Source of the DNA: a virus
Length of the DNA stretch: 64,000 nucleotides
Virus record (IMG/VR): IMGVR_UViG_3300036719_006047
Location: 1-64,000 of that record
Strand: one strand, 5' to 3'
Position 1 is the first letter of the stretch, and each line of letters begins with the position of its first letter. Below the pieces are notes generated by a model, which worked only from the letters and a program-made list of their open reading frames with translations, was not told the origin of the DNA and did no database searches. Below, one piece after another: positions 1 through 64,000 of the stretch. The translations under genes and the position numbers were made by a program.

Positions 1-75
1 CAGCCTCCAAAGAAGTTATGAAGAAGGTTAACTTTACCTTGGGCCACAATCAATGACAGAGGTCTGTTCGGAGTG
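1..75 (-). promoter_or_regulatory. Ribosome-binding site of a minus-strand gene off the left edge
   Basis: Read on the minus strand, the left edge ends in TTTGGAGGCTG, a strong Shine-Dalgarno (GGAGG at 4-8). The next minus-strand gene therefore probably starts just outside the window. The rest of this short stretch, downstream of the methyltransferase stop, shows no gene I would defend. Confidence 0.4.
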
Positions 76-636
76 CTACGGGTGCTTGAGAGGCACGAAC
101 TGCGTCTCAGTGCAGGGCAAGTCTAACCATACAGTCCAGATGAAATCGAGCGTAGGAGACTTGCCGCGTTCTTTGCAAAAAGACGGGCGCCACGTCAGCG
201 GGCAAACTGCGTGCGGTCCTGTCTCTCGAAACAGCTTGAGACGCCGCTTAGAGTTCCAGTAGGTGACCTTGAGCAGCATGGCGAACGGCACGCGGTATTC
301 GCTCGCAGTTCGGATGAAGTCTTCGGCGAGAAAGAAGGGAGGGTTGGTGACGATGCTGGTGAAGCCCTCGATTGAATCTGTCGTCAAGAAGTCTACGCCT
401 GAAGTCCCGTAGCCCCGGTCGTAGAGATCAGTCGCGATGACAGTGCCGTTGAGGCCTTCGATCACCCGAGCGATGGCCCCGTCGCCGCAGGCCGGTTCCC
501 ACACCGTTCCTCTGGTATAGAGGAAAGGAAACGCACTTAGAACGGCTTTCGTGCAGTCGGCTGGAGTTGGGTAGAAGTCAGCCTCATTCCGTAGGAATGA
601 AGTCGATTTGCCGCCGATTAGAGTGCTCGCTTTCAC
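76..636 (-). CDS. Adenine-type DNA methyltransferase
   Basis: A class I SAM-dependent methyltransferase of 186 aa, expected to methylate the exocyclic amine of adenine in DNA. Visible motifs are FYPTP near residue 21 (typical of small phage enzymes), SAM-binding motif I EPACGDGAI at 47-55, an acidic ATDLYDRG at 68-75, and the catalytic NPPF tetrapeptide at 98-101. There is no recognisable target-recognition domain and no restriction enzyme beside it, so it is probably an orphan methylase that protects viral DNA. The start is GTG at 636, preceded by GGAGAGAGAAC. It is divergent from the gene at 845 and shares that regulatory gap. The adenine assignment rests on the NPPF motif; specificity cannot be read from sequence. 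Confidence 0.85.
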   Translation of the reverse strand: MKASTLIGGKSTSFLRNEADFYPTPADCTKAVLSAFPFLYTRGTVWEPACGDGAIARVIEGLNGTVIATDLYDRGYGTSGVDFLTTDSIEGFTSIVTNPPFFLAEDFIRTASEYRVPFAMLLKVTYWNSKRRLKLFRETGPHAVCPLTWRPSFCKERGKSPTLDFIWTVWLDLPCTETQFVPLKHP

Positions 637-699
637 GTTCTCTCTCCGAGAGAAGGGCAGCGGGGCTCTATCTGCGGCGAGTTCGGTCTGCCAGGGAAA

Positions 700-726
700 G
701 TTACGGAAATATATTATTTCAGTAAC
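700..726. promoter_or_regulatory. 27-bp palindrome, candidate operator between divergent genes
   Basis: The arms GTTACGGAAAT (700-710) and ATTTCAGTAAC (716-726) are complementary except at one position, around a 5-nt AT centre. It is AT-rich inside a GC-rich gap between the divergent genes at 636 and 845. That fits an operator for a dimeric repressor overlapping a promoter; the assignment is inferred from symmetry and position. Confidence 0.45.
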
Positions 727-784
727 TTATACGAGAACGCGCTGCCCATCGGCATTTTCGTACAGTCTTCTCGGATGCGCCGCG

Positions 785-804
785 CGCGCTATGCGTGTAG
801 CGCG
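785..804. other. Hairpin in the leader of the 845 gene
   Basis: CGCGCTA (785-791) and TAGCGCG (798-804) form a perfect 7-bp stem around a 6-nt loop, 40 nt before the start codon at 845. There is no following T tract, so a terminator is unlikely. It may be a leader-RNA structure or a second operator. Confidence 0.35.
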
Positions 805-844
805 TGAAAGCAGCCATTCGGTTAGGATGTGCTGGAGGTCAGCT

Positions 845-1573
845 ATGGCAAAGTCGCCTTTCTCATCGGACGTAAAGGAAACTCTCGATCTCCTGGCCAA
901 AGGCCAGAGGGGAGAACGAGCAGTTGAAATCGCGCGCCTGTTGTTATCAAACAAGGCTCCGGATGTTGTTTCTTTCATTCTGAAAGCGAGACAAAACTTC
1001 GGCGTAGAACAGAGCGAGGCGCTTAGCGATATCGTTACTGCTGCTCTGTCTGACAGATCAGAGAAAAGCATCTCGGCAGATGCGCTGATAAGGATCACAG
1101 AAAGTGTTAGCAGGAAGTACGAAAAGAAAAGAAAAATGGAGGGGATGACCAGCGCGACAGTACGCCCGTCGGGCAGACAATTAGACAGTGATGAAGTGTT
1201 GATTTACGCCGACGTTCTGCCCGATGAATCAGCAGCATCTCCAGAATTGCGTGTAATCGAATCTCTATCAGAAAGGCGGGAGGCGCCTCAAATCGCAGAA
1301 GTGTTTAAGGCGCACGGAATCGGAGAACAGCTACGCCGTGCCTTTCAGGTTGTCGCCGCCTACGAGAATAACCGAGACCGTGTCGTCGCTCTCACGCAGA
1401 TCGCAAAAAAAACTGCTAGCGATAAGAACGACATCAACGTCTTGTTTGACGCTTACTTGCAGCTCAATAGAGCTGCGAGCAATACCCAAAACCCGATCGC
1501 TGAGCTGCAAAGCATTCCTTCGGGCAATATCGATGAGGGGTTTCTTAATGTTCTTTCGCGACTTGCGCGTTAG
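845..1573 (+). CDS. Hypothetical alpha-helical protein (242 aa)
   Basis: I do not recognise this family. The reading frame is open from 608, but the start at 845 is chosen because TGGAGGTCAGCT directly precedes that ATG; the upstream extension also reads like untranslated leader (Arg/Cys-rich). The protein is soluble, charged and mostly helical, with no membrane span and no Cys/His cluster. A Lys/Arg-rich stretch sits near residue 95 (RKYEKKRKM). It runs divergently from the methyltransferase, past a palindromic operator candidate, and its 3' end overlaps the convergent gene ending at 1545 by 29 nt. Function unknown. Confidence 0.7.
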   Translation: MAKSPFSSDVKETLDLLAKGQRGERAVEIARLLLSNKAPDVVSFILKARQNFGVEQSEALSDIVTAALSDRSEKSISADALIRITESVSRKYEKKRKMEGMTSATVRPSGRQLDSDEVLIYADVLPDESAASPELRVIESLSERREAPQIAEVFKAHGIGEQLRRAFQVVAAYENNRDRVVALTQIAKKTASDKNDINVLFDAYLQLNRAASNTQNPIAELQSIPSGNIDEGFLNVLSRLAR

Positions 1574-1793
1574 CTGTTTTAGCCTTGTCTTGCTGTCTGC
1601 GTTCATACAACTCAAACAGCAGAGGCTTCAGCCATGACCACAGCTTTCGGCTCATGACGACTACGTTCCAGGGCTGAATTCGATTTCCTTTGATCTCATT
1701 CATAAACACGACAGTTACACCGCCCGTGTTGTCTGTAACCATCAGCCCGAAGTACTTGAGGATCTCAGCTTCCTGTTCATCGCAGATGGGCAT
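1545..1793 (-). CDS. Hypothetical small protein (82 aa)
   Basis: A compact soluble protein of unknown function. The first 50 residues look like alternating strands (MVTDNTGGVTVVFM, IQPWNVVVMS), followed by an amphipathic C-terminal helix rich in Arg, Lys and Gln. The ATG at 1793 is preceded by AAAGGTGCTGT, an acceptable ribosome-binding site. It converges with and slightly overlaps the preceding plus-strand gene. No enzymatic motif is visible; a DNA- or protein-binding role is possible but unsupported. Confidence 0.55.
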   Translation of the reverse strand: MPICDEQEAEILKYFGLMVTDNTGGVTVVFMNEIKGNRIQPWNVVVMSRKLWSWLKPLLFELYERRQQDKAKTANAQVAKEH

Positions 1794-1858
1794 ACAGCAC
1801 CTTTTTGTTGTTGAGTTCCGGTGTCCGTAGTAAGAAGGAAAGCAAGAGAGGTTTCAAC

Positions 1859-2392
1859 ATGGTAGACGCAAAGGTCTTGGAGAAGTACGAAAAGATACTG
1901 ACGATGGCCGAAAGAGCGGAAGGCAATGAACGGGCTACAGCTGCCGGCATCGCCGCCAAGATGCGCCTGCAGCATCCTACTCTTGAGGCAGATTACGAGC
2001 AATACGTCTACAGAAAACTGGTCGAAGAAAGCGATAAGGGAGAGGGGTTTTCCGGCAGCTCAGAGCAGCCGCAACACACTTACTCTTCGCCTAACCAGCA
2101 GCAGAATACAGGTTCACCTTTCTGGGACTTCGCGCAGAACATCTACCACACGGCTGCCGATTTCGCGAGCACGATCAGCGACGCCGTGATGGGCACGCAC
2201 CTTGCGCGACAAGTCAAAGTGACGTCTCGCCTCAACAAGAAAGATTCTGTTGTGGTGTCTTTCAGCCTCAGCCCTGACGTTCTTGACCATCTCGACGAGT
2301 TCAACGGCGCACAGAGAGTTGCGTTCCGAAACTCAGTCCTCGCTATGGTCCAAGAAGAGCTTGACGAGATCTTGTTCCCGCAGGAATCTTAA
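1859..2392 (+). CDS. Hypothetical protein with N-terminal DUF2786-like segment (177 aa)
   Basis: The start at 1859 is preferred over 1805 because AGAGAGGTTTCAAC precedes this ATG. The N-terminus (residues about 8-45: LEKYEKILTMAERAEGNERATAAGIAAKMR) resembles the short helical DUF2786-type segment found in phage and plasmid proteins; this is from memory of the pattern and is not certain. A low-complexity Gln/Ser linker follows around residues 65-90. The C-terminal half may be an alpha/beta domain (KKDSVVVSFSLSPDVLDHLDE). It ends 4 nt inside the convergent gene at 2389. Function unknown. Confidence 0.65.
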   Translation: MVDAKVLEKYEKILTMAERAEGNERATAAGIAAKMRLQHPTLEADYEQYVYRKLVEESDKGEGFSGSSEQPQHTYSSPNQQQNTGSPFWDFAQNIYHTAADFASTISDAVMGTHLARQVKVTSRLNKKDSVVVSFSLSPDVLDHLDEFNGAQRVAFRNSVLAMVQEELDEILFPQES

Positions 2393-2829
2393 GTCTCGGT
2401 CGGCTCATTTTGTGGCGTTTGAGCTTTCAGCCCGAAGTAGTAGCTAAACACCATCAGGCATGTGTCTTTGATGAAGTGCAAGATCACGTCGTGCTCAGAA
2501 TCAGATAAAAGTGATGTGTCGGGCCCAGCAATCAAGAGGTCCGCGATGTACACGCCCACAACAAGCGCAACGAGCGTTGTCACGAACCGCGTCAAGTACA
2601 TGTGATCTGTCTTCGCTTTCTGCGTCACCTTTGCGATCAGGATCTGCACAAGCGCCACGATCACGATGCCGATCGCCACAGCACCAAACGTCGTCGAGAT
2701 CGAATCATACAACGACGGGTAAACCCGAGGTACTTTAGCGATATCTGGCTCTGCTTCTTGCTCTTCGCCGGACACCTGTGCTGCGACAGGAGAACAGTTC
2801 ACGGATTCAGCGTAAAGTTCTTCTTCCAT
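2389..2829 (-). CDS. Membrane protein, candidate holin
   Basis: A 146-aa protein with an acidic 40-residue N-terminus and two to three hydrophobic segments: about residues 48-68 (FGAVAIGIVIVALVQILIA), 80-105 (LVALVVGVYIADLLIAG) and a weaker one near 120-138. It lies 3 nt downstream of an amidase-type endolysin in the same orientation. Position and topology suggest a holin or other lysis membrane protein, but holins have no diagnostic motif, so this is inference. The start at 2829 has GGAG about 8 nt upstream. The 3' end overlaps the convergent 1859 gene by 4 nt. Confidence 0.6.
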   Translation of the reverse strand: MEEELYAESVNCSPVAAQVSGEEQEAEPDIAKVPRVYPSLYDSISTTFGAVAIGIVIVALVQILIAKVTQKAKTDHMYLTRFVTTLVALVVGVYIADLLIAGPDTSLLSDSEHDVILHFIKDTCLMVFSYYFGLKAQTPQNEPTET

Positions 2830-2832
2830 GAG

Positions 2833-3435
2833 TCATCTCCATGCCGTGAGGCCAGCCACAATCGCTTTCGCAATGGCCTCCCCGCCTTCGGGGCTCGCCA
2901 GCCAGGCGTGCTCAGGCCGATCGATGAAGTAAGGCTCAAAACAAACGCCCGCGATGTTGGCGGGACCGGCAAAGATGCCCGAGATGGTGCTAAATCCTCT
3001 TTTCCATTCATTGGTCGCGCTGGCCGAGCGGGTCAAGTTTCTTTTCAGCCCACTCAGCTTTTCGGCAGAGAGAGCATCCGACAAGCACAGAGCCAAAGAA
3101 GCACCGCGAGTGCTTCTCTCATCTGAAATCATGACCGAGTAATCGCCCTTTCCGGCATTGATGTGGCACGCGATGTAAGCGACAAGCGAACCCTTATTTG
3201 CTGCCGCAATAGCGTTCGCCTTCTTGTGTCGATCAGGGTACCAGCCTTGATCCAGCACGTAAACGCTGTGCCCCATCTTCTCGAGAGCTGCTTTTGCAGG
3301 AAGGAAGTACAAAGGAGTCAAGTTGGCTTCTTGCTCCTGAACTTCGACTTTGCCGTCATTGTCGAGATCGTAGCCAGCTCCCATGTCAGCCTTTCCGGGC
3401 TTGCCGTAATGCTGGCGGTCGAAGATGACGATCAT
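2833..3435 (-). CDS. N-acetylmuramoyl-L-alanine amidase (Amidase_3-like endolysin)
   Basis: Expected to cut the bond between N-acetylmuramic acid and L-Ala in peptidoglycan, using zinc. The Amidase_3 pattern can be followed along the 200 residues. DRQHYGKPG at 6-14 stands in for the usual D-x-GHGG zinc-histidine motif, RHKKANAIAA near 68-77 for the R..AN helix, AYIACHINA near 85-93 for the second zinc histidine (family SIHAN), and CFEPYFIDRPEH near 165-176 for the catalytic-Glu segment. There is no signal peptide or cell-wall-binding domain, so release would need a holin; the membrane protein 3 nt downstream is a candidate. The EF-hand-like DLDNDGKVEVQE near 23-34 is an unusual insertion that may bind calcium. 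Confidence 0.8.
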   Translation of the reverse strand: MIVIFDRQHYGKPGKADMGAGYDLDNDGKVEVQEQEANLTPLYFLPAKAALEKMGHSVYVLDQGWYPDRHKKANAIAAANKGSLVAYIACHINAGKGDYSVMISDERSTRGASLALCLSDALSAEKLSGLKRNLTRSASATNEWKRGFSTISGIFAGPANIAGVCFEPYFIDRPEHAWLASPEGGEAIAKAIVAGLTAWR

Positions 3436-3444
3436 TGGAATCTC

Positions 3445-3651
3445 CTACGGGATGATGTGAGGTTGGAGCACGGTCGAGATGTCATCCCCGAACGCGCAGG
3501 TTTCGGTATTGTCCGTTGGGGGCGCTGATGCGCGGGCTGCCGCTTCTGCGACGAGGGCCTGGGCTACGTCCTGGGGAATATAAATCTCCATTCGGTACAG
3601 GGGCTCGCCGTCCATTGTGTGTTCGATGCCGACGAAACGGTAGTTTTCCAC
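3445..3651 (-). CDS. Hypothetical small protein (68 aa)
   Basis: Unrecognised. The first 30 residues look like a small beta hairpin (YRFVGIEH...EPLYRMEIYIP), followed by an Ala-rich helix and a polar tail. It lies 2 nt after the large repeat protein and 9 nt before the amidase in the same direction, so it is probably co-transcribed with the lysis genes. It has neither a membrane span nor a signal peptide. Confidence 0.5.
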   Translation of the reverse strand: MENYRFVGIEHTMDGEPLYRMEIYIPQDVAQALVAEAAARASAPPTDNTETCAFGDDISTVLQPHIIP

Positions 3652-3652
3652 G

Positions 3653-6205
3653 TTAGCTCCATTTCAGTATGCGAATTCGCGTGATGTAGTTTGATACGGT
3701 GCCCGAGCACCGCAAGAGAAAAAACCCCTTGAGGGCATTTCCGTAAGCCTGGGCAGTTGTCGCAGTTTCAGCGGCAATACCCAGGTAAGTGTAGCCAGAC
3801 AAGTCCGGGTAACCGTCCGGCATGATAGTTGTGCCTAAGTCCGTTTTTGCGAAGATCAACCTACCCGCGATAATCACGACCGAAGTTACCATTTCGGTGA
3901 AGGCCCCAACCCCCGATAGTGTCTCAATCGTGGTGGTCGATCTTTGCGTGATAATGTTATAGCCTCCGCTGAATTGGTATATCTTGCGAACGCTCACGGG
4001 ATCGGTAAAAACATCCCCCACACTAATTCCCCAGCTTACATAGTTATTGCTACCGGAGAGCACAATAGACTGAGCCTGGAACTGGACCACCACACTACCG
4101 AGCTGCATGGCGGCGTTATTCAACCCTGCGGGCGTAGCTAAATCAAGCGATACGTTGAGCGGGTTGATTCCTGATGTCCCACCGACGAAAAGGCCGGATG
4201 CGTCAATTGAAGTTGTGCCGTTTGTGCTTCCTGAGCGGGTGGCCGTGAGCGTAGACCACGGAACTCCGCCGATCGTGACGGGCTGGCTGCCAGAAAAGAA
4301 GCTGGCGACTGGATCTAACGCAGTCATGTCTTGGTCGAGGATTGAGGTCCAGGAACCAGAGATCGCCGAAGTGAGAACCCCTATTTGAGCGATTGAAGTG
4401 ACGGTCTGTCCGACCAGTCCGAGGTCAGTAGCGGTAAGTGTAAGTTTTACCGCGCTACCGTCATTGAGACCGCTTACCGTGTAAGGGCCAAGGCCTGACC
4501 CCGAGAAAGAAGCACCAACGCCAAGCGTTTGCTCTAATCCGACAGAATAAGAGTAAGAACCTGTACCGCCCGTCGGCGCGTTGAACGTCACATTAACAGA
4601 AGTGCTGCCCGCGACGAGAATTTGCGCTGCGGGGTCAGAGCCTGCAACAAGCGGTGTAAAGGTGGCAGCCTGTAGGACTGCGATCGTAGTCGTGTTGAAA
4701 ACTTGTTGGTTCGTTACTGTGTCAGTCGAAGTAAGCGTCACTTTGGCAACGTCGCCGTCATTGAGGCCCGTCACTTGGTAAGGCCCTAACCCAGTGCCGC
4801 TCAAAGAAGCGCCTGTTCCGATCAATTGCGAAAGAGCGACAGCGTAGCTGTAGCTTCCGCTACCTCCTGTCGGCGCATTAAACGTAAATGAGCTGCTTGT
4901 CGTAGAACCGATGGGCAAAGCCTCGTTTCCGACGTCTGCCCCAGCCACCAAAGGTGCTTTTTCAACGATGGTGTAGGTTCTGGAAGTCACACTCTGCGCT
5001 ACAGGCCCCGCGTCTGTCGTCGTCAGCGTGAGAACCGCAATGTCTTCGTCTTCGAGGTTCGTGATGCTGTAGGGTCCTAAGCCGCTGCCACTAAAAGAAG
5101 CTCCCGTGCCTCGAACAAAGGACAGCACAGCGGCATAGCTGTAGCCTCCGCTGCCTCCTGTAGCCGCAGTAAAGTTGATACTCGTTCTGCTGGTCGTACC
5201 CGCAGCCAGTGTAACTGTGGGAGGCGCGGCTGCAGGATTGAGCACGTTGTAGCTGTCGACTACCGCGGTCGTCGTGAAGTTCTGTACCTCCTGGGCAATG
5301 CCCCCAGCATCAGTTGAAGTCAAAACAATAGTAGCTATGCGTCCGTCATCGAGCCCGCTAAGGGAATAAGGACCAAGACCCGATCCCGATAAAGTCGATC
5401 CGCTGCCGACATCTTCTACCAGGCTTGCGCTGTACGTGAAACTTCCGCTGCCCCCCGACGGCGCGGTGAACGTGAAAGGCCCTGAACTCGTAGACCCGAT
5501 GGGGAGCGACGAGTTTGACGGGTTTGCAGCAACTACGACAGCCGACGTAAGTTGAATAACGGAGACAACGAAGCTCGACGTGACGCTTTGCGCTACAGGC
5601 CCTGTGTCTGTTGTGGTCAACACCACTTCTACGACATCGCTAAACTCGAGATTGTTTACCGTGTAGGGCCCAAGCCCGCTGCCCGACAAGGTCGCACCAC
5701 TTCCGACGACCTGCACCAAGCTCGCGGAATAGCTGTAGGCGCCACTTCCGCCAGTCGCAGCCGTAAAGCTCGCAGGAGCGCTGCTTGTTGCTGTTGCGGC
5801 AAGGTTTTGATCTGCGGGCGCGGCAGCCGCAACAAGAGGGTTGTAGGTTCCTTGCACGCTGATGACGCAGTATTCGTACACAATCTGCGTCGTAGAGCCC
5901 GTGTCAGTGATCTCAAGCGTGATCTCTACGACATCACCGGGCTGCAAAGATGATACTGTGTACGGCCCAAGCCCGCTGCCTGATAAAGTCGCGCCGCTGC
6001 CGACCACGTGAGAGAGGCTTGCGCTGTAGCTGTAGCCACCACTCCCGCCGCTCGGGGCGTTGAATGTGACTGTCGTGCTTGTGGCTGACCGGGGTAGCGT
6101 TTGATCTGCCGGATTTGCCCCAGGCGCAAGAGGAGTGTACAGCGAGCTCGTGCTCGCCACAAAGGAGATATTGGTCTTGCCCAGGATAGAGATGCTCAAA
6201 ACCAC
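3653..6205 (-). CDS. Ig-like repeat virion/fibre protein A
   Basis: An 850-aa protein built of six tandem modules of about 95 residues. Each contains TF(N/T)APSGGSG.YSYSASL, then SG(A/S)TLSGSGLGPYTVS and a LTxTDTG strand, a pattern typical of PKD/Ig-like beta-sandwich repeats. The last ~200 residues (from about 655, SWTSILDQDMTALDP) form a different globular domain with a G-rich beta pattern, likely a receptor- or surface-binding tip. It is paralogous throughout to the next gene, with which it overlaps by 10 nt. There is no signal peptide. The likely role is a tail fibre, head decoration or other exposed virion protein, inferred from architecture and proximity to lysis genes. Confidence 0.75.
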   Translation of the reverse strand: MVLSISILGKTNISFVASTSSLYTPLAPGANPADQTLPRSATSTTVTFNAPSGGSGGYSYSASLSHVVGSGATLSGSGLGPYTVSSLQPGDVVEITLEITDTGSTTQIVYEYCVISVQGTYNPLVAAAAPADQNLAATATSSAPASFTAATGGSGAYSYSASLVQVVGSGATLSGSGLGPYTVNNLEFSDVVEVVLTTTDTGPVAQSVTSSFVVSVIQLTSAVVVAANPSNSSLPIGSTSSGPFTFTAPSGGSGSFTYSASLVEDVGSGSTLSGSGLGPYSLSGLDDGRIATIVLTSTDAGGIAQEVQNFTTTAVVDSYNVLNPAAAPPTVTLAAGTTSRTSINFTAATGGSGGYSYAAVLSFVRGTGASFSGSGLGPYSITNLEDEDIAVLTLTTTDAGPVAQSVTSRTYTIVEKAPLVAGADVGNEALPIGSTTSSSFTFNAPTGGSGSYSYAVALSQLIGTGASLSGTGLGPYQVTGLNDGDVAKVTLTSTDTVTNQQVFNTTTIAVLQAATFTPLVAGSDPAAQILVAGSTSVNVTFNAPTGGTGSYSYSVGLEQTLGVGASFSGSGLGPYTVSGLNDGSAVKLTLTATDLGLVGQTVTSIAQIGVLTSAISGSWTSILDQDMTALDPVASFFSGSQPVTIGGVPWSTLTATRSGSTNGTTSIDASGLFVGGTSGINPLNVSLDLATPAGLNNAAMQLGSVVVQFQAQSIVLSGSNNYVSWGISVGDVFTDPVSVRKIYQFSGGYNIITQRSTTTIETLSGVGAFTEMVTSVVIIAGRLIFAKTDLGTTIMPDGYPDLSGYTYLGIAAETATTAQAYGNALKGFFLLRCSGTVSNYITRIRILKWS

Positions 6206-8760
6206 CTCAGCAAACGCACTCGAGTAATGGTGGTTGTGTTTGTAGCGGCATTACCAACCACCGCAGCGTAGCCGTTGATCGCTGTCGTAAAGTACTGCGC
6301 AGTCGAGGTTGTCTGTGCCGCTGTTCCTGTATAGTTGTAGCCGCTCGAATTTGTAGGGTTCGAGGGCAGTATTACCGTATCGAGTTCAGGCTTGATGAAG
6401 CAGAGCCGTCCGCCGTACAGCAAGATCGAGACGACGCTCGATACGGGTCCGCTTCCCGAAGAGCTGAGCAATTGAGTGCTTACGCCAGCTCTCCAGGTGC
6501 GTAAGTTGTAGTTAGGGCTAACGAACTGAACGTAGGCTGCGTTGCTGGTCACGTCCGTGATTGAGTTCACGCCGTTGATGCCCCACATGCAGTAGTTGCT
6601 GGCCCCTGAAACAGTGACAGGGTCGTTGATCAACTGCAACAGCCAAGGACCTTTCTGAAAATCTGCTTGCGCAAGACCCACAAAGAACGGAGCCAAGTTG
6701 ATCGATGCGATGATCGCTCCAGAACCCGTAGACGCAGAGACTGTCAATCCTCCTGCTCCTGCCGTAACAGTCCCGTTTGTCACGCCTGCGCGAACAACCT
6801 GCACAGTTGCCCACGTGACGCCGCTGAACTGAAGGTTTTGCGTTCCGCTCGACCACGGTCCTCCTGCATCAAGGCCGATCAAGGACTGGTCTACTATTGT
6901 TTGCCATTGAGCGGCTGACGTAGGTTCTGCGACAGCGACTTGAGAATACGCTTTTACGACTTGACCTACAGGGCCTGTGTCTGTCGCCGCCAGCTCTACG
7001 GTAGCGATGTCGGAATCGCCTAAACCGCTGACTGTGTAAGGCCCAAGCCCGCTGCCCGACAAGGAAGGAGTACCAGAAGCAGTCAGCAAGGAGCCGACAT
7101 AGCTGTAGGCTCCGCTACCGCCCGTCGGGGCCGTAAATGTGATAGCAGAGCTCGAAGTACTGCCCGAGGGAAGTCCTTCGTTGGCTGGGTTTGCGCCTGG
7201 AACGAGCGCCACGTAGGTCGGCTGAAAACCAACCGTCACGACAACGGTTGTGGTCACAGCTTGCGCTATACCTGCAGCATCTGTAGACGTCAAAATAACG
7301 TTGACGACGTCATCGTCAGCAAGGTTCGACACCGTGTAAGGGCCAAGACCGCTGCCTGATAAAGTAGCGCCCGAGCCGCTTACTTGAACAAGTGTCGCGC
7401 TGTAGTTGAAGCTACCGCTTCCTCCAGAAGCTGCGTTAAAAGTTATTGTGTTGCTCGTGGTCGTCCCGTAGGCAAGGTCTTGGTTTGCGGGAGCGGCGCC
7501 TGGAGTGACAAGCACTTCTCCGACACTGACATACATCACACGAGTAACTTGCTGCCCGATAGTGTCTTGCGTGACGCAAAAAACCGCAACCACATCACCA
7601 TTTTCAAGGTTCTGGACCTGCAAGTTCGATCTGCCGGTCCCTGCCAGAGTGGCTCCGCTACCCACGAGCTGCTGAATGCTTGGTGTGTAGACCAGAGTAC
7701 TTCTACCTCCCGAAGACGTCGTAAACGTGATCAAGTTCGATACTGTGGCACCTGCCGCTAGGGTCTGAGAAGCGGGCGTCGTGCCAGGGCTCAAAGGCGT
7801 GTAGGGCAGCGGGTAGTTGATGATCACCCAGTTGCGGACAACTTGTCCGATTCCAGCAGTATCGGTAATCGTGAGAACGAGACGCGAAACGTCTCCTGCT
7901 GCGATTGACCCGACTGCGTAAGGACCAAGACCCGAGCCAGAAACAGTTTGACTGCTGCCTCCTGTGATCATTGTAGGTGTAGCGATGCTGTAGCTGTAGG
8001 TTCCGCTACCGCCGCTGGGCACATTGAACGTGATACCGCTTACGCTGGTCCCCGAAGCTGTGACAGTGCTCGGGTTAGCGCCAGGAACAAGACGAGGGAC
8101 AGCTCCGTCAACAGAAACAAGAAAGTTGTTGACCACTGTCTGAGTAACAACGCCAGAATCAGTGCTGGTCAAAGAGACTTCGACGACATCTCCCGCACCC
8201 AGGTTGTTTACTGTGTACGGCCCAAGCCCGCTGCCCGACAAGGTCGCGCCGCTGCCCACAGCTTGAATCAGCGTCGCAGAGTAGGTGTAACTGCCGCTGC
8301 CTCCTGTGGGCGCCGTAAATGTTTCGGGCGCTGAAGACGTGCTGCCTGCAGGCAGTGTTTGATCCGCAGGGTTCGCAGAAGCAACCAGCGGGCTGTAGAC
8401 GAAGTCGACTGTGATCACGCACTGAGAAGTGACAGTCTGCGCAACAGGTCCCGTGTCGGTCACAGTCAAAATGACCTGAAGTTCGTCTCCGTCTTCGAGG
8501 CTCGAGACTGTGTAGGGGCCGAGCCCACTTCCCGACAAGGAAGCGCCGGTTCCTCGAATCTGATCGAGAGTGGCACTGTAGCCATAGCCGCCACTCCCGC
8601 CGCTGGGTGCGTTGAACGTAACTGTCGTGCTCGTCGTGCCCGTCGCCAAGTTCTGATTGGCTGGATCTGCGCCGGGAACAAGGGGCGTGTACGGCGTAAC
8701 CGGCCCGCCTCCCGAGGACGCGAACGAAAACCCAGTCGAATCCGGTATCTGCTGCGACAT
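6196..8760 (-). CDS. Ig-like repeat virion/fibre protein B (paralogue of A)
   Basis: An 854-aa protein with the same plan as its downstream neighbour: a short N-terminal head (~30 residues), six Ig-like modules bearing GGSG.YSYSATL and GSGATLSGSGLGPYTV signatures, and a C-terminal ~220-residue domain beginning AQWQTIVDQSLIGLDAGG. The fourth module (SSGGRSTLVYTPSI, near 360-375) has lost the glycine-rich signature, so modules have diverged. Both tips share W-x-x-(I/L)-(L/V)-D-Q and a TNGT motif but differ elsewhere, as expected if they bind different ligands. The intergene spacing (2 nt upstream) suggests one transcription unit with the small gene at 8762. Confidence 0.75.
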   Translation of the reverse strand: MSQQIPDSTGFSFASSGGGPVTPYTPLVPGADPANQNLATGTTSTTVTFNAPSGGSGGYGYSATLDQIRGTGASLSGSGLGPYTVSSLEDGDELQVILTVTDTGPVAQTVTSQCVITVDFVYSPLVASANPADQTLPAGSTSSAPETFTAPTGGSGSYTYSATLIQAVGSGATLSGSGLGPYTVNNLGAGDVVEVSLTSTDSGVVTQTVVNNFLVSVDGAVPRLVPGANPSTVTASGTSVSGITFNVPSGGSGTYSYSIATPTMITGGSSQTVSGSGLGPYAVGSIAAGDVSRLVLTITDTAGIGQVVRNWVIINYPLPYTPLSPGTTPASQTLAAGATVSNLITFTTSSGGRSTLVYTPSIQQLVGSGATLAGTGRSNLQVQNLENGDVVAVFCVTQDTIGQQVTRVMYVSVGEVLVTPGAAPANQDLAYGTTTSNTITFNAASGGSGSFNYSATLVQVSGSGATLSGSGLGPYTVSNLADDDVVNVILTSTDAAGIAQAVTTTVVVTVGFQPTYVALVPGANPANEGLPSGSTSSSAITFTAPTGGSGAYSYVGSLLTASGTPSLSGSGLGPYTVSGLGDSDIATVELAATDTGPVGQVVKAYSQVAVAEPTSAAQWQTIVDQSLIGLDAGGPWSSGTQNLQFSGVTWATVQVVRAGVTNGTVTAGAGGLTVSASTGSGAIIASINLAPFFVGLAQADFQKGPWLLQLINDPVTVSGASNYCMWGINGVNSITDVTSNAAYVQFVSPNYNLRTWRAGVSTQLLSSSGSGPVSSVVSILLYGGRLCFIKPELDTVILPSNPTNSSGYNYTGTAAQTTSTAQYFTTAINGYAAVVGNAATNTTTITRVRLLRWF

Positions 8761-8761
8761 C

Positions 8762-9175
8762 TCACGCGCCTGGAGTCAATGAGCCCGACCCCATGACCTG
8801 CGTGACGTTCAAGATAGCGCCGCCAGCGCCAGAAGCTGCAGCAGCCCAAAGCGTGAACCCAGTCAACTGTGGGTCCGCTCTCTTTCCGGCAGCTCCGATG
8901 TTGAGCGTGACCGCAGAACCTGCAGGGATGACGAGAGAGTTGACAAGCACCAAGGTGGGCGCTGGGTCGTTCATCGTTGCTTGGATCCAGATGGGGTTCG
9001 TGCCATCCAGGTTCAGCAAGATCAGCGTCTCGCAGTTCGTGTATAGCGTCAACAACGGAGCCGGTACTGTGCTGTCGACGCCAAACAGTTTGATTGAACT
9101 GGCTGCTCCCCCGCCAGCTGCCGGGAGAGTCAGCGTAGCGCTATCAAGCGGCAAACCGTAAGCGCGGGTAGGCAT
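8762..9175 (-). CDS. Small beta-rich protein upstream of the fibre genes
   Basis: A 137-aa Ala/Gly/Thr/Leu-rich protein with almost no charge clusters and many predicted strands (LTLYTNCETLILLNLDG, SAVTLNIGAAG). It looks like a small virion component such as a decoration or head-fibre base protein, although no family is recognised. It is first in the fibre operon, 2 nt before gene B. Its start codon (ATG at 9175) abuts a hairpin whose loop carries the GGAG ribosome-binding site, so its translation may be controlled by RNA structure. Confidence 0.6.
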   Translation of the reverse strand: MPTRAYGLPLDSATLTLPAAGGGAASSIKLFGVDSTVPAPLLTLYTNCETLILLNLDGTNPIWIQATMNDPAPTLVLVNSLVIPAGSAVTLNIGAAGKRADPQLTGFTLWAAAASGAGGAILNVTQVMGSGSLTPGA

Positions 9176-9195
9176 GCTCTATGCTCCGTAGAGCA
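9175..9195 (-). promoter_or_regulatory. Hairpin with the ribosome-binding site in its loop
   Basis: On the minus strand TGCTCTA and TAGAGCA form a perfect 7-bp stem closing the loop CGGAGCA. The loop contains the GGAG Shine-Dalgarno, and the ATG of the 8762-9175 gene begins at the base of the stem. This geometry can gate initiation. The 35-bp gap otherwise shows nothing. Confidence 0.4.
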
Positions 9196-9210
9196 CAGAC
9201 CATAGCTTGA

Positions 9211-10830
9211 TCACAGTTCGTCGGCCACGACTTCGAGAACTGTCCAGCCCGGCGGCACAACATCAGGGGCCACAGTCGACATCAAAATGACTTGGCCTTC
9301 GTACGCCGACAGACCGCGCATTACGCGACCAAGCAAAGAAGGATGCCACGCTCTGTCTCCGGGGATCAGCACGGGCAGCACATCTTCGGCTCGAGCAGTC
9401 CTGCTCTCGATGTAAGCGCACAGCGCAAGAAGAGTAGAAACCCACTCTCCACCAGAGAGAGCCGTATGAAGCTCAGTCCCTTCCCGGATTCCGATTCGGG
9501 CAGATTCGATGTCCACTCCGAGCGTCAAGCCCGGCGGCATGTAAGCGTTGACGCCGTCGCAGAAGTCTGCCACGCCTTTCTTGAGCAGCTCTTCCCCTTT
9601 CTGCTCCAGCTTTTCTGCTGCTGACGCAAAAAGAGAAGCACACTTTCTTTTCAGCTCTACTTCTGCGCGAGAGGTCTCGGCCCCTTCCCAGGCATGCTTG
9701 GAGGCTTCGTCTTGGTTGATCTTGGTATCGAACTTGGCTACTTCTTCTCGAAGAGAAGTCGTATCAGATACCATCGTCGCCTGATACTTCTCGAGCTTCT
9801 CGTTGATTTCTTTCTCGAGCTGCGCGATTCGGGTAGCGAGCCGATCACTCTCGGCTGCGTTCTGCACGAGCCCTAGCTCGAACTTGACGGTTGCGTGCCT
9901 GTGGGAGATGGCTTTCTCCGTCTCGGAGTTGCCGCACACAGCACAAGAGGAGAAGCCGAACAGGTTCTTGTGGTCAGTCAGCATCTTGTCGAGGCTTGCG
10001 AGCTCTTGGTAGTAGCTGGCGTCGGCCGCCCCGCTTTTAGCGTCAAACTGTTCCTTCTTCTTCTTCGTGGCCTCCATCACGTTGACCAAAGAGACGATGT
10101 TTTCGTACATCGCTCGTTTGTTCTGCAAGGAAACAGTTCCGGCCTGGGCAGACACCAGCGCAGAGAACGCCTCTTCGCGCTTCAGCTCAAGCTCCGAGCG
10201 AGCTTCCGGCGTCATGGGCGCAGGAACGCCATCGAGCATCTGCTTTAGCAAGTTCTCTGCTGACGTAGCTTCTCTCTTCTGCGCAGTCGCTTCTTTCTTG
10301 CAGGCAGCAGACAGCGCGTTCCAATCAAGCGTCAAGGAGTTGCGCCGAATGTGACGCGACACCTCTTTCCATTCATCTGCATCGAGGCAGCTTTCGACGG
10401 AAGCGAGGGTGACTTTTTCGATGACATTCTTGCTCAGCCAGGCGCGAACGGCGTCGGCGTTTCCTGTCAGAGCAGTTTCGATCTCGCTGAACGGGAAAAC
10501 AACTTTGATAGGCTCTTTGCGCTCTCCCTTCGAGAACGACTGCCCGCTTCTCTTCAGCTCCCAGTACAGCTCTTGCTCTTCGTTGCTCAGAACAACAGAA
10601 GAAGTCAGCTTCTTGGCCCTGCTCGGGAAGAAGCGCGAAATGGCCGCATACGTCTTGATGACGTCCCGTCCTTCTCCGTCCCCAACAAACTCAGCAGCAG
10701 CCAACTGTATCGCTTGAACGACAGAAGATTTTCCAGCTCCGTTCTCCCCGACCAAGAGTGTTTTCTGCCCCAATCGACAATCAACGCCCTTCTTGATGTT
10801 GCTCGTCACCGTCATCAGGTACGGCTTCAT
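9211..10830 (-). CDS. Rad50/SbcC-like SMC-family ATPase
   Basis: A 539-aa ATPase with the Rad50/RecF/SMC plan: Walker A GENGAGKSS at 28-36, a charged coiled-coil region at about 175-400 interrupted by a zinc-hook CAVCG at 296-300, and the ABC signature ALSGGEW near 457-463. Phage relatives such as T4 gp46 pair with an SbcD-like nuclease to resect DNA ends. No such nuclease is recognised in this window. The Walker B region is odd: it reads VLPVLIPGDRAWHP near 484-497 and lacks the usual aspartate-glutamate pair. The start ATG at 10830 has AAGAGGTAAGTC before it. It lies at the downstream end of the replication gene run and overlaps the HTH gene by 50 nt. Confidence 0.8.
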   Translation of the reverse strand: MKPYLMTVTSNIKKGVDCRLGQKTLLVGENGAGKSSVVQAIQLAAAEFVGDGEGRDVIKTYAAISRFFPSRAKKLTSSVVLSNEEQELYWELKRSGQSFSKGERKEPIKVVFPFSEIETALTGNADAVRAWLSKNVIEKVTLASVESCLDADEWKEVSRHIRRNSLTLDWNALSAACKKEATAQKREATSAENLLKQMLDGVPAPMTPEARSELELKREEAFSALVSAQAGTVSLQNKRAMYENIVSLVNVMEATKKKKEQFDAKSGAADASYYQELASLDKMLTDHKNLFGFSSCAVCGNSETEKAISHRHATVKFELGLVQNAAESDRLATRIAQLEKEINEKLEKYQATMVSDTTSLREEVAKFDTKINQDEASKHAWEGAETSRAEVELKRKCASLFASAAEKLEQKGEELLKKGVADFCDGVNAYMPPGLTLGVDIESARIGIREGTELHTALSGGEWVSTLLALCAYIESRTARAEDVLPVLIPGDRAWHPSLLGRVMRGLSAYEGQVILMSTVAPDVVPPGWTVLEVVADEL

Positions 10831-11035
10831 GACTTACCTCTTTCTTTTGGAGTCTTCGCAAGGCTTCAAGATCGCTGGGCTGTTGAGGAGAGCTCTCCCC
10901 ATTGCGCCATCTGTAAATGGTTCTGGGCGAAACGCGACCGTCTAAATCTTTGCTGATCTGCTCTGCTGTCTTGCCCGAGTCAAGCAAGTTTCTAACGATG
11001 CTTTGGGCCTCGGATGCAATGTCTTCTCTCATCAC
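10781..11035 (-). CDS. Small helix-turn-helix protein
   Basis: An 84-aa protein whose first 55 residues form a compact helical unit. It contains a likely helix-turn-helix, KTAEQISKDLDGRVSPRTIYRWRNG (residues about 23-47), the pattern seen in resolvase-type and MarR-like recognition helices. The C-terminal 25 residues are acidic and Gln-rich, and they overlap the start of the Rad50-like gene by 50 nt. It starts at 11035 (or the adjacent ATG at 11032) next to the previous stop, with GGGAGTGAG before it. It may be a local transcriptional regulator; that is inference. Confidence 0.6.
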   Translation of the reverse strand: MMREDIASEAQSIVRNLLDSGKTAEQISKDLDGRVSPRTIYRWRNGESSPQQPSDLEALRRLQKKEVSHEAVPDDGDEQHQEGR

Positions 11036-11463
11036 TCACTCCCGATGGGCTGGGCCAGCACCGACCAACCTCTGTGCCAATCGGTAGCGGCGACGACTTG
11101 GACTCGCGCCACGGAAAATAACTTGCCCTCTTTCAACAGCAATACAACTTTCTTCGATTCAAGGGCAGAATTTAGGATCTCAGCAGTCATTTTGCCGATT
11201 CTGTCACTGAACACGACGAAGCCCCTGAAGTTGGGCTCTCGCGTCAGGTAGTCTCGGCCGTTTACGGTGTCGTGAATCCAACTGCTGTAATCGTGAGCCG
11301 TAGGGAAGCTCTCGTTGAACCAATCTCGCGAACTCTTGATGTCGCAGTCTAACGAGAGCTTCGACTTTACGGTCTCGTGTGCCTGACGCACAAGCCGGAT
11401 CTCGTCGTCAAGTTCACTTACTTTCGGAAAACAAGCAAGGAACTTTATCTTGAGGCTCATCAT
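11032..11463 (-). CDS. Hypothetical protein in the replication operon (143 aa)
   Basis: The open frame extends to 11562, but that extension is Cys/Arg-rich and lies within the upstream gene. The paired ATGs at 11463/11460, with GCGGAAATCC before them, are the more likely start. The protein reads MSLKIKFLACFPKV at its beginning, then mixed alpha/beta. It contains YLTREPNFRGFVVFSDRIGK and an apparent beta region near the C-terminus (VVLLLKEGKLFSVARVQVV). No known motif is visible. It overlaps the preceding gene by about 50 nt. Confidence 0.5.
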   Translation of the reverse strand: MMSLKIKFLACFPKVSELDDEIRLVRQAHETVKSKLSLDCDIKSSRDWFNESFPTAHDYSSWIHDTVNGRDYLTREPNFRGFVVFSDRIGKMTAEILNSALESKKVVLLLKEGKLFSVARVQVVAATDWHRGWSVLAQPIGSE

Positions 11464-11779
11464 GGATTTCCGCCGCTGCTCTGACCTTGTCCCACAGAAC
11501 GCGAGACACGTCTTGGAACATGATGTCGCTGCGGCCGTAACCATCCCTCTGCCAGTTGTCAAAGGCCATTACTGCCGTAACGAGCTCTTTGAACTTCTGT
11601 GCATTCTCGATGTCTGCATTGAGCTTGCTCTTTGCTGCGAAAACTGCTTTGGCCTTATCGACCTTCCGTTGAGCGGAAGAAAGCAAGGAATCGATATTCG
11701 AGAGGTCTTCCTCTGCTCCAGCCAGAGCGTCGGAAAGCTTGTTGACGGCACCCACCATGCTGATGTCGCTGTGTCTCAT
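11414..11779 (-). CDS. Hypothetical coiled-coil protein (121 aa)
   Basis: An unrecognised, mainly helical protein. Residues 8-60 (NKLSDALAGAEEDLSNIDSL and onwards) have the heptad look of a coiled coil. It starts at 11779, overlapping the polymerase stop by 4 nt in an ATGA-like arrangement, which implies translational coupling. It lies between DNA polymerase and the Rad50-like gene, so a replication or recombination accessory role is plausible but not shown. Confidence 0.55.
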   Translation of the reverse strand: MRHSDISMVGAVNKLSDALAGAEEDLSNIDSLLSSAQRKVDKAKAVFAAKSKLNADIENAQKFKELVTAVMAFDNWQRDGYGRSDIMFQDVSRVLWDKVRAAAEIHDEPQDKVPCLFSESK

Positions 11780-14700
11780 ACTTTATCCCACGACTTGCCG
11801 ATGTCGGCGCTTGCGGTGAACTCCACCCCGGGAAGGGAGTCGTGCACCTGGTTCATGCACTCTTCGAGGAGGCGGGCAACACGCTCGCCTTCCCCTTCAG
11901 GGCATTCGATCACGATGGCGTCGTGGCACTGGTTGATGATGCCTGTGCCCGGACCCCACTTGTGGAGAGGAACCTGCTCGTAAAGCTTGACCATCGCCAA
12001 ATTCATAATTGCGGCTGCACTGCTGTTTTTGGAGATAAATCCCTCAGCTACGTAGCAATGCTCTTCGTCGTCTACGCACAGCGTAAATACTTCTGAACGA
12101 ACGCAAAGAGACGATACCGAACTAACATGTGCGTGATCGTAAATGTCATTTACCTCCATCTTAGCACAAGAGTACGCTGTGATTGATTTATCGTTGTCAC
12201 TATTCCTCAGTCTCGATTTCATTGTTCTTTGTGAAGCGGACTTAGCACTCAGCTTTTCTACGACACGCCGCACTTCGAACGAAGGCAGGGTTTCGTTAGA
12301 TCTGTACTTGCACTCCCGACCCCACCCCAAAGAAGAGAAAACTTGAGATCCAGAAAGCATTAGACGCCACGAAACTGTTTCAGATTCCTTGTTGGTGCGG
12401 TAAGGTCCCGCCAACTTTTGCGCGTCAATCCCCACTGTTCGGCACAATACAGCTATTTCTCTCAGTAGATCTGGGTTAAACATGTTTAGGACTACGGCAC
12501 CGTCAGGCAGTTGATAACCATCTCCATCAAGAACACCGAGCAAAAACTTTTTTCTGTTAGCAAGAGAAGAGCGCCAAATGATTTCAGGTATCCTTTTGTC
12601 CCGGGCTTTCAGGCCGGGGTTTAGCCCGAACAACGAACAAAAAACATCGCAGTCCCTTCCTGCTAATACGACCCAATGACCAGCTTCTTCCCGCACTGTG
12701 GGAGACAAACCCACGCCAGACATCAAGCGTTCGACATTTTCCTTAGCTTCAATACCGCTGCGCTCTGTGCGCCCTGTACTTGATGTCTTCCCTACTACAA
12801 TGCTGAAGGCAACTCCTTCGTTTTTTCCTTTGTCCTTCCGAGACAAGCAGCCGTCGGATGTGTACAACCCGAGGAGAAAAGCGACATCGTCTCCTATATC
12901 TTTTCCGAAGTTGAGATCAGTTGCGAGGGTCATGGCAACTCTGTTGTTCTCGATAAGAGAATCGGCTTCTCTCCATTCGTACTCTGAGCGACCGACGACG
13001 CGAAATTTATGAGTAGCGTCGCACAGAAGTGATGCTGCGTGGTTGGTGTTCACTCTCAGCAGGGGAACAGTGCCTTTTCGAATGCAAGTCGCCGTTGCCC
13101 ATTTCTTACCCGTCCAAGCGTCGAAACGAAGGCCTTCGAGCTCACGAATAGGTATGTATCCGTTTTTTGTGATGACGCGAACATTACCGGGAACACACTG
13201 GATAGGAAAGTTCACGATTTCGTTAGCCTTCTCGCCGTCTAAGAAGTCCCGTCTGCGGCCAGTTACGGGCTCTCGGAGGTATCCTTTTTTGCGGTAAGTT
13301 TCGATCTCTGCCTGCCATCCCGTCTTGAACTGAGGTGCACCGCGAAGCCAGTTTTCCTGCATCACGCGAACCTTCTGCAACGGAAGCTTCGCGTAAGGCA
13401 AGTCGGTTGTGCCGTCGTTGAGCGGCTCTTTCGTGACAGGGTCAGAGGCAGGCACTTCGGTTTTGCGGATGAGTTTGTGCGTCGTCTCCGCAGAGCCCAT
13501 GTACTGCGAGCAGTACTGAACGCCCTTGGAGAGATCGCGAAACGTTTTCGCTTCGCCCTTCCCGATGAACTTGCCCTTCTCGTCGTAGGCTTTGCCGACA
13601 AGCATGCCATTCCCGGCGTAGCAAGAAGGATCGACACCAGCCGCCCGGCAGAAGTCGTTACCGAAAACTGCGTAAGCCGTCATGCCGTGAGGATCCTTGC
13701 CTTCTCGGAAGGCGCGCAAGTATAGCTCGACGCCCCAGCGGGCTGCAGCCACCCGGAGCTCAAGCTGGTCCATGTCAGCGCCGACCAGGACATTGCCCGG
13801 TTGAGCCACGATCATGGAGCGCATGGCTTTTGGGAAGTTCTGACTCTGTCTCGTTACGGTTACCTTTCCTTTTCGACGAACAACAATGGCATCACTCGGA
13901 ACTGTGACGCAGTAGACCATTCCGTCATAATCAACTTCCTTGCATGACCAGTCCTCTGTGATTCGAATGTCTTCTTCCGGGTGAATGAAGCGCAAAGGAA
14001 AGCTTTTTTTATTGCGGTTTACGAGACGGTGCAGCTGGTGTATTTCACTTGCCGTGAGGGTCAGGACTTCGTTGTGCAGTAAAGGAAAGTCCGCACCAGA
14101 AAATCGGAAAGGAATACGATGATTTGGCGTCATCAGTAGATCCACTTTCTCATCTTCGATGTAGATCATGTACCCCGTGTGGCGTCCGCAGTGGTATGCA
14201 GTAGGAAGTGAAAAGTCTATTTTTCCGTCTTCGTGCCACTGAGCGACCTTGAGTTTGCCTTGATGCGATTCAAGGAGAACGTCAAAACGCACCCAACCGA
14301 TTTCTGTCAGAATTTCAGTCTCGGCGTCAAAGCAGTTAATCGGCTTTGAGCTTGACAGACGGCCAGTAGCCGCAATGTGCGCCGAGTAGCCGGGGTACAT
14401 TCTTCCCGTCGCAGGGTTGACGATACCTCTCTTTTCCTCGCCGTACTGCTTTCGCGTTTCCTTGTCGACCCAGTCTTCGTCTTCATCCCAGCCGAGGTCT
14501 GCACCCATGTTGCTGGGCCTAAGCTTGACCACATAGGTGCCAAGAACTTTTTGGCACTTCCTGTACCTTCGGATGAGCTTGATGACAGCTCTGTGGTCCT
14601 CCTCGATCTGACCGTCCGTGAGAAGCCCGCGGAGGATATAGTCTCCGGTAGAAAGGTCGCCAGATTCGGTGTATCTGTCCTCCTCGTCAATGAACTCAGT

Positions 14701-16581
14701 CGACAACTTCCATCGGTCGAACAGCAGATCTCTCAAGTGGTTCACAGAAGCCGGATTGAAGAGCTTCAGCCCAGTCGTGTCCCGAATTTGGTGAAGAAGG
14801 TTGTGCCTCAAGGTCAGAAGCTCAACTTCTTTTTTGTGCCGTATCGCCTGGTCGACGAACATTCCTGTGGTGTGCATGACCATACAGATCTCTTGAATCT
14901 GCATGTCCAGTTTGTACACCTCAAGCTGGTCCCGTGCATCAAGCGCATCGAGGAGAGGAGGTAAAACTCTCGCAGTTACCGCGACATCGCGTGCTGCGTA
15001 TTCGTGTAGCTGATGGTCATTCTCGCCGCCGTGCGCGATTTTGTTACCTTCGCGGTCCGAATTGCCCGAAACAACGACTTTCCCGTTGCGCCGAACAACT
15101 ACAAAGCCAGAAGGCACCGTGACACAGTAAACGCGCCCATCGAAATCTACTTCATTTCTTTCGAGATGCCCTACGCGGACAATTTTGAGCGTAATTCCAT
15201 CTTTATTTTCTGTGCCCGTTACCCATTCTGCGCCATCAGGAACTTCTGCTGGGCTTGCCACCAGCCATTTCGACTTGTCGTCGATGCGATACAACATTTT
15301 GTGGTTCGGTGTAACAAGTAAGTCGACAGCTTGACTCTTGAACGATCGCATTTCCCCCTTGTACGGCTGATTGACGTAAGCCGAAGGGGCGACAAAAGAA
15401 ATAACACCGTCATCCCATTGAGCTACCAGGTCTGATTCCTCCAGATCAGGGAATCGAACAAAGCCTCTGTCTGTCAAGATTTCAGTCTCGCCGTCATAGC
15501 ATTTCCAGGCAGGTGCATCTGTATAAAGACTGGCGACGTAGGCGAGGCTGTGCGGCATCTCAGGATCCACGTTCCTGTGGATCATGATGGTGTCGATGTT
15601 CGGCTTGACATCAAAGCCCAGCCGCCTGCGGATGACTGTTCGGTCGTAAGAACCTGAGTTGTGGCCGATCTTGTGGATGTTCTCGTTCTCGAAGAAGTAG
15701 CGAAGCTCTCGCAGCATCGCGGAAGCTTCTTCTTCGTTGTAGAAGTCGATAAACAGTCCTGGGATTTCTTTGGGCTGCTTGTTCGAGCGCAGCCCGATCA
15801 CCATCACCTTTGTTTCGTTGCCGATGGCGATACAGCGGATGTTTGCGTCGAGCGGCTCAATACCGTCAGTCTCGATGTCGTAGGTCCACAGATTGTCTGT
15901 GTCGATGAACTGGCGAAACTCGGCAGCGGAAGGGTGATAAACGATATCGGGCTCCACCCAGCCAGACAAACCGTTGAATGCCCTCATCGCCTTGCTGATG
16001 TCCGACCGAAACACATGAGCCCATCGCTGCTGCTTCTGCACCAGACCAGGGGAAACGGTCGGAAGCACTCGCCGCGGAAGCGTACGAATGGTGCTCTCGA
16101 GTTCTACGAGCGCTCCCCGAACAGCAAGAATGCTCTGGGATGAGCCTGTTACAGCCTGCATGGCTGTTTTCCCGAGCGGGATGAGATCTCGAATGTGGGC
16201 AATCTCAGCGTTCAAGCGAGGCGAACAACACTCTTGCGGCGTCTTCATCACTTGGCCGCTCAGCTTCGCTTGCTTGGACAGCCCTCGCGTCATCTGGGCG
16301 AGATCGTTGTCCGGCGGCCGGCACAGGATCGTGTAAGTGAGGTGGAACTTGCCTCTGTGGTGCCCTGAAGCCCTGACGGCGCGGTCCAGTTCGGTGCCGT
16401 TCGGCCCAACGAAAGGACGCCCGTGCTTCTCTTCAGGCTCGCCAGGGGCTTCGCCAATCAGAGCAACACGGGCGTTTGCGTGACTTTCAGGAGGGACGAC
16501 AGTCTGACCGTTGAGGGGGCACTCATCACAGAGGGCGCCACAAGCACGCGGGTTGTAGCTTGTGCGCTTCTCTATGGTCAT
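11776..16581 (-). CDS. Family A DNA polymerase with N-terminal UDG-like domain and three inteins
   Basis: The 1601-aa precursor should splice to about 900 aa. Residues 1-200 form a family-4 uracil-DNA-glycosylase-like domain, with GEAPGEPEE..GRPFVGPNG at 43-62 and candidate Fe-S cysteines C18, C21, C87 and C117/118. The 3'-5' exonuclease follows: Exo I YDIETDG at 234-240, Exo II GHNSGSYD near 306-313, Exo III Y528/D532. The polymerase has motif A LVGADMDQLELR near 932-943, O-helix R1015-xxx-K1019-xxx-Y1023 (a T7-like tyrosine), and motif C QCHDAIVIE at 1551-1559. Inteins occupy 361-507, 750-912 and 1129-1519, each inside or beside conserved blocks. A UDG-like N-terminus on PolA is known from SPO1-type phages. 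All catalytic residues are present, so it should be the replicative polymerase. Confidence 0.95.
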   Translation of the reverse strand: MTIEKRTSYNPRACGALCDECPLNGQTVVPPESHANARVALIGEAPGEPEEKHGRPFVGPNGTELDRAVRASGHHRGKFHLTYTILCRPPDNDLAQMTRGLSKQAKLSGQVMKTPQECCSPRLNAEIAHIRDLIPLGKTAMQAVTGSSQSILAVRGALVELESTIRTLPRRVLPTVSPGLVQKQQRWAHVFRSDISKAMRAFNGLSGWVEPDIVYHPSAAEFRQFIDTDNLWTYDIETDGIEPLDANIRCIAIGNETKVMVIGLRSNKQPKEIPGLFIDFYNEEEASAMLRELRYFFENENIHKIGHNSGSYDRTVIRRRLGFDVKPNIDTIMIHRNVDPEMPHSLAYVASLYTDAPAWKCYDGETEILTDRGFVRFPDLEESDLVAQWDDGVISFVAPSAYVNQPYKGEMRSFKSQAVDLLVTPNHKMLYRIDDKSKWLVASPAEVPDGAEWVTGTENKDGITLKIVRVGHLERNEVDFDGRVYCVTVPSGFVVVRRNGKVVVSGNSDREGNKIAHGGENDHQLHEYAARDVAVTARVLPPLLDALDARDQLEVYKLDMQIQEICMVMHTTGMFVDQAIRHKKEVELLTLRHNLLHQIRDTTGLKLFNPASVNHLRDLLFDRWKLSTEFIDEEDRYTESGDLSTGDYILRGLLTDGQIEEDHRAVIKLIRRYRKCQKVLGTYVVKLRPSNMGADLGWDEDEDWVDKETRKQYGEEKRGIVNPATGRMYPGYSAHIAATGRLSSSKPINCFDAETEILTEIGWVRFDVLLESHQGKLKVAQWHEDGKIDFSLPTAYHCGRHTGYMIYIEDEKVDLLMTPNHRIPFRFSGADFPLLHNEVLTLTASEIHQLHRLVNRNKKSFPLRFIHPEEDIRITEDWSCKEVDYDGMVYCVTVPSDAIVVRRKGKVTVTRQSQNFPKAMRSMIVAQPGNVLVGADMDQLELRVAAARWGVELYLRAFREGKDPHGMTAYAVFGNDFCRAAGVDPSCYAGNGMLVGKAYDEKGKFIGKGEAKTFRDLSKGVQYCSQYMGSAETTHKLIRKTEVPASDPVTKEPLNDGTTDLPYAKLPLQKVRVMQENWLRGAPQFKTGWQAEIETYRKKGYLREPVTGRRRDFLDGEKANEIVNFPIQCVPGNVRVITKNGYIPIRELEGLRFDAWTGKKWATATCIRKGTVPLLRVNTNHAASLLCDATHKFRVVGRSEYEWREADSLIENNRVAMTLATDLNFGKDIGDDVAFLLGLYTSDGCLSRKDKGKNEGVAFSIVVGKTSSTGRTERSGIEAKENVERLMSGVGLSPTVREEAGHWVVLAGRDCDVFCSLFGLNPGLKARDKRIPEIIWRSSLANRKKFLLGVLDGDGYQLPDGAVVLNMFNPDLLREIAVLCRTVGIDAQKLAGPYRTNKESETVSWRLMLSGSQVFSSLGWGRECKYRSNETLPSFEVRRVVEKLSAKSASQRTMKSRLRNSDNDKSITAYSCAKMEVNDIYDHAHVSSVSSLCVRSEVFTLCVDDEEHCYVAEGFISKNSSAAAIMNLAMVKLYEQVPLHKWGPGTGIINQCHDAIVIECPEGEGERVARLLEECMNQVHDSLPGVEFTASADIGKSWDKV
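12025..13197 (-). other. Intein 3 of DNA polymerase (with LAGLIDADG endonuclease)
   Basis: Precursor residues 1129-1519 (391 aa). It begins with Cys (CVPGNVRVITKNG, block A), has a block B-like LLCDATHKFRVV near 1185-1196, and ends EGFISKN followed by Ser+1. Two LAGLIDADG-type helices, FLLGLYTSDG at 1235-1244 and FLLGVLDGDG at 1346-1355, mark a homing endonuclease. The insertion lies between NFPIQ and SSAAAIMN, the helix C-terminal to the fingers that is normally NFPIQGTAAD in PolA. Being full-length, it may still be mobile. The penultimate residue is Lys rather than the usual His. Confidence 0.9.
13846..14334 (-). other. Intein 2 of DNA polymerase (mini-intein)
   Basis: Precursor residues 750-912 (163 aa), starting CFDAETEILTEIGW (block A) with block B VDLLMTPNHRIPFR near 813-826 and block F EVDYDGMVYCVTVP near 882-895. 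It ends VTVTRQ, followed by Ser+1. The terminal residue is Gln instead of Asn, a known but less common variant. There is no endonuclease domain. It interrupts GRLSSSKPIN/SQNFPK, the block just before motif A (PolA SSSDPNLQNIP). Confidence 0.9.
15061..15501 (-). other. Intein 1 of DNA polymerase (mini-intein)
   Basis: Precursor residues 361-507 (147 aa), starting CYDGETEILTDRGF with block B VDLLVTPNHKMLYR near 419-432 and block F EVDFDGRVYCVTVP near 477-490. It ends VVVSGN, followed by Ser+1. Gly occupies the usual penultimate His position. It sits inside the 3'-5' exonuclease, between Exo II and Exo III (APAWK/SDREGNK). Its C-terminal half is strikingly similar to intein 2, so the two are paralogues. 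Confidence 0.9.
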
Positions 16582-16584
16582 GCT

Positions 16585-16917
16585 CTACTCCTTTGATTCA
16601 GTCACTTCGTCGTCTTGTTCTGCAGGAAGAGTAGCGACATAAGCAGTCTTAATCAGCGCAATCAAAGCTTCTGGCGAAATCGCAATGGCGGGAACGTTCG
16701 AGTAGAGAGGCAGAATACCGTTATTGGCCTGCTCGATAAGATCCTCCGCCCACTGCTTCATGCCTCGCACTGTCTCTGCATTGAGGACAGGGAAATCCCC
16801 AAAAGTGTGCTTCTTGAAGGGGTTAACAGTGTTGATCGGCTTTCCGTCTGGTCCAAGCAGCATGTTCGCTCCACGAGAAAATGCCGGTCTCTCCCGGCTG
16901 TCACGCCTGTTTGTCAT
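16585..16917 (-). CDS. Hypothetical protein upstream of DNA polymerase (110 aa)
   Basis: The open frame runs to 17148, but the N-terminal extension is a low-complexity shadow of the neighbouring gene, so the ATG at 16917 (MTNRRDSRERP) is used. The mature part reads ANMLLGPDGKPINTVNPFKKHTFGDF, then a helical region (ETVRGMKQWAEDLIEQANNG) and a hydrophobic helix (ISPEALIALIKTAYVATL), ending in an acidic tail. The family is unknown. It lies 3 nt before the polymerase start and 31 nt after the ssDNA-binding-like gene; a replisome accessory role is inferred from position only. Confidence 0.6.
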   Translation of the reverse strand: MTNRRDSRERPAFSRGANMLLGPDGKPINTVNPFKKHTFGDFPVLNAETVRGMKQWAEDLIEQANNGILPLYSNVPAIAISPEALIALIKTAYVATLPAEQDDEVTESKE

Positions 16918-16948
16918 TGCGACCCGACGGCGTTCTCGGTGGGGGCGC

Positions 16949-17557
16949 TCAGTTCGGAGCAGCGCCGAGCTTCGACAGGATGCTGCTGCGGGTAGCGGTA
17001 CCGGCAACGGCAGCCGGAGTGCTGGCCGGGGTGATCGCCGGAGCGGCGGCCTCAGCGCGGCCTGCAGCAGGAGCAGCAGGGGCGTGGCTCTCGCCAGGGA
17101 CGAAGTTCTCGGAGCGCTCCTTCCAGATGGCGGGCGGCAGGAAGTCAACGCGGTCGTAGCTACCCTCGCCGGGCGACGGCACGTAGTAGATGAACGCGTT
17201 GCGGTTCACGATGGCGTTGGAGCTGAGCTGCAGCTCGCCGTTGTCGAGCACGTTGGGGGCGTGACCGACACTCTCGAGCAGACCACGCCACAGGTTGCGG
17301 GCGTAGTCCTTCGCCTCACCGTTGGGCAGGTTGATGCCAGTGGTGCGGACAGCGCCCTTGCTCTGGCCATCGAGCACCTTGACCTTGATGACGACACGGC
17401 CGGGCTTCTCGGGCTTAACGTAGGCATCGGTGACGGTCACCTTGTAGTAGCCCTCTTCCATCGCAAGGACGGAGTTGGCAGCAGCGACACCGCTGAGGTT
17501 GACCTGGAAGGACCAGCTGCGATCACCATCGTTCTGGGTAGCGATATCGGTCGACAT
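16949..17557 (-). CDS. Probable single-stranded DNA-binding protein (DUF669-like)
   Basis: A 202-aa protein with a beta-rich N-terminal ~135 residues (EGYYKVTVTDAYVKPEKPGRVVIKVKV... near 36-64) and a conserved phage-like NAFIYYVPSP.......DFLPPAIW near 122-144. A flexible Ala/Pro-rich tail from about 155 ends at SKLGAAPN. OB-like core plus flexible tail is the layout of phage SSB and DUF669 proteins, and it is directly downstream of a Sak4-like ATPase, the usual pairing. This tail is not strongly acidic, unlike E. coli SSB. Local GC is higher than that of its neighbours. ATG at 17557, 17 nt after the upstream stop. Confidence 0.6.
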   Translation of the reverse strand: MSTDIATQNDGDRSWSFQVNLSGVAAANSVLAMEEGYYKVTVTDAYVKPEKPGRVVIKVKVLDGQSKGAVRTTGINLPNGEAKDYARNLWRGLLESVGHAPNVLDNGELQLSSNAIVNRNAFIYYVPSPGEGSYDRVDFLPPAIWKERSENFVPGESHAPAAPAAGRAEAAAPAITPASTPAAVAGTATRSSILSKLGAAPN

Positions 17558-17574
17558 GTTACTCTCCTGGTGGG

Positions 17575-18468
17575 TTAGAGGACGTTTTCTGCGGTCTGGA
17601 AGAACTTCAGTCTGCGCTTAGTCAAAGCTTTTCTGATAATGGAACGGTCCAAGGCATCACGCAAAATCCAAATGGCTTCCTCTTCTGGCATACTCTCCGA
17701 GAGGAGCATCGAATAGGTATCATTGGCGAAGTTTTCGAGGTCTGCTCCCTCCAAAGTGATGAGCTTATCGCTGAACACCTGCACAATCTCTTCGTTCTTT
17801 TCCATATCGGGCAGCCGAGGAATGTGCAAGCCCGCCGCCCGAAGAATCTCTGCCAGGTTCATCGGAGCCGGGTCAGACTTCTGGGCAATGTTGAATCGAT
17901 CCTTCATGGTGAAGGAAGGATCCCCGCTGCACCGGTACACGCCGTGCCAAGGCTGACGCTTGGGCTCGTAGCCTGCGCGAAGGACGATGTCACACATGGC
18001 CGGCACCTGCTCCGGAAGCTTGCCGGGAAGCATGGGGCCGCCCTTGATCTTGGCTCCGTTCGGATTGACCTTCGGGGGCTGCTCCCAGCAGCTCATCACC
18101 ACATCGATGCCGGCGTAGCGGGCCTCGTTGCGGAAGTGAAGCACCTGATCACGGATCGCACCCCAAAGGGCAAAGCCAGTTTTCTTCTTCTCTAGAGCAG
18201 AAATAGTCTGCTCAGCAATAAAGCTGAAGTCGTCAAAGACGATAGCCGAATAGCTTTTCTTTGCTTGACCGAGCAGCTTTGTAGCCTCTTCGATCGTCGT
18301 GGCCTCAGCAACAGCGGGCTGATAACCACAAGTCGTCTTGATCGAGGTCAAAGCGCCCGGAGCAGCAATGAAGAGAGCTCTCGGGAAAGAGTAGCCAGTA
18401 TCAACTGTTTTTCCAATCCCCGAAGGGCCGTAAACACACGCAACAACACCTTCTCTGTCGTTTGCCAT
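17575..18468 (-). CDS. Sak4/RecA-like recombination ATPase (AAA_24)
   Basis: A 297-aa P-loop ATPase with Walker A GPSGIGKT at 14-21, the Sak4-like region FPRALFIAAPGALTSIK at 28-44, Walker B SAIVFDDFSF at 74-83, and a polar motif VVMSCWEQPPKVN near 123-135 followed by GGPMLPGKLPEQVP. Sak4 proteins are minimal RecA-core ATPases that stimulate SSAP- or SSB-dependent annealing in phage recombination. Companion genes fit: an SSB-like gene follows at 17 nt, and a RecB/Cas4-like nuclease lies upstream. A good sigma70-type promoter immediately precedes it. Confidence 0.8.
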   Translation of the reverse strand: MANDREGVVACVYGPSGIGKTVDTGYSFPRALFIAAPGALTSIKTTCGYQPAVAEATTIEEATKLLGQAKKSYSAIVFDDFSFIAEQTISALEKKKTGFALWGAIRDQVLHFRNEARYAGIDVVMSCWEQPPKVNPNGAKIKGGPMLPGKLPEQVPAMCDIVLRAGYEPKRQPWHGVYRCSGDPSFTMKDRFNIAQKSDPAPMNLAEILRAAGLHIPRLPDMEKNEEIVQVFSDKLITLEGADLENFANDTYSMLLSESMPEEEAIWILRDALDRSIIRKALTKRRLKFFQTAENVL

Positions 18469-18485
18469 TCTTGCCCCGCTCCAGA

Positions 18486-18514
18486 ATCCTAATCTCGGCC
18501 CTGCCCAGTGTCAA
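18486..18514 (-). promoter_or_regulatory. Sigma70-like promoter for the Sak4-SSB-polymerase run
   Basis: On the minus strand TTGACA (18514-18509), a 17-nt spacer and TAGGAT (18491-18486) give a perfect -35 and a 4/6 -10. A second TTGACA lies 7 nt upstream (18521-18516), partly duplicating the element. The transcript would start about 10 nt before the GGAG of the 18468 gene. Confidence 0.5.
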
Positions 18515-18517
18515 CTG

Positions 18518-18706
18518 TCAATTTGGGAGGGACTTCAGCCACCGGCTTGCTGCTTCTGCGATGGTCAAGTAGTTCATCACCTGAGGCTCGACTTTCAGCC
18601 GAGTGGCGACAACCGCGACTTGCTCTTCTTGGTTCTGGATGACTGCGAGAAGCAAGACGCGCAAGCTGCGATCGTCCATCTTCTGCAGTGCTTCGATCGC
18701 ATGCAT
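18518..18706 (-). CDS. Hypothetical small protein (62 aa)
   Basis: The frame is open from 18754, but ATG at 18706 is preceded by AGAGAGGTAGGTTTG, a strong Shine-Dalgarno, so that start is preferred. The protein is helical: MHAIEALQKMDDRSLRVLLLAVIQNQEEQ, then TRLKVEPQVMNYLTIAEAASRWLKSLPN. It may be a small DNA-binding or adaptor protein. It is located between the nuclease and Sak4 genes. Not recognised. Confidence 0.5.
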   Translation of the reverse strand: MHAIEALQKMDDRSLRVLLLAVIQNQEEQVAVVATRLKVEPQVMNYLTIAEAASRWLKSLPN

Positions 18707-18735
18707 CAAACCTACCTCTCTTTGGCCCTTGGCTG

Positions 18736-20064
18736 TTAGTCTTTCCACGTCCACTTGGGGTCACCCTTGCTGGTGTGACCCCAACGACAACGATCCAGGA
18801 ACTCGCAGGCCCCGTAGCGGTGGAAGCACGTAAGCTCGTTCATCGCTTTGGGCCACAAGTGAATCGGTCTGCTGCTCTCCTGCATGCGAATGATCGATTC
18901 CTCGATGTCTTCGACAGTCTGCTCGAATTGAGCCTCGAAGTGAGGCGCGGAAGGCAGGCTGATTCGCTCGAACTTGGGCGTCTTGCTGACTTCAATCAAG
19001 TTGAGCTTCAGGCCGACAGTCTCGGGGTGATGCTGTCGGGCCAAGTATTGGTAGCCAATCAACTGACCTGAAGCAGAATAGTACTGCTTGTGCGAAGGAG
19101 TGAGCCGGCTTGTCGTGTTGTGGGTCACGATGCCGTTTCCAGTAACGAAGGTGTGGAACTTAGGCACCTCGATGTCGTAGCACCACACAGCCGGCATCGT
19201 CAGATTGCCCGTTACTCTTACCCACTCCAACACCTTCGGCAGCTCTCCGTTCGCAGGAAGTCCTCGAGCAACAAGCTCATCCGTCTGGATGAAACAAGCC
19301 TTCTTCCAGCCCGACTTCGTCAAGATGGGATGGTTGTAGCCGTACTCTTCGCTGCTTCCGTCAATGAAATACAGTCGGTTGACGTTCATCATCCCCGCTC
19401 TCTCAGGGGCACGAGCCTCCGACCACGAAAATGACTTTTTGTCCTCGTCGTAAGCGAGACAAGTCCAAGGTCTTTTTGCTTCAAAGAGCGCGCCTACGGT
19501 CATGACGCCCCTTGGCGTCAAAACCCGCGTCGAAGCGGGCAGGCACTTGTGGTCTGCGGCCCACAGGCGGCCTCCCGCGTCATGCCACAACAAGTCAATC
19601 CGTCCCGTGAAAAGATACTTTCCTCGGATCGTGTGCTCGTAGAGCTTCTCGACACCGAAAATTTTGAGGTTCTTCTCGTCGAGAGGATAGTGATCGCAGT
19701 AGGCTTCGAACACCTCAAGAACAAGAGGAACGAACTCTTCGCCTCCGATCACTTTGGCGATGAAGGGAACTGCCTCTTTCGGATGCTCGTAAAGTTCAGG
19801 ATCTCTGCCGTTTTGCTCTTCCATCATTCGAGCGTAGTGCTGAGCCAGTGCCAAGTGCATCAGGCTGCCCTTCGCCAAGGCAGGACTGCCTGGCCCCTCT
19901 TTCTCCTTCACGCCATCTTCTGTGCCTGTTCCGTACGACCAGGCATATTTCTGCAAGCACTCAGCCCCCTGCTGGAGACGGTGCCACCCTCGAGACGAAG
20001 AACCCGTAAAGATGATAAGAGGCTCAGGTTTATGCACTTTGACTCCCAGGCAGTCATTTGGCAA
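18736..20064 (-). CDS. PD-(D/E)XK nuclease (Cas4/RecB-like) interrupted by an intein
   Basis: A 442-aa precursor that would splice to about 299 aa. The nuclease motifs are ALAKGSLMHLALA near 62-74 (motif I His70), FTGRIDLLW at 152-160 (Asp157) and AADHK at 169-173 (Asp171-x-Lys173). Motif GQLIGYQYLA, including the QxxxY pattern, follows the intein. A CxxxxxC cluster near the C-terminus (CEFLDRCRW) plus earlier cysteines could form the Fe-S site typical of Cas4/AddB-like enzymes. The fold predicts 5'-3' or ssDNA exonuclease activity in recombination, consistent with adjacent Sak4, SSB and UvrD genes. The 143-aa intein begins immediately after the catalytic Lys, so splicing must precede activity. 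Confidence 0.85.
   Translation of the reverse strand: MPNDCLGVKVHKPEPLIIFTGSSSRGWHRLQQGAECLQKYAWSYGTGTEDGVKEKEGPGSPALAKGSLMHLALAQHYARMMEEQNGRDPELYEHPKEAVPFIAKVIGGEEFVPLVLEVFEAYCDHYPLDEKNLKIFGVEKLYEHTIRGKYLFTGRIDLLWHDAGGRLWAADHKCLPASTRVLTPRGVMTVGALFEAKRPWTCLAYDEDKKSFSWSEARAPERAGMMNVNRLYFIDGSSEEYGYNHPILTKSGWKKACFIQTDELVARGLPANGELPKVLEWVRVTGNLTMPAVWCYDIEVPKFHTFVTGNGIVTHNTTSRLTPSHKQYYSASGQLIGYQYLARQHHPETVGLKLNLIEVSKTPKFERISLPSAPHFEAQFEQTVEDIEESIIRMQESSRPIHLWPKAMNELTCFHRYGACEFLDRCRWGHTSKGDPKWTWKD
19117..19545 (-). other. Mini-intein in the Cas4/RecB-like nuclease
   Basis: Precursor residues 174-316. It starts CLPASTRVLTPRG (block A), contains GYNHPILTKSGW (block B-like) near 242-253, and block F VWCYDIEVPKFHTF near 293-306. 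It ends GIVTHN, followed by Thr+1, with a canonical His-Asn terminus. There is no endonuclease domain. It is unrelated in detail to the polymerase mini-inteins. Confidence 0.9.
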
Positions 20065-20091
20065 AGCCCCGTAAGCTGCCTGCCTGGGACG

Positions 20092-20454
20092 TCAAGCTTC
20101 CTTCTTCTCTTTCTTTTCCTTCCGCACTTGTTCGTACAGAATAACTGGCTCGCAGACTTTCAGGCGAACAAGTTCTCGTGCCAATTCAGTTGCTCCGGGG
20201 ACAGAAAGACCGAAGCTGATCCAAGTTCTTTTTGTTCCCGGGTGATCGTTGCAGACCTGGCATGCGCGCAAAGCCCCTTCTGGTACAACTTTCCCCTCGT
20301 GAACCAAAACAAGTGCTCGCTCTTCGCCCCGCCTCATCTGTACCACTGTCGGAGGCTTCGCTCCAAACGGCCCATCCACGATAAGCCTACTGTCTTCTGC
20401 GTAAGGAGTAGGCACGAGGTACAGCGAGCGAACAGTACGGTATTCCGTGCCCAC
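20092..20454 (-). CDS. Hypothetical protein between nuclease and helicase (120 aa)
   Basis: An unrecognised soluble protein. Residues 8-60 look beta-rich (VRSLYLVPTPY..SRLIVDGPFGAKPPTVVQMRRG). A single Cys pair CQVCNDH (65-71) could be half of a zinc site. The C-terminus is a Lys/Glu helix (VRKEKKEKKEA). Its start overlaps the UvrD stop by one base, so it is translationally coupled to the helicase. Function unknown. Confidence 0.55.
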   Translation of the reverse strand: MGTEYRTVRSLYLVPTPYAEDSRLIVDGPFGAKPPTVVQMRRGEERALVLVHEGKVVPEGALRACQVCNDHPGTKRTWISFGLSVPGATELARELVRLKVCEPVILYEQVRKEKKEKKEA

Positions 20455-22397
20455 TACGGTCTCCGAGATGCGATGCGGAACCCCGCGATGGTCGGCAGAG
20501 CTGGCTCGTTGTCTTCGGGCAGTTCAGGCAGAGCTTCAGGCTTGAACCACTCCCGCTTCAGAAGCCGCGTCATTCCCGCTCTGGCACCCTCGTTATTGGT
20601 GTTCGCGTAGAACAAATGAAGGTTCATCTTAGCCCGCGAAAGAGCTACATAAAGCAGCCTCTCCTCTTCGTGAATCTCGAGACCCACACTACGCTTGTGC
20701 GGGATGAGCCCATCGGTCACATCGACGTGAACCTCGTCCCATTCAAGACCCTTCGCTTTGTGGATCGTGCTGAGAAGGACGACACCTTCTGTGTTCGAGG
20801 ACACAGCGCGGTTGATAAACGCAGTGAAGTCCGCGTAGCTGTCGCACCTCTCCGCCGCGATCATGACTGCGGCGAGCACGCCAAGAGTGTCGGTCTCGTG
20901 GACCTCGCCTTCGTCCTCTGTGTTCTTCATCAGGAGCTGGAATACATGGCGCGCCTGATGCTTGTAGGCAAGGGCACAGCCTGCCTCCAAGAAGTAGCTC
21001 AACTCCATCAAGTTGTTTTCGGTACCCTTCTTGAGATTCCCGCTGCGCATCACTCGGCGAAGGGTGAGGTAGATCGGTTCTTTGACGTTGCGGGGCGTGT
21101 GCTTCAGCAACTGCGCGAACTGAGTGCTGACGAACCGCTTAGGCGTGTTGAGCACTTCGCTGAGTGCTTCGAGCGAGTTCTCGTTCATCGCTTTGAGGTA
21201 ATTCACCATCACCCGAGCTTCCCACGACTTGAACAGCGAGCTTTGCCCGGCCACCATGACCGGCACACCGATGCTCACGAAGGCGGCTTCGATCGTAGCG
21301 ATCTGGCCGTTGGTGCGGCACAGGACTACTCGAGACCGCTCGATTCCGTTCTCCTTGTCCGTCAGCACACTCTCTGCGATGCGCAGGCCCGCGTCAAAGG
21401 AACTGTCGTGGGCGCTGACCCGAACACCGCTAAAGCTGTCGGCGGGCTTGGTAGCCTGAACATGAGAGCCGATGTCCCACTTCTTCCCCGCAGAATAGGT
21501 GTTGCACAGCTCAACCACATCGGGGGTAGAACGATAGTTGAACCTCAGCTCTCTTGTCTGCGCCTGCAGCTCAATCTCTGCGTTCTGGAAGATGTGAGGG
21601 TAAGCTCCACGCCATTCGTGCACGCACTGGCGAAGATCACCGATCAACACGATTTTGCCTTGCCTTGCGGCCAAAAGCTTTGTGATGTCGGCCTGGATCT
21701 TGTTGTTGTCCTGCGCCTCGTCGACAATGACAACGCGGAAGTTTGACCCTCCTTCCTGCTCCAGCTTGGTGTGCCAAGCCAGCAAGACGTCATCGAACTC
21801 CCAAGCGCCGAGCTTCTGCTTCGCGCGCTCGACCATCGCCCAGGCAAGCTTGAACTGCGGGGCTTCTCTGACGTGTTTTGCTTCATGGACTCGAACACCT
21901 GCCGCGCGCTGCAGCCCGACGTGCTTCAAGTGAGCGTCGTGCTTGTCGGCGCACTTCAGCGATTCCTCTCCTGTGCCGGGCATGTTCCCGAAAACGACAG
22001 CGTTGCGCCACATCATGGAGGTCGAGGGGATGTTCTTCTCCCTTTGCCCAGGGCCCAGGTCCATGCACTTGTGCATGGGCCACGAAGAAGGGTTGTTGTA
22101 CCGCAGTTGATTGAGCCCGACGGCGTGGAAGGTGCCGACAGTGAGCTGTCGCGTGGCCGCTGCGCCGACAGCAACCTCGAGCCTCTGCTTGAGCTCGCCC
22201 GCCGCCTTGTTGGCGAAGGTGATGACGCAGATGTCTGAGGCCGCGATCTCATCGACAATCAACAGCTTCGCGATCAGTGCGACAACCGTTGTCGTTTTCC
22301 CGCTGCCCGCAGCGGCGACAACGCGCAGGTTAGAATCTACTGAAGGACTCCACCGAACAACGTTGACCTGATCTTCATCGAGCGCATCGAAATCCAT
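20454..22397 (-). CDS. UvrD/Rep-family superfamily 1 helicase
   Basis: A 647-aa 3'-5' DNA helicase. Motif I AAGSGKTTT at 29-37, motif Ia ITFANKAAGELK near 59-70, motif II VDEAQD at 225-230, motif III LIGDLRQCVHEWRGA, motif IV/V IHKAKGLEWDEVHV near 545-560 and motif VI LLYVALSRAKMNL are all intact. The length is close to family norm. The 2B region is shortened. It should unwind forks or repair intermediates and sits within the recombination block next to a RecB-like nuclease. The two could act together as an AddAB-like pair; that is inference. ATG at 22397 follows CAAGAGGGTAAG. Confidence 0.9.
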   Translation of the reverse strand: MDFDALDEDQVNVVRWSPSVDSNLRVVAAAGSGKTTTVVALIAKLLIVDEIAASDICVITFANKAAGELKQRLEVAVGAAATRQLTVGTFHAVGLNQLRYNNPSSWPMHKCMDLGPGQREKNIPSTSMMWRNAVVFGNMPGTGEESLKCADKHDAHLKHVGLQRAAGVRVHEAKHVREAPQFKLAWAMVERAKQKLGAWEFDDVLLAWHTKLEQEGGSNFRVVIVDEAQDNNKIQADITKLLAARQGKIVLIGDLRQCVHEWRGAYPHIFQNAEIELQAQTRELRFNYRSTPDVVELCNTYSAGKKWDIGSHVQATKPADSFSGVRVSAHDSSFDAGLRIAESVLTDKENGIERSRVVLCRTNGQIATIEAAFVSIGVPVMVAGQSSLFKSWEARVMVNYLKAMNENSLEALSEVLNTPKRFVSTQFAQLLKHTPRNVKEPIYLTLRRVMRSGNLKKGTENNLMELSYFLEAGCALAYKHQARHVFQLLMKNTEDEGEVHETDTLGVLAAVMIAAERCDSYADFTAFINRAVSSNTEGVVLLSTIHKAKGLEWDEVHVDVTDGLIPHKRSVGLEIHEEERLLYVALSRAKMNLHLFYANTNNEGARAGMTRLLKREWFKPEALPELPEDNEPALPTIAGFRIASRRP

Positions 22398-22422
22398 CTT
22401 ACCCTCTTGGTTTTGAGACAGG

Positions 22423-22818
22423 TCAGGGACGCTTTCTTTGCTTATCCCTGATCTCCAGCAAGAACTGTGTCGCCCTCGTGGCGGTCTCGCTGTTGTCGTG
22501 CTTGTCTGGGTGACAGAGCTTAATCAGATTCTTCAATGTTTCGGGGTCAATATCGACATCAGAAGAAGGAGCAGCTTTTCTCTGCGCCAAGGCTTGGTTG
22601 GCTTCGGCCAAAGCCTTTTGTATCCGTTCAAGTTCAGTCTGTGCCCAAAGGAAGTTCAGGTCTCCCTTCACGAGCTCGAAGCCTTTCTTATTCTTAAAGC
22701 AGATCAAACATGTTCTGGCCCATGCTTCCGGCCGCGGATAACACTTTCCACAGCTCTCGCAGACAGCCAGCGGCCAGGACGTGACGTCACTCACGTCCTG
22801 GCCCGGCTTAAAGGTCAC
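22423..22818 (-). CDS. Zinc-finger plus J-domain-like protein
   Basis: A 131-aa protein. Residues 17-43 carry two Cys pairs (CESCGKCYPRP, TCLICFKNKKG) that form a likely zinc ribbon. Residues 92-110 read NLIKLCHPDKHDNS, which includes the HPDKH signature of DnaJ domains, followed by a helix with FLLEIRDK. Such short phage proteins are common but poorly characterised. A role in recruiting DnaK or in remodelling replication complexes is possible but unproven. It overlaps the ParB-like stop by 4 nt. Confidence 0.65.
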   Translation of the reverse strand: MTFKPGQDVSDVTSWPLAVCESCGKCYPRPEAWARTCLICFKNKKGFELVKGDLNFLWAQTELERIQKALAEANQALAQRKAAPSSDVDIDPETLKNLIKLCHPDKHDNSETATRATQFLLEIRDKQRKRP

Positions 22819-23930
22819 TCGGAATCGCCGTCGTTGTCGACGACATCGACCTCGGAATCGTCTTCCTGCTCTTCGTCAGCATTCTCGCCCTCGAAGTCAG
22901 TATCATCGTCGTCGCCATCATCGGCGTCGGCATCGGAGTCGTCATGGTCGGGCTCAACCGCATCGAGGGAATCAGCGTCGGGCGCGACCTCGTCGGTCGT
23001 CTCGCCCTGAGCGTCATCGCTCTCGGCCTTCTTGCTCTTGCGAGACTTCTTGCCCTCGGCATTCTTCGCCTCGGCCTTCTTGCGCTCGCGCTCCTCGGCC
23101 TTTGCCACAGCCTCCTCCTCGACCGCGGTGAGGAAGCGCACCATCCAGCTGTCGTCGGGAGCGTCACCGGTGGCGAACCACTCCAGAACTGCGCGCTGGG
23201 CCGGCTTGAGCATCGAAGCGCTGTCTGAGTCAAGCGCCTTCTTCACCCAGGCCCGCTTCACGCCCTGCTGCTCCTTCTTCTTGCGGCCGGAATCGACCGA
23301 AGGAGCGGAAGCGGTCGGACGCTCGAGGCGCTTGAGCAGCTTTGCCAGCTCAGCGAGCTGCTCGTCGCGGCCCAGCAGAGCCAGCTCCAGACCCACAGAG
23401 GCCGAGATCTTGCCCTCCTCGATGGCAGTATGAACGCTGGGATCGGCCTGGACAAGGCGCAGGTAGTTGCGCACCGTCTGAACGCTGCAGCCGAACGAGA
23501 TGCTGACCTCGTCGTGGCTCAGACCCTGGTTGAACAGGCGGGCGGCCTTCCGGGCCTTGGTCAGAATAGCGTCGGCGCGCCGGATCTCGTTGGTGGAGAC
23601 CATGATGCCCGAGACCACGCGGTCCTCAGCCATGACGGTGATGACGGGCACCTTGAGCGTGACCTCACCAGCAGCGGAAAGCTCTTCGTTCGCCTGGCGG
23701 GCAGCACGCACACGCTGCCGACCGTCGACAACGACAAAATTGCCGTCGTCGTTCCGGCAAATGACCGGAGACTGGATGCCGTACATCTTGATGTTCTTGA
23801 CGAGATTCTCGTCAACATCGAGCGAAATCCGCTCGTCGTACAGCAGGGCGTCCTCGCCCTGAGTGTCGTCCAGGCCGACAATGTGGATGTTCTTGGGATC
23901 GAGGTAGGTAACAGAGCGCTGGTTGGCCAC
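22815..23930 (-). CDS. ParB-like nuclease/HTH protein
   Basis: A 371-aa protein with a ParB/Srx N-terminal domain (DGNFVVVDGRQRVRAAR at 62-78, the box II GRxRxxA motif), a MAEDRV..GIMVSTNEIRR linker, and a helix-turn-helix GLSHDEVSISFGCSVQTVRNY at 136-156. The C-terminal third is low complexity: a basic AKAEERERKKAEAKNAEGKK segment, then a strongly acidic Asp/Glu tail to residue 371. The fold occurs in CTPase partition proteins and in phage regulators and nucleases. No ParA is seen, so partition is uncertain. The start is GTG at 23930 with AGGAGAAGCAA before it. Confidence 0.75.
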   Translation of the reverse strand: MANQRSVTYLDPKNIHIVGLDDTQGEDALLYDERISLDVDENLVKNIKMYGIQSPVICRNDDGNFVVVDGRQRVRAARQANEELSAAGEVTLKVPVITVMAEDRVVSGIMVSTNEIRRADAILTKARKAARLFNQGLSHDEVSISFGCSVQTVRNYLRLVQADPSVHTAIEEGKISASVGLELALLGRDEQLAELAKLLKRLERPTASAPSVDSGRKKKEQQGVKRAWVKKALDSDSASMLKPAQRAVLEWFATGDAPDDSWMVRFLTAVEEEAVAKAEERERKKAEAKNAEGKKSRKSKKAESDDAQGETTDEVAPDADSLDAVEPDHDDSDADADDGDDDDTDFEGENADEEQEDDSEVDVVDNDGDSE

Positions 23931-24013
23931 TTGCTTCTCCTGAGTGGTGATTCTTCTTCACACGAAGACCGAAAACCGTCAAGCTACTGGGTCGAACTTT
24001 TTTGGGCTTCACT

Positions 24014-24661
24014 CTAAATTTCGTTCAGAATCAACTGTCGAGCGATGTCAATGGTCATTCGAACATCGTTGAGGGCGTTGTGGGCTGCTCCTCTGGGCTG
24101 CGTCAAACCGAGATGGCCCCAGACGTCCGCCAGCCGATATCTGCTCAGTCTGGGGAAGCCTTGGCGAGCAGCGCCCAACAGACAGCCGTTTAATGCTTTG
24201 ATCTTGCCGCACTTCCAGTCGGGCCACCGAATAGCCTCTTTCAAGTCGAGGCCGGCATCGTTCATCAAGATGGTCAAAATGGTCTGGTCAAAGCTGCTGT
24301 TGTAGGCTAACCAGTAAACTTCTTCGGCAGAGGCTGAAGTTTTTCCGGCCAGCTCCTCCAACCACTTTTCAGTCTTAGCCCAAGCTGCTGAAGCCGACAA
24401 CCCTTTTTCTTCTACTTCTTCTTTTTTTAGCCCGTTGACTGAAAAAGCTTTTTCAGACTGAGGAGACCAAACGACTGGCCTGATCATCAGTTCGAGCGGA
24501 GGGCCTAGCACAGTAAAGAACTTCCCTTCAGCTAAAGCTGAGGGAGAAAGATCTACTTCTACTGCTTCGGCCGCTACAACAACCGCTCTCTCTGCTGACT
24601 TCAAACCGTTCCGGGGAATCCCCGTTGTCTCAGTGTCCACTACAATCAGAAGCTGCTTCAT
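24014..24661 (-). CDS. DEDDh 3'-5' exonuclease (DnaQ/RNase T-like)
   Basis: A 215-aa exonuclease. Exo I is VVDTETTG at 7-14 (Asp9, Glu11), Exo II is YNSSFDQTIL near 119-128 (Asp), and Exo III is HNALNDVRMT near 195-204 (His and Asp of the DEDDh subclass). It probably trims ssDNA or RNA ends, or proofreads. The PolA here has its own exonuclease, so this enzyme likely serves repair or nucleotide salvage. It is 3 nt downstream of the SNF2 helicase stop. Confidence 0.85.
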   Translation of the reverse strand: MKQLLIVVDTETTGIPRNGLKSAERAVVVAAEAVEVDLSPSALAEGKFFTVLGPPLELMIRPVVWSPQSEKAFSVNGLKKEEVEEKGLSASAAWAKTEKWLEELAGKTSASAEEVYWLAYNSSFDQTILTILMNDAGLDLKEAIRWPDWKCGKIKALNGCLLGAARQGFPRLSRYRLADVWGHLGLTQPRGAAHNALNDVRMTIDIARQLILNEI

Positions 24662-24664
24662 TGA

Positions 24665-26506
24665 TCACCCGAAGTCGAGGCAGTCTAACACTGACTGCGC
24701 GAACGTCTCGGGGTCAATTTGATCAATTCCCGCCAAGACGGGACCTGCCTCTGCGAGTTCGACGTCGCCCACAATCTTTTCGACAGCAGGAAGCTTGTCG
24801 ATCAAGATGTTGGCTACGTGCTCATCCACAGTACCTTCTGCAATGATGTAGTAGATGATTACGGACCTCTTCTGACCCAGACGGCAGAAGCGCCCTTCCC
24901 ACTGCCGAAGCTGGCCGGGATCGTAGGGAAGCATCACAAAGAGAGCGGCGTCGGTGTCGTGGATGTTGAGAGATTCACCGAATGCCGCGCCCGTGCCGAC
25001 CAGAACGCACGGGCCTGGATGAGCCATGTAGTCGTCGATGATATCCTGGCGCGCCTTGGTAGAAGTCTCTCCGTGAGCCGACCAGACCTGCGCGTTGTGG
25101 TGCTTCACGGCCTGGTTTGCCCGCACCTCGTCTCCGAGCTTATCGCAGTCCGCCTTACGCCCCGTAAAAACAACTACTTTCTGCCCAGACTCGACGTGGC
25201 TCTCGATCAACGACAGTACGGACTTCCTCTTCATGCTCGCAGAGCGCGCCAACTGTGCTTCCAGGATGGCGCCAGGCCCTCGCTTGGCTGCTTCCTTGAG
25301 CTGAGCCGCGAATCCAGCAGAGGGCTTGCACTGCTCTTCTGGCGGGATGTAGACAGACTGCCTTCTCTTCGGCGGCAAGCCTCTGTGGGTCTGACGGTAG
25401 TCGAGCACATGCGCCACATGAGCGATGCGTGCGTTGAGCTCTTCGATGTTGCTCTGGCCCGTCGTGTCAAAGCCGCCGTAGATACCGGGCTTTCTGTCGC
25501 AGTAGCGATCTTGCCACGCCGTTGTGCTGCCCCAGGCGTTTGGCTCGACGAGATCGAGCTGAGCGTAAAGATCGCGAACACGGTCCTTGATGGGAGTAGC
25601 TGTCGTAGCGATGCGTTTTTTGGCGTACCGAGCCACGTTGGCAGCAGATGTCGCCAAGGAGACGTGAGGTACGAACATCTTCCTGCCGTCTTCCGTGTCC
25701 TTGATGAAGCCGTCCTTCTGCTTCGCGAGGTCTTGGTCCTGCTTGATCTGCTTGTTGCGCTCAGCCTCGTTCTCACTCAAGTCGGGCAAGGAGATAACGT
25801 CAAAGCGCTTCGAATTCTTCGCACGGTGAGCCTCGTCGCAGATCATCGGACCGATGCCTGCCTCGATAAGGACTTTTTCGTTGATGACGAGGTTCTCCCA
25901 ACCGCACACGATCACAGCCCTTCGCTGTTCTCTTTTGCACTCCTCGAGATAGTCTTCGAGCTTCTTCGAGTTCTTCCTCAACTGGGAGGAAGGACGAACG
26001 ACATAGGCCCTGAGGTTGGTGAAGCGCTCGACTTCACGGGCGTACTGAATGCGGCTGGCTGCTCGGGTCAAGATGAGCATCGTTCCAGGCTGAGATAGAC
26101 CGCACACGATGCCAGTCAAGGTCTTCCCAGCTCCCGTTGAGTGCCAGAAGTGAACTCCCGACAAGCCCCATCCGAACGACAGCGCCTCCCACTGGTAGGC
26201 GGTCAAGAAGTCCTCGATAACAAAGTCCTTGACTTCTCCTGCCTTCTTCAGCTCCGCAAAAATCTCATCTTTGGGCGTGGGCCGCTTGCCCGGCGCCTTC
26301 TCCCAGGAAGCTGACCTGATTTCAATGTCGTGATCTGCGCAAATCTGTTCAACAGCCTCAACAGCATTCATCGGAACGAGCCAGTAATGCCGCTTATCTT
26401 TGACGCCCGGAACCTTGAGCAAGGCTGCAATGAAGTCGGGCGTTGTGCTGAGATTGGTCGAGAAGTTCAGTCTTACAGTAGGGGCAAGTACATCCCAGAG
26501 GTTCAT
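24665..26506 (-). CDS. SNF2/superfamily 2 helicase
   Basis: A 613-aa DNA translocase. Residues 1-100 form a substrate-recruitment region. Walker A HSTGAGKT is at 122-129, DEAH at 224-227, TATPIKDRVRDLY follows, and in lobe 2 VVFTGRKADCDKLGDEV, GTGAAFGESLNIHDTDAALF and QWEGRFCRLGQKR (motif VI) are intact. Phage SNF2 proteins such as T4 UvsW drive branch migration, fork regression and the switch to recombination-dependent replication. A similar role is likely here given its neighbours. A second SNF2 helicase sits inside the pentapeptide array. Confidence 0.9.
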   Translation of the reverse strand: MNLWDVLAPTVRLNFSTNLSTTPDFIAALLKVPGVKDKRHYWLVPMNAVEAVEQICADHDIEIRSASWEKAPGKRPTPKDEIFAELKKAGEVKDFVIEDFLTAYQWEALSFGWGLSGVHFWHSTGAGKTLTGIVCGLSQPGTMLILTRAASRIQYAREVERFTNLRAYVVRPSSQLRKNSKKLEDYLEECKREQRRAVIVCGWENLVINEKVLIEAGIGPMICDEAHRAKNSKRFDVISLPDLSENEAERNKQIKQDQDLAKQKDGFIKDTEDGRKMFVPHVSLATSAANVARYAKKRIATTATPIKDRVRDLYAQLDLVEPNAWGSTTAWQDRYCDRKPGIYGGFDTTGQSNIEELNARIAHVAHVLDYRQTHRGLPPKRRQSVYIPPEEQCKPSAGFAAQLKEAAKRGPGAILEAQLARSASMKRKSVLSLIESHVESGQKVVVFTGRKADCDKLGDEVRANQAVKHHNAQVWSAHGETSTKARQDIIDDYMAHPGPCVLVGTGAAFGESLNIHDTDAALFVMLPYDPGQLRQWEGRFCRLGQKRSVIIYYIIAEGTVDEHVANILIDKLPAVEKIVGDVELAEAGPVLAGIDQIDPETFAQSVLDCLDFG

Positions 26507-26569
26507 TCGAGCGCTCCATTGACAACTGGCACTCGATAACAGCGCAGCGCGCTCAACGTCAACTCAGTC
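26507..26569 (-). promoter_or_regulatory. Gap upstream of the SNF2 gene, weak promoter candidate
   Basis: On the minus strand a TTGACG lies at 26562-26557, followed about 15 nt later by TGTTAT. This is a poor spacing for a sigma70 promoter. It is the only gap of note in the helicase-to-coiled-coil junction. Confidence 0.2.
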
Positions 26570-27517
26570 TTATGCCTTTTCTACTTGACTTTCATCCACT
26601 ACGAAGAATCTGTCCTTGGCCTCGGACTGAAACTTTATTTCGTACTTGGGTGCGCCTTCTCGGGGAGGCAGTATCACTCTGACCACTTCTCCTGCGCGAG
26701 GGCTGCCTTGCCGCTTCACCCTCTCTCCGACTTTGAACTTGGTCTCAATTTGAGGCTGAGGCGCGTCTTCTTTCGGTCCGCCAGACGACTTGGGTACGCT
26801 TTCTTGCTCACTCTCTATGCCAAACATGTTTTCGAGTGAAGTAAGCAGTGCCCGGTGACGGGCAACAAGCTCTTGCTTCTGCCTCTTGTTCTCTTCGAGC
26901 TTTTTGTTTAGGCCCCTTCTCTTCTTCTCGGAATCAGCCGTTTGCTGCTTTCTGGCGGCTATCTTCTTCAAGCCTTCTTCGAGCTTGTAGCCTTCTTGGA
27001 TGAGATGTGCTGCGAGCCGCTGGTTCGCTTCCATCTCCGCTTGCGGCCCGTAGCCCACTTGCGGCTCGATGAACCTGGGCAGCATTCTGCCTTTGCCGGC
27101 CGGAACGAGCGTTTTCTCGAAAGACACAGCCGCGATGGGGTAGTTCTCTGAGGTCTTTGCTTTGTTCGGGAACTTGACTCGAACGGAGACGGAATCGTGG
27201 GGTCTACCTTGAGGGCGTACTACGTTGATCCCGTGTGCTTGTTCGATCAGCCTCCGAGCTTCACGAAGAGCTTTTCTTCTCGTTCGATCTACTCCAGGTG
27301 AATCAAGCTCTTTGCCGAGCTTCCGGTAGACCGATCGAGCTTTGCTGACGTCTCTTTTCAGTCCCTCTTTCGCAAGCCACAGCGCAAGCGAGCTGCTTCT
27401 TCCTGCCACATTTTCTGCGTATTCTTCTTCCGCAGCCGCTTCGATTGCTTCTGCCGCTTCTTTTTCTACTTCGCTGCTGATGTCCTCCTCGTCGTCGTCG
27501 TCAAATCCGAAGCCCAT
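26570..27517 (-). CDS. Coiled-coil protein with C-terminal SH3/KOW-like domain
   Basis: A 315-aa protein of unknown family. The N-terminus is acidic (FDDDDEEDISSEVEKEAAEA, 5-24). A basic region KRDVSKARSVYRKL near 53-66 is followed by a large central section with a predicted long helix near 190-235 (KKIAARKQQTADSEKKRRGL). The last 60 residues read FKVGERVKRQGSPRAGEVVRV...YEIKFQ.....FVVDESQVEKA, a small barrel with the look of KOW/CarD-like or Tudor folds. Possibly RNA-polymerase- or nucleic-acid-binding; not established. Confidence 0.55.
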   Translation of the reverse strand: MGFGFDDDDEEDISSEVEKEAAEAIEAAAEEEYAENVAGRSSSLALWLAKEGLKRDVSKARSVYRKLGKELDSPGVDRTRRKALREARRLIEQAHGINVVRPQGRPHDSVSVRVKFPNKAKTSENYPIAAVSFEKTLVPAGKGRMLPRFIEPQVGYGPQAEMEANQRLAAHLIQEGYKLEEGLKKIAARKQQTADSEKKRRGLNKKLEENKRQKQELVARHRALLTSLENMFGIESEQESVPKSSGGPKEDAPQPQIETKFKVGERVKRQGSPRAGEVVRVILPPREGAPKYEIKFQSEAKDRFFVVDESQVEKA

Positions 27518-27520
27518 CGG

Positions 27521-28813
27521 TCACCGCATTTGAGCTACGTGTGAGCTCGCTATCGGATGGTTGTTGGTGACGCTGTGCCTCGACACGATCGTAGTCGAGA
27601 ACGACTTCGCATTTTCCCTCAACTGCCCCAAGATGCGCGATACCGCCGGCACCGTGTTTGATGCCACAACAGCGATGCGGGGCTGATTTACAGAAGATAC
27701 GTTTTCTTGCGTTACAACGCCTGCAATCTCTTCCGACAGCTGCGCCATCCGTAAAATCTCTTTGGCGTCGCTTTCAGGGAGAGAAGTAACGACAAAAACA
27801 CTGCCCTTCTGCCTCATGTCTCTCAGGTAAGACAGAGTGCGCGGGCGAACGATCAGAGAATACTTTTTGTTGTTTAGCCTAACGGTCCTGTTGCGCCTCA
27901 ACTGCTCGAGCGTGTTCTCGTAGCTGGTCAGCAGTGATGAAGACAATCCGCTCCCGCTGGTCGAGCGACTGTTGTTCATGTCAGCTCTGCGCTGATTGAT
28001 CAACTCCCTGATGTGCACAGCCGGGTCGATTTCGTTGTGCTCGCCGCTCACAGATTCTGACCAAGGCAGCAAAGAGACCAAAACTTCTTCGAGCTGAACG
28101 AACTGGGGCATGCTTTTGGGATTTTCCGCCGCAAGGGTTTCGTAAGGCAAACCCATCGTGACGCCAAAATCCTCCGCCTCTTGTGAGAGGGTAACCACCT
28201 CTGACGCTGTGTCGTCGAACACTTGCATCATCTTCGCGGAAGGCTCTTTTTCGGCCAAAATGCTATTGATGCTGCGACCGTACTTCTTGATAAACTCTTC
28301 CCGAGACAGAGGATCGATCTTCTCGTCCTTCTGCTTCGCCCAGAAAGCATGGGCGCGCTTGCTTCTCGCTCTGCTGGGGTAGAGACTTTCGTCAAGGTAA
28401 GTCGACATGACGTCGTACAGGAGAGGGCCGTAGCCCTTGGCCGCCACCGCGCTCAGCACAACCCACTTGCCTGAGTTGTTGCTCAAGAAAGCGACCATTG
28501 AAGCCACGAGCTTCTCTGCCGCAGAGCCGACAGAGTTGTCCCAGATGTACACGGTCGCAAATGCTCTTGTGTTCGACCGGGTGTCGTCTTGCTCTTCAAC
28601 GTTCACCCAGGCCTGAATGTCGCTTGACGGCTGAACGATGGGGTTACCACGCACGAACATCACTTCTCTGCTGCGGGGATTTTCCGCGATGTACTTTGTC
28701 TTGTGTGAAGGACAGCAAAAATGAACTGGTTCCCCTGATTGAGAGAGAACGCCGTACAACTCAGGGTTGCGAACCGCTACAGGCTTTCCAGAAATAGGGC
28801 AAGTCGCGCTCAT
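27521..28813 (-). CDS. YHS/TRASH zinc-domain protein with degenerate HAD-like C-terminus
   Basis: A 430-aa protein. Residues 5-45 (CPISGKPVAVRN..LYGVLSQSGEPVHFCCPSHKTKY) match the YHS/TRASH metal-binding layout with Cys5, Cys33, Cys34 and His37. The middle is helical. Residues 325-375 (YSLIVRPRTLSYLRDMRQKGSVFVVTSLPESDA) resemble the cap and second motif of HAD/FCP1 phosphatases, but the DxDxT nucleophile is absent, so it is probably inactive or unrelated. Located 3 nt upstream of the 27517 start; function unknown. Confidence 0.5.
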   Translation of the reverse strand: MSATCPISGKPVAVRNPELYGVLSQSGEPVHFCCPSHKTKYIAENPRSREVMFVRGNPIVQPSSDIQAWVNVEEQDDTRSNTRAFATVYIWDNSVGSAAEKLVASMVAFLSNNSGKWVVLSAVAAKGYGPLLYDVMSTYLDESLYPSRARSKRAHAFWAKQKDEKIDPLSREEFIKKYGRSINSILAEKEPSAKMMQVFDDTASEVVTLSQEAEDFGVTMGLPYETLAAENPKSMPQFVQLEEVLVSLLPWSESVSGEHNEIDPAVHIRELINQRRADMNNSRSTSGSGLSSSLLTSYENTLEQLRRNRTVRLNNKKYSLIVRPRTLSYLRDMRQKGSVFVVTSLPESDAKEILRMAQLSEEIAGVVTQENVSSVNQPRIAVVASNTVPAVSRILGQLRENAKSFSTTIVSRHSVTNNHPIASSHVAQMR

Positions 28814-28815
28814 GC

Positions 28816-29319
28816 TTAATCATTCTCCGCTTTGATCACGCCTCCGAGCACTCGGCCCCCAGAGCCGCCATTGACTTCGGGCGTGTCTGAATAGTTATCG
28901 TAGCCGCCGTGGATGATCAAGGATCTTCCGATAATGTCTGCGGGCACAACTCTGTTCGCTGCGACTGTCTGCAAACAAACACCATTTTTGTTGAAGTGCA
29001 GCCTCGGCAAGTCGCCTACATGACCTTTCCCGAAAGGGCCTTGATGGCTCTTGGTGTTGTAGGGATCGTAGTGATCTTTCGCGGCAAGTCCAGAAGTAAA
29101 CTGACCTTTATTGTTCTTTTCGGGAGCCAAGTTGCCGACTTCGTGGATGTGAAAGCCATACTCGCCGTTCTTGAACTGACTGCAAACAATACCGACGTCG
29201 AACAAAGTGCCTTTCGTGTGCAAAGAGTGAACAGGTTTGATGCACACGCAGCCGACCCACTTCAGCATATACTCAGCCGGACAATTCGAGAGAAGGTACA
29301 TGTTTGCGTAGATTCGCAT
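28816..29319 (-). CDS. Cu/Zn superoxide dismutase
   Basis: A 167-aa enzyme expected to convert superoxide to oxygen and hydrogen peroxide. Copper ligands His57, His59 (GFHIHEVGN) and His137 (GRSLIIHGG), bridging His83, zinc ligands His92, His100 and Asp103, and the active-site Arg156 (NGGSGGRVLGG) are all present in the canonical order, so it should be active. There is no signal peptide or membrane segment, so it is either cytoplasmic or packaged. Such genes are known in some giant eukaryotic viruses and in a few very large phages; here it lies in a minus-strand run with membrane proteins and, 2.3 kb upstream, a Dps-like ferritin. Confidence 0.92.
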   Translation of the reverse strand: MRIYANMYLLSNCPAEYMLKWVGCVCIKPVHSLHTKGTLFDVGIVCSQFKNGEYGFHIHEVGNLAPEKNNKGQFTSGLAAKDHYDPYNTKSHQGPFGKGHVGDLPRLHFNKNGVCLQTVAANRVVPADIIGRSLIIHGGYDNYSDTPEVNGGSGGRVLGGVIKAEND

Positions 29320-29322
29320 AGC

Positions 29323-29574
29323 TCAGTCCGCCCGGCTTTCGACAGCTTTCTTTTTCTCGACTTCGATCAGAACTTCTTGAACCTCTGCCCAGGCCGCTGC
29401 TTCAGATTCTGTATGCTCGGTCTGCATAGTAGCTACTCTGACTGTCAGCTCTTCTATGCGCTCTTGCTTCGTCTCAATCTGCGTCACCATGTGCAGCAGC
29501 ATCAGCAGCCACAACGCAGGAAGAACAAACCACGGCAGAGGAAAGTTGACCAGCTCTTTTGCCATCTCAGTCAC
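29323..29574 (-). CDS. Small single-span membrane protein with coiled coil (83 aa)
   Basis: Residues 8-30 form one hydrophobic helix (VNFPLPWFVLPALWLLMLLHMV), followed by a Glu/Gln/Lys-rich coiled coil (IETKQERIEELTVRVATMQ...EVQEVLIEVEKKK). The GTG at 29574 is the annotated start; an internal ATG at 29565 is possible. It overlaps the next membrane gene by 8 nt. The pair resembles phage i-spanin-like or holin-like genes next to peptidoglycan peptidases, but no lipobox is seen, so function is open. Confidence 0.55.
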   Translation of the reverse strand: MTEMAKELVNFPLPWFVLPALWLLMLLHMVTQIETKQERIEELTVRVATMQTEHTESEAAAWAEVQEVLIEVEKKKAVESRAD

Positions 29575-29806
29575 GGCCGCACCCCGGACAACGGATGTCG
29601 TTTGCTTCGCAGATCAGGCACTTGACTCGCTCGATCTGCTCGATGTTCGCCGCTTCTGTTGCAGAGACCCTCTTCTCCAAGGTCGAGACAGCTTCTTCGA
29701 GATCATCGAGCCTGTATTGCATCACAGCCCAAGTCCCGATGACTCCGGTAAAGTTCACCCCCATGCTCACGAGCATAAGAAGTGTCTTTGTGTCTATGCG
29801 TTCCAT
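29567..29806 (-). CDS. Small membrane protein, possible spanin/holin partner (80 aa)
   Basis: The open frame continues to 29881, but ATG at 29806 has CAAGGGGCCTTG before it and gives a clean protein: MERIDTKTLLMLVSMGVNFTGV, one transmembrane helix to about residue 26, then a coiled coil (LDDLEEAVSTLEKRVSATEA) and a CxxC...C cluster (VKCLICEANDIRCPGCG), perhaps zinc-binding. It follows the M15 peptidase genes and may take part in lysis. Function inferred from layout. Confidence 0.55.
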   Translation of the reverse strand: MERIDTKTLLMLVSMGVNFTGVIGTWAVMQYRLDDLEEAVSTLEKRVSATEAANIEQIERVKCLICEANDIRCPGCGRD

Positions 29807-29892
29807 CAAGGCCCCTTGCGGCTTGCAGGAACCGTAATAGCACTGGTCTTTGCTCAGTACGAACAAGGTCGGATCAACCAAGTGCTACAGCG
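29807..29892 (-). promoter_or_regulatory. Gap with a GTGCTAT promoter-like motif
   Basis: An 86-bp gap. On the minus strand GTGCTAT lies at 29844-29838, 31 nt before the ATG at 29806, and resembles the GTGCTAC motif found upstream of other genes (34553, 41748, 46428). A plus-strand GTGCTAC at 29882-29888 faces the other way and has no gene behind it, so it may be chance. Confidence 0.3.
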
Positions 29893-30570
29893 TCAATCAC
29901 CTTCTTCCTTGCCTGCTGCTTGCACCGCCATAACGATCAAGCCGACAACAGTGCCTGCCCCCAAAAACGCGACAGCAGCTCTCTTCTTGTTGTCTTTGCT
30001 CGAGAATTTGTAGGCCGCGATGCCACCCACGATCCCGGCCGCTGTCCCTGCGCCGATTGCAGCAGGCAGCGCGTCGATTGGGATGAAGTCAGAAGCAGCG
30101 TTGAGCGCGGCCGCTGCTTCCGCGTTGTAGATGACCAAGTTGTTGAACAACGTCGGGTTGAAGTTCACTTCGACGTGATGTTCATCTTTCGTCTTCTTGT
30201 AGTCTCCGCCCCACCTCAGCCCCATGGGGCCTACTTTCGCGCGAATGGCTTGAGCTTGCTCGGGCGTGACAGTTCCTGAAGCCCCGAACGGGTGCTTGCT
30301 CCAGTTGATATCGACCGCCGTGCCAGACGAGTGATTGCTGAGCTTCCCGGTGCCTTCTTTGCCTTTGATTTCGCGGAAGTTGTGGCCTCCGATCTCAGTC
30401 ACGGGCTCGATGTTCTTGTCCCACCATTCAGCCACTTCGACAAGACTCGGGCCCGCAGAGCGAGCAAAGTAGACTGTTTTTACGCCAGAAGAAAGAACCA
30501 CCGAAAACGGGATGACGTCGATAGCAGCTCGGTCCTTTGCGGCGGGCCAGCCGTTCTGTGAGACGCTCAT
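29893..30570 (-). CDS. M15 D-Ala-D-Ala carboxypeptidase-type peptidase with C-terminal membrane hairpin
   Basis: A 225-aa peptidoglycan peptidase. The start ATG at 30570 overlaps the upstream stop (ATGA); the longer open frame is not supported. Zinc ligands follow the M15_4 pattern: SNHSSGTAVDIN with His80 and Asp87, and DEHHVEVN with His131/His132 near 129-136, supported by RWGGDY at 119-124. The last ~70 residues hold two Ala/Gly-rich hydrophobic helices (PAAIGAGTAAGIVGGIAAY, AVAFLGAGTVVGLIVMAV). Phage M15 endolysins are normally soluble, so membrane anchoring is unusual and may indicate a virion- or envelope-associated enzyme. Confidence 0.82.
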   Translation of the reverse strand: MSVSQNGWPAAKDRAAIDVIPFSVVLSSGVKTVYFARSAGPSLVEVAEWWDKNIEPVTEIGGHNFREIKGKEGTGKLSNHSSGTAVDINWSKHPFGASGTVTPEQAQAIRAKVGPMGLRWGGDYKKTKDEHHVEVNFNPTLFNNLVIYNAEAAAALNAASDFIPIDALPAAIGAGTAAGIVGGIAAYKFSSKDNKKRAAVAFLGAGTVVGLIVMAVQAAGKEEGD

Positions 30571-31160
30571 GCTCTGTCCTTCTTCTTGCGTCTTCTCCTT
30601 AACGCCAAGAACACGACACCGACTACAGTAGACACTCCCGCAAAGACAATCCCGAGCGTCCGCAGCGGGTGAACTTCGGCGTAGGTCTGCAACACAGGCA
30701 GGATGGTTGCATCTTCCGGTATCCAGCGCGTGTAGTTGCTGCCCTCTTTCTTTGCTGTGTAAAAAGCTTTTCTGGGGGCTCCGCTTACACAACCTACAGC
30801 CCCAGTCGGGCAGATTCCGACGTGGACGTGACTTGTGTCCGTGTACCAGATCACTTGATCGAGTTCGGGGAATGACTCTTGGTACTGCCACAACCAAGTC
30901 GCGAACTCTTTGTTCGACATGGTGTTCGGACTGAGGTCAATCGCGAGCCCCTGCATGTGCTGGCTTGATTTCGCGCCCCCTACGGCTGCGTTCACTGTGG
31001 GTGATCTGTATACAGAGTTGATGCGAAATGAGTGCGGGATCTTCGCTAAAAAATCAACCATCAAGTTCAGATTGTTTCTGTGCGCATCGGTTGCCGGCTC
31101 ATTCGACAACCCTCGCGAACTCGCGGTCGCAGAGACTGTGAGATCGCTGAGCGAGAACAT
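30567..31160 (-). CDS. M15_3-type peptidase with C-terminal transmembrane anchor
   Basis: A 197-aa zinc peptidase. The motif YRSPTVNAAVGGAKSSQHMQG at 51-71, His68, Asp75 (LAIDLS) and TDTSHVHVG (His111/His113) match the Peptidase_M15_3 fold used by many phage endolysins that cut peptide crosslinks. A C-terminal helix LRTLGIVFAGVSTVVGVVFLAL near 163-188, followed by RRRRKKK, is a positive-inside membrane anchor. It overlaps the second M15 gene by 4 nt. Two differently folded peptidases with the same anchoring suggest a shared location at the membrane. Confidence 0.82.
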   Translation of the reverse strand: MFSLSDLTVSATASSRGLSNEPATDAHRNNLNLMVDFLAKIPHSFRINSVYRSPTVNAAVGGAKSSQHMQGLAIDLSPNTMSNKEFATWLWQYQESFPELDQVIWYTDTSHVHVGICPTGAVGCVSGAPRKAFYTAKKEGSNYTRWIPEDATILPVLQTYAEVHPLRTLGIVFAGVSTVVGVVFLALRRRRKKKDRA

Positions 31161-31162
31161 GC

Positions 31163-31579
31163 TCAGTCCGCCAATACGATAGCGGTAGAATAGTCAGATC
31201 TCACAAGGAAGAACGTCGTATGCTTGGTCTTGCCCTTTGTAATCGCAAGCTCGAAGATCATGTCTCCTGGCTTCGCGTTGATGGCGCCGAGCTCTTCAGA
31301 CTCAACAGTTTCAGGTGCGGCGAGAACTCGGTAAGAAGCAGTCTTCGCCAAGTTGATGTCTGCCTGAGACACACCCAGCTCGGCCAAACGTTTTTTCGCC
31401 AGAGCTAAGGCCCTGTCTTTGGTTGCTTCTGCACTACCGTCGGCTGGGTCGAAATACCCTTGACTGTAGGCGTAAACCAAGCCGCTCACACCCAACAGCA
31501 CGGCCACTCCGAGCAAGACGTGAACAGCAGAAGGGTTTTCCTTCGCCTCTTCTACTTCTTCCTCGATGTAGTACATCAC
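31163..31579 (-). CDS. Single-span membrane protein with a predicted extracellular beta domain
   Basis: A 138-aa protein with N-terminal acid-rich stretch, transmembrane helix at about residues 21-40 (VHVLLGVAVLLGVSGLVYAY), and a C-terminal ~95-residue alpha/beta domain with FELAITKGKTKHTTFFLV. Start GTG 31579 or ATG 31576. The rest is unrecognised. It sits between the Dps-like and M15 genes in the membrane cluster. Confidence 0.55.
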   Translation of the reverse strand: MMYYIEEEVEEAKENPSAVHVLLGVAVLLGVSGLVYAYSQGYFDPADGSAEATKDRALALAKKRLAELGVSQADINLAKTASYRVLAAPETVESEELGAINAKPGDMIFELAITKGKTKHTTFFLVRSDYSTAIVLAD

Positions 31580-31977
31580 ACACCCCGTTGCTTAAGCAGG
31601 TAGGCGAAGGTGTCGAGGCGATCGTTGAGGTCGTTCAAGTAGTTCTCGAGACCCGTCGTGCTCTCTGTGTTCGCTGTCGGGAGGAGTGATACGCAGTTGT
31701 CGCTCAGCTGCTGCGCCTGCTTGATGAGCTTGTGCAGCGACACAGAAGTTGTCATGTCGGCAGACATAGCTTGCGGATCAACTGCTCCCGTGTAAGCCAC
31801 GATGCGCTCACCGAGGGCGTCAATCGACTTGTCGATCTTGTCGTAGATTCTCTCGTAGAGGAGGTGATCCCCATAGGAGTTTTGCCCGGCCGCGTTCCAG
31901 TGGAGAACCCAGCCCCTCATCTTGATGCTGACGAGGGAACGCAGCAACTTGTGCAGCGCGACAGACAGATCACTCAT
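31576..31977 (-). CDS. Dps-like ferritin
   Basis: A 133-aa helical protein. The start ATG at 31977 has CGGAGTGCAAG before it. The segment LHWNAAGQNSYGDHLLYERIYDKI reproduces the Dps ferroxidase pattern: His26, His38, Asp53 and Glu57 with spacings 12, 15 and 4, the same as in Dps (His31, His43, Asp58, Glu62 in Listeria numbering). The downstream GERIVAY matches AERI of Dps. Dps dodecamers oxidise iron with hydrogen peroxide and can coat DNA. The sequence is shorter than most Dps and lacks an obvious basic N-terminal DNA-binding tail. Together with the superoxide dismutase it forms a potential oxidative-stress pair. Confidence 0.75.
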   Translation of the reverse strand: MSDLSVALHKLLRSLVSIKMRGWVLHWNAAGQNSYGDHLLYERIYDKIDKSIDALGERIVAYTGAVDPQAMSADMTTSVSLHKLIKQAQQLSDNCVSLLPTANTESTTGLENYLNDLNDRLDTFAYLLKQRGV

Positions 31978-32288
31978 CTTGCACTCCGGGCTGTGTCCCA
32001 CACGTTCTTCATCTTGCGAAGAACGCTGAGCTTGAACTGTTGGTCTTGTGCCATCTTGCTTTGCGCGCTGTCGACCTCTAAGCCGTTGTCAACGTATTGA
32101 CACAGCTTGTCCGGATTCGCGGCCAAGTGCTTCTTGAGTTCTTCGGCTGCTGCCCGCTCTAAGGGCTTTTTCGATTTCAGCATCTTTTCGATGACAGGTG
32201 ATGCTTTTCGGATCGCGACAGCGAGTTTCTCCTCGTCTGTCATCTCACCACGAAGCGAAGTCATCGACTTGTACGGATTGTACGCCAT
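31974..32288 (-). CDS. Hypothetical helical protein (104 aa)
   Basis: The frame opens at 32459, but ATG at 32288 lies 6 nt after the preceding stop and starts a protein-like sequence (MAYNPYKSMTSLRGEMTDEEKLAVA). It is fully helical and charged with no Cys/His motif. It overlaps the Dps-like start by 4 nt. Unrecognised; perhaps structural. Confidence 0.55.
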   Translation of the reverse strand: MAYNPYKSMTSLRGEMTDEEKLAVAIRKASPVIEKMLKSKKPLERAAAEELKKHLAANPDKLCQYVDNGLEVDSAQSKMAQDQQFKLSVLRKMKNVWDTARSAR

Positions 32289-32293
32289 GGTTC

Positions 32294-33183
32294 TCAGTCT
32301 TCTCCTCTGACTGTTTTGGCAGTCTTCTTTACTTGTTTCACTACCACGCGAAGGGCGACAAGACCCACCACAACGCCCGTTGCGATACCGATGCCCTTCC
32401 AAATCCGCACAGAAGTGCAGTAGTTCGGAAGCAAGTTCCCTGGGAAAGTATCTTCGCACTTGGGCGGAGGCGGCTCATTCGCCTCTGTCTTTTCATTTTC
32501 TGACTGCTCCGCCTTGACATCAGCTGCCGCCATCGCCTGCCCTTCGTCGGAAGCTCCACGAGATAGAATGCCTTGGACGGAGGCGAAAACAGAATTGGCT
32601 CTCGCTTCAGGGTCTTCGTCAGAGGCGTACTGACGCACAGCGTTGAGTGCTGCTGAATAGATGTCTTTTGTCTGATTCGTTCTGTTGATTGCGCCTTCTG
32701 TCAATCCTTCTGTTTTACCCTGCTTCGCCCACTTGGACCCCATGTCGAGGAGTCTCTCCCGACCTTGGCTATCGCTGGAACAAGCTCTTCCTGCAACGCC
32801 CAACCAATATGCTGACTTCAGGCGAGCTCCTGCTTCTGTGGCTGAGGGCCTTTCCATTTCAGCCTTCGCCGACAACTGGTTGATGTTTTTTAGGGGGCCA
32901 GCGTACGAATTCCACAACCAAGGATCTGCCATGTCTATTGCGTGACTGTACCAAATTTCTGTGTTCGGCTCGATTTGAGTCTTTCCGGCAACCGCAGCAG
33001 AAGACAAGGCAGATAGCTTAGACAAAACATTCATGGCAGTAAAAAATCCGTAGTTTCCTCTTGTACTGTATACAGGGTAGCCTTCAACTCCAGCCGAATA
33101 AATCGACGGCTGGAATACAGCGAAGCTTCTTTCGCGGAAGTTCTGAGGTTTGGTCACGGAAGCCTCGGGCTGTTGGCGCAGGT

Positions 33184-33208
<25 letters not shown>
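32294..33208 (-). CDS. Membrane-anchored protein (304 aa)
   Basis: A 304-aa protein with a predicted globular N-terminal domain (about 1-235), an acidic Glu-rich linker near 236-252, and a C-terminal transmembrane helix around 268-288 (WKGIGIATGVVVGLVALRVV), followed by a basic tail (KQVKKTAKTVRGED). It shows no enzyme motif. The start is GTG at 33208, 25 nt inside the preceding gene. It fits the pattern of C-terminally anchored proteins in this cluster. Confidence 0.6.
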
Positions 33209-34524
<1,316 letters not shown>

Positions 34525-34634
34525 AAGACACCTCTATTTGCTGTTTAGCGCCGTAGCACACATTACAGCGGGGGCACGAACAACGCCAGTGACTACTGCT
34601 GTTTGTAGTGCTACAGCGGTTTGCGAGGTGTTCT
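34525..34634. promoter_or_regulatory. Divergent regulatory region with paired GTGCTAC motifs
   Basis: GTGCTAC lies on the minus strand at 34559-34553 and on the plus strand at 34608-34614, each 20-30 nt before the start of the gene it faces. The minus copy is followed after 3 nt by GCTAA, as at 41748 and 46428. This suggests a virus-specific promoter or activator site, or an extended -10 (TGCTAC...). Confidence 0.4.
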
Positions 34635-36368
34635 GTGCGTCACCAAAACACATTTACAGCTAACTTCATTCTCGTTCCTTACGCGCCTTCCCGGCGAAAC
34701 CCTGAGCGAGTCCTGTCTCCTGACCAAGCTTCTGCCGTAGAAGACATCAAAAATCTCATTTTAGCGCACTTCGAAAACAAAGCTCCGAAAGAGCACTTGG
34801 CGCTGGTCCTGACGGGCCCGGCAGGCACAGGCAAGACCACGATTGTAGATGCTCTCGTGAAACAGCTCGGGGATGCTGCTATCTTCTCGTATGCAGCTCC
34901 TACAGGAAAAGCTGCTGTCCGCTTGGCCGAATCGGTAGGCCAAGAAGCCCAGACGCTGCATCAGGTCATCTATGGCGCTCCGACAGAGCTGGGGCGCTGC
35001 CCGAAGTGCAACAAGTTCTCACAAGAGCTGGGCGTCTCGCAGAAAGAGGCGAAGCAGGCGGGAGGCTACAAGTGCCCCTCTTGCTCAGCTCGCTATCCCG
35101 CTACCAGTACATTCGAAACAAAGCTCGGCTTCGCGAAAGCGGACAGAGAGAAGGCAGCAGTCACCCAAGGCCCGCGTCCTCTCTTGATCGTGGACGAATC
35201 CTCCATGATCGGGCCTCAGATCTACGATGACTTGCTCGAAGCCACTCCCGTCACCACTCCGATCTTGTTTGTCGGTGACCGGGAACAGCTCGAGCCTGTT
35301 TTGTCGGCAGAAGAGAAGAGCAAGTACCCGGGCCAAATCTGGGGTCCCGACTTGGCTTCTCCGACGCAGAACCTCACTCAGATTCACAGGCAAGCTGCAG
35401 GCAGCCCCATCATCAACCTGGCGACGCGGGTACGCCTGGGCAAGAACGCTCATTCTCCCTTTGCACTTGATCCGGGTTTTTCGGGTTCATCTGATCTCGT
35501 GGTGCGGCGAGGAAGAGCACTTGACGCGGCCAAGTGGATCGCGGACATGCGAAAAAACCGACAGGATGCTACTGTTTTGGCTTTCACGAACAAAGAGTGC
35601 GCGGACGTCAACAGGGAAGCGAGAAAGTTGTTGGGTCTCGACGAAAAGAGCTACGCGGAATCTGTGGCAGCCGTGCGGTCCGACAGACTTCTGGTTTTGC
35701 GCAACAACCGTGGCTACGGCCGAATGAACGGAGAAGTGCTCGTCGTCAATGCTTCTTTCCGAGGCCCTGTTGTAGAAGGACAAGCAACCACATGGGTGCA
35801 GTTTATCGATTCGCCTGAGTGGGTGCTCACGGCCAACTCTCTTTACGGTCAGACGTCGCCGCAGGAGCGGCAGTCCGCGCAGAACAACATTCAATTCGAC
35901 TTCCAGGCGCCATTGGGGTCTTGGATCTCATACGTCAAGTCCATTGCGAAATCTGATGAAAACAAAGCATATGGCGTGAAGCCTGTTGACACTGAGTATT
36001 ACGACATCCTCGCGAAAGCTGGCACAGCAGACCGCAACGTGGCAGAGTCGGCTGGCCTCAGGGACAAGAAAGCGAAGAAGACGCTCGCTCAGTACGACGA
36101 GATGGCTAAGATTTTCGCAGTGCCTGATGCAGTCGAAGAGATCTACGCGAAGACAGGAATGCTCGCCGCAGACTTGCTCTTCGTCGATTACGGGCAGTGT
36201 CTTACGGTGCACAAGAGCCAAGGGTCTCAATGGAATTATGTCGCACTTCTCGCGGGGTACGCGTTCCACAAAGCTTGGGAGAATCCTGCCTCTTCCGAAA
36301 GCATGCGCAGATGGTTATACACTGCCGTCACTCGAGCGGCGAAGAAGTTGATCGTCTTCGCTGGGTGA
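34635..36368 (+). CDS. RecD/Dda-like superfamily 1B helicase
   Basis: About 577 aa. The start is placed at GTG 34635 (RBS GCGAGGTG); GTG 34608 is possible but lacks a ribosome-binding site. Walker A GPAGTGKT is at 61-68, and a zinc insertion CPKC...CPSC (Cys122, 125, 147, 150) sits between motifs Ia and II. DESSM (Asp187-Glu188), FVGDREQLEPV (motif III), QIHRQAAGSPI, and the C-terminal motif VHKSQGSQWNYV with TAVTRAAKKL (motif VI) complete a 5'-3' helicase. Its likely roles are fork restart, origin remodelling or displacement of bound proteins. The zinc insertion is a feature of some large-phage members. Confidence 0.88.
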   Translation: MRHQNTFTANFILVPYAPSRRNPERVLSPDQASAVEDIKNLILAHFENKAPKEHLALVLTGPAGTGKTTIVDALVKQLGDAAIFSYAAPTGKAAVRLAESVGQEAQTLHQVIYGAPTELGRCPKCNKFSQELGVSQKEAKQAGGYKCPSCSARYPATSTFETKLGFAKADREKAAVTQGPRPLLIVDESSMIGPQIYDDLLEATPVTTPILFVGDREQLEPVLSAEEKSKYPGQIWGPDLASPTQNLTQIHRQAAGSPIINLATRVRLGKNAHSPFALDPGFSGSSDLVVRRGRALDAAKWIADMRKNRQDATVLAFTNKECADVNREARKLLGLDEKSYAESVAAVRSDRLLVLRNNRGYGRMNGEVLVVNASFRGPVVEGQATTWVQFIDSPEWVLTANSLYGQTSPQERQSAQNNIQFDFQAPLGSWISYVKSIAKSDENKAYGVKPVDTEYYDILAKAGTADRNVAESAGLRDKKAKKTLAQYDEMAKIFAVPDAVEEIYAKTGMLAADLLFVDYGQCLTVHKSQGSQWNYVALLAGYAFHKAWENPASSESMRRWLYTAVTRAAKKLIVFAG

Positions 36369-37057
36369 CAGGAAATACCTTGAACCCTGCTTCTACAGAA
36401 CAAGTCGCTTTTCTGAGCTCGAGCTTTGTCGAGGGGAACAGCATTGCCCCCATCGAGGCGAAACGCTTCTCCTCGGTGAAGTTCTTTCAGTGTCGCTGGA
36501 ACTCACTGAGCTTCTCTAAATCGGCCTTCGTTGGCGCCACCTTCACGAACTGCACTTTCGTTAAGTGTGATTTCCGCGATACTTTCTTCGACGGATGTAC
36601 TTTTCAGAACTGCACATTCGCTGAGTGCTTGTTCTACGATAGCTTTTTCAGCTTGTGCATGTATGACAAGCTCCGCTTGGAGCAATGCCAATTTGAAGGC
36701 AATGCTTTCTTGTCGTCTTTGATCGACTGCAACCAGCTCACTGAAAATAACTTGAAGCTGATCGACTGCTCGTTCAATATCTACCCGTTCGCTTTCGTTC
36801 GAGAGGACGGTAGTTGCGTTCGGTTCAGCAAACTCGCGCCCGTCCAGATGGTGTTCTTGTGGACCATGGCGGGGCTCGGGTTCAAGATGCGCCGCGTAAA
36901 TGACGACTTCATCGTCTTTGGGGCGCCATCAAGTCTATCGAAATCAGGGTTTACCTATGTTCTTTTCGACAGAGAGAAGCTAAAACTGGTTTCCTTGGCC
37001 AAGCTGGGTAATGTCTCATTTTCTGTTGTGGCCGCGATCAACGACATGAAAAAGTAG
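36365..37057 (+). CDS. Divergent pentapeptide-like protein A (orphan)
   Basis: About 230 aa; the start could be GTG 36365, overlapping the helicase stop, or TTG 36380 with AGGAAA upstream. Residues about 30-105 show pentapeptide-like coils with Cys/Phe in the layer positions (CTFVKCDFRDTFFDGCTFQNC), which forms a Cys-ladder variant of the right-handed beta-helix. The C-terminal ~130 residues are a separate domain (FMWTMAGLGFKM-like region, then VLFDREKLKLVSLAKLGNVSF). It lacks the caps of the main array proteins. Possibly an ancestral or distant member; function unknown. Confidence 0.55.
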   Translation: MTGNTLNPASTEQVAFLSSSFVEGNSIAPIEAKRFSSVKFFQCRWNSLSFSKSAFVGATFTNCTFVKCDFRDTFFDGCTFQNCTFAECLFYDSFFSLCMYDKLRLEQCQFEGNAFLSSLIDCNQLTENNLKLIDCSFNIYPFAFVREDGSCVRFSKLAPVQMVFLWTMAGLGFKMRRVNDDFIVFGAPSSLSKSGFTYVLFDREKLKLVSLAKLGNVSFSVVAAINDMKK

Positions 37058-37059
37058 CT

Positions 37060-37545
37060 TTATCTCTTTAACCGCAAGCGTAGCATCTTTATTGCTATTC
37101 TTTCGGGACCGTCGGGTACTGCAATGATAGATACTTCTTTCCATCCCTTCCTTTCTATGAAAGAGATACCCTTTGTCTCTTTCAGGTAAGCCCATTTCAG
37201 TTGTGTTTCTGCCATGTAGGCGTTTGTGAAGTCGCAACTCTCCAAATCAGTATATTCCATATCGGTTCCGCGCAAAATCGCATTGCTAAAGTCAGCTTCA
37301 GGAAACACAGAGCCCATGAAGTTTACGCCGCTAAAGTCACCGCCGCTCAGGTTCAATCCTGTGGAGTAGTTCTGCCCTGAAAGGGCAATGAGGGATTGAA
37401 TCATCCATCCCACATTTGCTTTCCGAAAAAAATCTGCCATGGGCGGATTATTTTCGTTATTTTGCGCAGCTTTTCGGCAGCCCGCAGCGTACTCCACCAG
37501 AGCTTTTTCTGCCTCTGGCTGAGCTCTCGTGTTGAGCTTTTTCAC
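37060..37545 (-). CDS. Pentapeptide-repeat protein (orphan)
   Basis: A 161-aa protein. N-terminal helices (residues 1-55) are followed by A(D/N)LxX-type repeats (NLSGGDFSGVNFMGSVFPEADFS, SNAILRGTDMEYTDLESCDFT) from about 63 to 115, and a C-terminal stretch with KETKGISFI and KMLRLRLKR. It resembles the shorter array members at 46475 and 49608, which share a KG(L/I)xxL segment after the coils, but it lacks the SDPR N-cap. It converges with the orphan protein ending at 37057. Confidence 0.7.
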   Translation of the reverse strand: MKKLNTRAQPEAEKALVEYAAGCRKAAQNNENNPPMADFFRKANVGWMIQSLIALSGQNYSTGLNLSGGDFSGVNFMGSVFPEADFSNAILRGTDMEYTDLESCDFTNAYMAETQLKWAYLKETKGISFIERKGWKEVSIIAVPDGPERIAIKMLRLRLKR

Positions 37546-37546
37546 C

Positions 37547-38419
37547 CTACCCGATGCCCCCGATCACATCGTCGTCGTCCCTCTCGTGAGATGTTTGGCG
37601 AGAGGAGGCACGAGCTCTCGTGTAGTCTTCAGGCACTTCTTCCTCTTCAAAGCCGTAGTAAGTCTCCTCGAAAGGCGGAGCGTCGTCTTGCCAGGAAGGA
37701 GGAGGCCCGTACTCCCAGGGATCTACTGTGCGTGAGGAGTGATGACGAGACTGGCGCGGAGGGGGAGCACTCTCTTGGCGCGGAGGGGGAGCACTCTCTT
37801 GGCGCGGAGGGGGAGCACTCTCTTGACGCGGAGGAGCGCCCGGCTTTTTAGCGTCTTTCTTGTTGAGCTTGCGCAAGATCTCTTCGGCTTTTTCGGGCGA
37901 GTAGCAGAACTTGTGGCCAAGCTCGGTCATGTAAGGGGAGCCGTCGTCGTTGAAGAACTGCAGGCAGACGCGGCCCGTCCGGTCGCGGCCTTCGCGGTAC
38001 TGAGGGTTGTCTCTGTTGCGGGCCATGAGTGCCTCCGAGATGACTTCTTTCGTTCTGGGAACGAGGTCGTACTTGCTGAGTTCGTCTTCAGACACGAAAA
38101 CAGCTTGAGTGTGCTCGTAGTTTAGCTTCACGCACCCGCTGTGAGGAGCATGTACGTTACCTTCGTGTGCCACGAAGTAGATGAAGAAGACGTTACCTTC
38201 AGTCTTTGCCGTCAAAAACTTCAAGTGACTCGGGTTCACGATCAACCCGGCTTCTTCTTGAAGCTCTCGTGAAGCTGCTTCGACTGAACTTTCTCCTTCT
38301 TCCACTTTCCCGCCAGGCAAGCCCCATTTGTTGGGCATCCAAGGCGCAGTCGGCCCTCGCTTGAGCAGCAGTACCTTCTTGCTGTTTGTTACGACGATGA
38401 CGCCGGCTGCGTGCTTCAT
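37547..38419 (-). CDS. Nudix hydrolase with repetitive tail
   Basis: A 290-aa protein with a Nudix domain in residues 1-145: the box GGKVEEGESSVEAASRELQEEAGL (36-59) matches GX5EX7REUXEEXGU, so it should hydrolyse a nucleoside-diphosphate-linked substrate, perhaps oxidised dNTPs, NAD or capped RNA. Preferred substrate cannot be read. A helical middle follows, then a Pro/Gln/Arg tail with three perfect 24-bp repeats encoding RQESAPPP, and a Tyr/Glu-rich end (YYGFEEEEVPEDY). The tail is likely disordered and may recruit partners. The gene is single-copy. Confidence 0.85.
   Translation of the reverse strand: MKHAAGVIVVTNSKKVLLLKRGPTAPWMPNKWGLPGGKVEEGESSVEAASRELQEEAGLIVNPSHLKFLTAKTEGNVFFIYFVAHEGNVHAPHSGCVKLNYEHTQAVFVSEDELSKYDLVPRTKEVISEALMARNRDNPQYREGRDRTGRVCLQFFNDDGSPYMTELGHKFCYSPEKAEEILRKLNKKDAKKPGAPPRQESAPPPRQESAPPPRQESAPPPRQSRHHSSRTVDPWEYGPPPSWQDDAPPFEETYYGFEEEEVPEDYTRARASSRQTSHERDDDDVIGGIG
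37753..37824. repeat. Three perfect 24-bp tandem repeats in the Nudix gene
   Basis: Units 37753-37776, 37777-37800 and 37801-37824 are identical. Each encodes one RQESAPPP octapeptide. Identity at DNA level implies recent expansion, in frame. Confidence 0.95.
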
Positions 38420-38425
38420 TGTATT

Positions 38426-38827
38426 TTACTTACCCGGGTACTTGGTGATCAAGTGCTGTAGTTTTTCTTGGATGTAAGCGTGAATCATGGGCGCGCGGGT
38501 ATCCAGTTCGGACAGCCCGTTCCCCAGACCACGACGAGGCAAGATCACTCTTCCGTTTTTCTCGAGATGAGCTTCAATCTCAGCAATCCTTGCGTCGATG
38601 CGGTCTTTCACGCTTTCGAAGTCTTCGTCGGAGAAGAAAGCATCTGCTTTCATGCTAGGAGACCACTTTGTTGGGATCCCTACTGCGTTCTTTTCGCCTC
38701 GCATCTCCCTCGCCTGACCGCCAAAGCCTCTCTCCTCCATGTTGTCCCCGAACACGTATAGCGTGCTCGGGTTCGCGCGAAGGTGGTGCTTCTCGATCCA
38801 GTCTTGGAAGTAGATGCCACTCGCCAT
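38426..38827 (-). CDS. Conserved phage-type protein of unknown function
   Basis: 133 aa; ATG 38827 preferred over 38833 because the AGAGGAA ribosome-binding site sits 5-7 nt before it. The segment TLYVFGDNMEERGFGGQAREMRG at about 19-41, followed by NAVGIPTKWSPS, is a strongly patterned block that I remember from uncharacterised phage proteins. The Gly-rich loop could bind a nucleotide or ADP-ribose-like ligand, but I cannot assign a function. It is located between the Nudix and the large 952-aa protein. Confidence 0.6.
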   Translation of the reverse strand: MASGIYFQDWIEKHHLRANPSTLYVFGDNMEERGFGGQAREMRGEKNAVGIPTKWSPSMKADAFFSDEDFESVKDRIDARIAEIEAHLEKNGRVILPRRGLGNGLSELDTRAPMIHAYIQEKLQHLITKYPGK

Positions 38828-38829
38828 TG

Positions 38830-41688
38830 TCATTTCCTCTTGTTGATTAGCCTTTGAAGCACAGCGTATTCTTTCTTGTCTGCGGTAAAAGCAGCTCGTC
38901 CGCCAGTAAGTACTGAAGCGATGCGAGCATCAGCCCAACTCTTTTGCGAAGCGCCTGGTCTGTGTCCGCCCGAGGCCCAAGCGGCAAGACCTTTTCTGTA
39001 TACCTGTTTCAGCGCTTCCGTCAATGTCTGTACGTCTGCGGCCGACGGCTTACGCCCCGTGTAGTGCTTGAGCGCCTTCTCTGCGACTACGCTAAGGTCG
39101 TCATTCGATTGAGAGACGTCGAAACCCCTCTTCATCGCTTCCTTTCTGTAGGGGGACAGTTTGACGAGTCCCATCGAGCGCGCGATTCTGTCTGTCTCCG
39201 GAGGGGTGAAATCCCCTCTCCAATAAGCATCGCGGCTCTCGCCGAGCTCTCTTTCTCTTTTCGCTCTGAGCTCAGGCGGCAGTCCCGCCAAGTACTTTTC
39301 GGGGATTAGACGACCTTGCGGATCAGTTCCGTCCGGATTTCGCTTCTGCTTCCGCACGGGAGGAACGTAATCATAGTATTCGTCGTCATCGTCTTTGTCT
39401 TCTTCGTCGTACTGCTGGTAAAGCACAGACTTGTCGGAAGGAACTGCGTCGATGACGGGGATGCCCAAAGCATCGAGTGAATTTTTGATCTCTTGGTAGT
39501 AGGGGTGAGTCCTGTATATCACCAGAACTTTCATCTTCGCGTTGGCGGGCGACAAAAATGATTCTGTCCACGCTTCCACCTTGCCTTCTGTCGGCGTGAA
39601 GCCAGCTTGAGGCTCAGTGCTTGCTATTCTCATGCCGCTTGAATCTTGGTATGACCACACATCTCCTTCTGCTTGAAGTCTCGTTGTTCCCTCGAAGATG
39701 CCTACAGCTTTGTTCCTATCGTCACCATGCCGCAAGAAGATAGTTTTCGACTCCTCCAAGTCTGATACGGCCAGTTCTCGCTTCATCCGCAAGAAGTGCT
39801 TCCATTGCGACACACTTCGCGGAATCTTGTCTTTGAAGTTGAACACGTGAGCCCAGACACCGTACTTTCCGGGCTTCATGTAGGGGTCTGGTTCTCCTGC
39901 TTTTTCCCGCCTCAACCGCTCGAGCGTATCTGCTCTGCCCGCCGGAACAGTAGGCCCCTTAGGGTATTCTATTTGTACCCTGCTCCATCTTTCGTCTTCT
40001 CTTCTTTTCGCTTCTCTCAGCGCTTCTGCGTTTGCGATCTGCTCGCTCGCCTTTCTGTGTATTTCGTACTTTTGCACTTCCTCTTGGACAGAAGGAGGGC
40101 GCTTGAACCAATACTTTTCGAATTCAGTACCCTTTACCATAGAAAACAAGTCTCTTTCCACGGAACCATAATAGTCTTCGTTCGTCTCTGACTCTTCGTA
40201 CTGTAAACCTTCCAGCGCTTCATAAGACAAAAGGTTGAAATTTTCTTTGGCTATGCTCAGCAAGCGGTAAACCATGTTGTTTGCCTCTTCTTCTGTCAGA
40301 GGCACTTTTTCGCTATAAATGGATTGTCTTGCCTGAGACGCAAAGGGTCTGTTCGTAGTGAGGAAGTACGCAAAATGCTCTATCTCATTTTTTGTTTGTT
40401 GCTCTGAAGGAGGAAATGTTGCATGCCATCTGCCGATGTTTTGGTGGAGCAACTGTGACGGGTACCCGTATGTTCTGTAACCTCCTGACCCCCATCCCCC
40501 CGCTATGCCGTAAATCAAACCCAAAACAGTGCAAAAGAATTTGATCTGCTCTCTCTCGTTCATGGGGTTGTTCCGCGCAGAACTTCCGCTAACCCAAGCT
40601 TGACCTGCGTCTCCACCCCAATTCAGCCATGCCATGTAGCCTCTGCTGGGACTTCTGTCGTCGCCAAAACCGCTGCTTCGCTTGTCCTTGCGGTGCCGAG
40701 AAAAGTAGTTCCTCATGCGACCCATCGTTGTGCTCGATACCCCTGGCTGGGTGGCCAACTGGATAGCTCGTGCGATCCCGATGAAGTTCCACGCGCCGTA
40801 GTTGTTGGCGTGAGACAGAGCCAGACCGTGCATGGCTTCTTCGCGCACAGCAGGAGGCACTTTGTTGCCTCCTGAAGCTGTATCGTTGGACCTGTTGCCC
40901 CCTGCTGTGATTCCTAAGACCTTGAGCGCGTTGGTGAGGTTGAGGCTCAGCGACCCTGAGGCTTGACCCGTTGCGCGCAGGTCTGCAACCCCGGATTCGA
41001 ATTGACGTCTCCAATCAGAGGGAGCAGACGATAACCATCTTTCGATAATGCGTTTATTCTGTTCGGGGTCAGTGTAATCCTGAGGATTGACGCGAGCGGC
41101 GTGCGCGATTTGGGCCCAGGCTGTTTGTTGCGTCTTCCTGTTCGGTGATGTAACACGGATGTTGAGGCTACTACCTCTTCTGTCTACTTGAGTATGCGGG
41201 ATATGTCTCATGGCTGCTTCCCATTTCGTCAGTCTGGCAGGATCGCCTTGAATGCCTATGTAGCCGTGATTGTGCTGTTCTTTTAGTTTTTTGTCGATGT
41301 CGCGCAACGAATGGAGTGCTACCTCGTAGGAGGGATCTCGCCACAGAACATGTTCCCCCGTCTCTGTGTTCCGCAGCATCAACCCTGTTGTGCTGACGCG
41401 GCTCTGGTCTTCGATAAGCTGTTTTTGAAGTCTCTTTACGTAGTTCGCGTCGTACTCATGCCCTGCGCAAGAAGGCAACGTACGCAAACCTTTGCTCGTA
41501 GCGGCTTCGAGCAACGGAATGAGAGGGCGGTCTATCGTTGTGGTTACTTCCTTGGCCACGGTCTTTGGCTGGCGTCGAGGTGCGTGGTAGAACCATCGAA
41601 CGCCTGTTCTGAGCGGCTCGAACCACTCTTTGTCGGAGAATGAATCAGGCGGAACGTAGTCGGCGTAAAATCTACTTTTCTCTCTCAT
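38830..41688 (-). CDS. Large hypothetical protein (952 aa)
   Basis: A 952-aa protein, mostly charged, with no membrane segment. The N-terminus contains LIPLLEAATSKGLRTLPSCAGHE near 55-77, a block seen in uncharacterised phage proteins. The central region is rich in Arg, Tyr and Trp, and an acidic run YDEEDKDDDDEYYDY lies near 768-782. The last 110 residues end with GGHRPGASQKSWADARIASVLTGG, which resembles a short domain in large-virus proteins (possibly DUF5824; from memory). Possibly a virion or host-takeover protein; function unknown. It lies alone on the minus strand, facing the MoxR operon. Confidence 0.6.
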   Translation of the reverse strand: MREKSRFYADYVPPDSFSDKEWFEPLRTGVRWFYHAPRRQPKTVAKEVTTTIDRPLIPLLEAATSKGLRTLPSCAGHEYDANYVKRLQKQLIEDQSRVSTTGLMLRNTETGEHVLWRDPSYEVALHSLRDIDKKLKEQHNHGYIGIQGDPARLTKWEAAMRHIPHTQVDRRGSSLNIRVTSPNRKTQQTAWAQIAHAARVNPQDYTDPEQNKRIIERWLSSAPSDWRRQFESGVADLRATGQASGSLSLNLTNALKVLGITAGGNRSNDTASGGNKVPPAVREEAMHGLALSHANNYGAWNFIGIARAIQLATQPGVSSTTMGRMRNYFSRHRKDKRSSGFGDDRSPSRGYMAWLNWGGDAGQAWVSGSSARNNPMNEREQIKFFCTVLGLIYGIAGGWGSGGYRTYGYPSQLLHQNIGRWHATFPPSEQQTKNEIEHFAYFLTTNRPFASQARQSIYSEKVPLTEEEANNMVYRLLSIAKENFNLLSYEALEGLQYEESETNEDYYGSVERDLFSMVKGTEFEKYWFKRPPSVQEEVQKYEIHRKASEQIANAEALREAKRREDERWSRVQIEYPKGPTVPAGRADTLERLRREKAGEPDPYMKPGKYGVWAHVFNFKDKIPRSVSQWKHFLRMKRELAVSDLEESKTIFLRHGDDRNKAVGIFEGTTRLQAEGDVWSYQDSSGMRIASTEPQAGFTPTEGKVEAWTESFLSPANAKMKVLVIYRTHPYYQEIKNSLDALGIPVIDAVPSDKSVLYQQYDEEDKDDDDEYYDYVPPVRKQKRNPDGTDPQGRLIPEKYLAGLPPELRAKRERELGESRDAYWRGDFTPPETDRIARSMGLVKLSPYRKEAMKRGFDVSQSNDDLSVVAEKALKHYTGRKPSAADVQTLTEALKQVYRKGLAAWASGGHRPGASQKSWADARIASVLTGGRAAFTADKKEYAVLQRLINKRK

Positions 41689-41842
41689 CTGCTTCTCGGT
41701 GACCTCTCTTCCGGGTTACGTAGCGCAGAATAGCGGTTCTTAGCCTTGTAGCACTTGCCTTCGGCTCCAACCCAGTGCTACGCACTCGCTCTTCTCTGTT
41801 CCTGTGTGATATAGACATCCCGACTTCTTTCGGAGACTTTTC
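41689..41842. promoter_or_regulatory. Divergent regulatory region with GTAGCACT...AGTGCTAC
   Basis: The perfect 8-bp inverted pair at 41748-41755 and 41774-41781 points one GTGCTAC at each flanking gene. The minus copy is followed by AAG then GCTAA, as in the 34.5- and 46.4-kb gaps. A plus-strand TTGCCT lies 18 nt before the TAC of the plus motif, so it could also be read as a -35. Confidence 0.4.
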
Positions 41843-43432
41843 ATGCGCACCAAGAACTTCGCCAGAATGAACCCGGCAGTCGAGCTTGCTCGTGACTACG
41901 CGGTGCCCGGTGCCGTTCGAATTCGGTCGAACCCCTCGGGCGACGTGTACGCTCCGCTGCAAGGCCTTAAGGGCGCGCCGCCTTCCGTTCTTCGCCACAT
42001 TCACGGCAGACGCGGTCGCCACAATCCGATGGACGTCAAGAGCGCCACGGGTGCGGGTCAGCACGGTCTTCAGCTGAACTCGGAGCAGATTTCTGTTCTG
42101 CTCAAGAGGGCCGTCGACATCAACAAGAAGATCTCGGAAAGTGGTGGTTCTCCTCTTCCCATCTGCATCTGGGGAAGCCACGGTCTGGGCAAGACCACTC
42201 TTGTCCGGTCGCTCGTGAAGAACGATCCTGACATGAAGGGGACTGGCGTCTACGCTGACACAGGCAAGATCGCTTACATCGCGCCAGCTCAGTTCGAAGA
42301 CCCGGGTGATCTGCTGGGTCTGCCCTACAAGGAAGGCGGCCGCACGAAGTACGCTAAGCCCGAGTGGGTCCCTGATGTCGAGGGCCCAGGCATCCTCTTG
42401 ATTGACGACTTCAACCGCGCTGATTCTCGTCTCCTCAAGGCGATGATGCAGCTTTTCCAGGACAGGGGTCTCGCGGGGTGGAAGCTTAAGGACGGCTGGA
42501 TGATTGTCGCTACTGCAAACCCGTCAGAGGGCGGCGAGTACGACGTCTCTGAGCTCGACCCTGCGATGCTGACCCGCATGATGCACGTCGAGATGATCTT
42601 CGACATCGACGTCTGGAAGAACTGGGCCACGTCCAAGAAGAAGGACAAGGACGAGCCGAACGTTGATCCCCGTGCGGTTGGGTGGATGATCACGGAGGGT
42701 AAAGACTTCCTCGGAACAGGGAGCAAGTATCCTCGGACCACTCCAAGAACGGTCGATATGCTCTTCGAGCAGCTTCGTTCTATCCCTGACTGGTCCAAAG
42801 AGCTTACGCTGGTCAAGCAGTACGCTTTTGGTCTGCTGGACGAAGCGCCCGCTGAAAAGTTCGTAGCCTACGCGAGAGAGCTCAAAGCAGACGAGCTGCC
42901 CGAGCCTGAAGTGCTTCTCTCCTCTAACGACATCGTCCCTCTGCTGGAGAACATGAAGAATATCTTGGCCAAAGACACGGGTATGCCGGACACTGTTCGG
43001 TTCAACGAGTACCTCGCTACGAGGTTCATCCCTTACGTTATGCCCAATGTTGCTCGGAACAATTCCCGTGCTCGGCGCAACAACTCTGATTCAGCTCTTC
43101 GTGTTCAGCAAGAAAATCTTTTGCGCTTCCTGCTCTACCCTCATTTCCCGAAGGAGAGCCTGACACCTTTGTTCCGCCAGCTTGTTGACGCCCACAGCGT
43201 GGATCACGAGGTGCCTGTTGCTCCTTTTGCCCAAGCGTTTACGCTGGACAAGGGCCAAAACGTGCTAGCTCTCGGTGTCATCAAGCGATTTGCGACCAAT
43301 GCTGACCCCAGCATCTGGACCGAGCCCAGCGTCGTCGAGCAGATGAAAGATCTTCGCACCTTAGCTGGATTCGACCTCGCTCAGCAAAATCCTCGCTTTC
43401 GGGTTCCAGTTCGTCGCAGCTACTACCGCTGA
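41843..43432 (+). CDS. MoxR-family AAA+ ATPase
   Basis: A 529-aa ATPase. Walker A GSHGLGKTTL at 111-120, Walker B ILLIDDFNRAD near 180-190, and sensor 1 IVATANPSEGG near 217-227 with arginine-bearing DPAMLTRM define the MoxR AAA+ group. MoxR proteins pair with VWA proteins to remodel or insert metals into substrates. Here a partner starts 13 nt later. The N-terminal 75 residues are a non-conserved extension, and the C-terminal ~150 residues carry an Asn/Arg-rich segment. GGAGACTTTTC precedes the ATG. Confidence 0.88.
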   Translation: MRTKNFARMNPAVELARDYAVPGAVRIRSNPSGDVYAPLQGLKGAPPSVLRHIHGRRGRHNPMDVKSATGAGQHGLQLNSEQISVLLKRAVDINKKISESGGSPLPICIWGSHGLGKTTLVRSLVKNDPDMKGTGVYADTGKIAYIAPAQFEDPGDLLGLPYKEGGRTKYAKPEWVPDVEGPGILLIDDFNRADSRLLKAMMQLFQDRGLAGWKLKDGWMIVATANPSEGGEYDVSELDPAMLTRMMHVEMIFDIDVWKNWATSKKKDKDEPNVDPRAVGWMITEGKDFLGTGSKYPRTTPRTVDMLFEQLRSIPDWSKELTLVKQYAFGLLDEAPAEKFVAYARELKADELPEPEVLLSSNDIVPLLENMKNILAKDTGMPDTVRFNEYLATRFIPYVMPNVARNNSRARRNNSDSALRVQQENLLRFLLYPHFPKESLTPLFRQLVDAHSVDHEVPVAPFAQAFTLDKGQNVLALGVIKRFATNADPSIWTEPSVVEQMKDLRTLAGFDLAQQNPRFRVPVRRSYYR

Positions 43433-43444
43433 GGCCTGAATCAA

Positions 43445-45076
43445 ATGAGTATCGCTGAGCACATCGCTTCGGTTGAGTCTCAGCTCACTGAAGCGCAGAG
43501 AAAGAAACTAATCGTTCAGCTGCAGCGGCAGCTGAGTGATAGTTTGGTTCTGCTGTACAACCGAAACAGGTTTTATTTCTATTTCATCAGTCAGATTGCT
43601 ACTTACACGGCAGGGTTCACAAAGAACGGCACGACTACAGCTGCTGTTCGGGTCAAAAAATCAAGCGATAAAAGTTCGGTGAAGTTTGAGTTTTTAGCGA
43701 ACCCTATATTTTTCGACCTCATGACTGAAGAAGAGCGGCTTGGCGTTGTTGTGCATGAGCTGCTGCACATCGTCCACAGGCACATTCAGCGCGCGTCTGC
43801 TTTTGCGTCTGACTTCCGCGTCCTCAACTTCGCCGCAGACATCATCAACAACAGGGACATTTTGACCTACACCCACAACTACAAAGACCCTTACCGGCGC
43901 GTGCAAGAGGGTATTGATCTCCCCCGTATGTGTATTCTTGACGGTCTGTTCGATTTCCGCGGCAAAGAGACAAGTACGACTGATGAGATCTACGCCATCC
44001 TCATCGAGGCGAAGAGGCAGGCTAAAGTCAAAGGTCCCATGTCCGAAGCCGAAAGAGATGCTTTTTTGGCCAAGCATCCCGGTTTAGCGGAAGAGCCTAC
44101 TCCTCAGAACAGATTCGGTTTGTCCCCTTCCCAACCGACTTTGGGCATGGACCCCGAAGAATACTACAGATTTTCTCTGGGTGATAAAGACGGCAAAGGC
44201 GGAAGCGGTGGTTCGGGAAGCGGTGACGAGGAAGAAGATGATTCGTCTTCTGGAGACGGCTCTGATGCCTCAGACAGAGACAACTCTGATGCCGTTGGCG
44301 GGCACAGCGACCACTCACACTGGGAAGAAGATAGCGACAATTTCGACGGCCAAAACCAATATGGCGAGGACCTCGACAAAGAAGCGCAGGGCAAGATCAA
44401 CCGCGCTCTCGTTGATGCCGCTAGAAAGTCAGACTTTAATGGTGTCCCCGGTTCTCTCTCTGGCTTTCTCCGCGAGCTCATGAAGGGCCAAGCCCCCTTG
44501 CAGGACTGGAGAGCTATCCTGAGAATGCAGGTTGCGAGCAGTGCTTCGATTCGCAAGAAGACGACTTCTATGAAAGAGAGCCGTCGCTTCCCTCGGGAGC
44601 CCGGACTTCCTGGAGGGATGGGCACCAAAACTCTGCGCGATGTCAATGTGACTGTTGCAGTGGATACTAGCGGATCCATTGACCAAGAAATCTTGGCTCA
44701 GTTCATGGCTGAGATCGGGAAGATGCAGAAGAGCAACGCTGAAGTAAGCTTGTTCTTTTTCCACCAGGACGTTTACGGCCTCGACAAAGGCGGGAAGCCT
44801 GCTCTCTTTAAGAAGTTCGATGTTAACACATTCAATATGGAATCAGGCGGTACGGACTTCACGCCCCCCTTCCGAGTCGTCAAACAGCTTAGCAAAAAGC
44901 CTGATCTGTTTATCCTTCTGACAGACGGCATCGCTCCGCCTCCCGAGGTCAACCTCGGCACAGTTAAATACCTTTGGGCCATCTATGGGGGGCCAGGCGC
45001 AACGCAGGAAAGCCTGAAGGCAGATCCACACGTGAAAGCTTTGCCCGGCAAGAAAATCTACTTGGCTAACAAGTAG
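43445..45076 (+). CDS. Metallopeptidase-like VWA-domain protein (MoxR partner)
   Basis: A 543-aa protein. Residues 85-150 resemble a zincin: VVHELLHIVHRHIQRA gives HExxH at 104-108 with His112. A Gly/Ser/Asp/Glu-rich linker (about 245-310) leads to the VWA domain, which bears the MIDAS motif DTSGS near 405-409 and further acidic and Thr residues (GGTDFTPPF, LTDGIAPP). This two-part layout matches the DUF2201-type metallopeptidase plus VWA family associated with MoxR. Whether it is proteolytic or a chaperone adaptor is not known. Confidence 0.88.
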   Translation: MSIAEHIASVESQLTEAQRKKLIVQLQRQLSDSLVLLYNRNRFYFYFISQIATYTAGFTKNGTTTAAVRVKKSSDKSSVKFEFLANPIFFDLMTEEERLGVVVHELLHIVHRHIQRASAFASDFRVLNFAADIINNRDILTYTHNYKDPYRRVQEGIDLPRMCILDGLFDFRGKETSTTDEIYAILIEAKRQAKVKGPMSEAERDAFLAKHPGLAEEPTPQNRFGLSPSQPTLGMDPEEYYRFSLGDKDGKGGSGGSGSGDEEEDDSSSGDGSDASDRDNSDAVGGHSDHSHWEEDSDNFDGQNQYGEDLDKEAQGKINRALVDAARKSDFNGVPGSLSGFLRELMKGQAPLQDWRAILRMQVASSASIRKKTTSMKESRRFPREPGLPGGMGTKTLRDVNVTVAVDTSGSIDQEILAQFMAEIGKMQKSNAEVSLFFFHQDVYGLDKGGKPALFKKFDVNTFNMESGGTDFTPPFRVVKQLSKKPDLFILLTDGIAPPPEVNLGTVKYLWAIYGGPGATQESLKADPHVKALPGKKIYLANK

Positions 45077-45103
45077 GGGCTAACGAACCGAAAGACTATT
45101 CAA

Positions 45104-45394
45104 TCACGTCAACTTTGAGCCGTTCTTGATGGCTTCGATGTGGTGGTCTGTAAAGGCCGATATCGCCGCAAGAAGCCTCGGTTGGGCTGCTTTGGTAGAC
45201 CCTGAGCAGTCTACGTAGTACAGGACGAAGGGCTCATTTAACTGGTTGATGTAGCTTAGCGCTTCTCGGGCAGATCCAGGCCAGTCAGGAGCATCTTCGT
45301 ACCGGCTCGGCACAAGAAAACGACGTTCCGTGTACGGCCCGTCGTTTCCGTGAGCTACGTATAGACCTACTTCTGAGCTACCGTTTTGACGCAT
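45104..45394 (-). CDS. Hypothetical small protein (96 aa)
   Basis: A beta-alpha protein of unknown family: EVGLYVAHGNDGPYTERRFLVP is beta-like and NEPFVLYYVDCSGS leads into a helical end (LLAAISAFTDHHIEAIKNG). It converges with the VWA gene (27-bp gap, no terminator hairpin seen). It is the last gene of a three-gene minus-strand run (46389 to 45104) and overlaps the preceding gene by 17 nt. Confidence 0.5.
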   Translation of the reverse strand: MRQNGSSEVGLYVAHGNDGPYTERRFLVPSRYEDAPDWPGSAREALSYINQLNEPFVLYYVDCSGSTKAAQPRLLAAISAFTDHHIEAIKNGSKLT

Positions 45395-45899
45395 TTTGAA
45401 TCATGGAGTTCAGTTTCGCGACAATGCTGTGCGCCTTGTCTGTGGTCAGCGCGTACTTCCCTGTATTGTGCCCGGCGTAGAAGATGTGATGCTTGCCGCC
45501 CACTTCCTCGATCTCGAAGCCTTCCGGCAACTCGTTTCTCGGTCTCGCGGTAGCGGCAGGAGAGTTGTACCGAGCCATAAACGGGTTTGCTGCAGCGCGA
45601 GGCCTCGCTTTCTTTCCCTTCATGATCAGAGCCATGTTGGCTGCATCGACAGCGTTATCGAACGAAGAGCTGATGAAGAACTGCTCTGTCTTCTCCCTCA
45701 GCGCTTCAGCTCTGTCGTCATTCATCAGCGCAACGCGCAGCGGGATGACGCCTGACGACCATCTGCGCAGCATCTGCAGCTGATCGTCTTGGCTCGCCTC
45801 GAGGAAGCGCACCCGCTGGTTCTGCGCAACGGTGACCAGAATAGGCGCAAGGATGCGGAACATCCTTGCTGCTGTCATTGCTGTCGCTACTGCCGGCAT
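45378..45899 (-). CDS. Hypothetical protein (173 aa)
   Basis: The ATG at 45899 (MPAVATAMTAARMFRIL) follows the preceding stop by 7 nt; a longer frame to 45962 is unlikely. The N-terminal half is helical and hydrophobic without a clear membrane segment. The C-terminal half includes Ala-rich AANPFMARYNSPAATARPRN and a beta segment GFEIEEVGGKHHIFYAGHNTG with two histidines. Not recognised. Confidence 0.5.
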   Translation of the reverse strand: MPAVATAMTAARMFRILAPILVTVAQNQRVRFLEASQDDQLQMLRRWSSGVIPLRVALMNDDRAEALREKTEQFFISSSFDNAVDAANMALIMKGKKARPRAAANPFMARYNSPAATARPRNELPEGFEIEEVGGKHHIFYAGHNTGKYALTTDKAHSIVAKLNSMIQNASKR

Positions 45900-45906
45900 G
45901 TTTTGC

Positions 45907-46389
45907 TCAGAAGAGGTCGAAGGGGTTGTTAGCGGCATTCTTCGCCTTCTTTCTGTCCGCAAAGCCGGGACCCTCGCCCCAAGCCTTCTTTCGGCCCGAC
46001 AAGAGGCGATCGCGATGGTTCAGCTCAGCCGCCGCAAGTGCTGCCAGCTCACGGTCGGAGCCCGCAGCGATCTGCGCGAGAAGCTCAGACGTTGCAGCCG
46101 CAAGATCAGCCTTGTGTGCGAAAGCAGACACTTCAAACGCCACGGGCGCGGTGTAAGTGCGATCTCGCTTCGGCAAACGCCCCGCCTTCTGCGCGCCCTT
46201 GAAAGAACGACGGCCTGCGTTCTGTCTCGCGGAAGAGCACTCGCTCGGATTGGCGTGCATCCAGCGCTTGCCGCCCTTGGGGCCGACCTCGGTGGGATGC
46301 TGACAAATCTGGCTCTCTCCGGGAGTGAACTCTTCTCCGCACTCTACGCAGCTCTGCCCGGGGAACTTCGCTGTTCTGACGTCCTGCAT
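45907..46389 (-). CDS. Zinc-finger protein (160 aa)
   Basis: ATG 46389 is preferred because CGGAGACACAC precedes it. Residues 12-50 carry CVECGEEFTPGE and HPTEVG..GGKRWMHANPSEC, a CxxC...H...H/C-type ligand set that may bind zinc. A basic region and an Ala-rich helix (AAGSDRELAALAAAELNHRD) follow, ending in NPFDLF. It may be a DNA-end or RNA-binding accessory protein; unproven. It is the first gene of its run, with a GTGCTAC motif 39 nt upstream of the ATG. Confidence 0.55.
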   Translation of the reverse strand: MQDVRTAKFPGQSCVECGEEFTPGESQICQHPTEVGPKGGKRWMHANPSECSSARQNAGRRSFKGAQKAGRLPKRDRTYTAPVAFEVSAFAHKADLAAATSELLAQIAAGSDRELAALAAAELNHRDRLLSGRKKAWGEGPGFADRKKAKNAANNPFDLF

Positions 46390-46427
46390 GTGTGTCTCCG
46401 GCCGATCGGCTCGATGTCTCTTTAGCA

Positions 46428-46434
46428 GTAGCAC
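46428..46434 (-). promoter_or_regulatory. GTGCTAC motif upstream of the 46389 gene
   Basis: The minus-strand GTGCTAC at 46434-46428 is followed after one base by GCTAA, 39-45 nt before the ATG. It shares the GTGCTAC-N1-3-GCTAA arrangement with the motifs at 34553 and 41748. The plus-strand GTGCTAC at 46472-46478 coincides with the stop codon of the pentapeptide gene and may be chance. Confidence 0.35.
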
Positions 46435-46474
46435 GCTGAGCCGAGGCCGACGCTTTCTTTCCGTACCTGAAGTG

Positions 46475-46936
46475 CTACATCTCGATCAGGTTGAGCTTGA
46501 ACGTCTTTATTACGAGCTTTCCGTCAGAATCGGATTGCGCCACAAGTCTATTTTCGCTTTCTGTTCGCGTTTGTCTCAGGTCCAGCAGAATAAGTCCTTT
46601 CATCTCGTTGAGTGTTGGCATGTTTGTCTGCCACAAGGTCTCGTTAATGTCTGCTTCCGCAAAGTTTGTTCCTGTCAGCTTGCTCGCGGTAAACTGAGCT
46701 CCTACCAAAGTAGCTCCGCTAAAGTTTGAGTTCGTGAAGTCCACGAAATCGTAATTGCTGAAGCTCAAGTCCAAATCAGAGAGGTCCAAGTTGGTGAAAT
46801 CGCTATACTGTTCGCCTTCTTTTCTCTTTATTTCTGGCTGTTCTTCTCCTGCCCCTTGCCCGCTGTGATCCCACTCGGAACACTTATCCGCAAAATCGAT
46901 GAGAAACACAACGCGGGGGTCAGACATATCGGCCAC
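46475..46936 (-). CDS. Pentapeptide-repeat protein 1 (array end)
   Basis: A 153-aa member at the 3' end of the array. The N-cap MSDPRVVFLIDFADKC is present but the polar second helix is replaced by GAGEEQPEIKRKEGEQ. About ten A(D/N)L/F-type repeats follow (LDLSDLDLSFSNYDFVDF...), with more Phe than elsewhere. The C-terminal part is unlike the main family: MKGLILLDLRQTRTES, then DGKLVIKTFKLNLIEM, a variant cap shared with the 49608 and 37060 proteins. Start GTG 46936 (VADMSDPR) or the internal ATG of MSDPR. Confidence 0.8.
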   Translation of the reverse strand: MADMSDPRVVFLIDFADKCSEWDHSGQGAGEEQPEIKRKEGEQYSDFTNLDLSDLDLSFSNYDFVDFTNSNFSGATLVGAQFTASKLTGTNFAEADINETLWQTNMPTLNEMKGLILLDLRQTRTESENRLVAQSDSDGKLVIKTFKLNLIEM

Positions 46937-46944
46937 GGGTCACC

Positions 46945-47664
46945 TCAGTACCGCAAGGAGATACGCTTGATGCGTAGTTTACCGTCTTCTTCTGGCTGAA
47001 GCAAAAGATGTGGCTTCGCTTCGTCTTCAGCTGTAGGACTGGTCAGTAAAATTACATTGGCGCCCTTGAGGTTGGCGCGAGTGAGGTTGGCGCGAGTGAG
47101 GTTGGCACCAGCAAGATCGACGCGGGTCAGGTCGGCGGCGTAGAGGATGGCGCCGCTGAGGTCGGCGCGGCTGAGGTCGGCGCGGCTGAGGTTGGCGCTG
47201 TGGAGGCTGGCTTCGCTGAGGTTGGCGCCGATGAGCTTGGCGCCGATGAGCTTGGCGCCGTTGAGGTCGGCGTGTTCGAGGTCGGCGCCGTTGAGCTTCG
47301 CGCGGGCGAGGACGGCTTCTTCGAGGACGGCTTCTTCGAGGTTGGCGCCATCAAGGTTGGCGCCAGTGAGCTTGGCGCCGCGGAGGTCGGCGCCGCTAAG
47401 GTTGGCACCGCTGAGGTTAGCGCCTTTGAGCTTGGCGTCGATGAGGCCGGCGTCGGTGAGGTCGGCGCCGCCGAGCTTGGCGCCGGTGAGGTCGGCGCCG
47501 ATGAGGTTGGTAGTTTTGAGGTTTTCGCCGATGAGGTTGATATCAGACAGATCTTTGAGGTCAGACGGCAACAGCGGAATCTGCGATTTTTCTGCTTCAG
47601 CAACTCTGCATTCTTCTGCGTGAGACAGAACGCGAGGCACGCGAGGATCGGACATGTCTGCCAT
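46945..47664 (-). CDS. Pentapeptide-repeat protein 2
   Basis: A 239-aa protein. Cap: [20 protein letters not shown]. About 32 repeats of (A/S)xLxG form one continuous beta-helix without a break; a duplicated EEAVLEEAV unit near residue 112 marks local expansion. The C-cap is the second type: [22 protein letters not shown], with no GYPKEVAEK helix. The IKRI ending is shared with proteins 3 and 4, so these three form a subfamily. ATG start 8 nt after the upstream stop. Confidence 0.85.
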   Translation of the reverse strand: MADMSDPRVPRVLSHAEECRVAEAEKSQIPLLPSDLKDLSDINLIGENLKTTNLIGADLTGAKLGGADLTDAGLIDAKLKGANLSGANLSGADLRGAKLTGANLDGANLEEAVLEEAVLARAKLNGADLEHADLNGAKLIGAKLIGANLSEASLHSANLSRADLSRADLSGAILYAADLTRVDLAGANLTRANLTRANLKGANVILLTSPTAEDEAKPHLLLQPEEDGKLRIKRISLRY

Positions 47665-47672
47665 GGGTCACC

Positions 47673-48194
47673 TCAATAGCGTAGAGAAATACGTTTAATT
47701 TGTAATTTACCATCTTTTTCGGGTTGAAGCAGAAGATGTGGCTTCCGCTCGACGCTGGCAGGGCGGGTCAGTAGAATTACATTGCTGCTATTGAATTTAG
47801 TACCGCTAAACTTGGCGTTGGTGAGGTCGGCGCCGTTGAGCTTGGCGCCGGTGAGGTTGGTGCCGGTGAGCCTGGCGCCGGTGAGGTTGGCGCCGGTGAG
47901 GTTGGCGCCTTTGAGTTTGGCGTCGAAGAGGTCGGCTCCGGTGAGGTCGGCGTCGGTGAGGTCGGCGCCGGTGAGGTTGGCGCCCTGCAAGGAAGCGAGG
48001 GTGAGATCAGCGTTGGTGAGTTTGGCGCCAAGGAGGTTGGTGGTGTTGAGGTTGGCGTGGCTGAGGCTGATATTAGACAGATCTTTTAGTTCAGGCGGCA
48101 ATGACATAACAGGCCATTTTTGCACCACAGCTGAGCGACAAGCTTGTGCATGAGCGAGGACAAGTGGAACTCGGGGGTCAGACATGTCTGCCAT
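47673..48194 (-). CDS. Pentapeptide-repeat protein 3
   Basis: A 173-aa short member. N-cap [20 protein letters not shown] with an aromatic/hydrophobic helix ([17 protein letters not shown]). The beta-helix runs about residues 45-135 (some 18 repeats). C-cap [24 protein letters not shown] is the IKRI type. Its [11 protein letters not shown] segment, just before the cap, parallels proteins 2 and 4 ([16 protein letters not shown]), so the subfamily includes a conserved loop between helix end and cap. Confidence 0.85.
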
Positions 48195-48202
48195 GGGTCA
48201 CC

Positions 48203-48907
48203 TCAGTATTGCAAAGGGATACGTTTAATTTGTAGTTTACCATCTTTTTCGGGCTGAAGCAGAAGATGAGGCCCCGGTCTAAAATTACCCGTGGGGTTGG
48301 TCAGCAGAATTGCATTGGCGCCCGTGAGGTCGGCGCGGCGGAGGTTGGTGCCGGTCAGGTTGGCGCCGGTGAGGTTGGCACCGGTGAGGTCGGCGCCGGT
48401 GAGGTCGGCGTTGCTGAGGTTGGCGCCGTTGAGGTCGGCGCCGTTGAGCTTCGCGTTGGCGAGGTAGGCGCTTTCGAGGTCAGCGTTGGTGAGGTTGGCG
48501 TCTTTGAGGTTGGCGCTGCTGAGCCAGGCGCCTTTGAGGTCGGCGCCGGTGAGGTTGGCGCTGTAGAGCTTGGCGCCGTTGAGGTCGGCGCCGGTGAGGA
48601 TGGCGCCTCTGAGGTCGGCGCCGTTAAGATAGGAGTGGTTGAGGGTGGTGCCGGTCAGGTCGGCGCCGCCGAGGTTGGCGCCGGTGAGGTTGGCGCCGCT
48701 GAGGTTGGCGTTGGTGAGGTTGGCATTGGTGAGGTTGGCGTTGGTGAGGTTAGCGTCGCTGAGGTTGGCGCCGGTGAGGTCGATGCTAGACAGATCTCGG
48801 AGATCGTTAGGTAAGTCCGGTCTATCCTTGCCTTGATCAACAGACTGTCTACAAGCTTCTGCATGAGCGAGGACAAGAGGAACGCGGGGGTCAGACATAT
48901 CGGCCAC
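48203..48907 (-). CDS. Pentapeptide-repeat protein 4
   Basis: A 234-aa protein: N-cap [22 protein letters not shown], then about 32 repeats with unusually uniform triplets ([17 protein letters not shown]), and the IKRI-type C-cap [22 protein letters not shown] after [11 protein letters not shown]. Start GTG 48907 or internal ATG. The uniform coils suggest recent internal duplication. It closes the IKRI subfamily; the next gene upstream switches to the IKTPIFKY-like cap. Confidence 0.85.
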
Positions 48908-48915
48908 GGGTCACC

Positions 48916-49599
48916 TCAGTACCTGAAGATGCGAGTCTTGATGCGAACTTTGCCGTCGGAGTGAAGCTCAACAACAAGATTCTTGCTCGCATTATCACTG
49001 GCTCCGACTCGCGCCGAACCAAGCATAATAAACTTTTGTGCTACGTCTTGCGGGAAGCCCGCCACGGCCACGTACAAGTATCTTCCTTCCGCTAACTGTG
49101 ACTGCGTGATCTTGGCTCCTTTCAACTCGGCGAAACCTATTTTCGCATTAGTGACATTTGCGCCAGTTAGGTCAGCGTCAGTGAAGTCTGTGTCATGTAG
49201 CACTGAGCCAGTGAGGTCAGCTTTACTCAAATTCGCTTCGCTCAAGTTAGCTTTGTCTAGTTTGGCGTAACGCAATACAGCAGAGCTGAGATTCGCGCCG
49301 ATGAGGTCTGCTCCGCTCAGATCGCAGTTCATCAGATTCGCTCTACTCAAGTTTGCTTTCTTTAGCTTTGCGCCGCGAAGCACAGCATTCCTCAAGTCGA
49401 CGCCGCTCAGATCAGACCCAGTGAAATCAACTCCCGCGAAGTTGGCAGAGCTGAGAACAGCTCCGCTTAGATCTATTCCAGGCAAAGAGGTCAACTCTTG
49501 GGGTAAATCGGGCTTCTCTTCCAGAAATTGAGCAGCTTCTTTGCAGACTTCCGCATAGGCAAGGACGGCTTCGACGCGAGGATCAGACATGTCCGCCAT
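48916..49599 (-). CDS. Pentapeptide-repeat protein 5 (diverged)
   Basis: A 227-aa protein with N-cap [22 protein letters not shown] and about 22 repeats. Codon choice is more varied here than in its neighbours, so the nucleotide sequence is not a simple tandem repeat; this points to an older, non-homogenised member. The C-terminal part has [16 protein letters not shown], then AGFPQDVAQKFIML, a variant of [13 protein letters not shown], and ends NLVVELHSDGKVRIKTRIFRY. It is therefore a link between the two cap types. Confidence 0.85.
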   Translation of the reverse strand: MADMSDPRVEAVLAYAEVCKEAAQFLEEKPDLPQELTSLPGIDLSGAVLSSANFAGVDFTGSDLSGVDLRNAVLRGAKLKKANLSRANLMNCDLSGADLIGANLSSAVLRYAKLDKANLSEANLSKADLTGSVLHDTDFTDADLTGANVTNAKIGFAELKGAKITQSQLAEGRYLYVAVAGFPQDVAQKFIMLGSARVGASDNASKNLVVELHSDGKVRIKTRIFRY

Positions 49600-49607
49600 A
49601 GCCTACC

Positions 49608-50060
49608 TCACTCATCGTCCATTCGGAGTTGAGTAGCCCTGATCCTAACCTTTCCTGTCTCAGCTACCTGCGCGATCAATCTCGGTCTTCTGAGCTCTTC
49701 TGATATTTTCATGTATTGTTCGCCCAGGAGTATAAGACCTTTCACTGTTTCTAGATTTTTTCTGGGCAAACCCATACCTTCGATGTTGGCTCCTGTGAAG
49801 TTTGCTCCCTTTATGTTGGCTTTATACATGTACGTTCTGCTCAAATCACAACCTGTAAAATTTGTTTCGCTCAAGTCAGCACCATGGAAATCTAAACTAC
49901 TCAAAGTGGCAAAGCTCATGTCCGCTTTAGACAAATCTAACTTTTTCATGTCTCCTCTTCTGTGTGGGAATTGAGGTCTTTCCTTTCCTTCCTTGAGCGC
50001 TATCCTGCAGCGCTCGGCGTGCTTTAGCAAGTAGACAACGCGGGGGTCAGACATGTCCAT
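49608..50060 (-). CDS. Pentapeptide-repeat protein 6 (short, diverged)
   Basis: A 150-aa protein with MDMSDPRVVYLLKHAERCR, a basic linker (HRRGDMKKLDL), about ten repeats, and a KGLILLGEQYMK segment. It ends AETGKVRIRATQLRMDDE, lacking the IKTPIFKY ending. Like proteins 1 and 37060 it belongs to a KGLILL subfamily. Codons are diverse, not homogenised. It sits between long members and may be functionally distinct. Confidence 0.82.
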   Translation of the reverse strand: MDMSDPRVVYLLKHAERCRIALKEGKERPQFPHRRGDMKKLDLSKADMSFATLSSLDFHGADLSETNFTGCDLSRTYMYKANIKGANFTGANIEGMGLPRKNLETVKGLILLGEQYMKISEELRRPRLIAQVAETGKVRIRATQLRMDDE

Positions 50061-50068
50061 GAATCAGC

Positions 50069-50980
50069 TCAGTACTTGAAGATGGGAGTTTTGATGTGAA
50101 GTTTGCCGTCTGAGCGCAGTTCGACAACAAGTCTCTTTTTGGACTTTCGTTTCCAGGACGCAGGCGCTGGTTCGTGGGGCAAAATAACTTTTTCAGCTAC
50201 TTCTTTGGGGTAACCGTCTTGCGGTACATTGACATACTCTGCGCTATTCAATTGAATTTGAGTAATCTTCGCATCGGTCAAGTCGGCAAAACCTATTTGG
50301 GCGCGGTTGAGCTTGGCGCCGTAGAGGTGGGCGGCGCTGAGGTTGGCGCGAGTAAGGTTGGTCCCGGTGAGGTCGGCGCCGTAGAGCTTGGCGCGGGTGA
50401 GGTCGGCGCCCGTGAGGAAGGCGCCGGTGAGGTTGGCATCGGTGAGGTCAGCGTCTTCGAGGATGGCGCCGCCGAGCTTGGCGCCGGTGAGGTCGGCGCC
50501 GATGAGCTTGGCGCCGGTGAGGTTGGCGCCGGTGAGGTTGGCACCTTTGAGTTTGGCGCCATCAAGGTTGGCGCCAGTGAGCTTGGCGCCGCGGAGGTCG
50601 GCGCCGCTAAGGTTGGCGCCGGTGAAGTCGGCGCGGGTAATGTTGGCGTTGTAGAGGATAGCGGTGTAGAGGTTGGCTTTGGTGAGGTCGGCGCCTCCGA
50701 GGCTGGCGCCGTAGAGGTTGGCGCCGGTGAGGTTGGCACCGCTGAGGTTGGCGTTGGTGAGGTTGGCGCCGATGAGGTTGGCGCCGGTGAGGTTGGTGCC
50801 GCTGAGGTCGGCTTCGGCGAGGTTGGCGCCGGCGAGGTCGGCGCCGGTGAGGTCGATGCCAGAAAGATCTTTTAGCTCATGCGGCAGAGGAGGTATGCTC
50901 TTTTTCCACCACTTAGCTTCTCGACAAGCCTCTGCGTGAGCGAGGACAGCGATAACGCGGGGGTCGGACATGTTGGCCAT
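50069..50980 (-). CDS. Pentapeptide-repeat protein 7 (303 aa)
   Basis: One of the longest members. N-cap [27 protein letters not shown], about 36 repeats, [16 protein letters not shown], then [16 protein letters not shown] and C-cap [24 protein letters not shown] 125-nt stretch in its 3' part is identical but for one base to the gene at 57308-58069, evidence for gene conversion across 7 kb. It is the first pentapeptide gene downstream of the SNF2 helicase, 3 nt from its stop. Confidence 0.88.
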
Positions 50981-50983
50981 GAA

Positions 50984-53818
50984 TCACTTCGATCTCGATT
51001 TGCTGCTAGCTTCTTGTGTGTTGAGTTGATGCATCCTTCTTTCCGCCTCTGCTGCAGTAGCGAAAGTGAGGAGGTCAGGCATCACTCTGTAAACGATGGG
51101 CCCCGAGAAGATGTCACTCTTCTCTGCGATGACGCGACGCGGCCCTGACTTCCTACCTACCGCTAGCATCTTTTCGTAGCGTACACGCTTAGCCCAAAAC
51201 TCAGCAGGATCGGCGATTATCTTTTCTACAGCTCTTTCGCGGCTCTCGGGTGTCGGCATGTTTGTGCCAGGAATGAGGAAGGGATAGGAATGCCTCCTTC
51301 CGGCAATCTGAAAAGCTCTTTGCTTTGCTTCTTCAGGACTGTAGCCTTCTCTCAAACCTGACTCAAAGATGGCCAACCGCATCCGTCGAATTTGCTCTTC
51401 GTACGGATCGAGCACCTCGATGCCGTCTTCTTTGGGGTTGGTGTTTGCCGTCTGTTTGTCTTTGGGCGCCTTGGCGTTGATGTTGTCGTAGCGCAGCCTC
51501 ATGACCTGTTCTGGCATCAATTCAGCCATCAAGATATGCAGATAGTCTCTAACGTTGACGCCTGCTCCTTTACCTGAACCTTCTTCGAGCAAAGTCTTGA
51601 ACTCAATCGGCATCTCGTTGAGCACTTGAGCCGGCTTTCTGTTGTACGAAGGCGCCGAAGAATAATCGTCTTGCGGTCCTTCCCCCAAAACGAGGCGCGT
51701 GTGGTTGCGCTTCTTCTCGATTCGGCTCATCAACGCAAACGAGAAAGGATCGTTGGGGATGACGTAGATGATTTTGGGCTCTACGTTCTGCTCGGGCCGG
51801 TTGATGCGGTCTTCTGCTTGCGCTTCGATGCCGGGGTTCGGCATGCGCTGAATGAACAACAGCGTGTCTGCTGCGCTCAGGTTCAACCCTTCGCTGCCTG
51901 CTCGGGTCAAGATGACAATGGCTCTCTTGTCCTTCGCGTCAAGTTTTTCGGGGAACCTCAGACGTCGGCTCAACTCATCGAAGTCGCTGTATTCGTCTCC
52001 AAGCTTCTTTGCGGCTGACTGCGGCGTCTTGATCGGCTCGAGCACACTCGACTTCTTTTCTGCCATGCTTACGCGAGAAGCGTCTGCAACGTAAATCCTG
52101 ATGTTCGGGAATGCCTCTCTCAGCTTCTCAAAAAGCTTCTTCACGACGTCTTTGTGGTAAGCAAAGATAACCATCGGCCTGTCGAAATCTTTGTTCTCCG
52201 TGTTGTTTATTCTGTTTGACACAGCAGCGATCGTGCCATCGATCACGCTGGTGCCCATTCCTTTCATGAGAGTCGGAGGGATTGGGATGTAACCGCCGTA
52301 AAGCAGTTTCTTCAGCTTGTCCTTGAACACGGCGACGACAGCAGGGCTGAGTACTTCAGCCGCTGGTCTGCCTTTGTTTTTCGTCAGGTAAGCGTCGAAT
52401 TCCTGGAACACCTTTGAGGCTGCGTTGATCTTTTTTGCGTATTCTGCTTTGTCGGACGCCTTTCCACTCTTCCGCGAAGATCTTGCGATGACCTCTTTCG
52501 ACTTCTCGATAGCGGCCATAACTTCTTCGATTCTCTGGCTGTCAGGCGGCAGAATCAGGTAGGCTCTCTTCTTCTCTCTGAGCTGGAAACGAGCCAAAGC
52601 TCCAGTCTCTACAGCAAGTCGCCTGGGGTGACGAGTGCCCTTCGCGTACAACTCTTTTTGCAGCTTTTTCTGGGGCTCCTCGTTCTCCCAGTCCTTGAAC
52701 GTGATGTGACCTGTCCTTGAGAGCGTCATATCGTCGAAGTTCAGTCCTGTCTTGGCAGACAAGAAAATCGCTTCGAGCGACTTCGCCATCTGCTCGTCTG
52801 CGACAGGGTAGTCGTGGTAAGGAACCTCACCCACCGGCTCGAGCATGTTCAGAATGCTGGCAAGCTCTCCTGGGTCGTTGAGCATCGGTGTGCCCGTCAA
52901 CGCCAGCACGTGGGGGATGTAGTTCGCCAAATAGTAGCAGACTTTTGTGTTTTCCGAGCCGTAGTACTTCAACCTGTGGGCTTCGTCGAACACAATGGTC
53001 TTGATCTTGGCTGTGATCAGGTCACGAACTTCGACCGCTTCTTTTTGCTGTGCAGGAGTTGGTAACTTTAGTCTTTTGCTTTTTGCCACGACCTCCTCGA
53101 CAGGCTCGCTCTCGTCCTCCATATCGTCCAAGCTTGATGCAAGCTCAACTCTATCTTCCTTTGCGCCGAACGCTGTGTAGTACTCGGGCAGGGCTCTGCC
53201 GGCATAAGCTCCTGCGGGCCAAAGTAACGTTCTCAGCATCTCATAGGTAACCAGAATTACACTGTTTTCGTTAGCTTCTTCGACCGTTCTTCTGAGCCTG
53301 TTTGATGCCTCTACCTCGACTACAGTGTAGTTTGTTCTCAGCGCAAAAGTGTTTTTCCAAGAAGGCAGAGCGCTTCTCGGACAAACAACGAGGGCAGGCA
53401 AGTAACTCTCTGTGTCCGTCTCGAGCGTTTGGCCCGCATCGCCTGCGGCAATCGTCAAAACAGCTGTAGTTGTCTTTCCTAAGCCCATAGGATCGAACAA
53501 GCCCGCTCTGCCGCCTCGGTACAAAGCGAACAGCATCCCGGCCATCTGGTAGGGCAAGGCTGGTTGGCCTTTGCTGTAAAACTTCTTCGCCTTGATAGCA
53601 TTATCGAGAACGGCTTTAGCGGCCGCATCGATCTTCTCGTAATCCTCTCCCGAGAAGCCGTACTTCTCGTTGATGATACCCGGATAGCGCGAGATCTTGC
53701 TCCCTGTGTCGGGAGTGATCTCTGCTACAGGACTTAAATTCTGCTTTTTGCCTCTCTTTGCGGGAGGGTTTTTGCGGAAGATGACTTCTCGGTCCGGGAG
53801 AAGAGCGATGCGGTACAT
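50984..53818 (-). CDS. SNF2-family helicase embedded in the array
   Basis: A 944-aa SF2 translocase. Residues 1-85 are an N-terminal extension. Walker A DPMGLGKTT near 109-117, DEAHRL near 275-280, TGTPMLNDPGEL, and in lobe 2 GSEGLNLSAADTLLFIQRMPNPG with AQAEDRINRPEQN (motif VI) are intact. A long insertion with Lys/Ala-rich coiled coil (about 440-500) separates the lobes. It is larger than the 24665 helicase and not its recent duplicate. It is co-oriented and contiguous with pentapeptide genes, hence probably co-transcribed; a functional link is untested. Confidence 0.9.
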   Translation of the reverse strand: MYRIALLPDREVIFRKNPPAKRGKKQNLSPVAEITPDTGSKISRYPGIINEKYGFSGEDYEKIDAAAKAVLDNAIKAKKFYSKGQPALPYQMAGMLFALYRGGRAGLFDPMGLGKTTTAVLTIAAGDAGQTLETDTESYLPALVVCPRSALPSWKNTFALRTNYTVVEVEASNRLRRTVEEANENSVILVTYEMLRTLLWPAGAYAGRALPEYYTAFGAKEDRVELASSLDDMEDESEPVEEVVAKSKRLKLPTPAQQKEAVEVRDLITAKIKTIVFDEAHRLKYYGSENTKVCYYLANYIPHVLALTGTPMLNDPGELASILNMLEPVGEVPYHDYPVADEQMAKSLEAIFLSAKTGLNFDDMTLSRTGHITFKDWENEEPQKKLQKELYAKGTRHPRRLAVETGALARFQLREKKRAYLILPPDSQRIEEVMAAIEKSKEVIARSSRKSGKASDKAEYAKKINAASKVFQEFDAYLTKNKGRPAAEVLSPAVVAVFKDKLKKLLYGGYIPIPPTLMKGMGTSVIDGTIAAVSNRINNTENKDFDRPMVIFAYHKDVVKKLFEKLREAFPNIRIYVADASRVSMAEKKSSVLEPIKTPQSAAKKLGDEYSDFDELSRRLRFPEKLDAKDKRAIVILTRAGSEGLNLSAADTLLFIQRMPNPGIEAQAEDRINRPEQNVEPKIIYVIPNDPFSFALMSRIEKKRNHTRLVLGEGPQDDYSSAPSYNRKPAQVLNEMPIEFKTLLEEGSGKGAGVNVRDYLHILMAELMPEQVMRLRYDNINAKAPKDKQTANTNPKEDGIEVLDPYEEQIRRMRLAIFESGLREGYSPEEAKQRAFQIAGRRHSYPFLIPGTNMPTPESRERAVEKIIADPAEFWAKRVRYEKMLAVGRKSGPRRVIAEKSDIFSGPIVYRVMPDLLTFATAAEAERRMHQLNTQEASSKSRSK

Positions 53819-53820
53819 GA

Positions 53821-54165
53821 TTAGAACCCACCCACTGAGTTTCTGTTTTCAGGAGCCGGCCCGAAACGAACGATACCGTTCACGACCTGCTTCTTCTCGA
53901 GAAGGTCTCTCTCGGTCGAGCCGTCCTCGCCCAGCTTCTGCTGCAGTTCAGCAATACCTACAGGCTCTTTCCTGTGAACAGAGCTGTTGTAAGCTGCTGT
54001 CTGCGGCACGAAATGTGGCGCAGAGAAGTAACCTGCCACCCCTCCGGCCGCTGCCGCCACCAACGGGATGTTGGAGTCCTCGTCAGCTTCGTACTTCTTG
54101 CCCAAGAAGTACCCGAGAGCTGCTCCGATGGCCGCCCCTGCGAGGCGTGCTGTATTCTGGGTCAT
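53821..54165 (-). CDS. Glycine-zipper membrane protein (114 aa)
   Basis: ATG 54165 is preferred: GGAGGCACC directly precedes it, and the longer frame to 54297 is not protein-like. The protein has two glycine-rich hydrophobic helices, LAGAAIGAALGYFLGKK (7-23) and VAAAAGGVAGYFSAP, then a polar helix (GIAELQQKLGEDGSTERDLLEKK). Glycine-zipper repeats oligomerise in membranes. It starts 2 nt before the SNF2 helicase gene. The same GGAGGCACC ribosome-binding site precedes the last gene at 63933. Confidence 0.65.
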   Translation of the reverse strand: MTQNTARLAGAAIGAALGYFLGKKYEADEDSNIPLVAAAAGGVAGYFSAPHFVPQTAAYNSSVHRKEPVGIAELQQKLGEDGSTERDLLEKKQVVNGIVRFGPAPENRNSVGGF

Positions 54166-54190
54166 GGTGCCTCCAGTTCTGCCCACTGAG

Positions 54191-54209
54191 TCTCGCCTAA
54201 GTAGCGAGA
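54191..54209. other. Leader hairpin of the glycine-zipper gene
   Basis: TCTCGC (54191-54196) and GCGAGA (54204-54209) form a perfect 6-bp stem with a 7-nt loop, 26 nt before the ATG at 54165. It could affect translation or message stability. No T tract follows. Confidence 0.3.
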
Positions 54210-54497
54210 ACGCAGGGCATCCACGAGACACAATAGCCTTTGCCCGGTCTTTGGTCGCTTTACCGACCCGTCTTCGAGTGCTGCAGCTCTGCGTCAATAC
54301 TTTGAGACTCGATTCACGTTGTACAGAGCGTCTTCTCGCTTTAGGCTAATACTTCTTCTATTTTCTGCCTTTCGAGCTAAATCTCTTTGGCCGAAGGGGC
54401 TATAAGGTTGAGTTTGTTCTATCTGAATCGCTTCCTTGCACTATTTTTAGTGAGCTACAAGCTCGCCTGCGAGGGTCAGACATGCTCATGCATCAGC
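54210..54497. other. Gap in the pentapeptide array
   Basis: This gap, counting the remnant at 54400-54489, breaks the otherwise continuous array. Outside the remnant, I see only a degenerate CTGCAG palindrome near 54282-54292 and no gene. A minus-strand TTGACG near 54297-54292 is a possible -35 without a good -10. Confidence 0.4.
54400..54489 (-). pseudogene. Truncated pentapeptide gene start (remnant)
   Basis: Immediately after the stop of the 54498 gene, the usual spacing and start context recur, and the frame opens MSMSDPR before diverging into an unrelated 22-codon tail and TAG at 54402. The N-cap start is therefore kept, but the beta-helix and C-cap are gone. The 5' junction is exactly where the next array gene would begin, so this is what remains after a deletion that also brought in the membrane protein and SNF2 helicase or removed their upstream neighbours. 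Confidence 0.75.
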
Positions 54498-55121
54498 TCA
54501 GTACTTGAAAATGGGAGTTTTGATGTGAAGCTTGCCGTCAGAACGAAGCTCGGCGACAAGTCTCTTTTTGGCGACACGGCTCCCGCGATCGGCTTCTGGC
54601 TCGTGAAGAAAAATAACTTTTTCGGCTACTCCTTCGGGGTAGTCCAAATTCGCAACATCGCGATACCCTGCGCTATTCAATTGACTTTGAGTGATCTTCG
54701 CGTTGTTCAAATCAGCGAAACCGATGGAGGTCCTGAACAAGCTGGCGTCGGTGAGATTAGCGCCGGTGAGGTTGGCGCCCTTGAGGTTGGCTTCCCCGAG
54801 GCGGGCGCCGGTGAGGTCGGCGCGGGTGAGGTTGGAGCCGCTGAGGTTGGCGCCGGTGAGCTTGGCACCGGTGAGGTTGGCGTCGGTGAGGTTGGCTCCG
54901 GTGAGGTTGGCGCCGTAGAGGTTGGCGCGGAAGAGATTGGCGCCGGTGAGGTCGGCGTCGTTGAGCTCGGCTTCGGCGAGGTCGGCGCCGGATAGGTCGA
55001 TGCCAGAAAGATCTTTGAGATTATGCGGCAAAGAAGGTCTGCTATCTCCCCGAGCATAAGCTTCTTTGCAAGCCCTTGCGTGAGCGAGGACAGCGATAAC
55101 GCGGGGGTCGGACATGTTCAT
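54498..55121 (-). CDS. Pentapeptide-repeat protein 8
   Basis: A 207-aa member with N-cap [21 protein letters not shown], some 20 repeats between residues 40 and 140, [32 protein letters not shown] and C-cap [23 protein letters not shown]. The VAEK helix varies (YPEGVAEK). It is the last intact gene before the gap and helicase, and its stop is 8 nt from the remnant start, matching the array spacing. Confidence 0.87.
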
Positions 55122-55129
55122 GATTCACC

Positions 55130-55675
55130 TCAGTACTTGAAGATGGGAGTTTTGATGTGAAGTTTGCCGTCAGAACGAAGTTCAACGACAAGTCTTTTTT
55201 TGGCTTCAGTAAGCCCGCTGCTGGGTTCGTGAAGCAAAATGAATTTTTTAGCTGCTGCCACTGGGTAACCATTGTATGCTACATTTATATTGGACGAAGA
55301 TTCAATTTGGTCTTGCGTAATCTTCGCGTCGGTCAAGTCAGCAAAACCGATGTAGGCTTTGGTCAAGTTGGCGTCGGTGAGGTTGGCTCCTGTAAGATCG
55401 GAGTCGTTGAGGCTGGCGCGAGTGAGGTTGGCGCCGGTCAGGTTAGCGTTAATGAGGTTGGTTTTGCCGAAGATGGCACCGGTGAGGTTGGCGCCCGTGA
55501 GATCGACGCCCTCGAGATCGGTGTCACCGAGGCTGGCGTTCGTGAGGTCGATGCCAGAAAGATCTTTGAGCTCATGAGGCAGAGGAGGTCTGCTCTTTTT
55601 AAACCACTTAGCTTCTTTGCAAGCCCTTGCGTGAGCGAGGATAGCGACAACGCGGGGGTCGGACATGTTGGCCAC
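55130..55675 (-). CDS. Pentapeptide-repeat protein 9
   Basis: A 181-aa short member. N-cap [27 protein letters not shown]; only about 14 repeats; [38 protein letters not shown]-cap [23 protein letters not shown]. The VAAAKKF helix deviates from [10 protein letters not shown]. Start GTG 55675. The repeat part is not homogenised. Otherwise standard. Confidence 0.87.
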   Translation of the reverse strand: MANMSDPRVVAILAHARACKEAKWFKKSRPPLPHELKDLSGIDLTNASLGDTDLEGVDLTGANLTGAIFGKTNLINANLTGANLTRASLNDSDLTGANLTDANLTKAYIGFADLTDAKITQDQIESSSNINVAYNGYPVAAAKKFILLHEPSSGLTEAKKRLVVELRSDGKLHIKTPIFKY

Positions 55676-55683
55676 GGTTCACC

Positions 55684-56544
55684 TCAGTACTTGAAGATGG
55701 GAGTTTTGATGTGAAGTTTGCCGTCAGAACGAAGTTCAACGACAAGTCTTTTTTTTACTTGGCGCTGCAAGCTATGACTTTTCTGTTGCAGCAAAATAAC
55801 TTTTTTTGCTATTTCTTTCGGGTAACCATCTTCTGCGACATCTGTGTGTTCAATAAAGTTCAGTTGGGCCTGAGTGACCTTAGCGTTAGTCAAATCTGCG
55901 AATCCCAAATCAGCGTAGTTGAGGTCGGCTCCCGTCAGATCAGCACCTGTGAGGTTAGCGCGGCTGAGCTTGGCGATGCTGAGGTCGGCACCAGTAAGGT
56001 CAGCCCCTTCTAAGTTAGCGCTTTTGATGTCGGCTCCGGTGAGGGCGGCGCCGTTGAGGTTGGCACGATTTAAGTTGGCACGGTTCAACTCGGAGTAGCT
56101 TAGCGTGGCTGAGCGGAGGGAAGCGCCGCTGAGATCAGCTCTGCTAAAATTGGCGTTGAGGCATTTGGCTGACTCAAGTTCTGCGTTGTTTAATTTGGCG
56201 TCGACAAGTTTGACTTCTTGAAGATTGGCGTCGGTGAGGTCGGCACCAGTGAGGTCTGCGCCCGTGAGATCCGCGGAATACAGTTGGGCGCCCGACAGCT
56301 TGGCACCCCTAAGGTCGGCGCCAGTTAGGTTGACTGCAGAGAGATTTGCACGCTCAAGCTTGGCGCCACTTAAGTTGGCTCCGGCAAAGTTGACGCCGAT
56401 GAGGCTGAGGCTGCTGAGGTCTATTCCAGATAATTCTTTAAGGTTTTCGGGGAATGGCGGTATGGTTTTTCCTGCGTTTTCGGCTTGGTAATGAGCCTTT
56501 ACGTAATCGAGCACGCGAGGGACACGGGGATCAGACATGTCCAT
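55684..56544 (-). CDS. Pentapeptide-repeat protein 10 (286 aa)
   Basis: A long member. N-cap [23 protein letters not shown] is less conserved (DYVKAHY in place of AHAEACR). It has about 36 repeats with diverse codons and a Cys (KCLNANFS) in a layer position. Then [31 protein letters not shown] and [23 protein letters not shown]. Its long but non-homogenised coil implies that length is retained by selection, not only by recent duplication. Confidence 0.87.
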   Translation of the reverse strand: MDMSDPRVPRVLDYVKAHYQAENAGKTIPPFPENLKELSGIDLSSLSLIGVNFAGANLSGAKLERANLSAVNLTGADLRGAKLSGAQLYSADLTGADLTGADLTDANLQEVKLVDAKLNNAELESAKCLNANFSRADLSGASLRSATLSYSELNRANLNRANLNGAALTGADIKSANLEGADLTGADLSIAKLSRANLTGADLTGADLNYADLGFADLTNAKVTQAQLNFIEHTDVAEDGYPKEIAKKVILLQQKSHSLQRQVKKRLVVELRSDGKLHIKTPIFKY

Positions 56545-56552
56545 GAATCACC

Positions 56553-57299
56553 TCAATACTTGAAGATGGGAGTCTTGATGTAAAGTTTGCCGTCTGCACG
56601 CAGTTCAACGACAAGTCTCTTTTTAACTTGTTGCCTCGATCTTCTGAGTTCTGGATTGTGGAATAAAATAACTTTTTCGGCTACTTCTTTTGGGTAACCG
56701 TCTTGTGCTACATCAGTGTAAAGTGCGCTGTCTAGCTGGGCCTTAGTGATGTTCGCGTTGGTTAAGTCAGCAAAACCGATGTTGGCGGCGATGAGGTTGG
56801 CGGCGTTGAGGTTGGCGGCGGTGAGGTTGGCGTCGACAAGCTTGGCGTCGGTGAGGGTGGCGTGGGTGAGGTCGGCGCTGCTGAGGTCGGCGCGGCTGAG
56901 GATGGCGCTGCCGAGGTAGGCGCGGAGGAGCTTGGCGTCAGTGAGGTTTGCGTGGCTGAGGTCGGCGTTGGTGAGCTTGGTGTCAGTGAGGTCGGCGCGG
57001 CTGAGGTCGGCACCGTTTAACTTTGAGAAGTAGAGCTCGGCGGCGCTTAGGTCGGCACCTTCGAAGTTGGCGCGGGTGAGGTTGGCGCGGATGAAGTAGG
57101 CGCTACTGAGATTGGCACCGGTAAAGTCGGCACCTTCGAGGTTGGCGTCACTGAGGTTGGCACTGCTGAGGTCGATGCCAGACAAATCTAGGAGATTAGA
57201 AGCTAAGACTGGTCCGTCTTCTCTTCTATTTTTAGCTTCTTTGCAAGCCCTTGCGTGAGCGAGGACAAGAGGAACGCGGGGGTCAGACATATCGGCCAC
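56553..57299 (-). CDS. Pentapeptide-repeat protein 11
   Basis: A 248-aa member with N-cap [28 protein letters not shown], repeats rich in AxLTxA with Thr/Ser/Asp variety, [33 protein letters not shown] and a basic [34 protein letters not shown] start at 57299. It includes runs of LTDAKL and ADLSSADL, which are of mixed coil types, suggesting a turn in helix twist. Confidence 0.87.
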   Translation of the reverse strand: MADMSDPRVPLVLAHARACKEAKNRREDGPVLASNLLDLSGIDLSSANLSDANLEGADFTGANLSSAYFIRANLTRANFEGADLSAAELYFSKLNGADLSRADLTDTKLTNADLSHANLTDAKLLRAYLGSAILSRADLSSADLTHATLTDAKLVDANLTAANLNAANLIAANIGFADLTNANITKAQLDSALYTDVAQDGYPKEVAEKVILFHNPELRRSRQQVKKRLVVELRADGKLYIKTPIFKY

Positions 57300-57307
57300 A
57301 GATCACC

Positions 57308-58069
57308 TCAGTACTTGAAGACGGGAGTCTTGATGTGCAGTCTGCCGTCTGCTCGAAGCTCAACAACAAGTCTTTTTTTGGCTGTTCGTTTCCAGGACGC
57401 AGGCGCTGGTTCGTGGGGCAAAATAACTTTTTCAGCTACTTCTTTGGGGTAACCGTCTTGCGGTACATTGACATACCCTGCGCTATTCAATTGAATTTGA
57501 GTAATCTTCGCGTTGGTCAAGTCAGCGAAACCTAATTTGGCACTTTTGAGGTCGGCGCCTTCGAGGTTGGCGCCGGTGAGGTCGGCGTCGGTGAGGTCGG
57601 CGCCGCCGAGGTCGGCGTCGGTGAGGTCGGCGCCGGTGAGGTTGGCGCCGCTGAGCTCGGCGCGGAAGAGTCTGACGCGGGTGAGGTTGGCTCCGCTTAG
57701 GTCAGCGCCCTCGAGCTTGGCGCCGTCGAGATCGGCGCCGCTGAGGTCGGCGTTGGTGAGGTTGGCGCTGCTGAGGTCGGCGCCTTCGAGAACGGCGTCG
57801 GTGAGGTTAGCGTCGGTGAGGTTGGCGCCGATGAGCCAGGCGCTGATGAGCTTGGCGCTGATGAGCTTGGCGTCGGTGAGGTTAGCGTCGGTGAGGTTAG
57901 CGTCGGTGAGGTCGGCTTCTTCGAGATTGGCGCCGGAGAGGTTGATGCCAGAAAGATCTTTGAGTTTATGAGGCAGAGGAGGTCTGCTCTTTCCCCCCGA
58001 CTTAGCTTCTCGACAAGCCTCTGCGTGAGCGAGGATAGCGATAACGCGGGGGTCGGACATATCGGCCAC
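57308..58069 (-). CDS. Pentapeptide-repeat protein 12 (gene-conversion partner)
   Basis: A 253-aa member. N-cap [27 protein letters not shown], then about 32 repeats; contains the [16 protein letters not shown] block that recurs in protein 14. Downstream, 57387-57511 matches 50148-50272 of protein 7 with a single mismatch, and the following [19 protein letters not shown] differs only in a few residues. C-cap ends HIKTPVFKY (Val for Ile). Start GTG 58069. Confidence 0.88.
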   Translation of the reverse strand: MADMSDPRVIAILAHAEACREAKSGGKSRPPLPHKLKDLSGINLSGANLEEADLTDANLTDANLTDAKLISAKLISAWLIGANLTDANLTDAVLEGADLSSANLTNADLSGADLDGAKLEGADLSGANLTRVRLFRAELSGANLTGADLTDADLGGADLTDADLTGANLEGADLKSAKLGFADLTNAKITQIQLNSAGYVNVPQDGYPKEVAEKVILPHEPAPASWKRTAKKRLVVELRADGRLHIKTPVFKY

Positions 58070-58077
58070 AGATCACC

Positions 58078-59046
58078 TCAGTACTTGAAGATGGGAGTCT
58101 TGATGTGCAGTCTGCCGTCTGCTCGCAGTTCAATGACAAGTCTCTTTTTGGCCTTTCGCTTGTGTGGTATAGGTTCTGGTTCGTGAAGCAAAATAACTTT
58201 TTCGGCTACTTTTTTAGGGTAACCGTCTTTTGCTACATCGACATAATTTGAGGCATTCAATTGATCTTGAGTAATCTTCGCGTTGGTCAAGTCAGCGAAA
58301 CCTATTTCGGCTCTTTTGAGGTCGGCGCCTTCGAGGTTGGCGCCGGTGAGGTTGGCGTTGGTGAGGTTGGCGCCGGTGAGGTTGGCGTCGCTGAGTTTGG
58401 TGCTGTGGAGGTTGGCACCGGTGAGGTTGGCGCCCCAGAGGTTGGCGCCGTTGAGGTCGGCGCCGGTGAGGATGGCGCCTCTGAGGTCGGCGCCGGTGAG
58501 GTTGGCACTGGTGAGGTCAGCGTTGGTGAGGTTGGCGCCGGTGAGGTTGGCGCCGACGAGGTTGGCGCCGGTGAAATTGGAGCCGATGAGCCAGGCGTCG
58601 CGGAGCTCGGCGCGGTTGAGGTTGGCGTAGTTGAGCTTGGCGCCGTTGAGCCTGGCGCCGGTGAGGTCGGCGCCCCCGAGGCGGGCATTCTCGAGGGCGG
58701 CGTCGGTGAGGTCGGCGCCGGTGAGGTTGGCGCCGCTGAGGTTGGCGCCTCTGAGGACGGCGCCGGTGAGGACGGCGCCGGTGAGGTTGGCGCCGTTGAG
58801 GTCGGCGCCGGTGAGGTTGGCGCGGGTGAGGTTGGCGCCGTTGAGGTCGGCGCCGGTGAGGATGGCGCCTCTGAGGTCGGCGCCCTCGAGCTTGTCGCCG
58901 TCGAAATCGGCGCCGGTGAAGTCTATGCCAGACAGATTTCTAAGATTAGAGGGTAAGACTGGAACGATTTCTCCCTGCTGCTTAGCTTTTTGGCAAGCCT
59001 TTGCGTGAGCGAGGACAGCGATAACGCGGGGGTCGGACATGTTCAT
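58078..59046 (-). CDS. Pentapeptide-repeat protein 13 (longest, 322 aa)
   Basis: The longest member: N-cap [26 protein letters not shown], about 43 repeats, [33 protein letters not shown] and [23 protein letters not shown]. Several blocks recur inside it and in protein 14, notably [20 protein letters not shown], at DNA and protein level, indicating duplication by recombination. With about 11 coils of four pentapeptides, the rod should be roughly 5 nm long (about 0.48 nm per coil, known for pentapeptide helices). Confidence 0.88.
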
Positions 59047-59054
59047 GATTCACC

Positions 59055-59855
59055 TCAATACTTGAAGATGGGAGTCTTGATGTAAAGTTTGCCGTCTGCT
59101 CGCAGTTCAACGACAAGTCTCTTTTTGGCTATTCGTTCCCAGGACGTAGGCGGTTCGTGAAGCAAAATAACTTTCTCGGCTACTTCTTTGAGGTAGCCCA
59201 AATCCGCAACATTGACATAATTTGAGTCATCCAATTGATCTTGAGTAATCTTCGCGTTGGTCAAGTCAGCGAAACCTATTTCGGCGCCGTTGAGGTCGGC
59301 GCCGGTGAGGTCGGCGTCGGTGAGGTCGGCGCCGGTGAGGTTGGCGCCGCTGAGCTCGGCGCGGAAGAGTCTGACGCGGGTGAGGTTGGCGCCGTTGAGG
59401 TCGGCGCCGGTGAGGTTGGCGCCGTTGAGGTCGGCGCCGGTGAGGATGGCGCCTCTGAGGTCGGCGCCGGTGAGGTTGGCACTGGTGAGGTCAGCGTTGG
59501 TGAGGTTGGCGTCTTTGAGGTTGGCGCTGTTGAGCTTGGCGCTGTTGAGGTTGGCGCGGGTGAGGTTGGCGCTGTAGAGCTTGGCGCCTCTGAGGTCGGC
59601 GCTGAAGAGCCAGGCGCCGCTGAGGTTGGCGCCGTTGAGGTCGGCGCCGGTGAGGTCGATGCCGGTGAGCTTGGCGTCGGTGAGGTCGGCGCGGGTGAGG
59701 TTGGCGCCGGTGAGGTCGGCGCCGGTGAGGTCGATGCGATAAATATCTTTGAGAATATGCGGCAGAGAAGGTCTGCTTCTTTTCTGCCGATTAGCTTCTC
59801 GACAAGCCTCTGCGTGAGCGAGGACAAGAGGAACGCGGGGGTCGGACGTGCCCAT
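59055..59855 (-). CDS. Pentapeptide-repeat protein 14
   Basis: A 266-aa member. The N-cap begins [22 protein letters not shown], with Thr in place of the usual Met before SDPR, so the normal internal Met start is absent and ATG 59855 must be used. Beta-helix of about 35 repeats with the [10 protein letters not shown] block shared with protein 12 and the [14 protein letters not shown] block shared with 13. C-part: [61 protein letters not shown] replaces GYPKE. Confidence 0.88.
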
Positions 59856-59863
59856 GAATCACC

Positions 59864-60406
59864 TCAGTACTTGAAGATGCGATTTTTGATGTGAAGCTTG
59901 CCGTCCGCTCGCAGCTCAACAACAAGTCTTTTTTTGGCAACACGGTTCCAATCGACAGTTTCGTGAAACAAAATAACTTTTTCGGCCACTTCCTTAGGGT
60001 AACCCTGATATTCTACATCACGGTAAAATGCTTCTTCCAGCTGGGCCTGAGTGACCCTCGCGTTGGTTAAGTCAGCAAAACCTATTTTGGCGCGGTTGAG
60101 GTTGGCGCCGTTGAGCTTGGCGCCGTTGAGGTCGGCGTCTTCGAGGTAGGCGCCTCTGAGGTTGGCGCCCGTGAGGTCGGCGCCGATGAGGTCGGAGCCG
60201 CGGAGGTTAGCGTCGGTGAGGTCGGCGTTGGTGAGGTTGGCGCCGGCGAGGTCAGCGTCTTCGAGATTGGCGCCGGAGAGGTCGATGCCAGAAAGATCTT
60301 TGAGCTCATGAGGCAGAGGAGGTCTGCTCTCTTCCCCCCAAAAAGCTTCTCGACAAGCCTCTGCATGCGCGAGGATAGCGACAACGCGGGGGTCGGACGT
60401 GTCCAT
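59864..60406 (-). CDS. Pentapeptide-repeat protein 15
   Basis: A 180-aa short member. [26 protein letters not shown] begins it (again Thr before SDPR, so the start is not the usual internal Met), with about 15 repeats, [32 protein letters not shown], and [23 protein letters not shown], where NR replaces TP. The simplest complete cassette, suitable as a reference for the minimal architecture. Confidence 0.87.
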   Translation of the reverse strand: MDTSDPRVVAILAHAEACREAFWGEESRPPLPHELKDLSGIDLSGANLEDADLAGANLTNADLTDANLRGSDLIGADLTGANLRGAYLEDADLNGAKLNGANLNRAKIGFADLTNARVTQAQLEEAFYRDVEYQGYPKEVAEKVILFHETVDWNRVAKKRLVVELRADGKLHIKNRIFKY

Positions 60407-60414
60407 GAATCACC

Positions 60415-61137
60415 TCAGTACTTGAAGATGGGAGTTTTGATGTGAAGCTTTCCGTCTGCGCGCAATTCGACGACAAGTCTCTTTTTGGCAACACGGTTCT
60501 TGGACACAGGTTCTTTCGCGTGAAGCAAAATAACTTTTTCGGCTACTTCTTTGGGGTAACCGTTTTGTGCAACATCGACATACCATCCTCTATCCAATTG
60601 AGCTTTAGTAATCTTCGCGTTGGTCAAGTCGGCAAAACCTAAGTTAGCTTCACCTCCTGAGTAGAGTTCACCTAAGTAGACGCCGGTGAAGTCGGCGTCG
60701 GTGAGATTGGCGCCGGTGAGGTCGGCGTAGCTGAGGTTGGCGCGGTTGAGGTTGGCGCCAGTGAGGTTGGCGCCGTGGAATCTGGCGGCGCTGCCGAGCT
60801 TGACGTCGGTGAGGTCGGCTCCGGTGAGGTCGGCGCTGTCGAAGTAGGCGCTGCTGAGGTCGGCGCCGGTCAAGTTGGCGTCGGTGAGGTTGGCGCCTCT
60901 GAGGTCGGAATTGCCGAAGTAGGCGCCTCTGAGGTCGGCGCTGCTGAGGTCGGCGCCGGTGAGGTTGGCGTCGGTGAGCAAGGCTTCGATGAGCCGGGCG
61001 CCGGAGAGGTCGATGCCAGACAGATATCTAAGATTATAGGGCAAGCGTGAAGAGAGTCTTCCCTGCTGCGTAGCTTGTAGACAAGCCTCTGCGTGAGCGA
61101 GGACAGCGATAACGCGGGGGTCGGACATGTTGGCCAC
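60415..61137 (-). CDS. Pentapeptide-repeat protein 16 (first in the array)
   Basis: A 240-aa member at the 5' end of the array. N-cap [25 protein letters not shown]; about 27 repeats. A short insertion YLGELYSGGEANLGFADL breaks the coil near residues 160-178, which implies a kinked or loop-bearing helix. [18 protein letters not shown] and [23 protein letters not shown] follow. Start GTG 61137, only 3 nt after the stop of the 61141 gene, so translation is coupled. Confidence 0.87.
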   Translation of the reverse strand: MANMSDPRVIAVLAHAEACLQATQQGRLSSRLPYNLRYLSGIDLSGARLIEALLTDANLTGADLSSADLRGAYFGNSDLRGANLTDANLTGADLSSAYFDSADLTGADLTDVKLGSAARFHGANLTGANLNRANLSYADLTGANLTDADFTGVYLGELYSGGEANLGFADLTNAKITKAQLDRGWYVDVAQNGYPKEVAEKVILLHAKEPVSKNRVAKKRLVVELRADGKLHIKTPIFKY

Positions 61138-61140
61138 GGT

Positions 61141-61422
61141 TCACCTCGAAGGTTTTTTCTTTTCTGACTGCTTCTTCTTCACTGTCTGGTTGAGGACAGA
61201 AAGATGCATCAGAGCGGACAGAATAGCAGCTTGGCTTTGCTGAGGCAGGGATGCCTCTTCAGCTTCGAGTGCTGCAATCAAATTTTCTGTCTCCGCTTTG
61301 AGCTTGGACAACAACGATTTTGTCTGTTCCCTCTTCGACAGGGATAAAAGAGATGGCTGAAAGCCCTTCTTCCTAGCCTGTTTGGGTTGCTCTTGACCTT
61401 CTTGGGTTGTAGCTCTTGCCAT
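61141..61422 (-). CDS. Basic helical protein heading the array operon (93 aa)
   Basis: A Lys/Arg/Gln-rich protein: residues 8-30 basic (QPKQARKKGFQPSLLSLSKR), two helices in the centre (SLLSKLKAETENLIAALEAEE, QQSQAAILSALMHLSVL), and a basic tail KKKQSEKKKPSR. It may bind nucleic acid. The stop (TGA at 61141-61143) lies within GAGGTGAACC, the ribosome-binding site of the first pentapeptide gene. Unrecognised; being first in the operon makes it a candidate regulator. Confidence 0.6.
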   Translation of the reverse strand: MARATTQEGQEQPKQARKKGFQPSLLSLSKREQTKSLLSKLKAETENLIAALEAEEASLPQQSQAAILSALMHLSVLNQTVKKKQSEKKKPSR

Positions 61423-61465
61423 CTGTCACTCTCGCTCTTAGGGGGCGCGGCACAGGAAGGTGCTC

Positions 61466-62653
61466 GTGCCTGTCTCTGAAACTGAAACGTTAGAAGCGAT
61501 TGCATTGCTCCCTGAACATTCCTGGCTACGGCAGTACGTCATTCACGCCCTCAAGCAGACTGTTGCTCCTCTCTGTTATCACATCGGCATCGGTATCGCT
61601 GTTCTCGGCGTTACCTGCCCCATTCATTACGGCATGTCTTATGCAGGCCCACTTCGGGCGAACAATTTTGTGCTCTGTGTCGGTCGATCTGGCGAAGACA
61701 ATAAATCCACAGCCCTCAACATTGGTATTGAGCTTCTCAAAAGCGCTGAATCAAGCCTGATAGGCGACTTCCCGGGATCTCAGGAAGGGTTGATTGAAAG
61801 CTTGATGGATCAGGAATCCCAAGTGATTCCAATGTCGGAGTTCGGCAAGTTTCTTTCCTCGGCCCAGCGCGGGTACTTCGAACCCATCAAGACTGCTTTG
61901 ACTGATCTGTGGGACTGCGGAAAGCAGACAAGGAGAAAAGCGGCTCAGCGGGGTCAGGTCGTAAAAGTTGAAGTTGAGAACCCCAGACTTTCTATTGCAG
62001 CCGCTTGCTCCATCCCTTACCTCGAAAAACATACTTTATCGGAGGACTGGACAGGAGGCTTCATGGGGCGATGGCTCGTTTTCTACGGTATGCGTGAACG
62101 GTATGATGCAAATCCCGTAGGCGACGACAGCATGGTTCCCCTTCTGAAAGAAGGCTTGCAGTCTCGCGCGCAAACAGCTTCTGCAGGCTTCTGCAAAGGC
62201 TTGACGCCCGAAGCTCAGGAGCTTTGGGATGAGTGGTACAAAGACATCGTTCACCGCAGACTGCCCAACAACATCGTGGGCATCCGTTCTCGAGCGCCGA
62301 CTATCGCGAGAAAGCTGTGTCTTGTTCTGGCTTGGGATTACGGACTGGCTCGCGAAGGCGCCCCTTGGGATCTCGATGTCGACATTTTGCGCCCCGCCAT
62401 TGCGATCACTGAGCTTCACGTAAAGAGCTTGGTCGACCTTTCCTCGATGATCGCGGAGCACGCTGACGCACGAATGCGTAGATCTGTCATCGACGCCGTG
62501 GAATGCGTCGGAGGCGTTGCTACTCTGGGCGAGATTCTCTCTCACTTGAAGATGAGAAAACGCCCTGTGGTCGAAGTGCTCGATTCCTTGATCGAAGAGG
62601 GAAGAATCAAACGAATCAAGACTTCCCTCGGGTACTCATACGAACTTCAATGA
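61466..62653 (+). CDS. DUF3987-like P-loop protein
   Basis: About 395 aa; GTG 61466 is preferred because AGGAAGGTGCTC precedes it (GTG 61460 has its ribosome-binding site too close). Contains a Walker A-like GRSGEDNKST at 73-82 (two extra residues compared with GxxGxGKT), a region QVIPMSEFGKFLSSAQRGYFEP, and a C-terminal winged-helix segment (GVATLGEILSHLKMRKRPVVEVL). This arrangement matches the DUF3987/primase-helicase-like proteins of phages and mobile elements. The insertion in Walker A makes activity uncertain. Its 3' end overlaps the convergent gene by 38 nt. Confidence 0.7.
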   Translation: MPVSETETLEAIALLPEHSWLRQYVIHALKQTVAPLCYHIGIGIAVLGVTCPIHYGMSYAGPLRANNFVLCVGRSGEDNKSTALNIGIELLKSAESSLIGDFPGSQEGLIESLMDQESQVIPMSEFGKFLSSAQRGYFEPIKTALTDLWDCGKQTRRKAAQRGQVVKVEVENPRLSIAAACSIPYLEKHTLSEDWTGGFMGRWLVFYGMRERYDANPVGDDSMVPLLKEGLQSRAQTASAGFCKGLTPEAQELWDEWYKDIVHRRLPNNIVGIRSRAPTIARKLCLVLAWDYGLAREGAPWDLDVDILRPAIAITELHVKSLVDLSSMIAEHADARMRRSVIDAVECVGGVATLGEILSHLKMRKRPVVEVLDSLIEEGRIKRIKTSLGYSYELQ

Positions 62654-63224
62654 GAGGCAGCAGCCACTTCAGATTGACGGGCTTGAGCGAGCCCGGCTTT
62701 GTCGGAACAAGTGGCGTGTAAATCTCTTTTTCCGGTGTGGGCTGCGCCCACTCTCGAAGGGTCTGGATCGCTTGCTTGGGCAAGATGATCCAGGCCTTTG
62801 AGCCATTGGCTTCAGGCGTTTCGTAACGGTCTTTGTTTTCGTTGTAGATGACATGCCCCCACGTCCTTGTCTTCAGGCTCTTTGCTTCGAGACCAGACAA
62901 GATGCAGTCCGCGATGGCGTCTACGACTTCGACAGGCACCTGAGGGATGTCCACGATGTTCTCCACGGGCTTGGGAGGTCTTCCGAGGGGCAGGACAGGG
63001 AGATCGGGCAACTGCTTTTCGTAAAGCTCAAGCATGTACCGAGAGTAAGCTCGGTAAGCAGAACGAGTTTTGGGGTGCAGAAGGATGACTCCTTTCACTT
63101 GCTCCTCGTCCTCGAAGGTAGTTGAGTTCAAAGCTCTTTCGAGGCAATTGATGTGAGACAAGTAGACTTTGATCGAGTTGTCCTTCATCTGCATCTCTTT
63201 CTTGAGCCATTCTTTGAACTGCAT
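62616..63224 (-). CDS. Hypothetical protein with a possible recombinase core-binding-like N-terminus (202 aa)
   Basis: ATG 63224 is chosen because CGGAGTGACC precedes it; the longer frame to 63332 runs into the inverted-repeat region. Residues 1-80 (FKEWLKKEMQMKDNSIKVYLSHINCLERALN) have the SAM-like look of the core-binding domain of tyrosine recombinases, but no catalytic domain is visible in the 202 residues. The C-terminus contains VVDAIADCILSGLEAKSL and a beta-rich WGHVIYNENKDRYETP. A role in site-specific DNA binding is plausible but unproven. Its upstream region contains the inverted GTTA repeats. Confidence 0.5.
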   Translation of the reverse strand: MQFKEWLKKEMQMKDNSIKVYLSHINCLERALNSTTFEDEEQVKGVILLHPKTRSAYRAYSRYMLELYEKQLPDLPVLPLGRPPKPVENIVDIPQVPVEVVDAIADCILSGLEAKSLKTRTWGHVIYNENKDRYETPEANGSKAWIILPKQAIQTLREWAQPTPEKEIYTPLVPTKPGSLKPVNLKWLLPLIEVRMSTRGKS

Positions 63225-63233
63225 GGTCACTCC

Positions 63234-63259
63234 GTTAACTGGTTTACGGGATAACAGAA
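63234..63259. repeat. Left arm of a 26-nt inverted repeat with GTTA octamers
   Basis: The arm reads GTTAACTG...GGATAACAGAA. Its reverse complement pairs with 63389-63414. On the minus strand the arm contains three consecutive 8-nt units beginning GT(T/A)A, so it looks like an iteron-type binding site. It lies 10 nt upstream of the 63224 start. Confidence 0.55.
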
Positions 63260-63388
63260 CTCGTTTACCCTGTGTCGCGCTGGTAGTCAAATCACCTGGA
63301 ATAGAAAGACATAGGTACTTCTCCTTATGCATGTCTATTCCAGACTTGTCTCTCTGATTTCAGACAGCGTGCGCAAACGATAACGTAC

Positions 63389-63414
63389 TTCTGTTATCCA
63401 GTTATTCAGTTAAC
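63389..63414. repeat. Right arm of the 26-nt inverted repeat
   Basis: The arm holds GTTATCCA, GTTATTCA and GTTAACTA in tandem and ends TTAAC. About 20 of 26 positions pair with the left arm; the last 11 (GGATAACAGAA) and first 8 are identical. The arms are about 130 bp apart. Confidence 0.55.
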
Positions 63415-63435
63415 TACGCCCGGCGCAAGCATCGC
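63415..63435. other. Spacer before the 9-bp tandem repeats
   Basis: A short GC-rich stretch between the inverted-repeat arm and the repeat array with no feature I can support. Confidence 0.3.
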
Positions 63436-63730
63436 GTCGCGTCACGTGCGTGTCGTGCGTGTCGTGCGTGTCGTGCGTGTCGCACGTGTCGTGCGTGTCG
63501 CACGTGTCGTGCGCGTCACGCGTGTCGCACGTGTCGCACGTGACGTGGGAGTCGTACGTGTCGCACGTGACGTAGGGACCGTACGTGTCGCACGTGACGC
63601 ACGTGTCGCACGTGACGTACGTCCACTCCGTACGGCGCGCACGTTACGTACCCGCTCCGTACGGCGCGCACGTAACGTGCATGCACGTACGCCCACCGTA
63701 CGTCCGCACGGACGTGCGCATGTGTACGTG
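63436..63730. repeat. CACGTG-rich 9-bp tandem repeat region
   Basis: From 63436 to about 63620 the sequence is built of imperfect 9-bp units of the form YRCGTGWCG, around 20 copies, with about nine CACGTG hexamers plus CACGTGAC and TACGT. Beyond it, a 19-nt sequence repeats at 63626-63644 and 63655-63673, and TACGTA, ACGTGC and TGCACGTAC palindromes follow. The region is extremely CpG-dense. A plus-strand open frame of 117 codons across it is just the 9-bp periodicity read as Arg-Val-Val triplets, so it is not treated as a gene. Possible functions: origin, centromere-like site, packaging site or regulator-binding array. Confidence 0.8.
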
Positions 63731-63932
63731 ATAGAAAGGGCCGGAGTTAATCCAAAGAAGGCCAAAAAAATTTTGTTAGACCAAAGAGAGGGTCGATAGG
63801 AACCTTACTGTTTCCGACGGTTTCTGTCGATACCCTCAGTCTCTCAGGGATCGTGGTTGATTCCCGAGAGCGAGGGGTTTGTCCCCCACGGGAGCGTGTT
63901 GTATCGCTCCCTCACATGCCCTTGGAGGCACC
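63731..63932 (+). promoter_or_regulatory. Structured leader before the last gene
   Basis: Contains three consecutive hairpins: 63841-63850 with 63861-63870 (9 of 10 pairs including one wobble), GGGG...CCCC at 63874-63886, and GGGAGCG (63890-63896) with CGCTCCC (63905-63911). GAGGGT (63788-63793) and ACCCTC (63832-63837) can pair as well. There is no promoter motif I trust. The leader is about 200 nt and rich in structure, suggesting post-transcriptional control. Confidence 0.4.
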
Positions 63933-64000
63933 ATGTCCGCTGTTCTCCCCGCGCAGGCCTTCGTCGAGACCTCCACCATCACCGTCCCCGTGGACGGCCG
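63933..64000 (+). CDS. N-terminal fragment of a gene running off the right edge
   Basis: ATG at 63933 has GGAGGCACC immediately upstream, identical to the ribosome-binding site before the 54165 gene. The 22 visible residues read SAVLPAQAFVETSTITVPVDG, too little to identify. The strong ribosome-binding site and structured leader suggest a highly expressed protein, for example structural. Truncated by the window. Confidence 0.6.
   Translation, partial: MSAVLPAQAFVETSTITVPVDG

Follow-up and report, generated by a model that had tools for sequence, protein, structure and literature searches.

Three inteins at separate sites of a UDG-PolA gene in an uncultivated virus

The polA and nuclease genes and their inteins

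The window analysed here is the first 64,000 nucleotides of a 136,910-bp IMG/VR virus contig (IMGVR_UViG_3300036719_006047). Its minus strand carries a replication module in which a polA gene and a PD-(D/E)XK nuclease gene are both interrupted by inteins, referred to as int1 to int3 (polA) and int4 (nuclease). The features are as follows, with slashes marking junctions.

11776..16581, minus strand: polA precursor ORF, 1601 aa; UDG family 4, DnaQ-like 3'-5' exonuclease, family A polymerase
15502..16581, minus strand: first extein segment, 360 aa; holds the UDG domain plus the Exo I/II portion of the exonuclease; GC3 0.68
15061..15501, minus strand: int1, 147-aa mini-intein (APAWK/C...VSGN/SDREGNK); no endonuclease; GC3 0.48
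14335..15060, minus strand: second extein segment, 242 aa; from the Exo III motif through TGRLSSSKPIN of the polymerase
13846..14334, minus strand: int2, 163-aa mini-intein (SSKPIN/C...VTRQ/SQNFPK); no endonuclease; GC3 0.49
13198..13845, minus strand: third extein segment, 216 aa, as far as NFPIQ; contains motif A (GADMDQLELR) and the motif B region (RDLSK) of the polymerase
12025..13197, minus strand: int3, 391-aa LAGLIDADG intein (NFPIQ/C...ISKN/SSAAAIM); GC3 0.48
11779..12024, minus strand: last extein segment, 82 aa; motif C (CHD) of the polymerase and the C terminus of the protein
18736..20064, minus strand: PD-(D/E)XK nuclease ORF, in the same replication module as polA; intein-interrupted
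19117..19545, minus strand: int4, 143-aa mini-intein (AADHK/C...VTHN/TTSRL); canonical HN/T end; GC3 0.68

The polA frame runs uninterrupted across 1601 codons. By Pfam and NCBIfam, the precursor begins with a family-4 UDG, which is followed by a 3'-5' exonuclease and then by a family A polymerase; PDB matches to Klenow/Taq and to the family-4-type UDG 1l9g also back these domains, in agreement with the UDG-PolA fusion proposed in the initial annotation. The three inteins (147, 163 and 391 aa) make up 701 of the 1601 residues (43.8%), leaving an extein of 900 aa; the earlier estimates of about 44% intein and a mature enzyme of about 900 aa are reproduced, and the proposed span of 12025-15501 coincides exactly with the outer borders of int3 and int1. 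The division into two mini-inteins and one LAGLIDADG intein likewise stands, int1 and int2 being endonuclease-free and int3 carrying both LAGLIDADG motifs. Alignment revealed that the extein retains the exonuclease acids D235, E237, D313 and D385 and the polymerase residues D626 (motif A), K709 and H852-D853. With the expected exonuclease and polymerase residues in place, the spliced enzyme should be active.

The GC3 of int1, int2 and int3 is 0.48-0.49 compared with 0.68 for the extein, every extein window of equal length being higher, and all 17 large ORFs checked have a GC3 of at least 0.548. The composition of these three inteins is foreign to the host gene. Window positions 13536-22581 recur almost unchanged in a contig assembled from a different metagenome (L001; 9046 bp compared, 4 mismatches), in which int1 and int2 are intact. 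L001 stops short of int3 and the full three-intein state therefore rests on one assembly. With the contiguous match to the intein-free orthologue L132 described below, a chance origin of the intein pattern is excluded.

The fourth intein, int4, was missed by the initial annotation. Its GC3 equals that of its host gene, which suggests that it has resided there for longer or came from a compositionally similar donor, and its site is empty in the nuclease orthologues of L132, L135 and L136. PD-(D/E)XK nucleases of two further loci (L098 and L100) contain a longer intein at another site (TWK/CSPSYC), showing that this nuclease is also repeatedly hit.

Empty sites and same-site alleles

Scans for close relatives in which a single query was used, either the complete precursor or the extein after splicing, found only L001, and an alignment of eight divergent PolAs offered no sufficiently conserved stretch; with the extein and Rctr197k as a paired query, the relatives scan succeeded. 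An intein-free orthologue (L132, IMG/VR 3300029258_001816), whose extein is 67% identical and which shares the gene neighbourhood, including the order nuclease, AAA ATPase, polA, runs without a gap through each of the three PolA sites, the alignment being interrupted at the intein borders and nowhere else. On the precursor it covers residues 2-361, 509-751, 914-1129 and 1520-1602 (stop-to-stop frame), four blocks that adjoin one another in L132, where the empty sites read PAWK/SDREGNK (int1), KPIN/AQNFPK (int2) and FPIQ/GSAAG (int3). Unlike the window, this relative has no intein at any of the PolA sites or at the nuclease site. The three inteins are also absent from L133 (43% identical), and the UDG-PolAs of Rctr197k and others align through the three intein junctions. 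Residue 1 is Cys in all four inteins, and the +1 residue is Ser at each of the three PolA sites and Thr in the nuclease. The corresponding PolA residues of L132 are Ser, Ala and Gly, whereas the window has Ser throughout; after the int2 and int3 sites, both L132 and L133 have Ala or Gly, which could not act as a +1 nucleophile. The +1 Ser at these two sites was either present beforehand or brought by the intein.

In a Klenow alignment, with numbering taken from the chain offset, int2 maps between N675 and L676 of E. coli Pol I (TGRLSSTDPN/LQN) and int3 maps directly after Q849, before G850 (NAPMQ/GTAAD), both within active-site blocks of the polymerase. The int1 site is in the exonuclease domain, downstream of Exo II and upstream of Exo III; the PAWK motif that it interrupts is conserved in this family but is not catalytic. 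The earlier claim that all three inteins sit at conserved active-site blocks is therefore borne out for int2 and int3, but applies only loosely to int1.

Inteins at the int2 site were found at further loci (L041, L082, L034, L021/L022, L030/L031/L033, L105, L108, L113 and L116). L041 (IMG/VR 3300023199_000051) resembles the window in being a UDG-PolA with a Gln-ending intein at the exact int2 site and a further intein in the gene. It differs in having two inteins and not three, in that its second intein is in the UDG domain, and in that its int2-site allele is 318 aa long with an endonuclease region. The UDG-domain intein of L041 immediately precedes the conserved Cys of CRPPDN. Used as the sole query, int3 returned no relative; a DNA pattern for the PIQ/C junction retrieved L101 (IMG/VR 3300033141_005271), a UDG-PolA with a 374-aa intein at the exact int3 site (PIQ/S). 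Unlike the window, L101 contains one intein only, which has 20% identity to int3 and a canonical HN end. Searching with a DNA pattern built on the int1 junction yielded no match in PolA, and hence no same-site allele of int1 is known.

Other PolA positions filled elsewhere are in the UDG domain (L041), the exonuclease domain (L083 and L140), motif B (L144), and at two points upstream of TGRLSS (L020 and, inferred from a truncated contig, L134). Across the loci examined, phage UDG-PolA and related PolA genes are thus a recurrent intein target, with nine insertion positions including the three that are filled together in the window. The highest number of inteins in one family A polymerase among these loci is three (the window), with two in L041, a count drawn from public sets whose search was not exhaustive and in which many loci are fragments. 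In L140 (2596-5658), the UDG-PolA contains a mini-intein of ~150 aa inside the Exo III motif (LHEY/CGRD).

The three-intein arrangement had been described as striking. It does hold the most inteins found, but the int2 and int3 sites are filled in other phage PolAs, L041 carries two, and multi-intein replication genes are known. The three-intein PolA is unusually burdened with a known kind of selfish element, and is not a new type of system. Haloarchaeal MCM inteins resemble it in that several sites of one replication gene are filled in combinations (PMC10643990), although the gene there is an archaeal helicase and the sites are different.

Intein families, predicted fold and the C-terminal end of int2

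The mini-inteins int1 and int2 are members of a large family of phage inteins that is marked by block F VYCVTVPSG...RRNG and usually ends in Gly-Asn; a viral scan for this family gave 346 matching stretches in many host genes. Members are found in the PolA of an E. coli phage, the NAMPT of a staphylococcal phage and the NrdB of a Tenacibaculum phage (NHEP1 PolA, Stab20 NAMPT and PTm1 NrdB). These share Cys1, the block-B His, the block-F Cys and, in most, the penultimate Gly with int1 and int2, but are 307-323 aa long with an endonuclease-like insert, whereas int1 and int2 are both of mini size, int2 moreover ending in Arg-Gln. In a 22-member alignment of the family, Cys1, the block-B His and the block-F Cys are invariant. 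Block B reads TPNH in both int1 and int2, and by eye only the His is kept in int3 (CDATHKF) and int4 (EYGYNHP). The C-terminal end of int1 is Gly-Asn, without a penultimate His.

AlphaFold (AF2) models of int1 (pLDDT 91.8) and int2 (pLDDT 87.5) have inteins and Hint/BIL/hedgehog domains as their best PDB matches, and both are predicted to adopt a Hint fold. The first match in each case, and the closest solved structure, is the AceL NrdHF class 3 split intein (6zgq, PMC7891396; TM 0.81 for int1), which like int1 has Met at B:12. It differs in being naturally split and classed without Cys1, whereas int1 and int2 are contiguous with Cys1, and on these grounds the latter would be class 1 by the usual rule. 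Class 3 membership of int1 and int2 was considered and rejected, as Cys1 is present and B:12 is Met or Ile and not Trp (no WCT triplet), although the block-F Cys is shared. With both Cys1 and the block-F Cys, the family might also, though improbably, stand mechanistically between class 1 and class 3.

In int3, both LAGLIDADG motifs are intact with their acidic residues (LLGLYTSDG and LLGVLDGDG), with Pfam matches to LAGLIDADG_3 (E 5e-6) and Hom_end (E 2e-4). Moreover, int3 matches PI-PkoII (E 2e-5) and also resembles phage NrdA inteins; it ends in Lys-Asn, without a penultimate His. Within the polA precursor, Pfam and NCBIfam detect an intein and a LAGLIDADG domain in int3 only, the match to the Pfam intein profile (E 2e-7) being below the gathering score. 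Standard intein models give weak scores for all four inteins. An intein N-terminus model run over the whole 137-kb record found exactly four sites, those of int1 to int4, all below the curated cut-off, and no fifth intein was found in that record. A genome-wide scan with the Pfam intein family recovered 0 of the 4, and an absent Pfam match was therefore not counted as evidence. Because automated intein models score int1 to int4 below their cut-offs, such genes are probably under-annotated.

In place of the Gly-Asn usual in its family, int2 ends in Arg-Gln, a feature that the initial annotation had missed. A terminal Gln is also found in the int2-site alleles of L041, L082, L105 and L116, all full-length (303-322 aa), and in 5 of 8 clade members at the PolA PN/SQN site. 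Since these loci have it in common, the terminal Gln of int2 is an inherited trait of the site lineage, and its recurrence at PN/SQN is possibly a lineage-specific active-site change. The penultimate Arg is found in int2 only, among 42 sequences. A sequencing error at the terminal Gln was rejected, as L001 has the identical sequence at this point and Gln is the last residue in same-site relatives too.

In a tree of the splicing blocks, int2 groups with the L041 intein (100% support) within a PolA-site intein clade (74%) that holds most of the other int2-site alleles. Neither L021 nor L030 falls in this part of the tree, and int1 and int2 do not form sister branches; the deeper nodes are weakly supported. 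At its two ends the L041 intein is colinear with int2, and it additionally contains the endonuclease region; int2 is best read as an allele of the L041 type that has become shorter. As int2 is allelic with full-length same-site inteins, it would have decayed in place and not been copied from int1. With an intein-free orthologue, full-length same-site alleles and a decayed mini-allele all represented, endonuclease loss at a fixed site becomes directly visible.

Invasion, splicing and alternative explanations

We consider it highly probable that three independent inteins invaded one viral UDG-exo-PolA gene and excise themselves in cis to yield a 900-aa polymerase. Under this model, three mobile inteins would have entered the gene of this uncultivated virus independently, at three sites. 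The gene would be translated as a single 1601-aa chain, from which each intein, folded as a Hint domain, would remove itself. Until then int2 and int3 would interrupt the polymerase active site, so that splicing would be needed for polymerase activity. With both endonuclease motifs kept, int3 may still home. In contrast, int1 and int2 appear to have lost their endonucleases and to persist as decayed alleles, probably because any inexact deletion would disrupt a conserved site. The gene could serve as a natural substrate for the study of multi-intein folding and splicing in one enzyme and of splicing from an Arg-Gln end.

Splicing of int2 is expected from its sequence, but is the weakest point of the whole inference. 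Were the Arg-Gln end to block splicing or to allow cleavage only, the polymerase would be split or dead, and the virus would use another polymerase or reassemble the fragments. The unique penultimate Arg and the terminal Gln speak for this outcome, and the Pab and Mma Pol II inteins that end in Gln splice slowly (PMC4031507). However, these inteins do splice, the CIV RNR intein splices better with a terminal Gln than with Asn (PMC4031507), and phage inteins often lack the penultimate His, frequently having Gly instead, a change that can even favour splicing (PMC5050341). The recurrence of Gln in four full-length alleles and the retained catalytic residues of the exteins also argue against a loss of splicing, as do the two SNPs of L001 within int2, both synonymous (n=2, weak evidence), and we regard such a loss as unlikely. 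It is distinctly improbable that int1 and int2 are one intein duplicated within the gene, which would leave only two outside invasions. The two are 40% identical (E 3e-30), but the tree places int2 with L041 and other PolA-site inteins and int1 outside, and both are part of a large family that hits many genes. A shared older origin of the two inside PolA is still allowed by the weakly supported backbone of the tree.

Alternatively, the inteins could owe their retention to a role as post-translational switches, making polymerase activation in the infected cell later or conditional. All four inteins found in the 137-kb record are in nearby replication genes, int1 and int2 persist despite their lost mobility, and examples of conditional splicing among replication inteins are known (PMC6195587). 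Against this, the relatives L132 and L133 do without inteins. Moreover, inteins cluster in replication genes as their usual target bias, and a switch function strikes us as very improbable. Quite unlikely, too, is a variant in which the Gln-ending PolA-site inteins form a distinct lineage whose altered end is slow or conditional, such that splicing, with three inteins in series, times polymerase activation. Lastly, the metagenomic origin and the coverage of int3 by a single assembly would suit an assembly chimera or artefact. The intact frame over 1601 codons, the exact intein borders, the independent contig with int1 and int2 and the homologous intein at the int3 site of L101 reduce that prospect to almost nil, and misassembly of the polA locus appears very unlikely. 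Independent invasion by three inteins that probably excise themselves is the reading that we retain.

The source virus is likely a phage. A scan of genome contigs found no relative, hence no host was assigned, and scans over part of the ORFs recognised neither a large terminase nor a capsid gene. The source record contains a free-standing ORF (L005:2357-3535) that matches an HNH endonuclease PHROG (E 1e-66). An AAA_5 ATPase and a DUF2201 (VWA/metallopeptidase-like) protein form two separate pairs in the record (window 41843-45076, plus strand, and L006:1480-3947, plus strand). Two adjacent paralogues of ~850 aa (window 3653-6205 and 6196-8760, minus strand) have Gly/Ser-rich N-termini and no PHROG match, and are perhaps fibre-like. 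At window ~46475-61137 (minus strand) there are more than 12 tandem paralogous pentapeptide-repeat proteins with few other genes interspersed, their starts being near MSDPRV..VLAHA.AC, an array that is very large for a virus.

What the first reader, a model, noticed from the sequence alone, without database searches (positions are those of the whole stretch)
50148..50272. Near-identical 125-nt segments 7 kb apart
Positions 50148-50272 and 57387-57511 differ at one base, while the flanking coil-encoding DNA differs more. Both encode the same linker and start of the C-cap (EPAPASWKR and [16 protein letters not shown]). This is what recent gene conversion or unequal crossover inside the array would leave.
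Basis: seen in the sequence. Interest (0 to 1): 0.7.

Follow-up and report, generated by a model that had tools for sequence, protein, structure and literature searches.

The report
Shuffled pentapeptide-repeat gene array in phage

Summary
In detail: 50146-50272 and 57385-57511 match over 127 nt with one mismatch. Inside the tract there are 0 synonymous differences at 28 sites (median of 55 pairs 0.63 per site); the same two genes differ at about half of synonymous sites in both C-cap flanks. A column-permutation test gives global p<=2e-4. g7's tail is closest to g9/g10 and g12's to g13, so the tract has its own history.

The tract is not alone: coils share 100-, 84- and 65-nt exact blocks, beyond a unit-shuffle null. 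Best explanation: short gene-conversion-like exchange among paralogues, plausibly by the virus's own Sak4-like annealing protein, PD-(D/E)XK nuclease and SSB-like protein (link inferred). A single unequal crossover would not leave a short tract bounded on both sides. "Recent" is only relative; direction is unknown. The array's function is unknown; DNA mimicry is a guess. No relative of the caps was found. New variant of a known kind.

The parts
50146..50272 (-). Near-identical tract, copy in g7 (residues 237-279)
   Evidence: 126/127 identical to 57385-57511; residues
57385..57511 (-). Near-identical tract, copy in g12 (residues 187-229)
   Evidence: 126/127 identical to 50146-50272; residues
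46475..46936 (-). g1, 153 aa, divergent C-cap
   Evidence: ORF, SDPRV N-cap
46945..47664 (-). g2, pentapeptide-repeat gene, 239 aa, C-cap of the g2-g4 type
47673..48194 (-). g3, pentapeptide-repeat gene, 173 aa
48203..48907 (-). g4, pentapeptide-repeat gene, 234 aa
48916..49599 (-). g5, pentapeptide-repeat gene, 227 aa
49608..50060 (-). g6, 150 aa, divergent C-cap
50069..50980 (-). g7, pentapeptide-repeat gene, 303 aa, holds one copy of the tract
   Evidence: PF00805 7e-78
50984..53818 (-). SNF2-type helicase gene between the two blocks of the array
   Evidence: PF00176 6e-20
53821..54297 (-). Glycine-zipper ORF between the two blocks
   Evidence: PF13488 7e-6
54498..55121 (-). g8, pentapeptide-repeat gene, 207 aa
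55130..55675 (-). g9, pentapeptide-repeat gene, 181 aa
55684..56544 (-). g10, pentapeptide-repeat gene, 286 aa
56553..57299 (-). g11, pentapeptide-repeat gene, 248 aa
57308..58069 (-). g12, pentapeptide-repeat gene, 253 aa, holds the other copy of the tract
   Evidence: PF00805 2.7e-51; model
58078..59046 (-). g13, pentapeptide-repeat gene, 322 aa
   Evidence: PF00805 3.6e-93
59055..59855 (-). g14, pentapeptide-repeat gene, 266 aa
59864..60406 (-). g15, pentapeptide-repeat gene, 180 aa
60415..61137 (-). g16, pentapeptide-repeat gene, 240 aa
   Evidence: PF00805 1.7e-38
58438..58537 (-). 100-nt exact block shared by coils of g13 and g14 (other copy 59412-59511)
57608..57691 (-). 84-nt exact block shared by coils of g12 and g14 (other copy 59307-59390)
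55124..55201 (-). 78-nt exact block at the 3' ends of g9 and g10 with the spacer (other copy 55678-55755)
47342..47406 (-). 65-nt exact block shared by coils of g2 and g7 (other copy 50553-50617)
17575..18468 (-). Sak4-like annealing protein gene, candidate recombinase
   Evidence: phrog_124 8.4e-24; AAA_24 7e-14
18736..20064 (-). PD-(D/E)XK nuclease gene, candidate recombination nuclease
   Evidence: phrog_1218 5e-14; PF12705 5e-13
16949..17557 (-). SSB-like gene beside the Sak4-like gene (weak)
   Evidence: phrog_6015 1.4e-4; no Pfam match

Best explanation
The tract is the trace of a gene-conversion-like exchange between two members of a 16-gene pentapeptide-repeat array in a virus genome, and it is one of many such exchanges. 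Shown: the tract, its boundaries, the absence of synonymous change inside it, discordant neighbours on its two sides, and many other shared blocks in coils and caps. Inferred: single strands freed at a break or replication gap in one gene anneal to a paralogue, helped by the virus's own Sak4-like protein, nuclease and SSB-like protein, and copy roughly 50-150 nt before returning. The 15-nt coil unit and the repeated cap-spacer-cap junction let such copying stay in frame nearly anywhere, so coils vary by whole units while caps stay exchangeable.
For: One mismatch in 127 nt against 13/77 and 12/50 in the flanks. 0 synonymous differences at 28 sites against a median of 0.63 for all 55 pairs; flanks of the same pair 0.52 and 0.45. 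Permutation test global p<=2e-4, the floor of 5000 permutations. Tract tree joins g7 and g12 (97/94), tail tree joins g12 and g13 (81/81); the tract rejects g12+g13 (AU p=0.025). Triplet scan: 39 of 990 at p<=1/301, the best including both directions of the g7/g12 exchange. Coil blocks of 100, 84 and 65 nt, 17 matches of at least 40 nt, against a shuffle null with maximum 71 nt and mean 1.3 matches. Coil lengths agree modulo 5 in 10 of 11 genes. Sak4-like protein, nuclease and SSB-like protein in the same genome. Published: Sak4 recombineering tolerates 12% divergence (PMC5928155, passages); Red-beta needs 23-27 bp exact pairing and about 100-bp exchanges within genes are reported as frequent (PMC3945230, passages).
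Against: g7 and g12 are also the closest pair in the N-cap (0.908) and the tail does not firmly reject g7+g12 (AU p=0.062), so shared ancestry contributes. The top triplet tests survive Bonferroni only at the resolution floor (0.0495). Neither direction nor non-reciprocity can be shown. The link to the Sak4-like module is circumstantial. No reads or sister genomes with the array.
Confidence: 0.83

Rival explanations
1. g7 and g12 are recent whole-gene duplicates; their flanks were later overwritten by other paralogues or diverged faster, and the tract is what is left of the original identity.
For: g7/g12 are the closest pair both in the whole C-cap (0.90) and in the N-cap (0.908); the tail does not reject them as a pair (p=0.062).
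Against: The tract differs from the N-cap too (1/127 against 11/120, Fisher p=0.002) and from both flanks; coil flanks are only 72-76% identical in register; g7/g12 are not among the top coil-sharing pairs. It also needs exchange with other paralogues, so it is still mosaic evolution.
Confidence: 0.1
2. One unequal crossover between g7 and g12 type genes produced the identity.
For: Tandem genes with constant caps and 8-nt spacers are a good substrate; g13 has an internal 57-nt duplication 390 nt apart, so unequal events or slippage do occur in coils.
Against: A single crossover would leave one long duplicated stretch; the identity is bounded on both sides within 127 nt.
Confidence: 0.04
3. Purifying selection on protein or on a nucleotide element keeps the segment identical.
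For: The segment is cap, the more conserved part of the protein.
Against: Other pairs have median pS 0.63 over the same columns and g7/g12 have 0 of 28; the segment includes the most variable part of the C-cap (APASWKR); no Rfam match in 46000-61500.
Confidence: 0.02
4. A dedicated variation system (retroelement or silent-cassette system) makes the changes.
For: Constant caps with variable coils resemble cassette variation.
Against: No RVT_1 match in the whole record; no 30-nt match of the array elsewhere in the record, so no template outside it; block ends differ from block to block. Site-specific recombinases were not searched for by family.
Confidence: 0.02
5. Assembly artefact: reads of g7 and g12 were merged or flanks joined wrongly.
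For: Exact runs of 84-100 nt are hard for short-read assembly; the only near-identical second contig (L099) stops at window 44259, before the array.
Against: A chimera needs the repeat to exist already; the copies keep a single-base difference; all 16 ORFs are open and 14 spacers are exactly 8 nt.
Confidence: 0.04

Closest known systems
Pentapeptide repeat proteins (PF00805), e.g. HetL, QnrB1, MfpA, AlbG
   Same: Coil family and solenoid fold by profile, sequence and fold search.
   Different: Cap sequences have no relative found; 16 tandem genes in one virus, while two phage records looked at have one or two and 79 bacterial or archaeal loci have few (0-3 by a crude count).
Ectopic gene conversion in tandem multigene families (general knowledge)
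   Same: Bounded tracts and discordant segment trees.
   Different: Seen here in a phage-type genome; phage genomes usually lack repeats according to PMC3945230 (passage). No expression site or silent store was seen.
Relaxed homologous recombination by phage annealing proteins (PMC3945230, PMC5928155)
   Same: Short exchanges of about 100 nt between diverged sequences; a Sak4-like gene is present.
   Different: Published cases read here concern exchange between phages and prophages or with oligonucleotides; here it would be within one genome.

Membership tests
Pentapeptide repeat proteins | Consecutive A(D/N)LXX units scoring over the Pfam cut-off | tested here: met
   Scanned with PF00805: g6, g7, g12, g13 and g16 (5 of 16), all over the cut-off; matches over the cut-off fall in further array genes
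Pentapeptide repeat proteins | Right-handed quadrilateral solenoid | tested here: met
   g12 model with pLDDT 95-99 over most of the coil, PDB matches all pentapeptide solenoids at the top; one of 16 proteins modelled
Qnr/MfpA-type gyrase inhibitors | C-terminal dimer interface and acidic DNA-like surface | tested here: inconclusive
   Residues 203-253 have pLDDT under 50; coils net negative but whole-protein pI 4.3-9.5
Qnr/MfpA-type gyrase inhibitors | Binding or inhibition of DNA gyrase | not testable with these tools
   Needs an assay
Gene conversion tract | Bounded identity with independent history of the flanks | tested here: met
   weaker for the tail (AU p=0.062)
Gene conversion tract | Non-reciprocal transfer with a known donor | not testable with these tools
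   No ancestor or sister array found
Diversity-generating retroelement | Reverse transcriptase gene | tested here: not met
   RVT_1 absent from the record; the control rang in 3 of 14 genomes
Sak4 recombination module | Sak4-family protein beside an SSB-like gene | tested here: met
   phrog_124 8.4e-24; neighbour phrog_6015 1.4e-4 is weak and has no Pfam match

The most novel reading that the evidence does not exclude
The array is a virus-borne variable repertoire: constant caps and junctions serve as docking and exchange handles, coils are reshuffled by the virus's own annealing recombination, and the products are decoys (perhaps DNA mimics) that keep pace with varying host DNA-binding or defence proteins.
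Probability: 0.18. Interest if true: 0.78.

Novelty: new variant of a known kind. Interest (0 to 1): 0.45.

Why it matters
Phage genomes usually lack repeats, and their relaxed recombination is normally described between genomes (PMC3945230, passages). Here one genome keeps 16 recombining paralogues of a solenoid fold. If the exchange is active, it is a natural system for studying how an annealing recombinase diversifies a protein family inside one virus, and perhaps a variable set of anti-host proteins.

Tried and rejected
Relatives of the array: profile scans of viral contigs with the C-cap and N-cap alignments gave 55 and 8 pattern hits, none confirmed. The g12 C-cap had no tblastn match in the phage collection. 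The SNF2 helicase, the DUF3987 protein and an AAA protein gave nothing in viral contigs. An exact junction pattern gave 0; an N-cap pattern gave one stretch, whose 45-kb record has no match to g12 DNA. The AAA gene at 41843 led to one near-identical contig, L099, without the array.

A crude count over 81 loci (these 79 and two phage regions) gave 0-3 pentapeptide ORFs each, and none of the fetched loci outside the window's record then held (L001-L097) has the N-cap motif. The same count finds 13 of the 16 array genes, so it undercounts.

Rejected: constraint, retroelement, known RNA element, template outside the array. Limits: the coil shuffle used an automatic unit register that slips in g16 and is approximate in g1, g5 and g6. 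C-cap tests used 11 of 16 genes (g1-g4 and g6 have another C-cap). N-cap trees used 14 of 16 (g1 and g6 dropped). The structure model covers one of 16 proteins and was built from 14 of the 16 paralogues.

Literature searches listed no paper describing a phage pentapeptide array with gene conversion. Only listings were read, except passages of PMC10886550, PMC5928155, PMC7261183 and PMC3945230. The library is open-access only.

Full report
WHAT IS THERE. The window is the first 64 kb of a 136,910-bp virus record. Sixteen ORFs on the minus strand between 46475 and 61137 form one family: an N-cap with invariant SDPRV (16 of 16), a coil of pentapeptide units, and a C-cap. They stand in two blocks, g16-g8 and g7-g1, split by a SNF2-type helicase and a glycine-zipper ORF. 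All 14 spacers within the blocks are exactly 8 nt, and most junctions read TGAGGTGA, so the stop codon overlaps a ribosome-binding-like sequence (the reading as ribosome-binding is mine). Between the start of the coil and GFA of the C-cap, the length has the same remainder modulo 5 in 10 of the 11 genes with this C-cap; g16 is the exception. Coils thus differ by whole units.

THE OBSERVATION. The reported segments match at 124 of 125 positions, and the maximal tract is 127 nt with one mismatch. In g7 it encodes residues 237-279, in g12 187-229: the end of the solenoid, the following linker and the variable APASWKR stretch. It stops just before the terminal KKRL... stretch. Flanks in register are 64/77 and 38/50 identical.

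IS IT MORE THAN CHANCE OR CONSTRAINT? Across the 55 pairs of the 11 comparable genes, C-cap identity runs from 0.57 to 0.90. The g7/g12 fragment covers 65 consecutive polymorphic columns (90 with one mismatch allowed) and no permutation of 5000 reached it. The tract has 0 synonymous differences at 28 sites (median pS of all 55 pairs 0.63; next lowest pair 0.165), while g7/g12 have pS 0.52 and 0.45 in the two flanks. Selection on the protein would not give that. A tree of the tract joins g7 and g12 (97/94); a tree of the tail joins g12 and g13 (81/81). In 39-nt slices g7's tail is nearest to g9/g10 and g12's to g13. Results that weaken the case: the tail does not reject g7+g12 (AU p=0.062), and in the N-cap g7 and g12 are again the closest pair, 0.908. 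The N-cap still differs from the tract in its rate of difference (Fisher p=0.002).

THE ARRAY IS MOSAIC THROUGHOUT. Of 990 triplets tested in the C-cap, 39 reach p<=1/301 where about 3 are expected if independent; they are not independent. The top four reach only the resolution floor (Bonferroni 0.0495), and two of them are the g7/g12 exchange seen from each side. In the coils, the longest shared block is 100 nt (g13/g14), then 84 (g12/g14) and 65 (g2/g7), with 17 matches of at least 40 nt. Shuffling the units within each gene 1000 times gave a maximum of 71 nt and a mean of 1.3 such matches, at most 9. Blocks link genes up to about 11 kb apart (54 nt, g4 with g13 and g14). g13 also holds an internal 57-nt duplication 390 nt apart. 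Over the whole record, exact direct matches of at least 24 nt number 226 inside the array and 17 elsewhere, with matches inside three low-complexity stretches left out.

HOW IT LIKELY WORKS. The record encodes a Sak4-like annealing protein at 17575-18468 (phrog_124, 8.4e-24), a PD-(D/E)XK nuclease at 18736-20064 and a weakly SSB-like neighbour at 16949-17557. Sak4 with its SSB anneals strands, and its recombineering tolerated 12% divergence (PMC5928155, passages). Red-beta needs 23-27 bp of exact pairing, and exchanges of about 100 bp within genes were reported as frequent in phages (PMC3945230, passages). The array offers many such pairing sites. The step from these genes to this tract is inference. 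A bounded tract argues for conversion or a double exchange; one unequal crossover would duplicate everything between. Which gene gave and which received cannot be told. Zero synonymous change at 28 sites bounds the age only loosely (dS below about 0.1 by the rule of three, my arithmetic).

WHAT THE PROTEINS ARE. Pfam and structure searches place them among pentapeptide repeat proteins. The g12 model is confident in the N-terminal helix and coil and poor in residues 203-253, so much of the C-cap, including most of the tract, has no reliable model. Gyrase-interacting relatives (QnrB1, MfpA, AlbG) share the solenoid, with query TM of about 0.2-0.4. Coils are net negative, but whole proteins range from pI 4.3 to 9.5. 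DNA mimicry, suggested for Qnr and McbG relatives (PMC7261183, PMC10886550, passages), is a guess here.

KNOWN OR NEW. The fold, ectopic conversion and relaxed phage recombination are each known. The combination, a 16-member recombining pentapeptide array in one virus, was not found in the collections or literature searched. In one search, 454 phage records match the g13 coil; only two of their regions were read, so similar arrays among the others are not excluded. I call it a new variant of a known kind.

Noticed in passing
L095:13640-18267 (record 97640-102267): A second tandem family: five consecutive ORFs of 288-322 aa with a shared W[RK]N motif, at 21-25% identity over the longer blastp matches, no Pfam match in the three scanned. 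Unlike the pentapeptide array it shows no long exact blocks.
   Followed up: partly
L099 (IMGVR_UViG_3300044733_005280) against window 31831-44259: A contig from another record is 99.9% identical to this stretch with one mismatch and one gap, and ends about 2.2 kb before the array. Its record has no g12-like DNA.
   Followed up: yes
L094:769-2000 (record 64769-66000): Exact direct repeats of 90, 71 and 44 nt outside the array, in a stretch of short ORFs.
   Followed up: no
41843-45076 and L096:17537-19950: Two copies of an AAA ATPase gene followed by a DUF2201 (metallopeptidase and VWA-like) gene in one genome.
   Followed up: no
11776-16581 and 18736-20064: The DNA polymerase (1601 aa) and the nuclease ORF look interrupted by inteins; recalled from motifs, and part of the polymerase ORF matches phage genes of other function.
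   Followed up: no
36197-37057 and 37060-37545: Two further pentapeptide-repeat ORFs outside the array, on opposite strands, only weakly like it.
   Followed up: no
63421-63645 and 33479-33573: Short tandem repeats: a 9-nt unit and a 6-nt unit.
   Followed up: no
24665-26506 and 50984-53818: Two SNF2-like helicase genes; the second sits between the two blocks of the array.
   Followed up: no

Follow-up and report, generated by a model that had tools for sequence, protein, structure and literature searches.

The phage genome examined here carries 20 contiguous 9-bp units of consensus YRCGTGWCG, an array that occurs once in the record and lies at the junction of two oppositely transcribed gene arms, beside an inverted-repeat element that has a homologous second copy. 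Acting in cis, the array may serve to bind protein within a central control region, and a replication origin probably lies in that region too; this reading is preferred tentatively, and the support for it is circumstantial. Sequence seldom reveals where the control or origin regions of a large unclassified phage lie, and here a single 700-bp region at the arm junction unites the 9-bp ACGT array, a twinned inverted-repeat element and a leader-shared motif.

The window, that is, the whole 64,000-base stretch of DNA analysed, comprises bases 1–64000 of a 136,910-base virus record with a GC content of 55%; the remaining 72,910 bases were examined as four stretches (labelled L005, L006, L007, etc.), and "record" below refers to everything. 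The two record ends had no terminal repeat in common. A large terminase (phrog_2 and PF17289, searched across the 136.9-kb record) gave no match, and a scan of ~55–60 proteins revealed no structural module; the phage genome is therefore probably larger than the record, which would be a fragment of it. Among the encoded products are a DNA polymerase (a 1601-aa frame with probable inteins), Sak4, an SSB-like protein, and UvrD- and Dda-type helicases, together with RIIA/RIIB, a DprA-like protein, nine tRNAs, and a ParB-like protein. In the middle of the polymerase frame (window 11776–16581), the profiles of PhoH, ribonucleotide reductase, and thymidylate synthase gave matches, a behaviour typical of inteins. 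At three places in the record (window 41843–45076; L006:18245 to L007:538; L007:17588–19950), a gene for a MoxR-like ATPase precedes a DUF2201/VWA-like gene (phrog_1297 and phrog_1314). Genes at 64–67 kb reach 77% GC vs. 55% for the genome, and the nine-tRNA cluster (L005:3011–4093, genome 67.0–68.1 kb) adjoins very GC-rich genes. The features used below are as follows.

61460..62653, plus strand: DUF3987/phage DNA primase-helicase-like protein, the nearest replication-type gene, ~0.8 kb from the array
62616..63224, minus strand: first left-arm gene, 202 aa, ATG at 63224 after GGAG
63226..63299, plus strand: inverted GTTA element, left arm (GTTAACTGGTTTACGGGATAACAGAACTCG...), 52.8 bits in an nhmmer search with a profile built from the arms themselves
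63296..63343, no strand: 18-bp hairpin in the inter-arm spacer (CTGGAATAGAAAGACATA / TATGCATGTCTATTCCAG)
63342..63418, minus strand: inverted GTTA element, right arm, homologous to the left one and scoring 46.6 bits in that nhmmer search
63447..63626, plus strand: the 20 contiguous 9-bp units, from Tandem Repeats Finder and register analysis
63447–63518, plus strand: first part of the array, mostly TGCGTGTCG/CACGTGTCG
63519–63626, plus strand: second part of the array, CACGTG/TACGTG units in which position 7 is T or A, plus two degenerate TRGGGASCG units
63623..63678, plus strand: two copies of a 27-nt repeat (CCRCTCCGTACGGCGCGCACGTWACGT) at 29-bp spacing, each closing with an ACGT-N-ACGT pair
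63675..63730, no strand: more ACGT palindromes, including the perfect 14-mer ACGTGCATGCACGT at 63675–63688
63736..63932, plus strand: leader preceding the first right-arm gene, structured (RNA fold z −3.1)
63933..64000, plus strand: start of the first right-arm gene (259 aa, 77% GC, genome 63933–64712, running past the window)
L005:771–936, 1299–1455, and 1850–2017 (genome 64.77–66.02 kb): three structured leaders that are nearly identical, the first having an RNA fold z of −5.4
22815..23930, minus strand: ParB-like protein (ParB fold and HTH_ParB), the candidate binder of the initial annotation

Tandem Repeats Finder placed the array at 63445–63622 with a period of 9, 19.8 copies, and 76% matches, and reported periods of 18 and 27 as well, whereas register analysis resolved 20 units, confirming the about 20 YRCGTGWCG units with many CACGTG palindromes described initially. 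Unit position 4 is G in 20/20 units and the remaining core positions are conserved in 17–19 of the 20; positions 1–2 are TG, CA, TA or, once, CG, and position 7 is mostly T or A. The consensus is matched exactly on the plus strand by 16 of the 20 units, and through the alternating first two positions CACGTG is formed in nearly half of them. The stretch is also as CpG-dense as had been described, with an observed/expected ratio of 1.96 vs. 1.07 genome-wide.

No second such 9-bp array was found anywhere in the 136.9-kb record. The array has the strongest lag-9 self-similarity of the record (self-identity of 0.57 vs. 0.285 genome-wide), and the ACGT density is at its record high there, with 23 per 300 bp and almost fourfold fewer (6) in the next densest window. 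Outside the array, the YRCGTGWCG 9-mer occurs 14 times on both strands vs. ~10 expected from an order-2 Markov model, which is background frequency only; copies of the repeat scattered through the genome, regarded beforehand as a sign against a dedicated site, were thus not seen. CACGTG itself occurs 9 times within 63430–63735 and 11 times across the rest of the 136.9 kb, where 22 (Markov estimate) or 40 (composition) would be expected, so it is depleted elsewhere in the genome. Other repeats in the window, a perfect hexamer GCCGGA (15.8 copies, 33479–33573) and a 24-bp repeat (3.5 copies, 98% matches, 37752–37834), lie within called genes.

Downstream of the units, the 27-nt repeat starts at 63623 and 63652, with 93% identity between its copies, and Tandem Repeats Finder reported a 29-bp-period repeat spanning 63607–63678. 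The "19-nt direct repeat" noted earlier proved to be the exact core (CTCCGTACGGCGCGCACGT) of this longer, imperfect repeat. Close ACGT pairs (ACGT-N0-1-ACGT) number 15 in the record, and 13 of these are in the array region (6) or in three downstream leaders (7), the other two, at 22779 and 131037, sitting in terminator-like hairpins. The three near-identical leaders, ~165 nt long, precede GC-rich plus-strand genes starting at 64.9, 65.5, and 66.0 kb, and each contains one or two copies of the 9-bp unit CACGTACGT immediately 5′ of the ribosome-binding site; the leaders differ by exactly 9 bp, and the ACGT-pair motif lies ~20–40 nt upstream of the start codons. The suggested binding array for a regulator is supported by the confinement of these pairs, bar the two hairpin pairs, with binding itself being a prediction. 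The 259-aa protein of the first right-arm gene (63933) gave no match in the family search.

The array sits in a 709-nt gap (63225–63932) between the oppositely transcribed gene arms. Described initially as the longest non-coding region, this gap is so for the window, but not for the record, where six longer gaps exist elsewhere, one of them containing tRNA genes. By the simple gene calls made in this analysis, 56/63 genes left of the junction are on the minus strand and 81/82 to the right are on the plus strand. Within the left arm, a minus-strand gene run (window 46945–61137) carries DNA repeats of 15-bp period and about ten of its genes look alike; 58078–59046, the only gene of the run that was translated, encodes a pentapeptide-repeat protein.

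The cumulative AT skew has a minimum plateau at 62–73 kb, and AT skew largely tracks gene strand. At fourfold-degenerate sites, with forks taken to leave 63 kb, the AT skew was −0.226 for co-directional and −0.400 for head-on genes (p = 0.045, by gene permutation with 7 head-on genes only), while the corresponding difference in GC skew was not significant (p = 0.20). This skew residual and the arm junction lend weak support to an origin at 63 kb. The most AT-rich 60-mer of the gap, at 63% A+T, is unexceptional for the genome and does not mark an AT-rich unwinding region; DnaA-type boxes were not found near the array, and the array itself is GC-rich. Both an AT-rich unwinding region and DnaA-type boxes are dispensable for some phage origins. 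For the protein of the first left-arm gene (62616), the family search gave no significant match and the AlphaFold model was unusable (pLDDT 37), and a recombinase core-binding fold considered for its N-terminal helices was dropped on that pLDDT. Scans of the 63225–63932 gap for sigma-70 promoters and terminators found nothing.

A twin of the inverted GTTA element, homologous in both arms, was found at genome 96560–96981, 33 kb from the first and outside the window. Its arms are 63 nt long and 83% complementary, with a spacer of 294 nt, and it lies in a 787-nt non-coding gap (L006:12412–13198, genome 96412–97198) with flanking CGTAAGTGTTAAT repeats. A four-arm profile scored 46.6 to 61.4 bits for those arms and 9.0 bits (E 0.14) for the next match in the record; such a profile finds its own members by construction, and pairwise scores across the two loci serve as the independent test. 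The 63-kb right arm scored 41 and 42 against the two 96-kb arms (maxima of 1000 shuffles, 30 and 25), and the left arm scored 36 against one of them (shuffle maximum, 30), with only the left–left pair, one of the four cross pairs, being not significant (score 17). By these comparisons, the GTTA element has exactly two copies in the record, with four related arms. Both copies fold as single-stranded DNA far above shuffles (z −5.4 for the 63-kb element and −7.5 for the twin). The twin lacks the 9-bp array and is inside the plus arm, away from any skew switch, which counts against the origin part of the preferred reading; since it lacks the array, the GTTA element and the array are separable modules. 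In sum, the origin proposed initially gains circumstantial support from the arm junction, the weak replication-type skew, and the inverted element with its homologous second copy. It also speaks for the preferred reading that the closest plus-strand gene to the left is the primase-helicase-like one.

On the preferred reading, the array would be an accessory block of the central control region, bound co-operatively by a phage protein that recognises DNA sites centred on ACGT. A dimeric protein could pack along the 9-bp pitch to form a nucleoprotein filament. Remodelling by this filament would let an initiator, seated on the adjoining inverted GTTA boxes, open the DNA or load a helicase, and/or would direct transcription outwards into both arms. 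The same protein might read the ACGT pairs of the three downstream leaders. The sequence itself shows the array, its single occurrence in the record, its place between the arms, the ACGT pairs in common with three leaders, and the second, homologous GTTA element; that a protein binds there, which protein this would be, and that replication starts there are what we infer.

A purely regulatory role, in which the array is an operator/enhancer or part of a long 5′ leader for the GC-rich right-arm genes at 63.9–66.9 kb and takes no part in replication, is the alternative that survives best, although we think it rather unlikely. It would account for the ACGT-N0-1-ACGT pairs in the three downstream leaders, among which the copy number of the 9-bp unit differs, and it fits the folding, far above shuffles, of the first of these three (z −5.4) and of the first right-arm gene's own leader (z −3.1); that the array and the three leaders have the motif in common could indeed reflect pure gene regulation or RNA hairpins. 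However, within each leader's conserved structure the motif makes up a single small hairpin, whereas the array region extends over 300 nt and its folding is unremarkable, and the skew and the arm junction would be left unexplained. Single-strand folding of the array was little above the composition level (z −1.85 as DNA and −1.6 as RNA), so we do not take it for a structured RNA, and a double-stranded binding array is favoured over a folded RNA. An Rfam match to MIR918, at 38 bits vs. a gathering score of 268, was discarded as a low-complexity chance match.

Neutral tandem expansion, in which slippage multiplied a CACGTG-type 9-mer within a non-coding gap and the functionless copies are now drifting, is unlikely. 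The nested 9-, 18-, and 27-bp periods and the runs of identical units are typical of slippage, and short arrays of the YRCGTGWCG type are present in unrelated high-GC genomes. Nevertheless, ACGT is strongly enriched off the 9-bp register, with 8 occurrences in 63620–63735 vs. 0.33 expected (a Poisson estimate that ignores the 27-nt duplication, to which part of the excess is due). Palindromes persisting off the register are not predicted by plain slippage, and this excess is the best evidence that the ACGT motif itself, beyond its tandem repetition, is being kept, as the sequence suggests. The recurrence of close ACGT pairs in three separate leaders, and otherwise only in the two terminator-like hairpins, likewise argues against a neutral origin, as does the depletion of CACGTG in the rest of the genome.

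The initial annotation had also proposed a partition site for the ParB-like protein (22815), which by its sequence is a genuine ParB relative. Bacterial chromosomal parS is a 16-bp palindrome, TGTTTCACGTGAAACA (PMC7383237), and CACGTG at a 9-bp period automatically yields TG-N3-CACGTG-N3-CA, the parS skeleton. A partition or clamp-loading site made of such an overlapping lattice would thus suit a phage that encodes an HTH_ParB protein, yet neither canonical parS nor a close variant was found in the array. The best site there, TGTCGCACGTGACGCA at 63586, matches 12/16 positions, all four mismatches being at TT/AA positions, as the TTT/AAA flanks of parS are replaced by TCG/ACG, and two sites with 3 mismatches lie outside the array (60512 and 124053). 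In Caulobacter ParB, parS is contacted by Q162, G170, K171, S172, R173, N178, G201, and R204, with R173 invariant among parS-specific variants (PMC7383237). The 22815 protein, read by eye from its alignment, has H, G, C, S, V, N, S, and L at these eight positions, that is, only G170, S172, and N178 are kept (3/8) and 5/8 contacts are changed, including R173 to V; its NTP-motif is also altered (GRQR vs. GERR in typical ParBs). ParA (PF13614) had no match across the record, itself probably a fragment, and the same was true of ribbon-helix-helix, actin-like, and tubulin-like proteins (PF01402, PF17989, and PF00091). The partition proposal was therefore weakened by these results, and such a site is improbable.

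ParB-fold proteins outside partition systems are known (PMC12704722), and a non-canonical role of the 22815 protein has a low probability. The array would then be an overlapping, GC-shifted parS-like lattice with a 9-bp pitch, loading a phage ParB-fold clamp without ParA beside one of two homologous inverted-repeat origins. This is quite improbable, but if true, a ParB-type clamp would be organising phage replication or transcription instead of segregating the genome.

A packaging (pac or cos) site, also raised initially, would be expected to be unique, repeat-rich, and non-coding, as the array is, but it is very improbable given a mid-record position between replication genes and early-type genes and a record in which neither large terminase nor structural module was recognised. 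Translation of the array is scarcely credible: frames of 117 aa (plus strand) and 107 aa (minus strand) are open through it, as expected of any stop-free 9-bp repeat, but their codon scores are negative (−5.2 and −20.0, respectively) and their products are low-complexity VRVxRV/TRTTRA repeats. The array carries no coding signature, its codon usage being unlike that of the phage's genes, and a translated frame, which would have spoken against a non-coding site, was not seen as far as sequence allows.

Relatives were sought for the array and its surroundings. A nucleotide search of the phage collection returned nothing, and protein scans of viral contigs with the 62616, DUF3987, and 63933 proteins found no relatives, while those with RIIB and the DprA-like protein found distant contigs only. 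Three contigs (L098, L103, and L104) have four of the phage's genes, those for RIIA, RIIB, the DprA-like protein, and the 38426 protein, at ~30–50% identity; their gene order is different and they lack the array, which is uninformative at that distance. No relative close enough for a conservation test was found among annotated phages and viral contigs, collections that may omit near-identical records. The array pattern was matched in 14 viral and 72 genome stretches, mostly as short runs, and no related phage control region was seen among them. The leader and GTTA-arm patterns gave no match or chance matches only in viral contigs.

Compared with known systems, the array resembles bacterial parS in its CACGTG core and TG-N3-CACGTG-N3-CA skeleton, but forms an overlapping lattice rather than isolated 16-bp palindromes and lacks the TTT/AAA flanks. 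Ribbon-helix-helix proteins such as ParR, omega, and MetJ bind centromeres or operators made of contiguous short repeats. The array is similar to these sites in that its units are head-to-tail, gapless, and of the 7–11 bp class, which would suit a dimer filament, but the unit sequence is unrelated, save for an ACGT centre as in met boxes, and RHH_1 had no match in the record. The origin of phage ICP1 was mapped experimentally by a read-depth peak near 60 kb (PMC7145576); ICP1 is likewise a large phage with a mid-genome origin, which in our phage is a candidate, and its annotation around ~60 kb has no obvious parallel to the array region. Phage SPP1 has two origins, oriL and oriR, bound by one protein, G38P (PMC3485210). 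Like SPP1 and iteron origins, the array consists of non-coding repeats near replication-type genes, in a genome with two related candidate elements; unlike them, its units are 9 bp, GC-rich, and contiguous rather than spaced, no initiator was identified, the origin role is a reading of the sequence, and the second GTTA element is without an array. Given the homologous second inverted element, a two-origin arrangement like that of SPP1 would be worth testing, and the region supplies small, concrete DNA fragments with which to look for the binder and to ask whether the phage has one origin or two.
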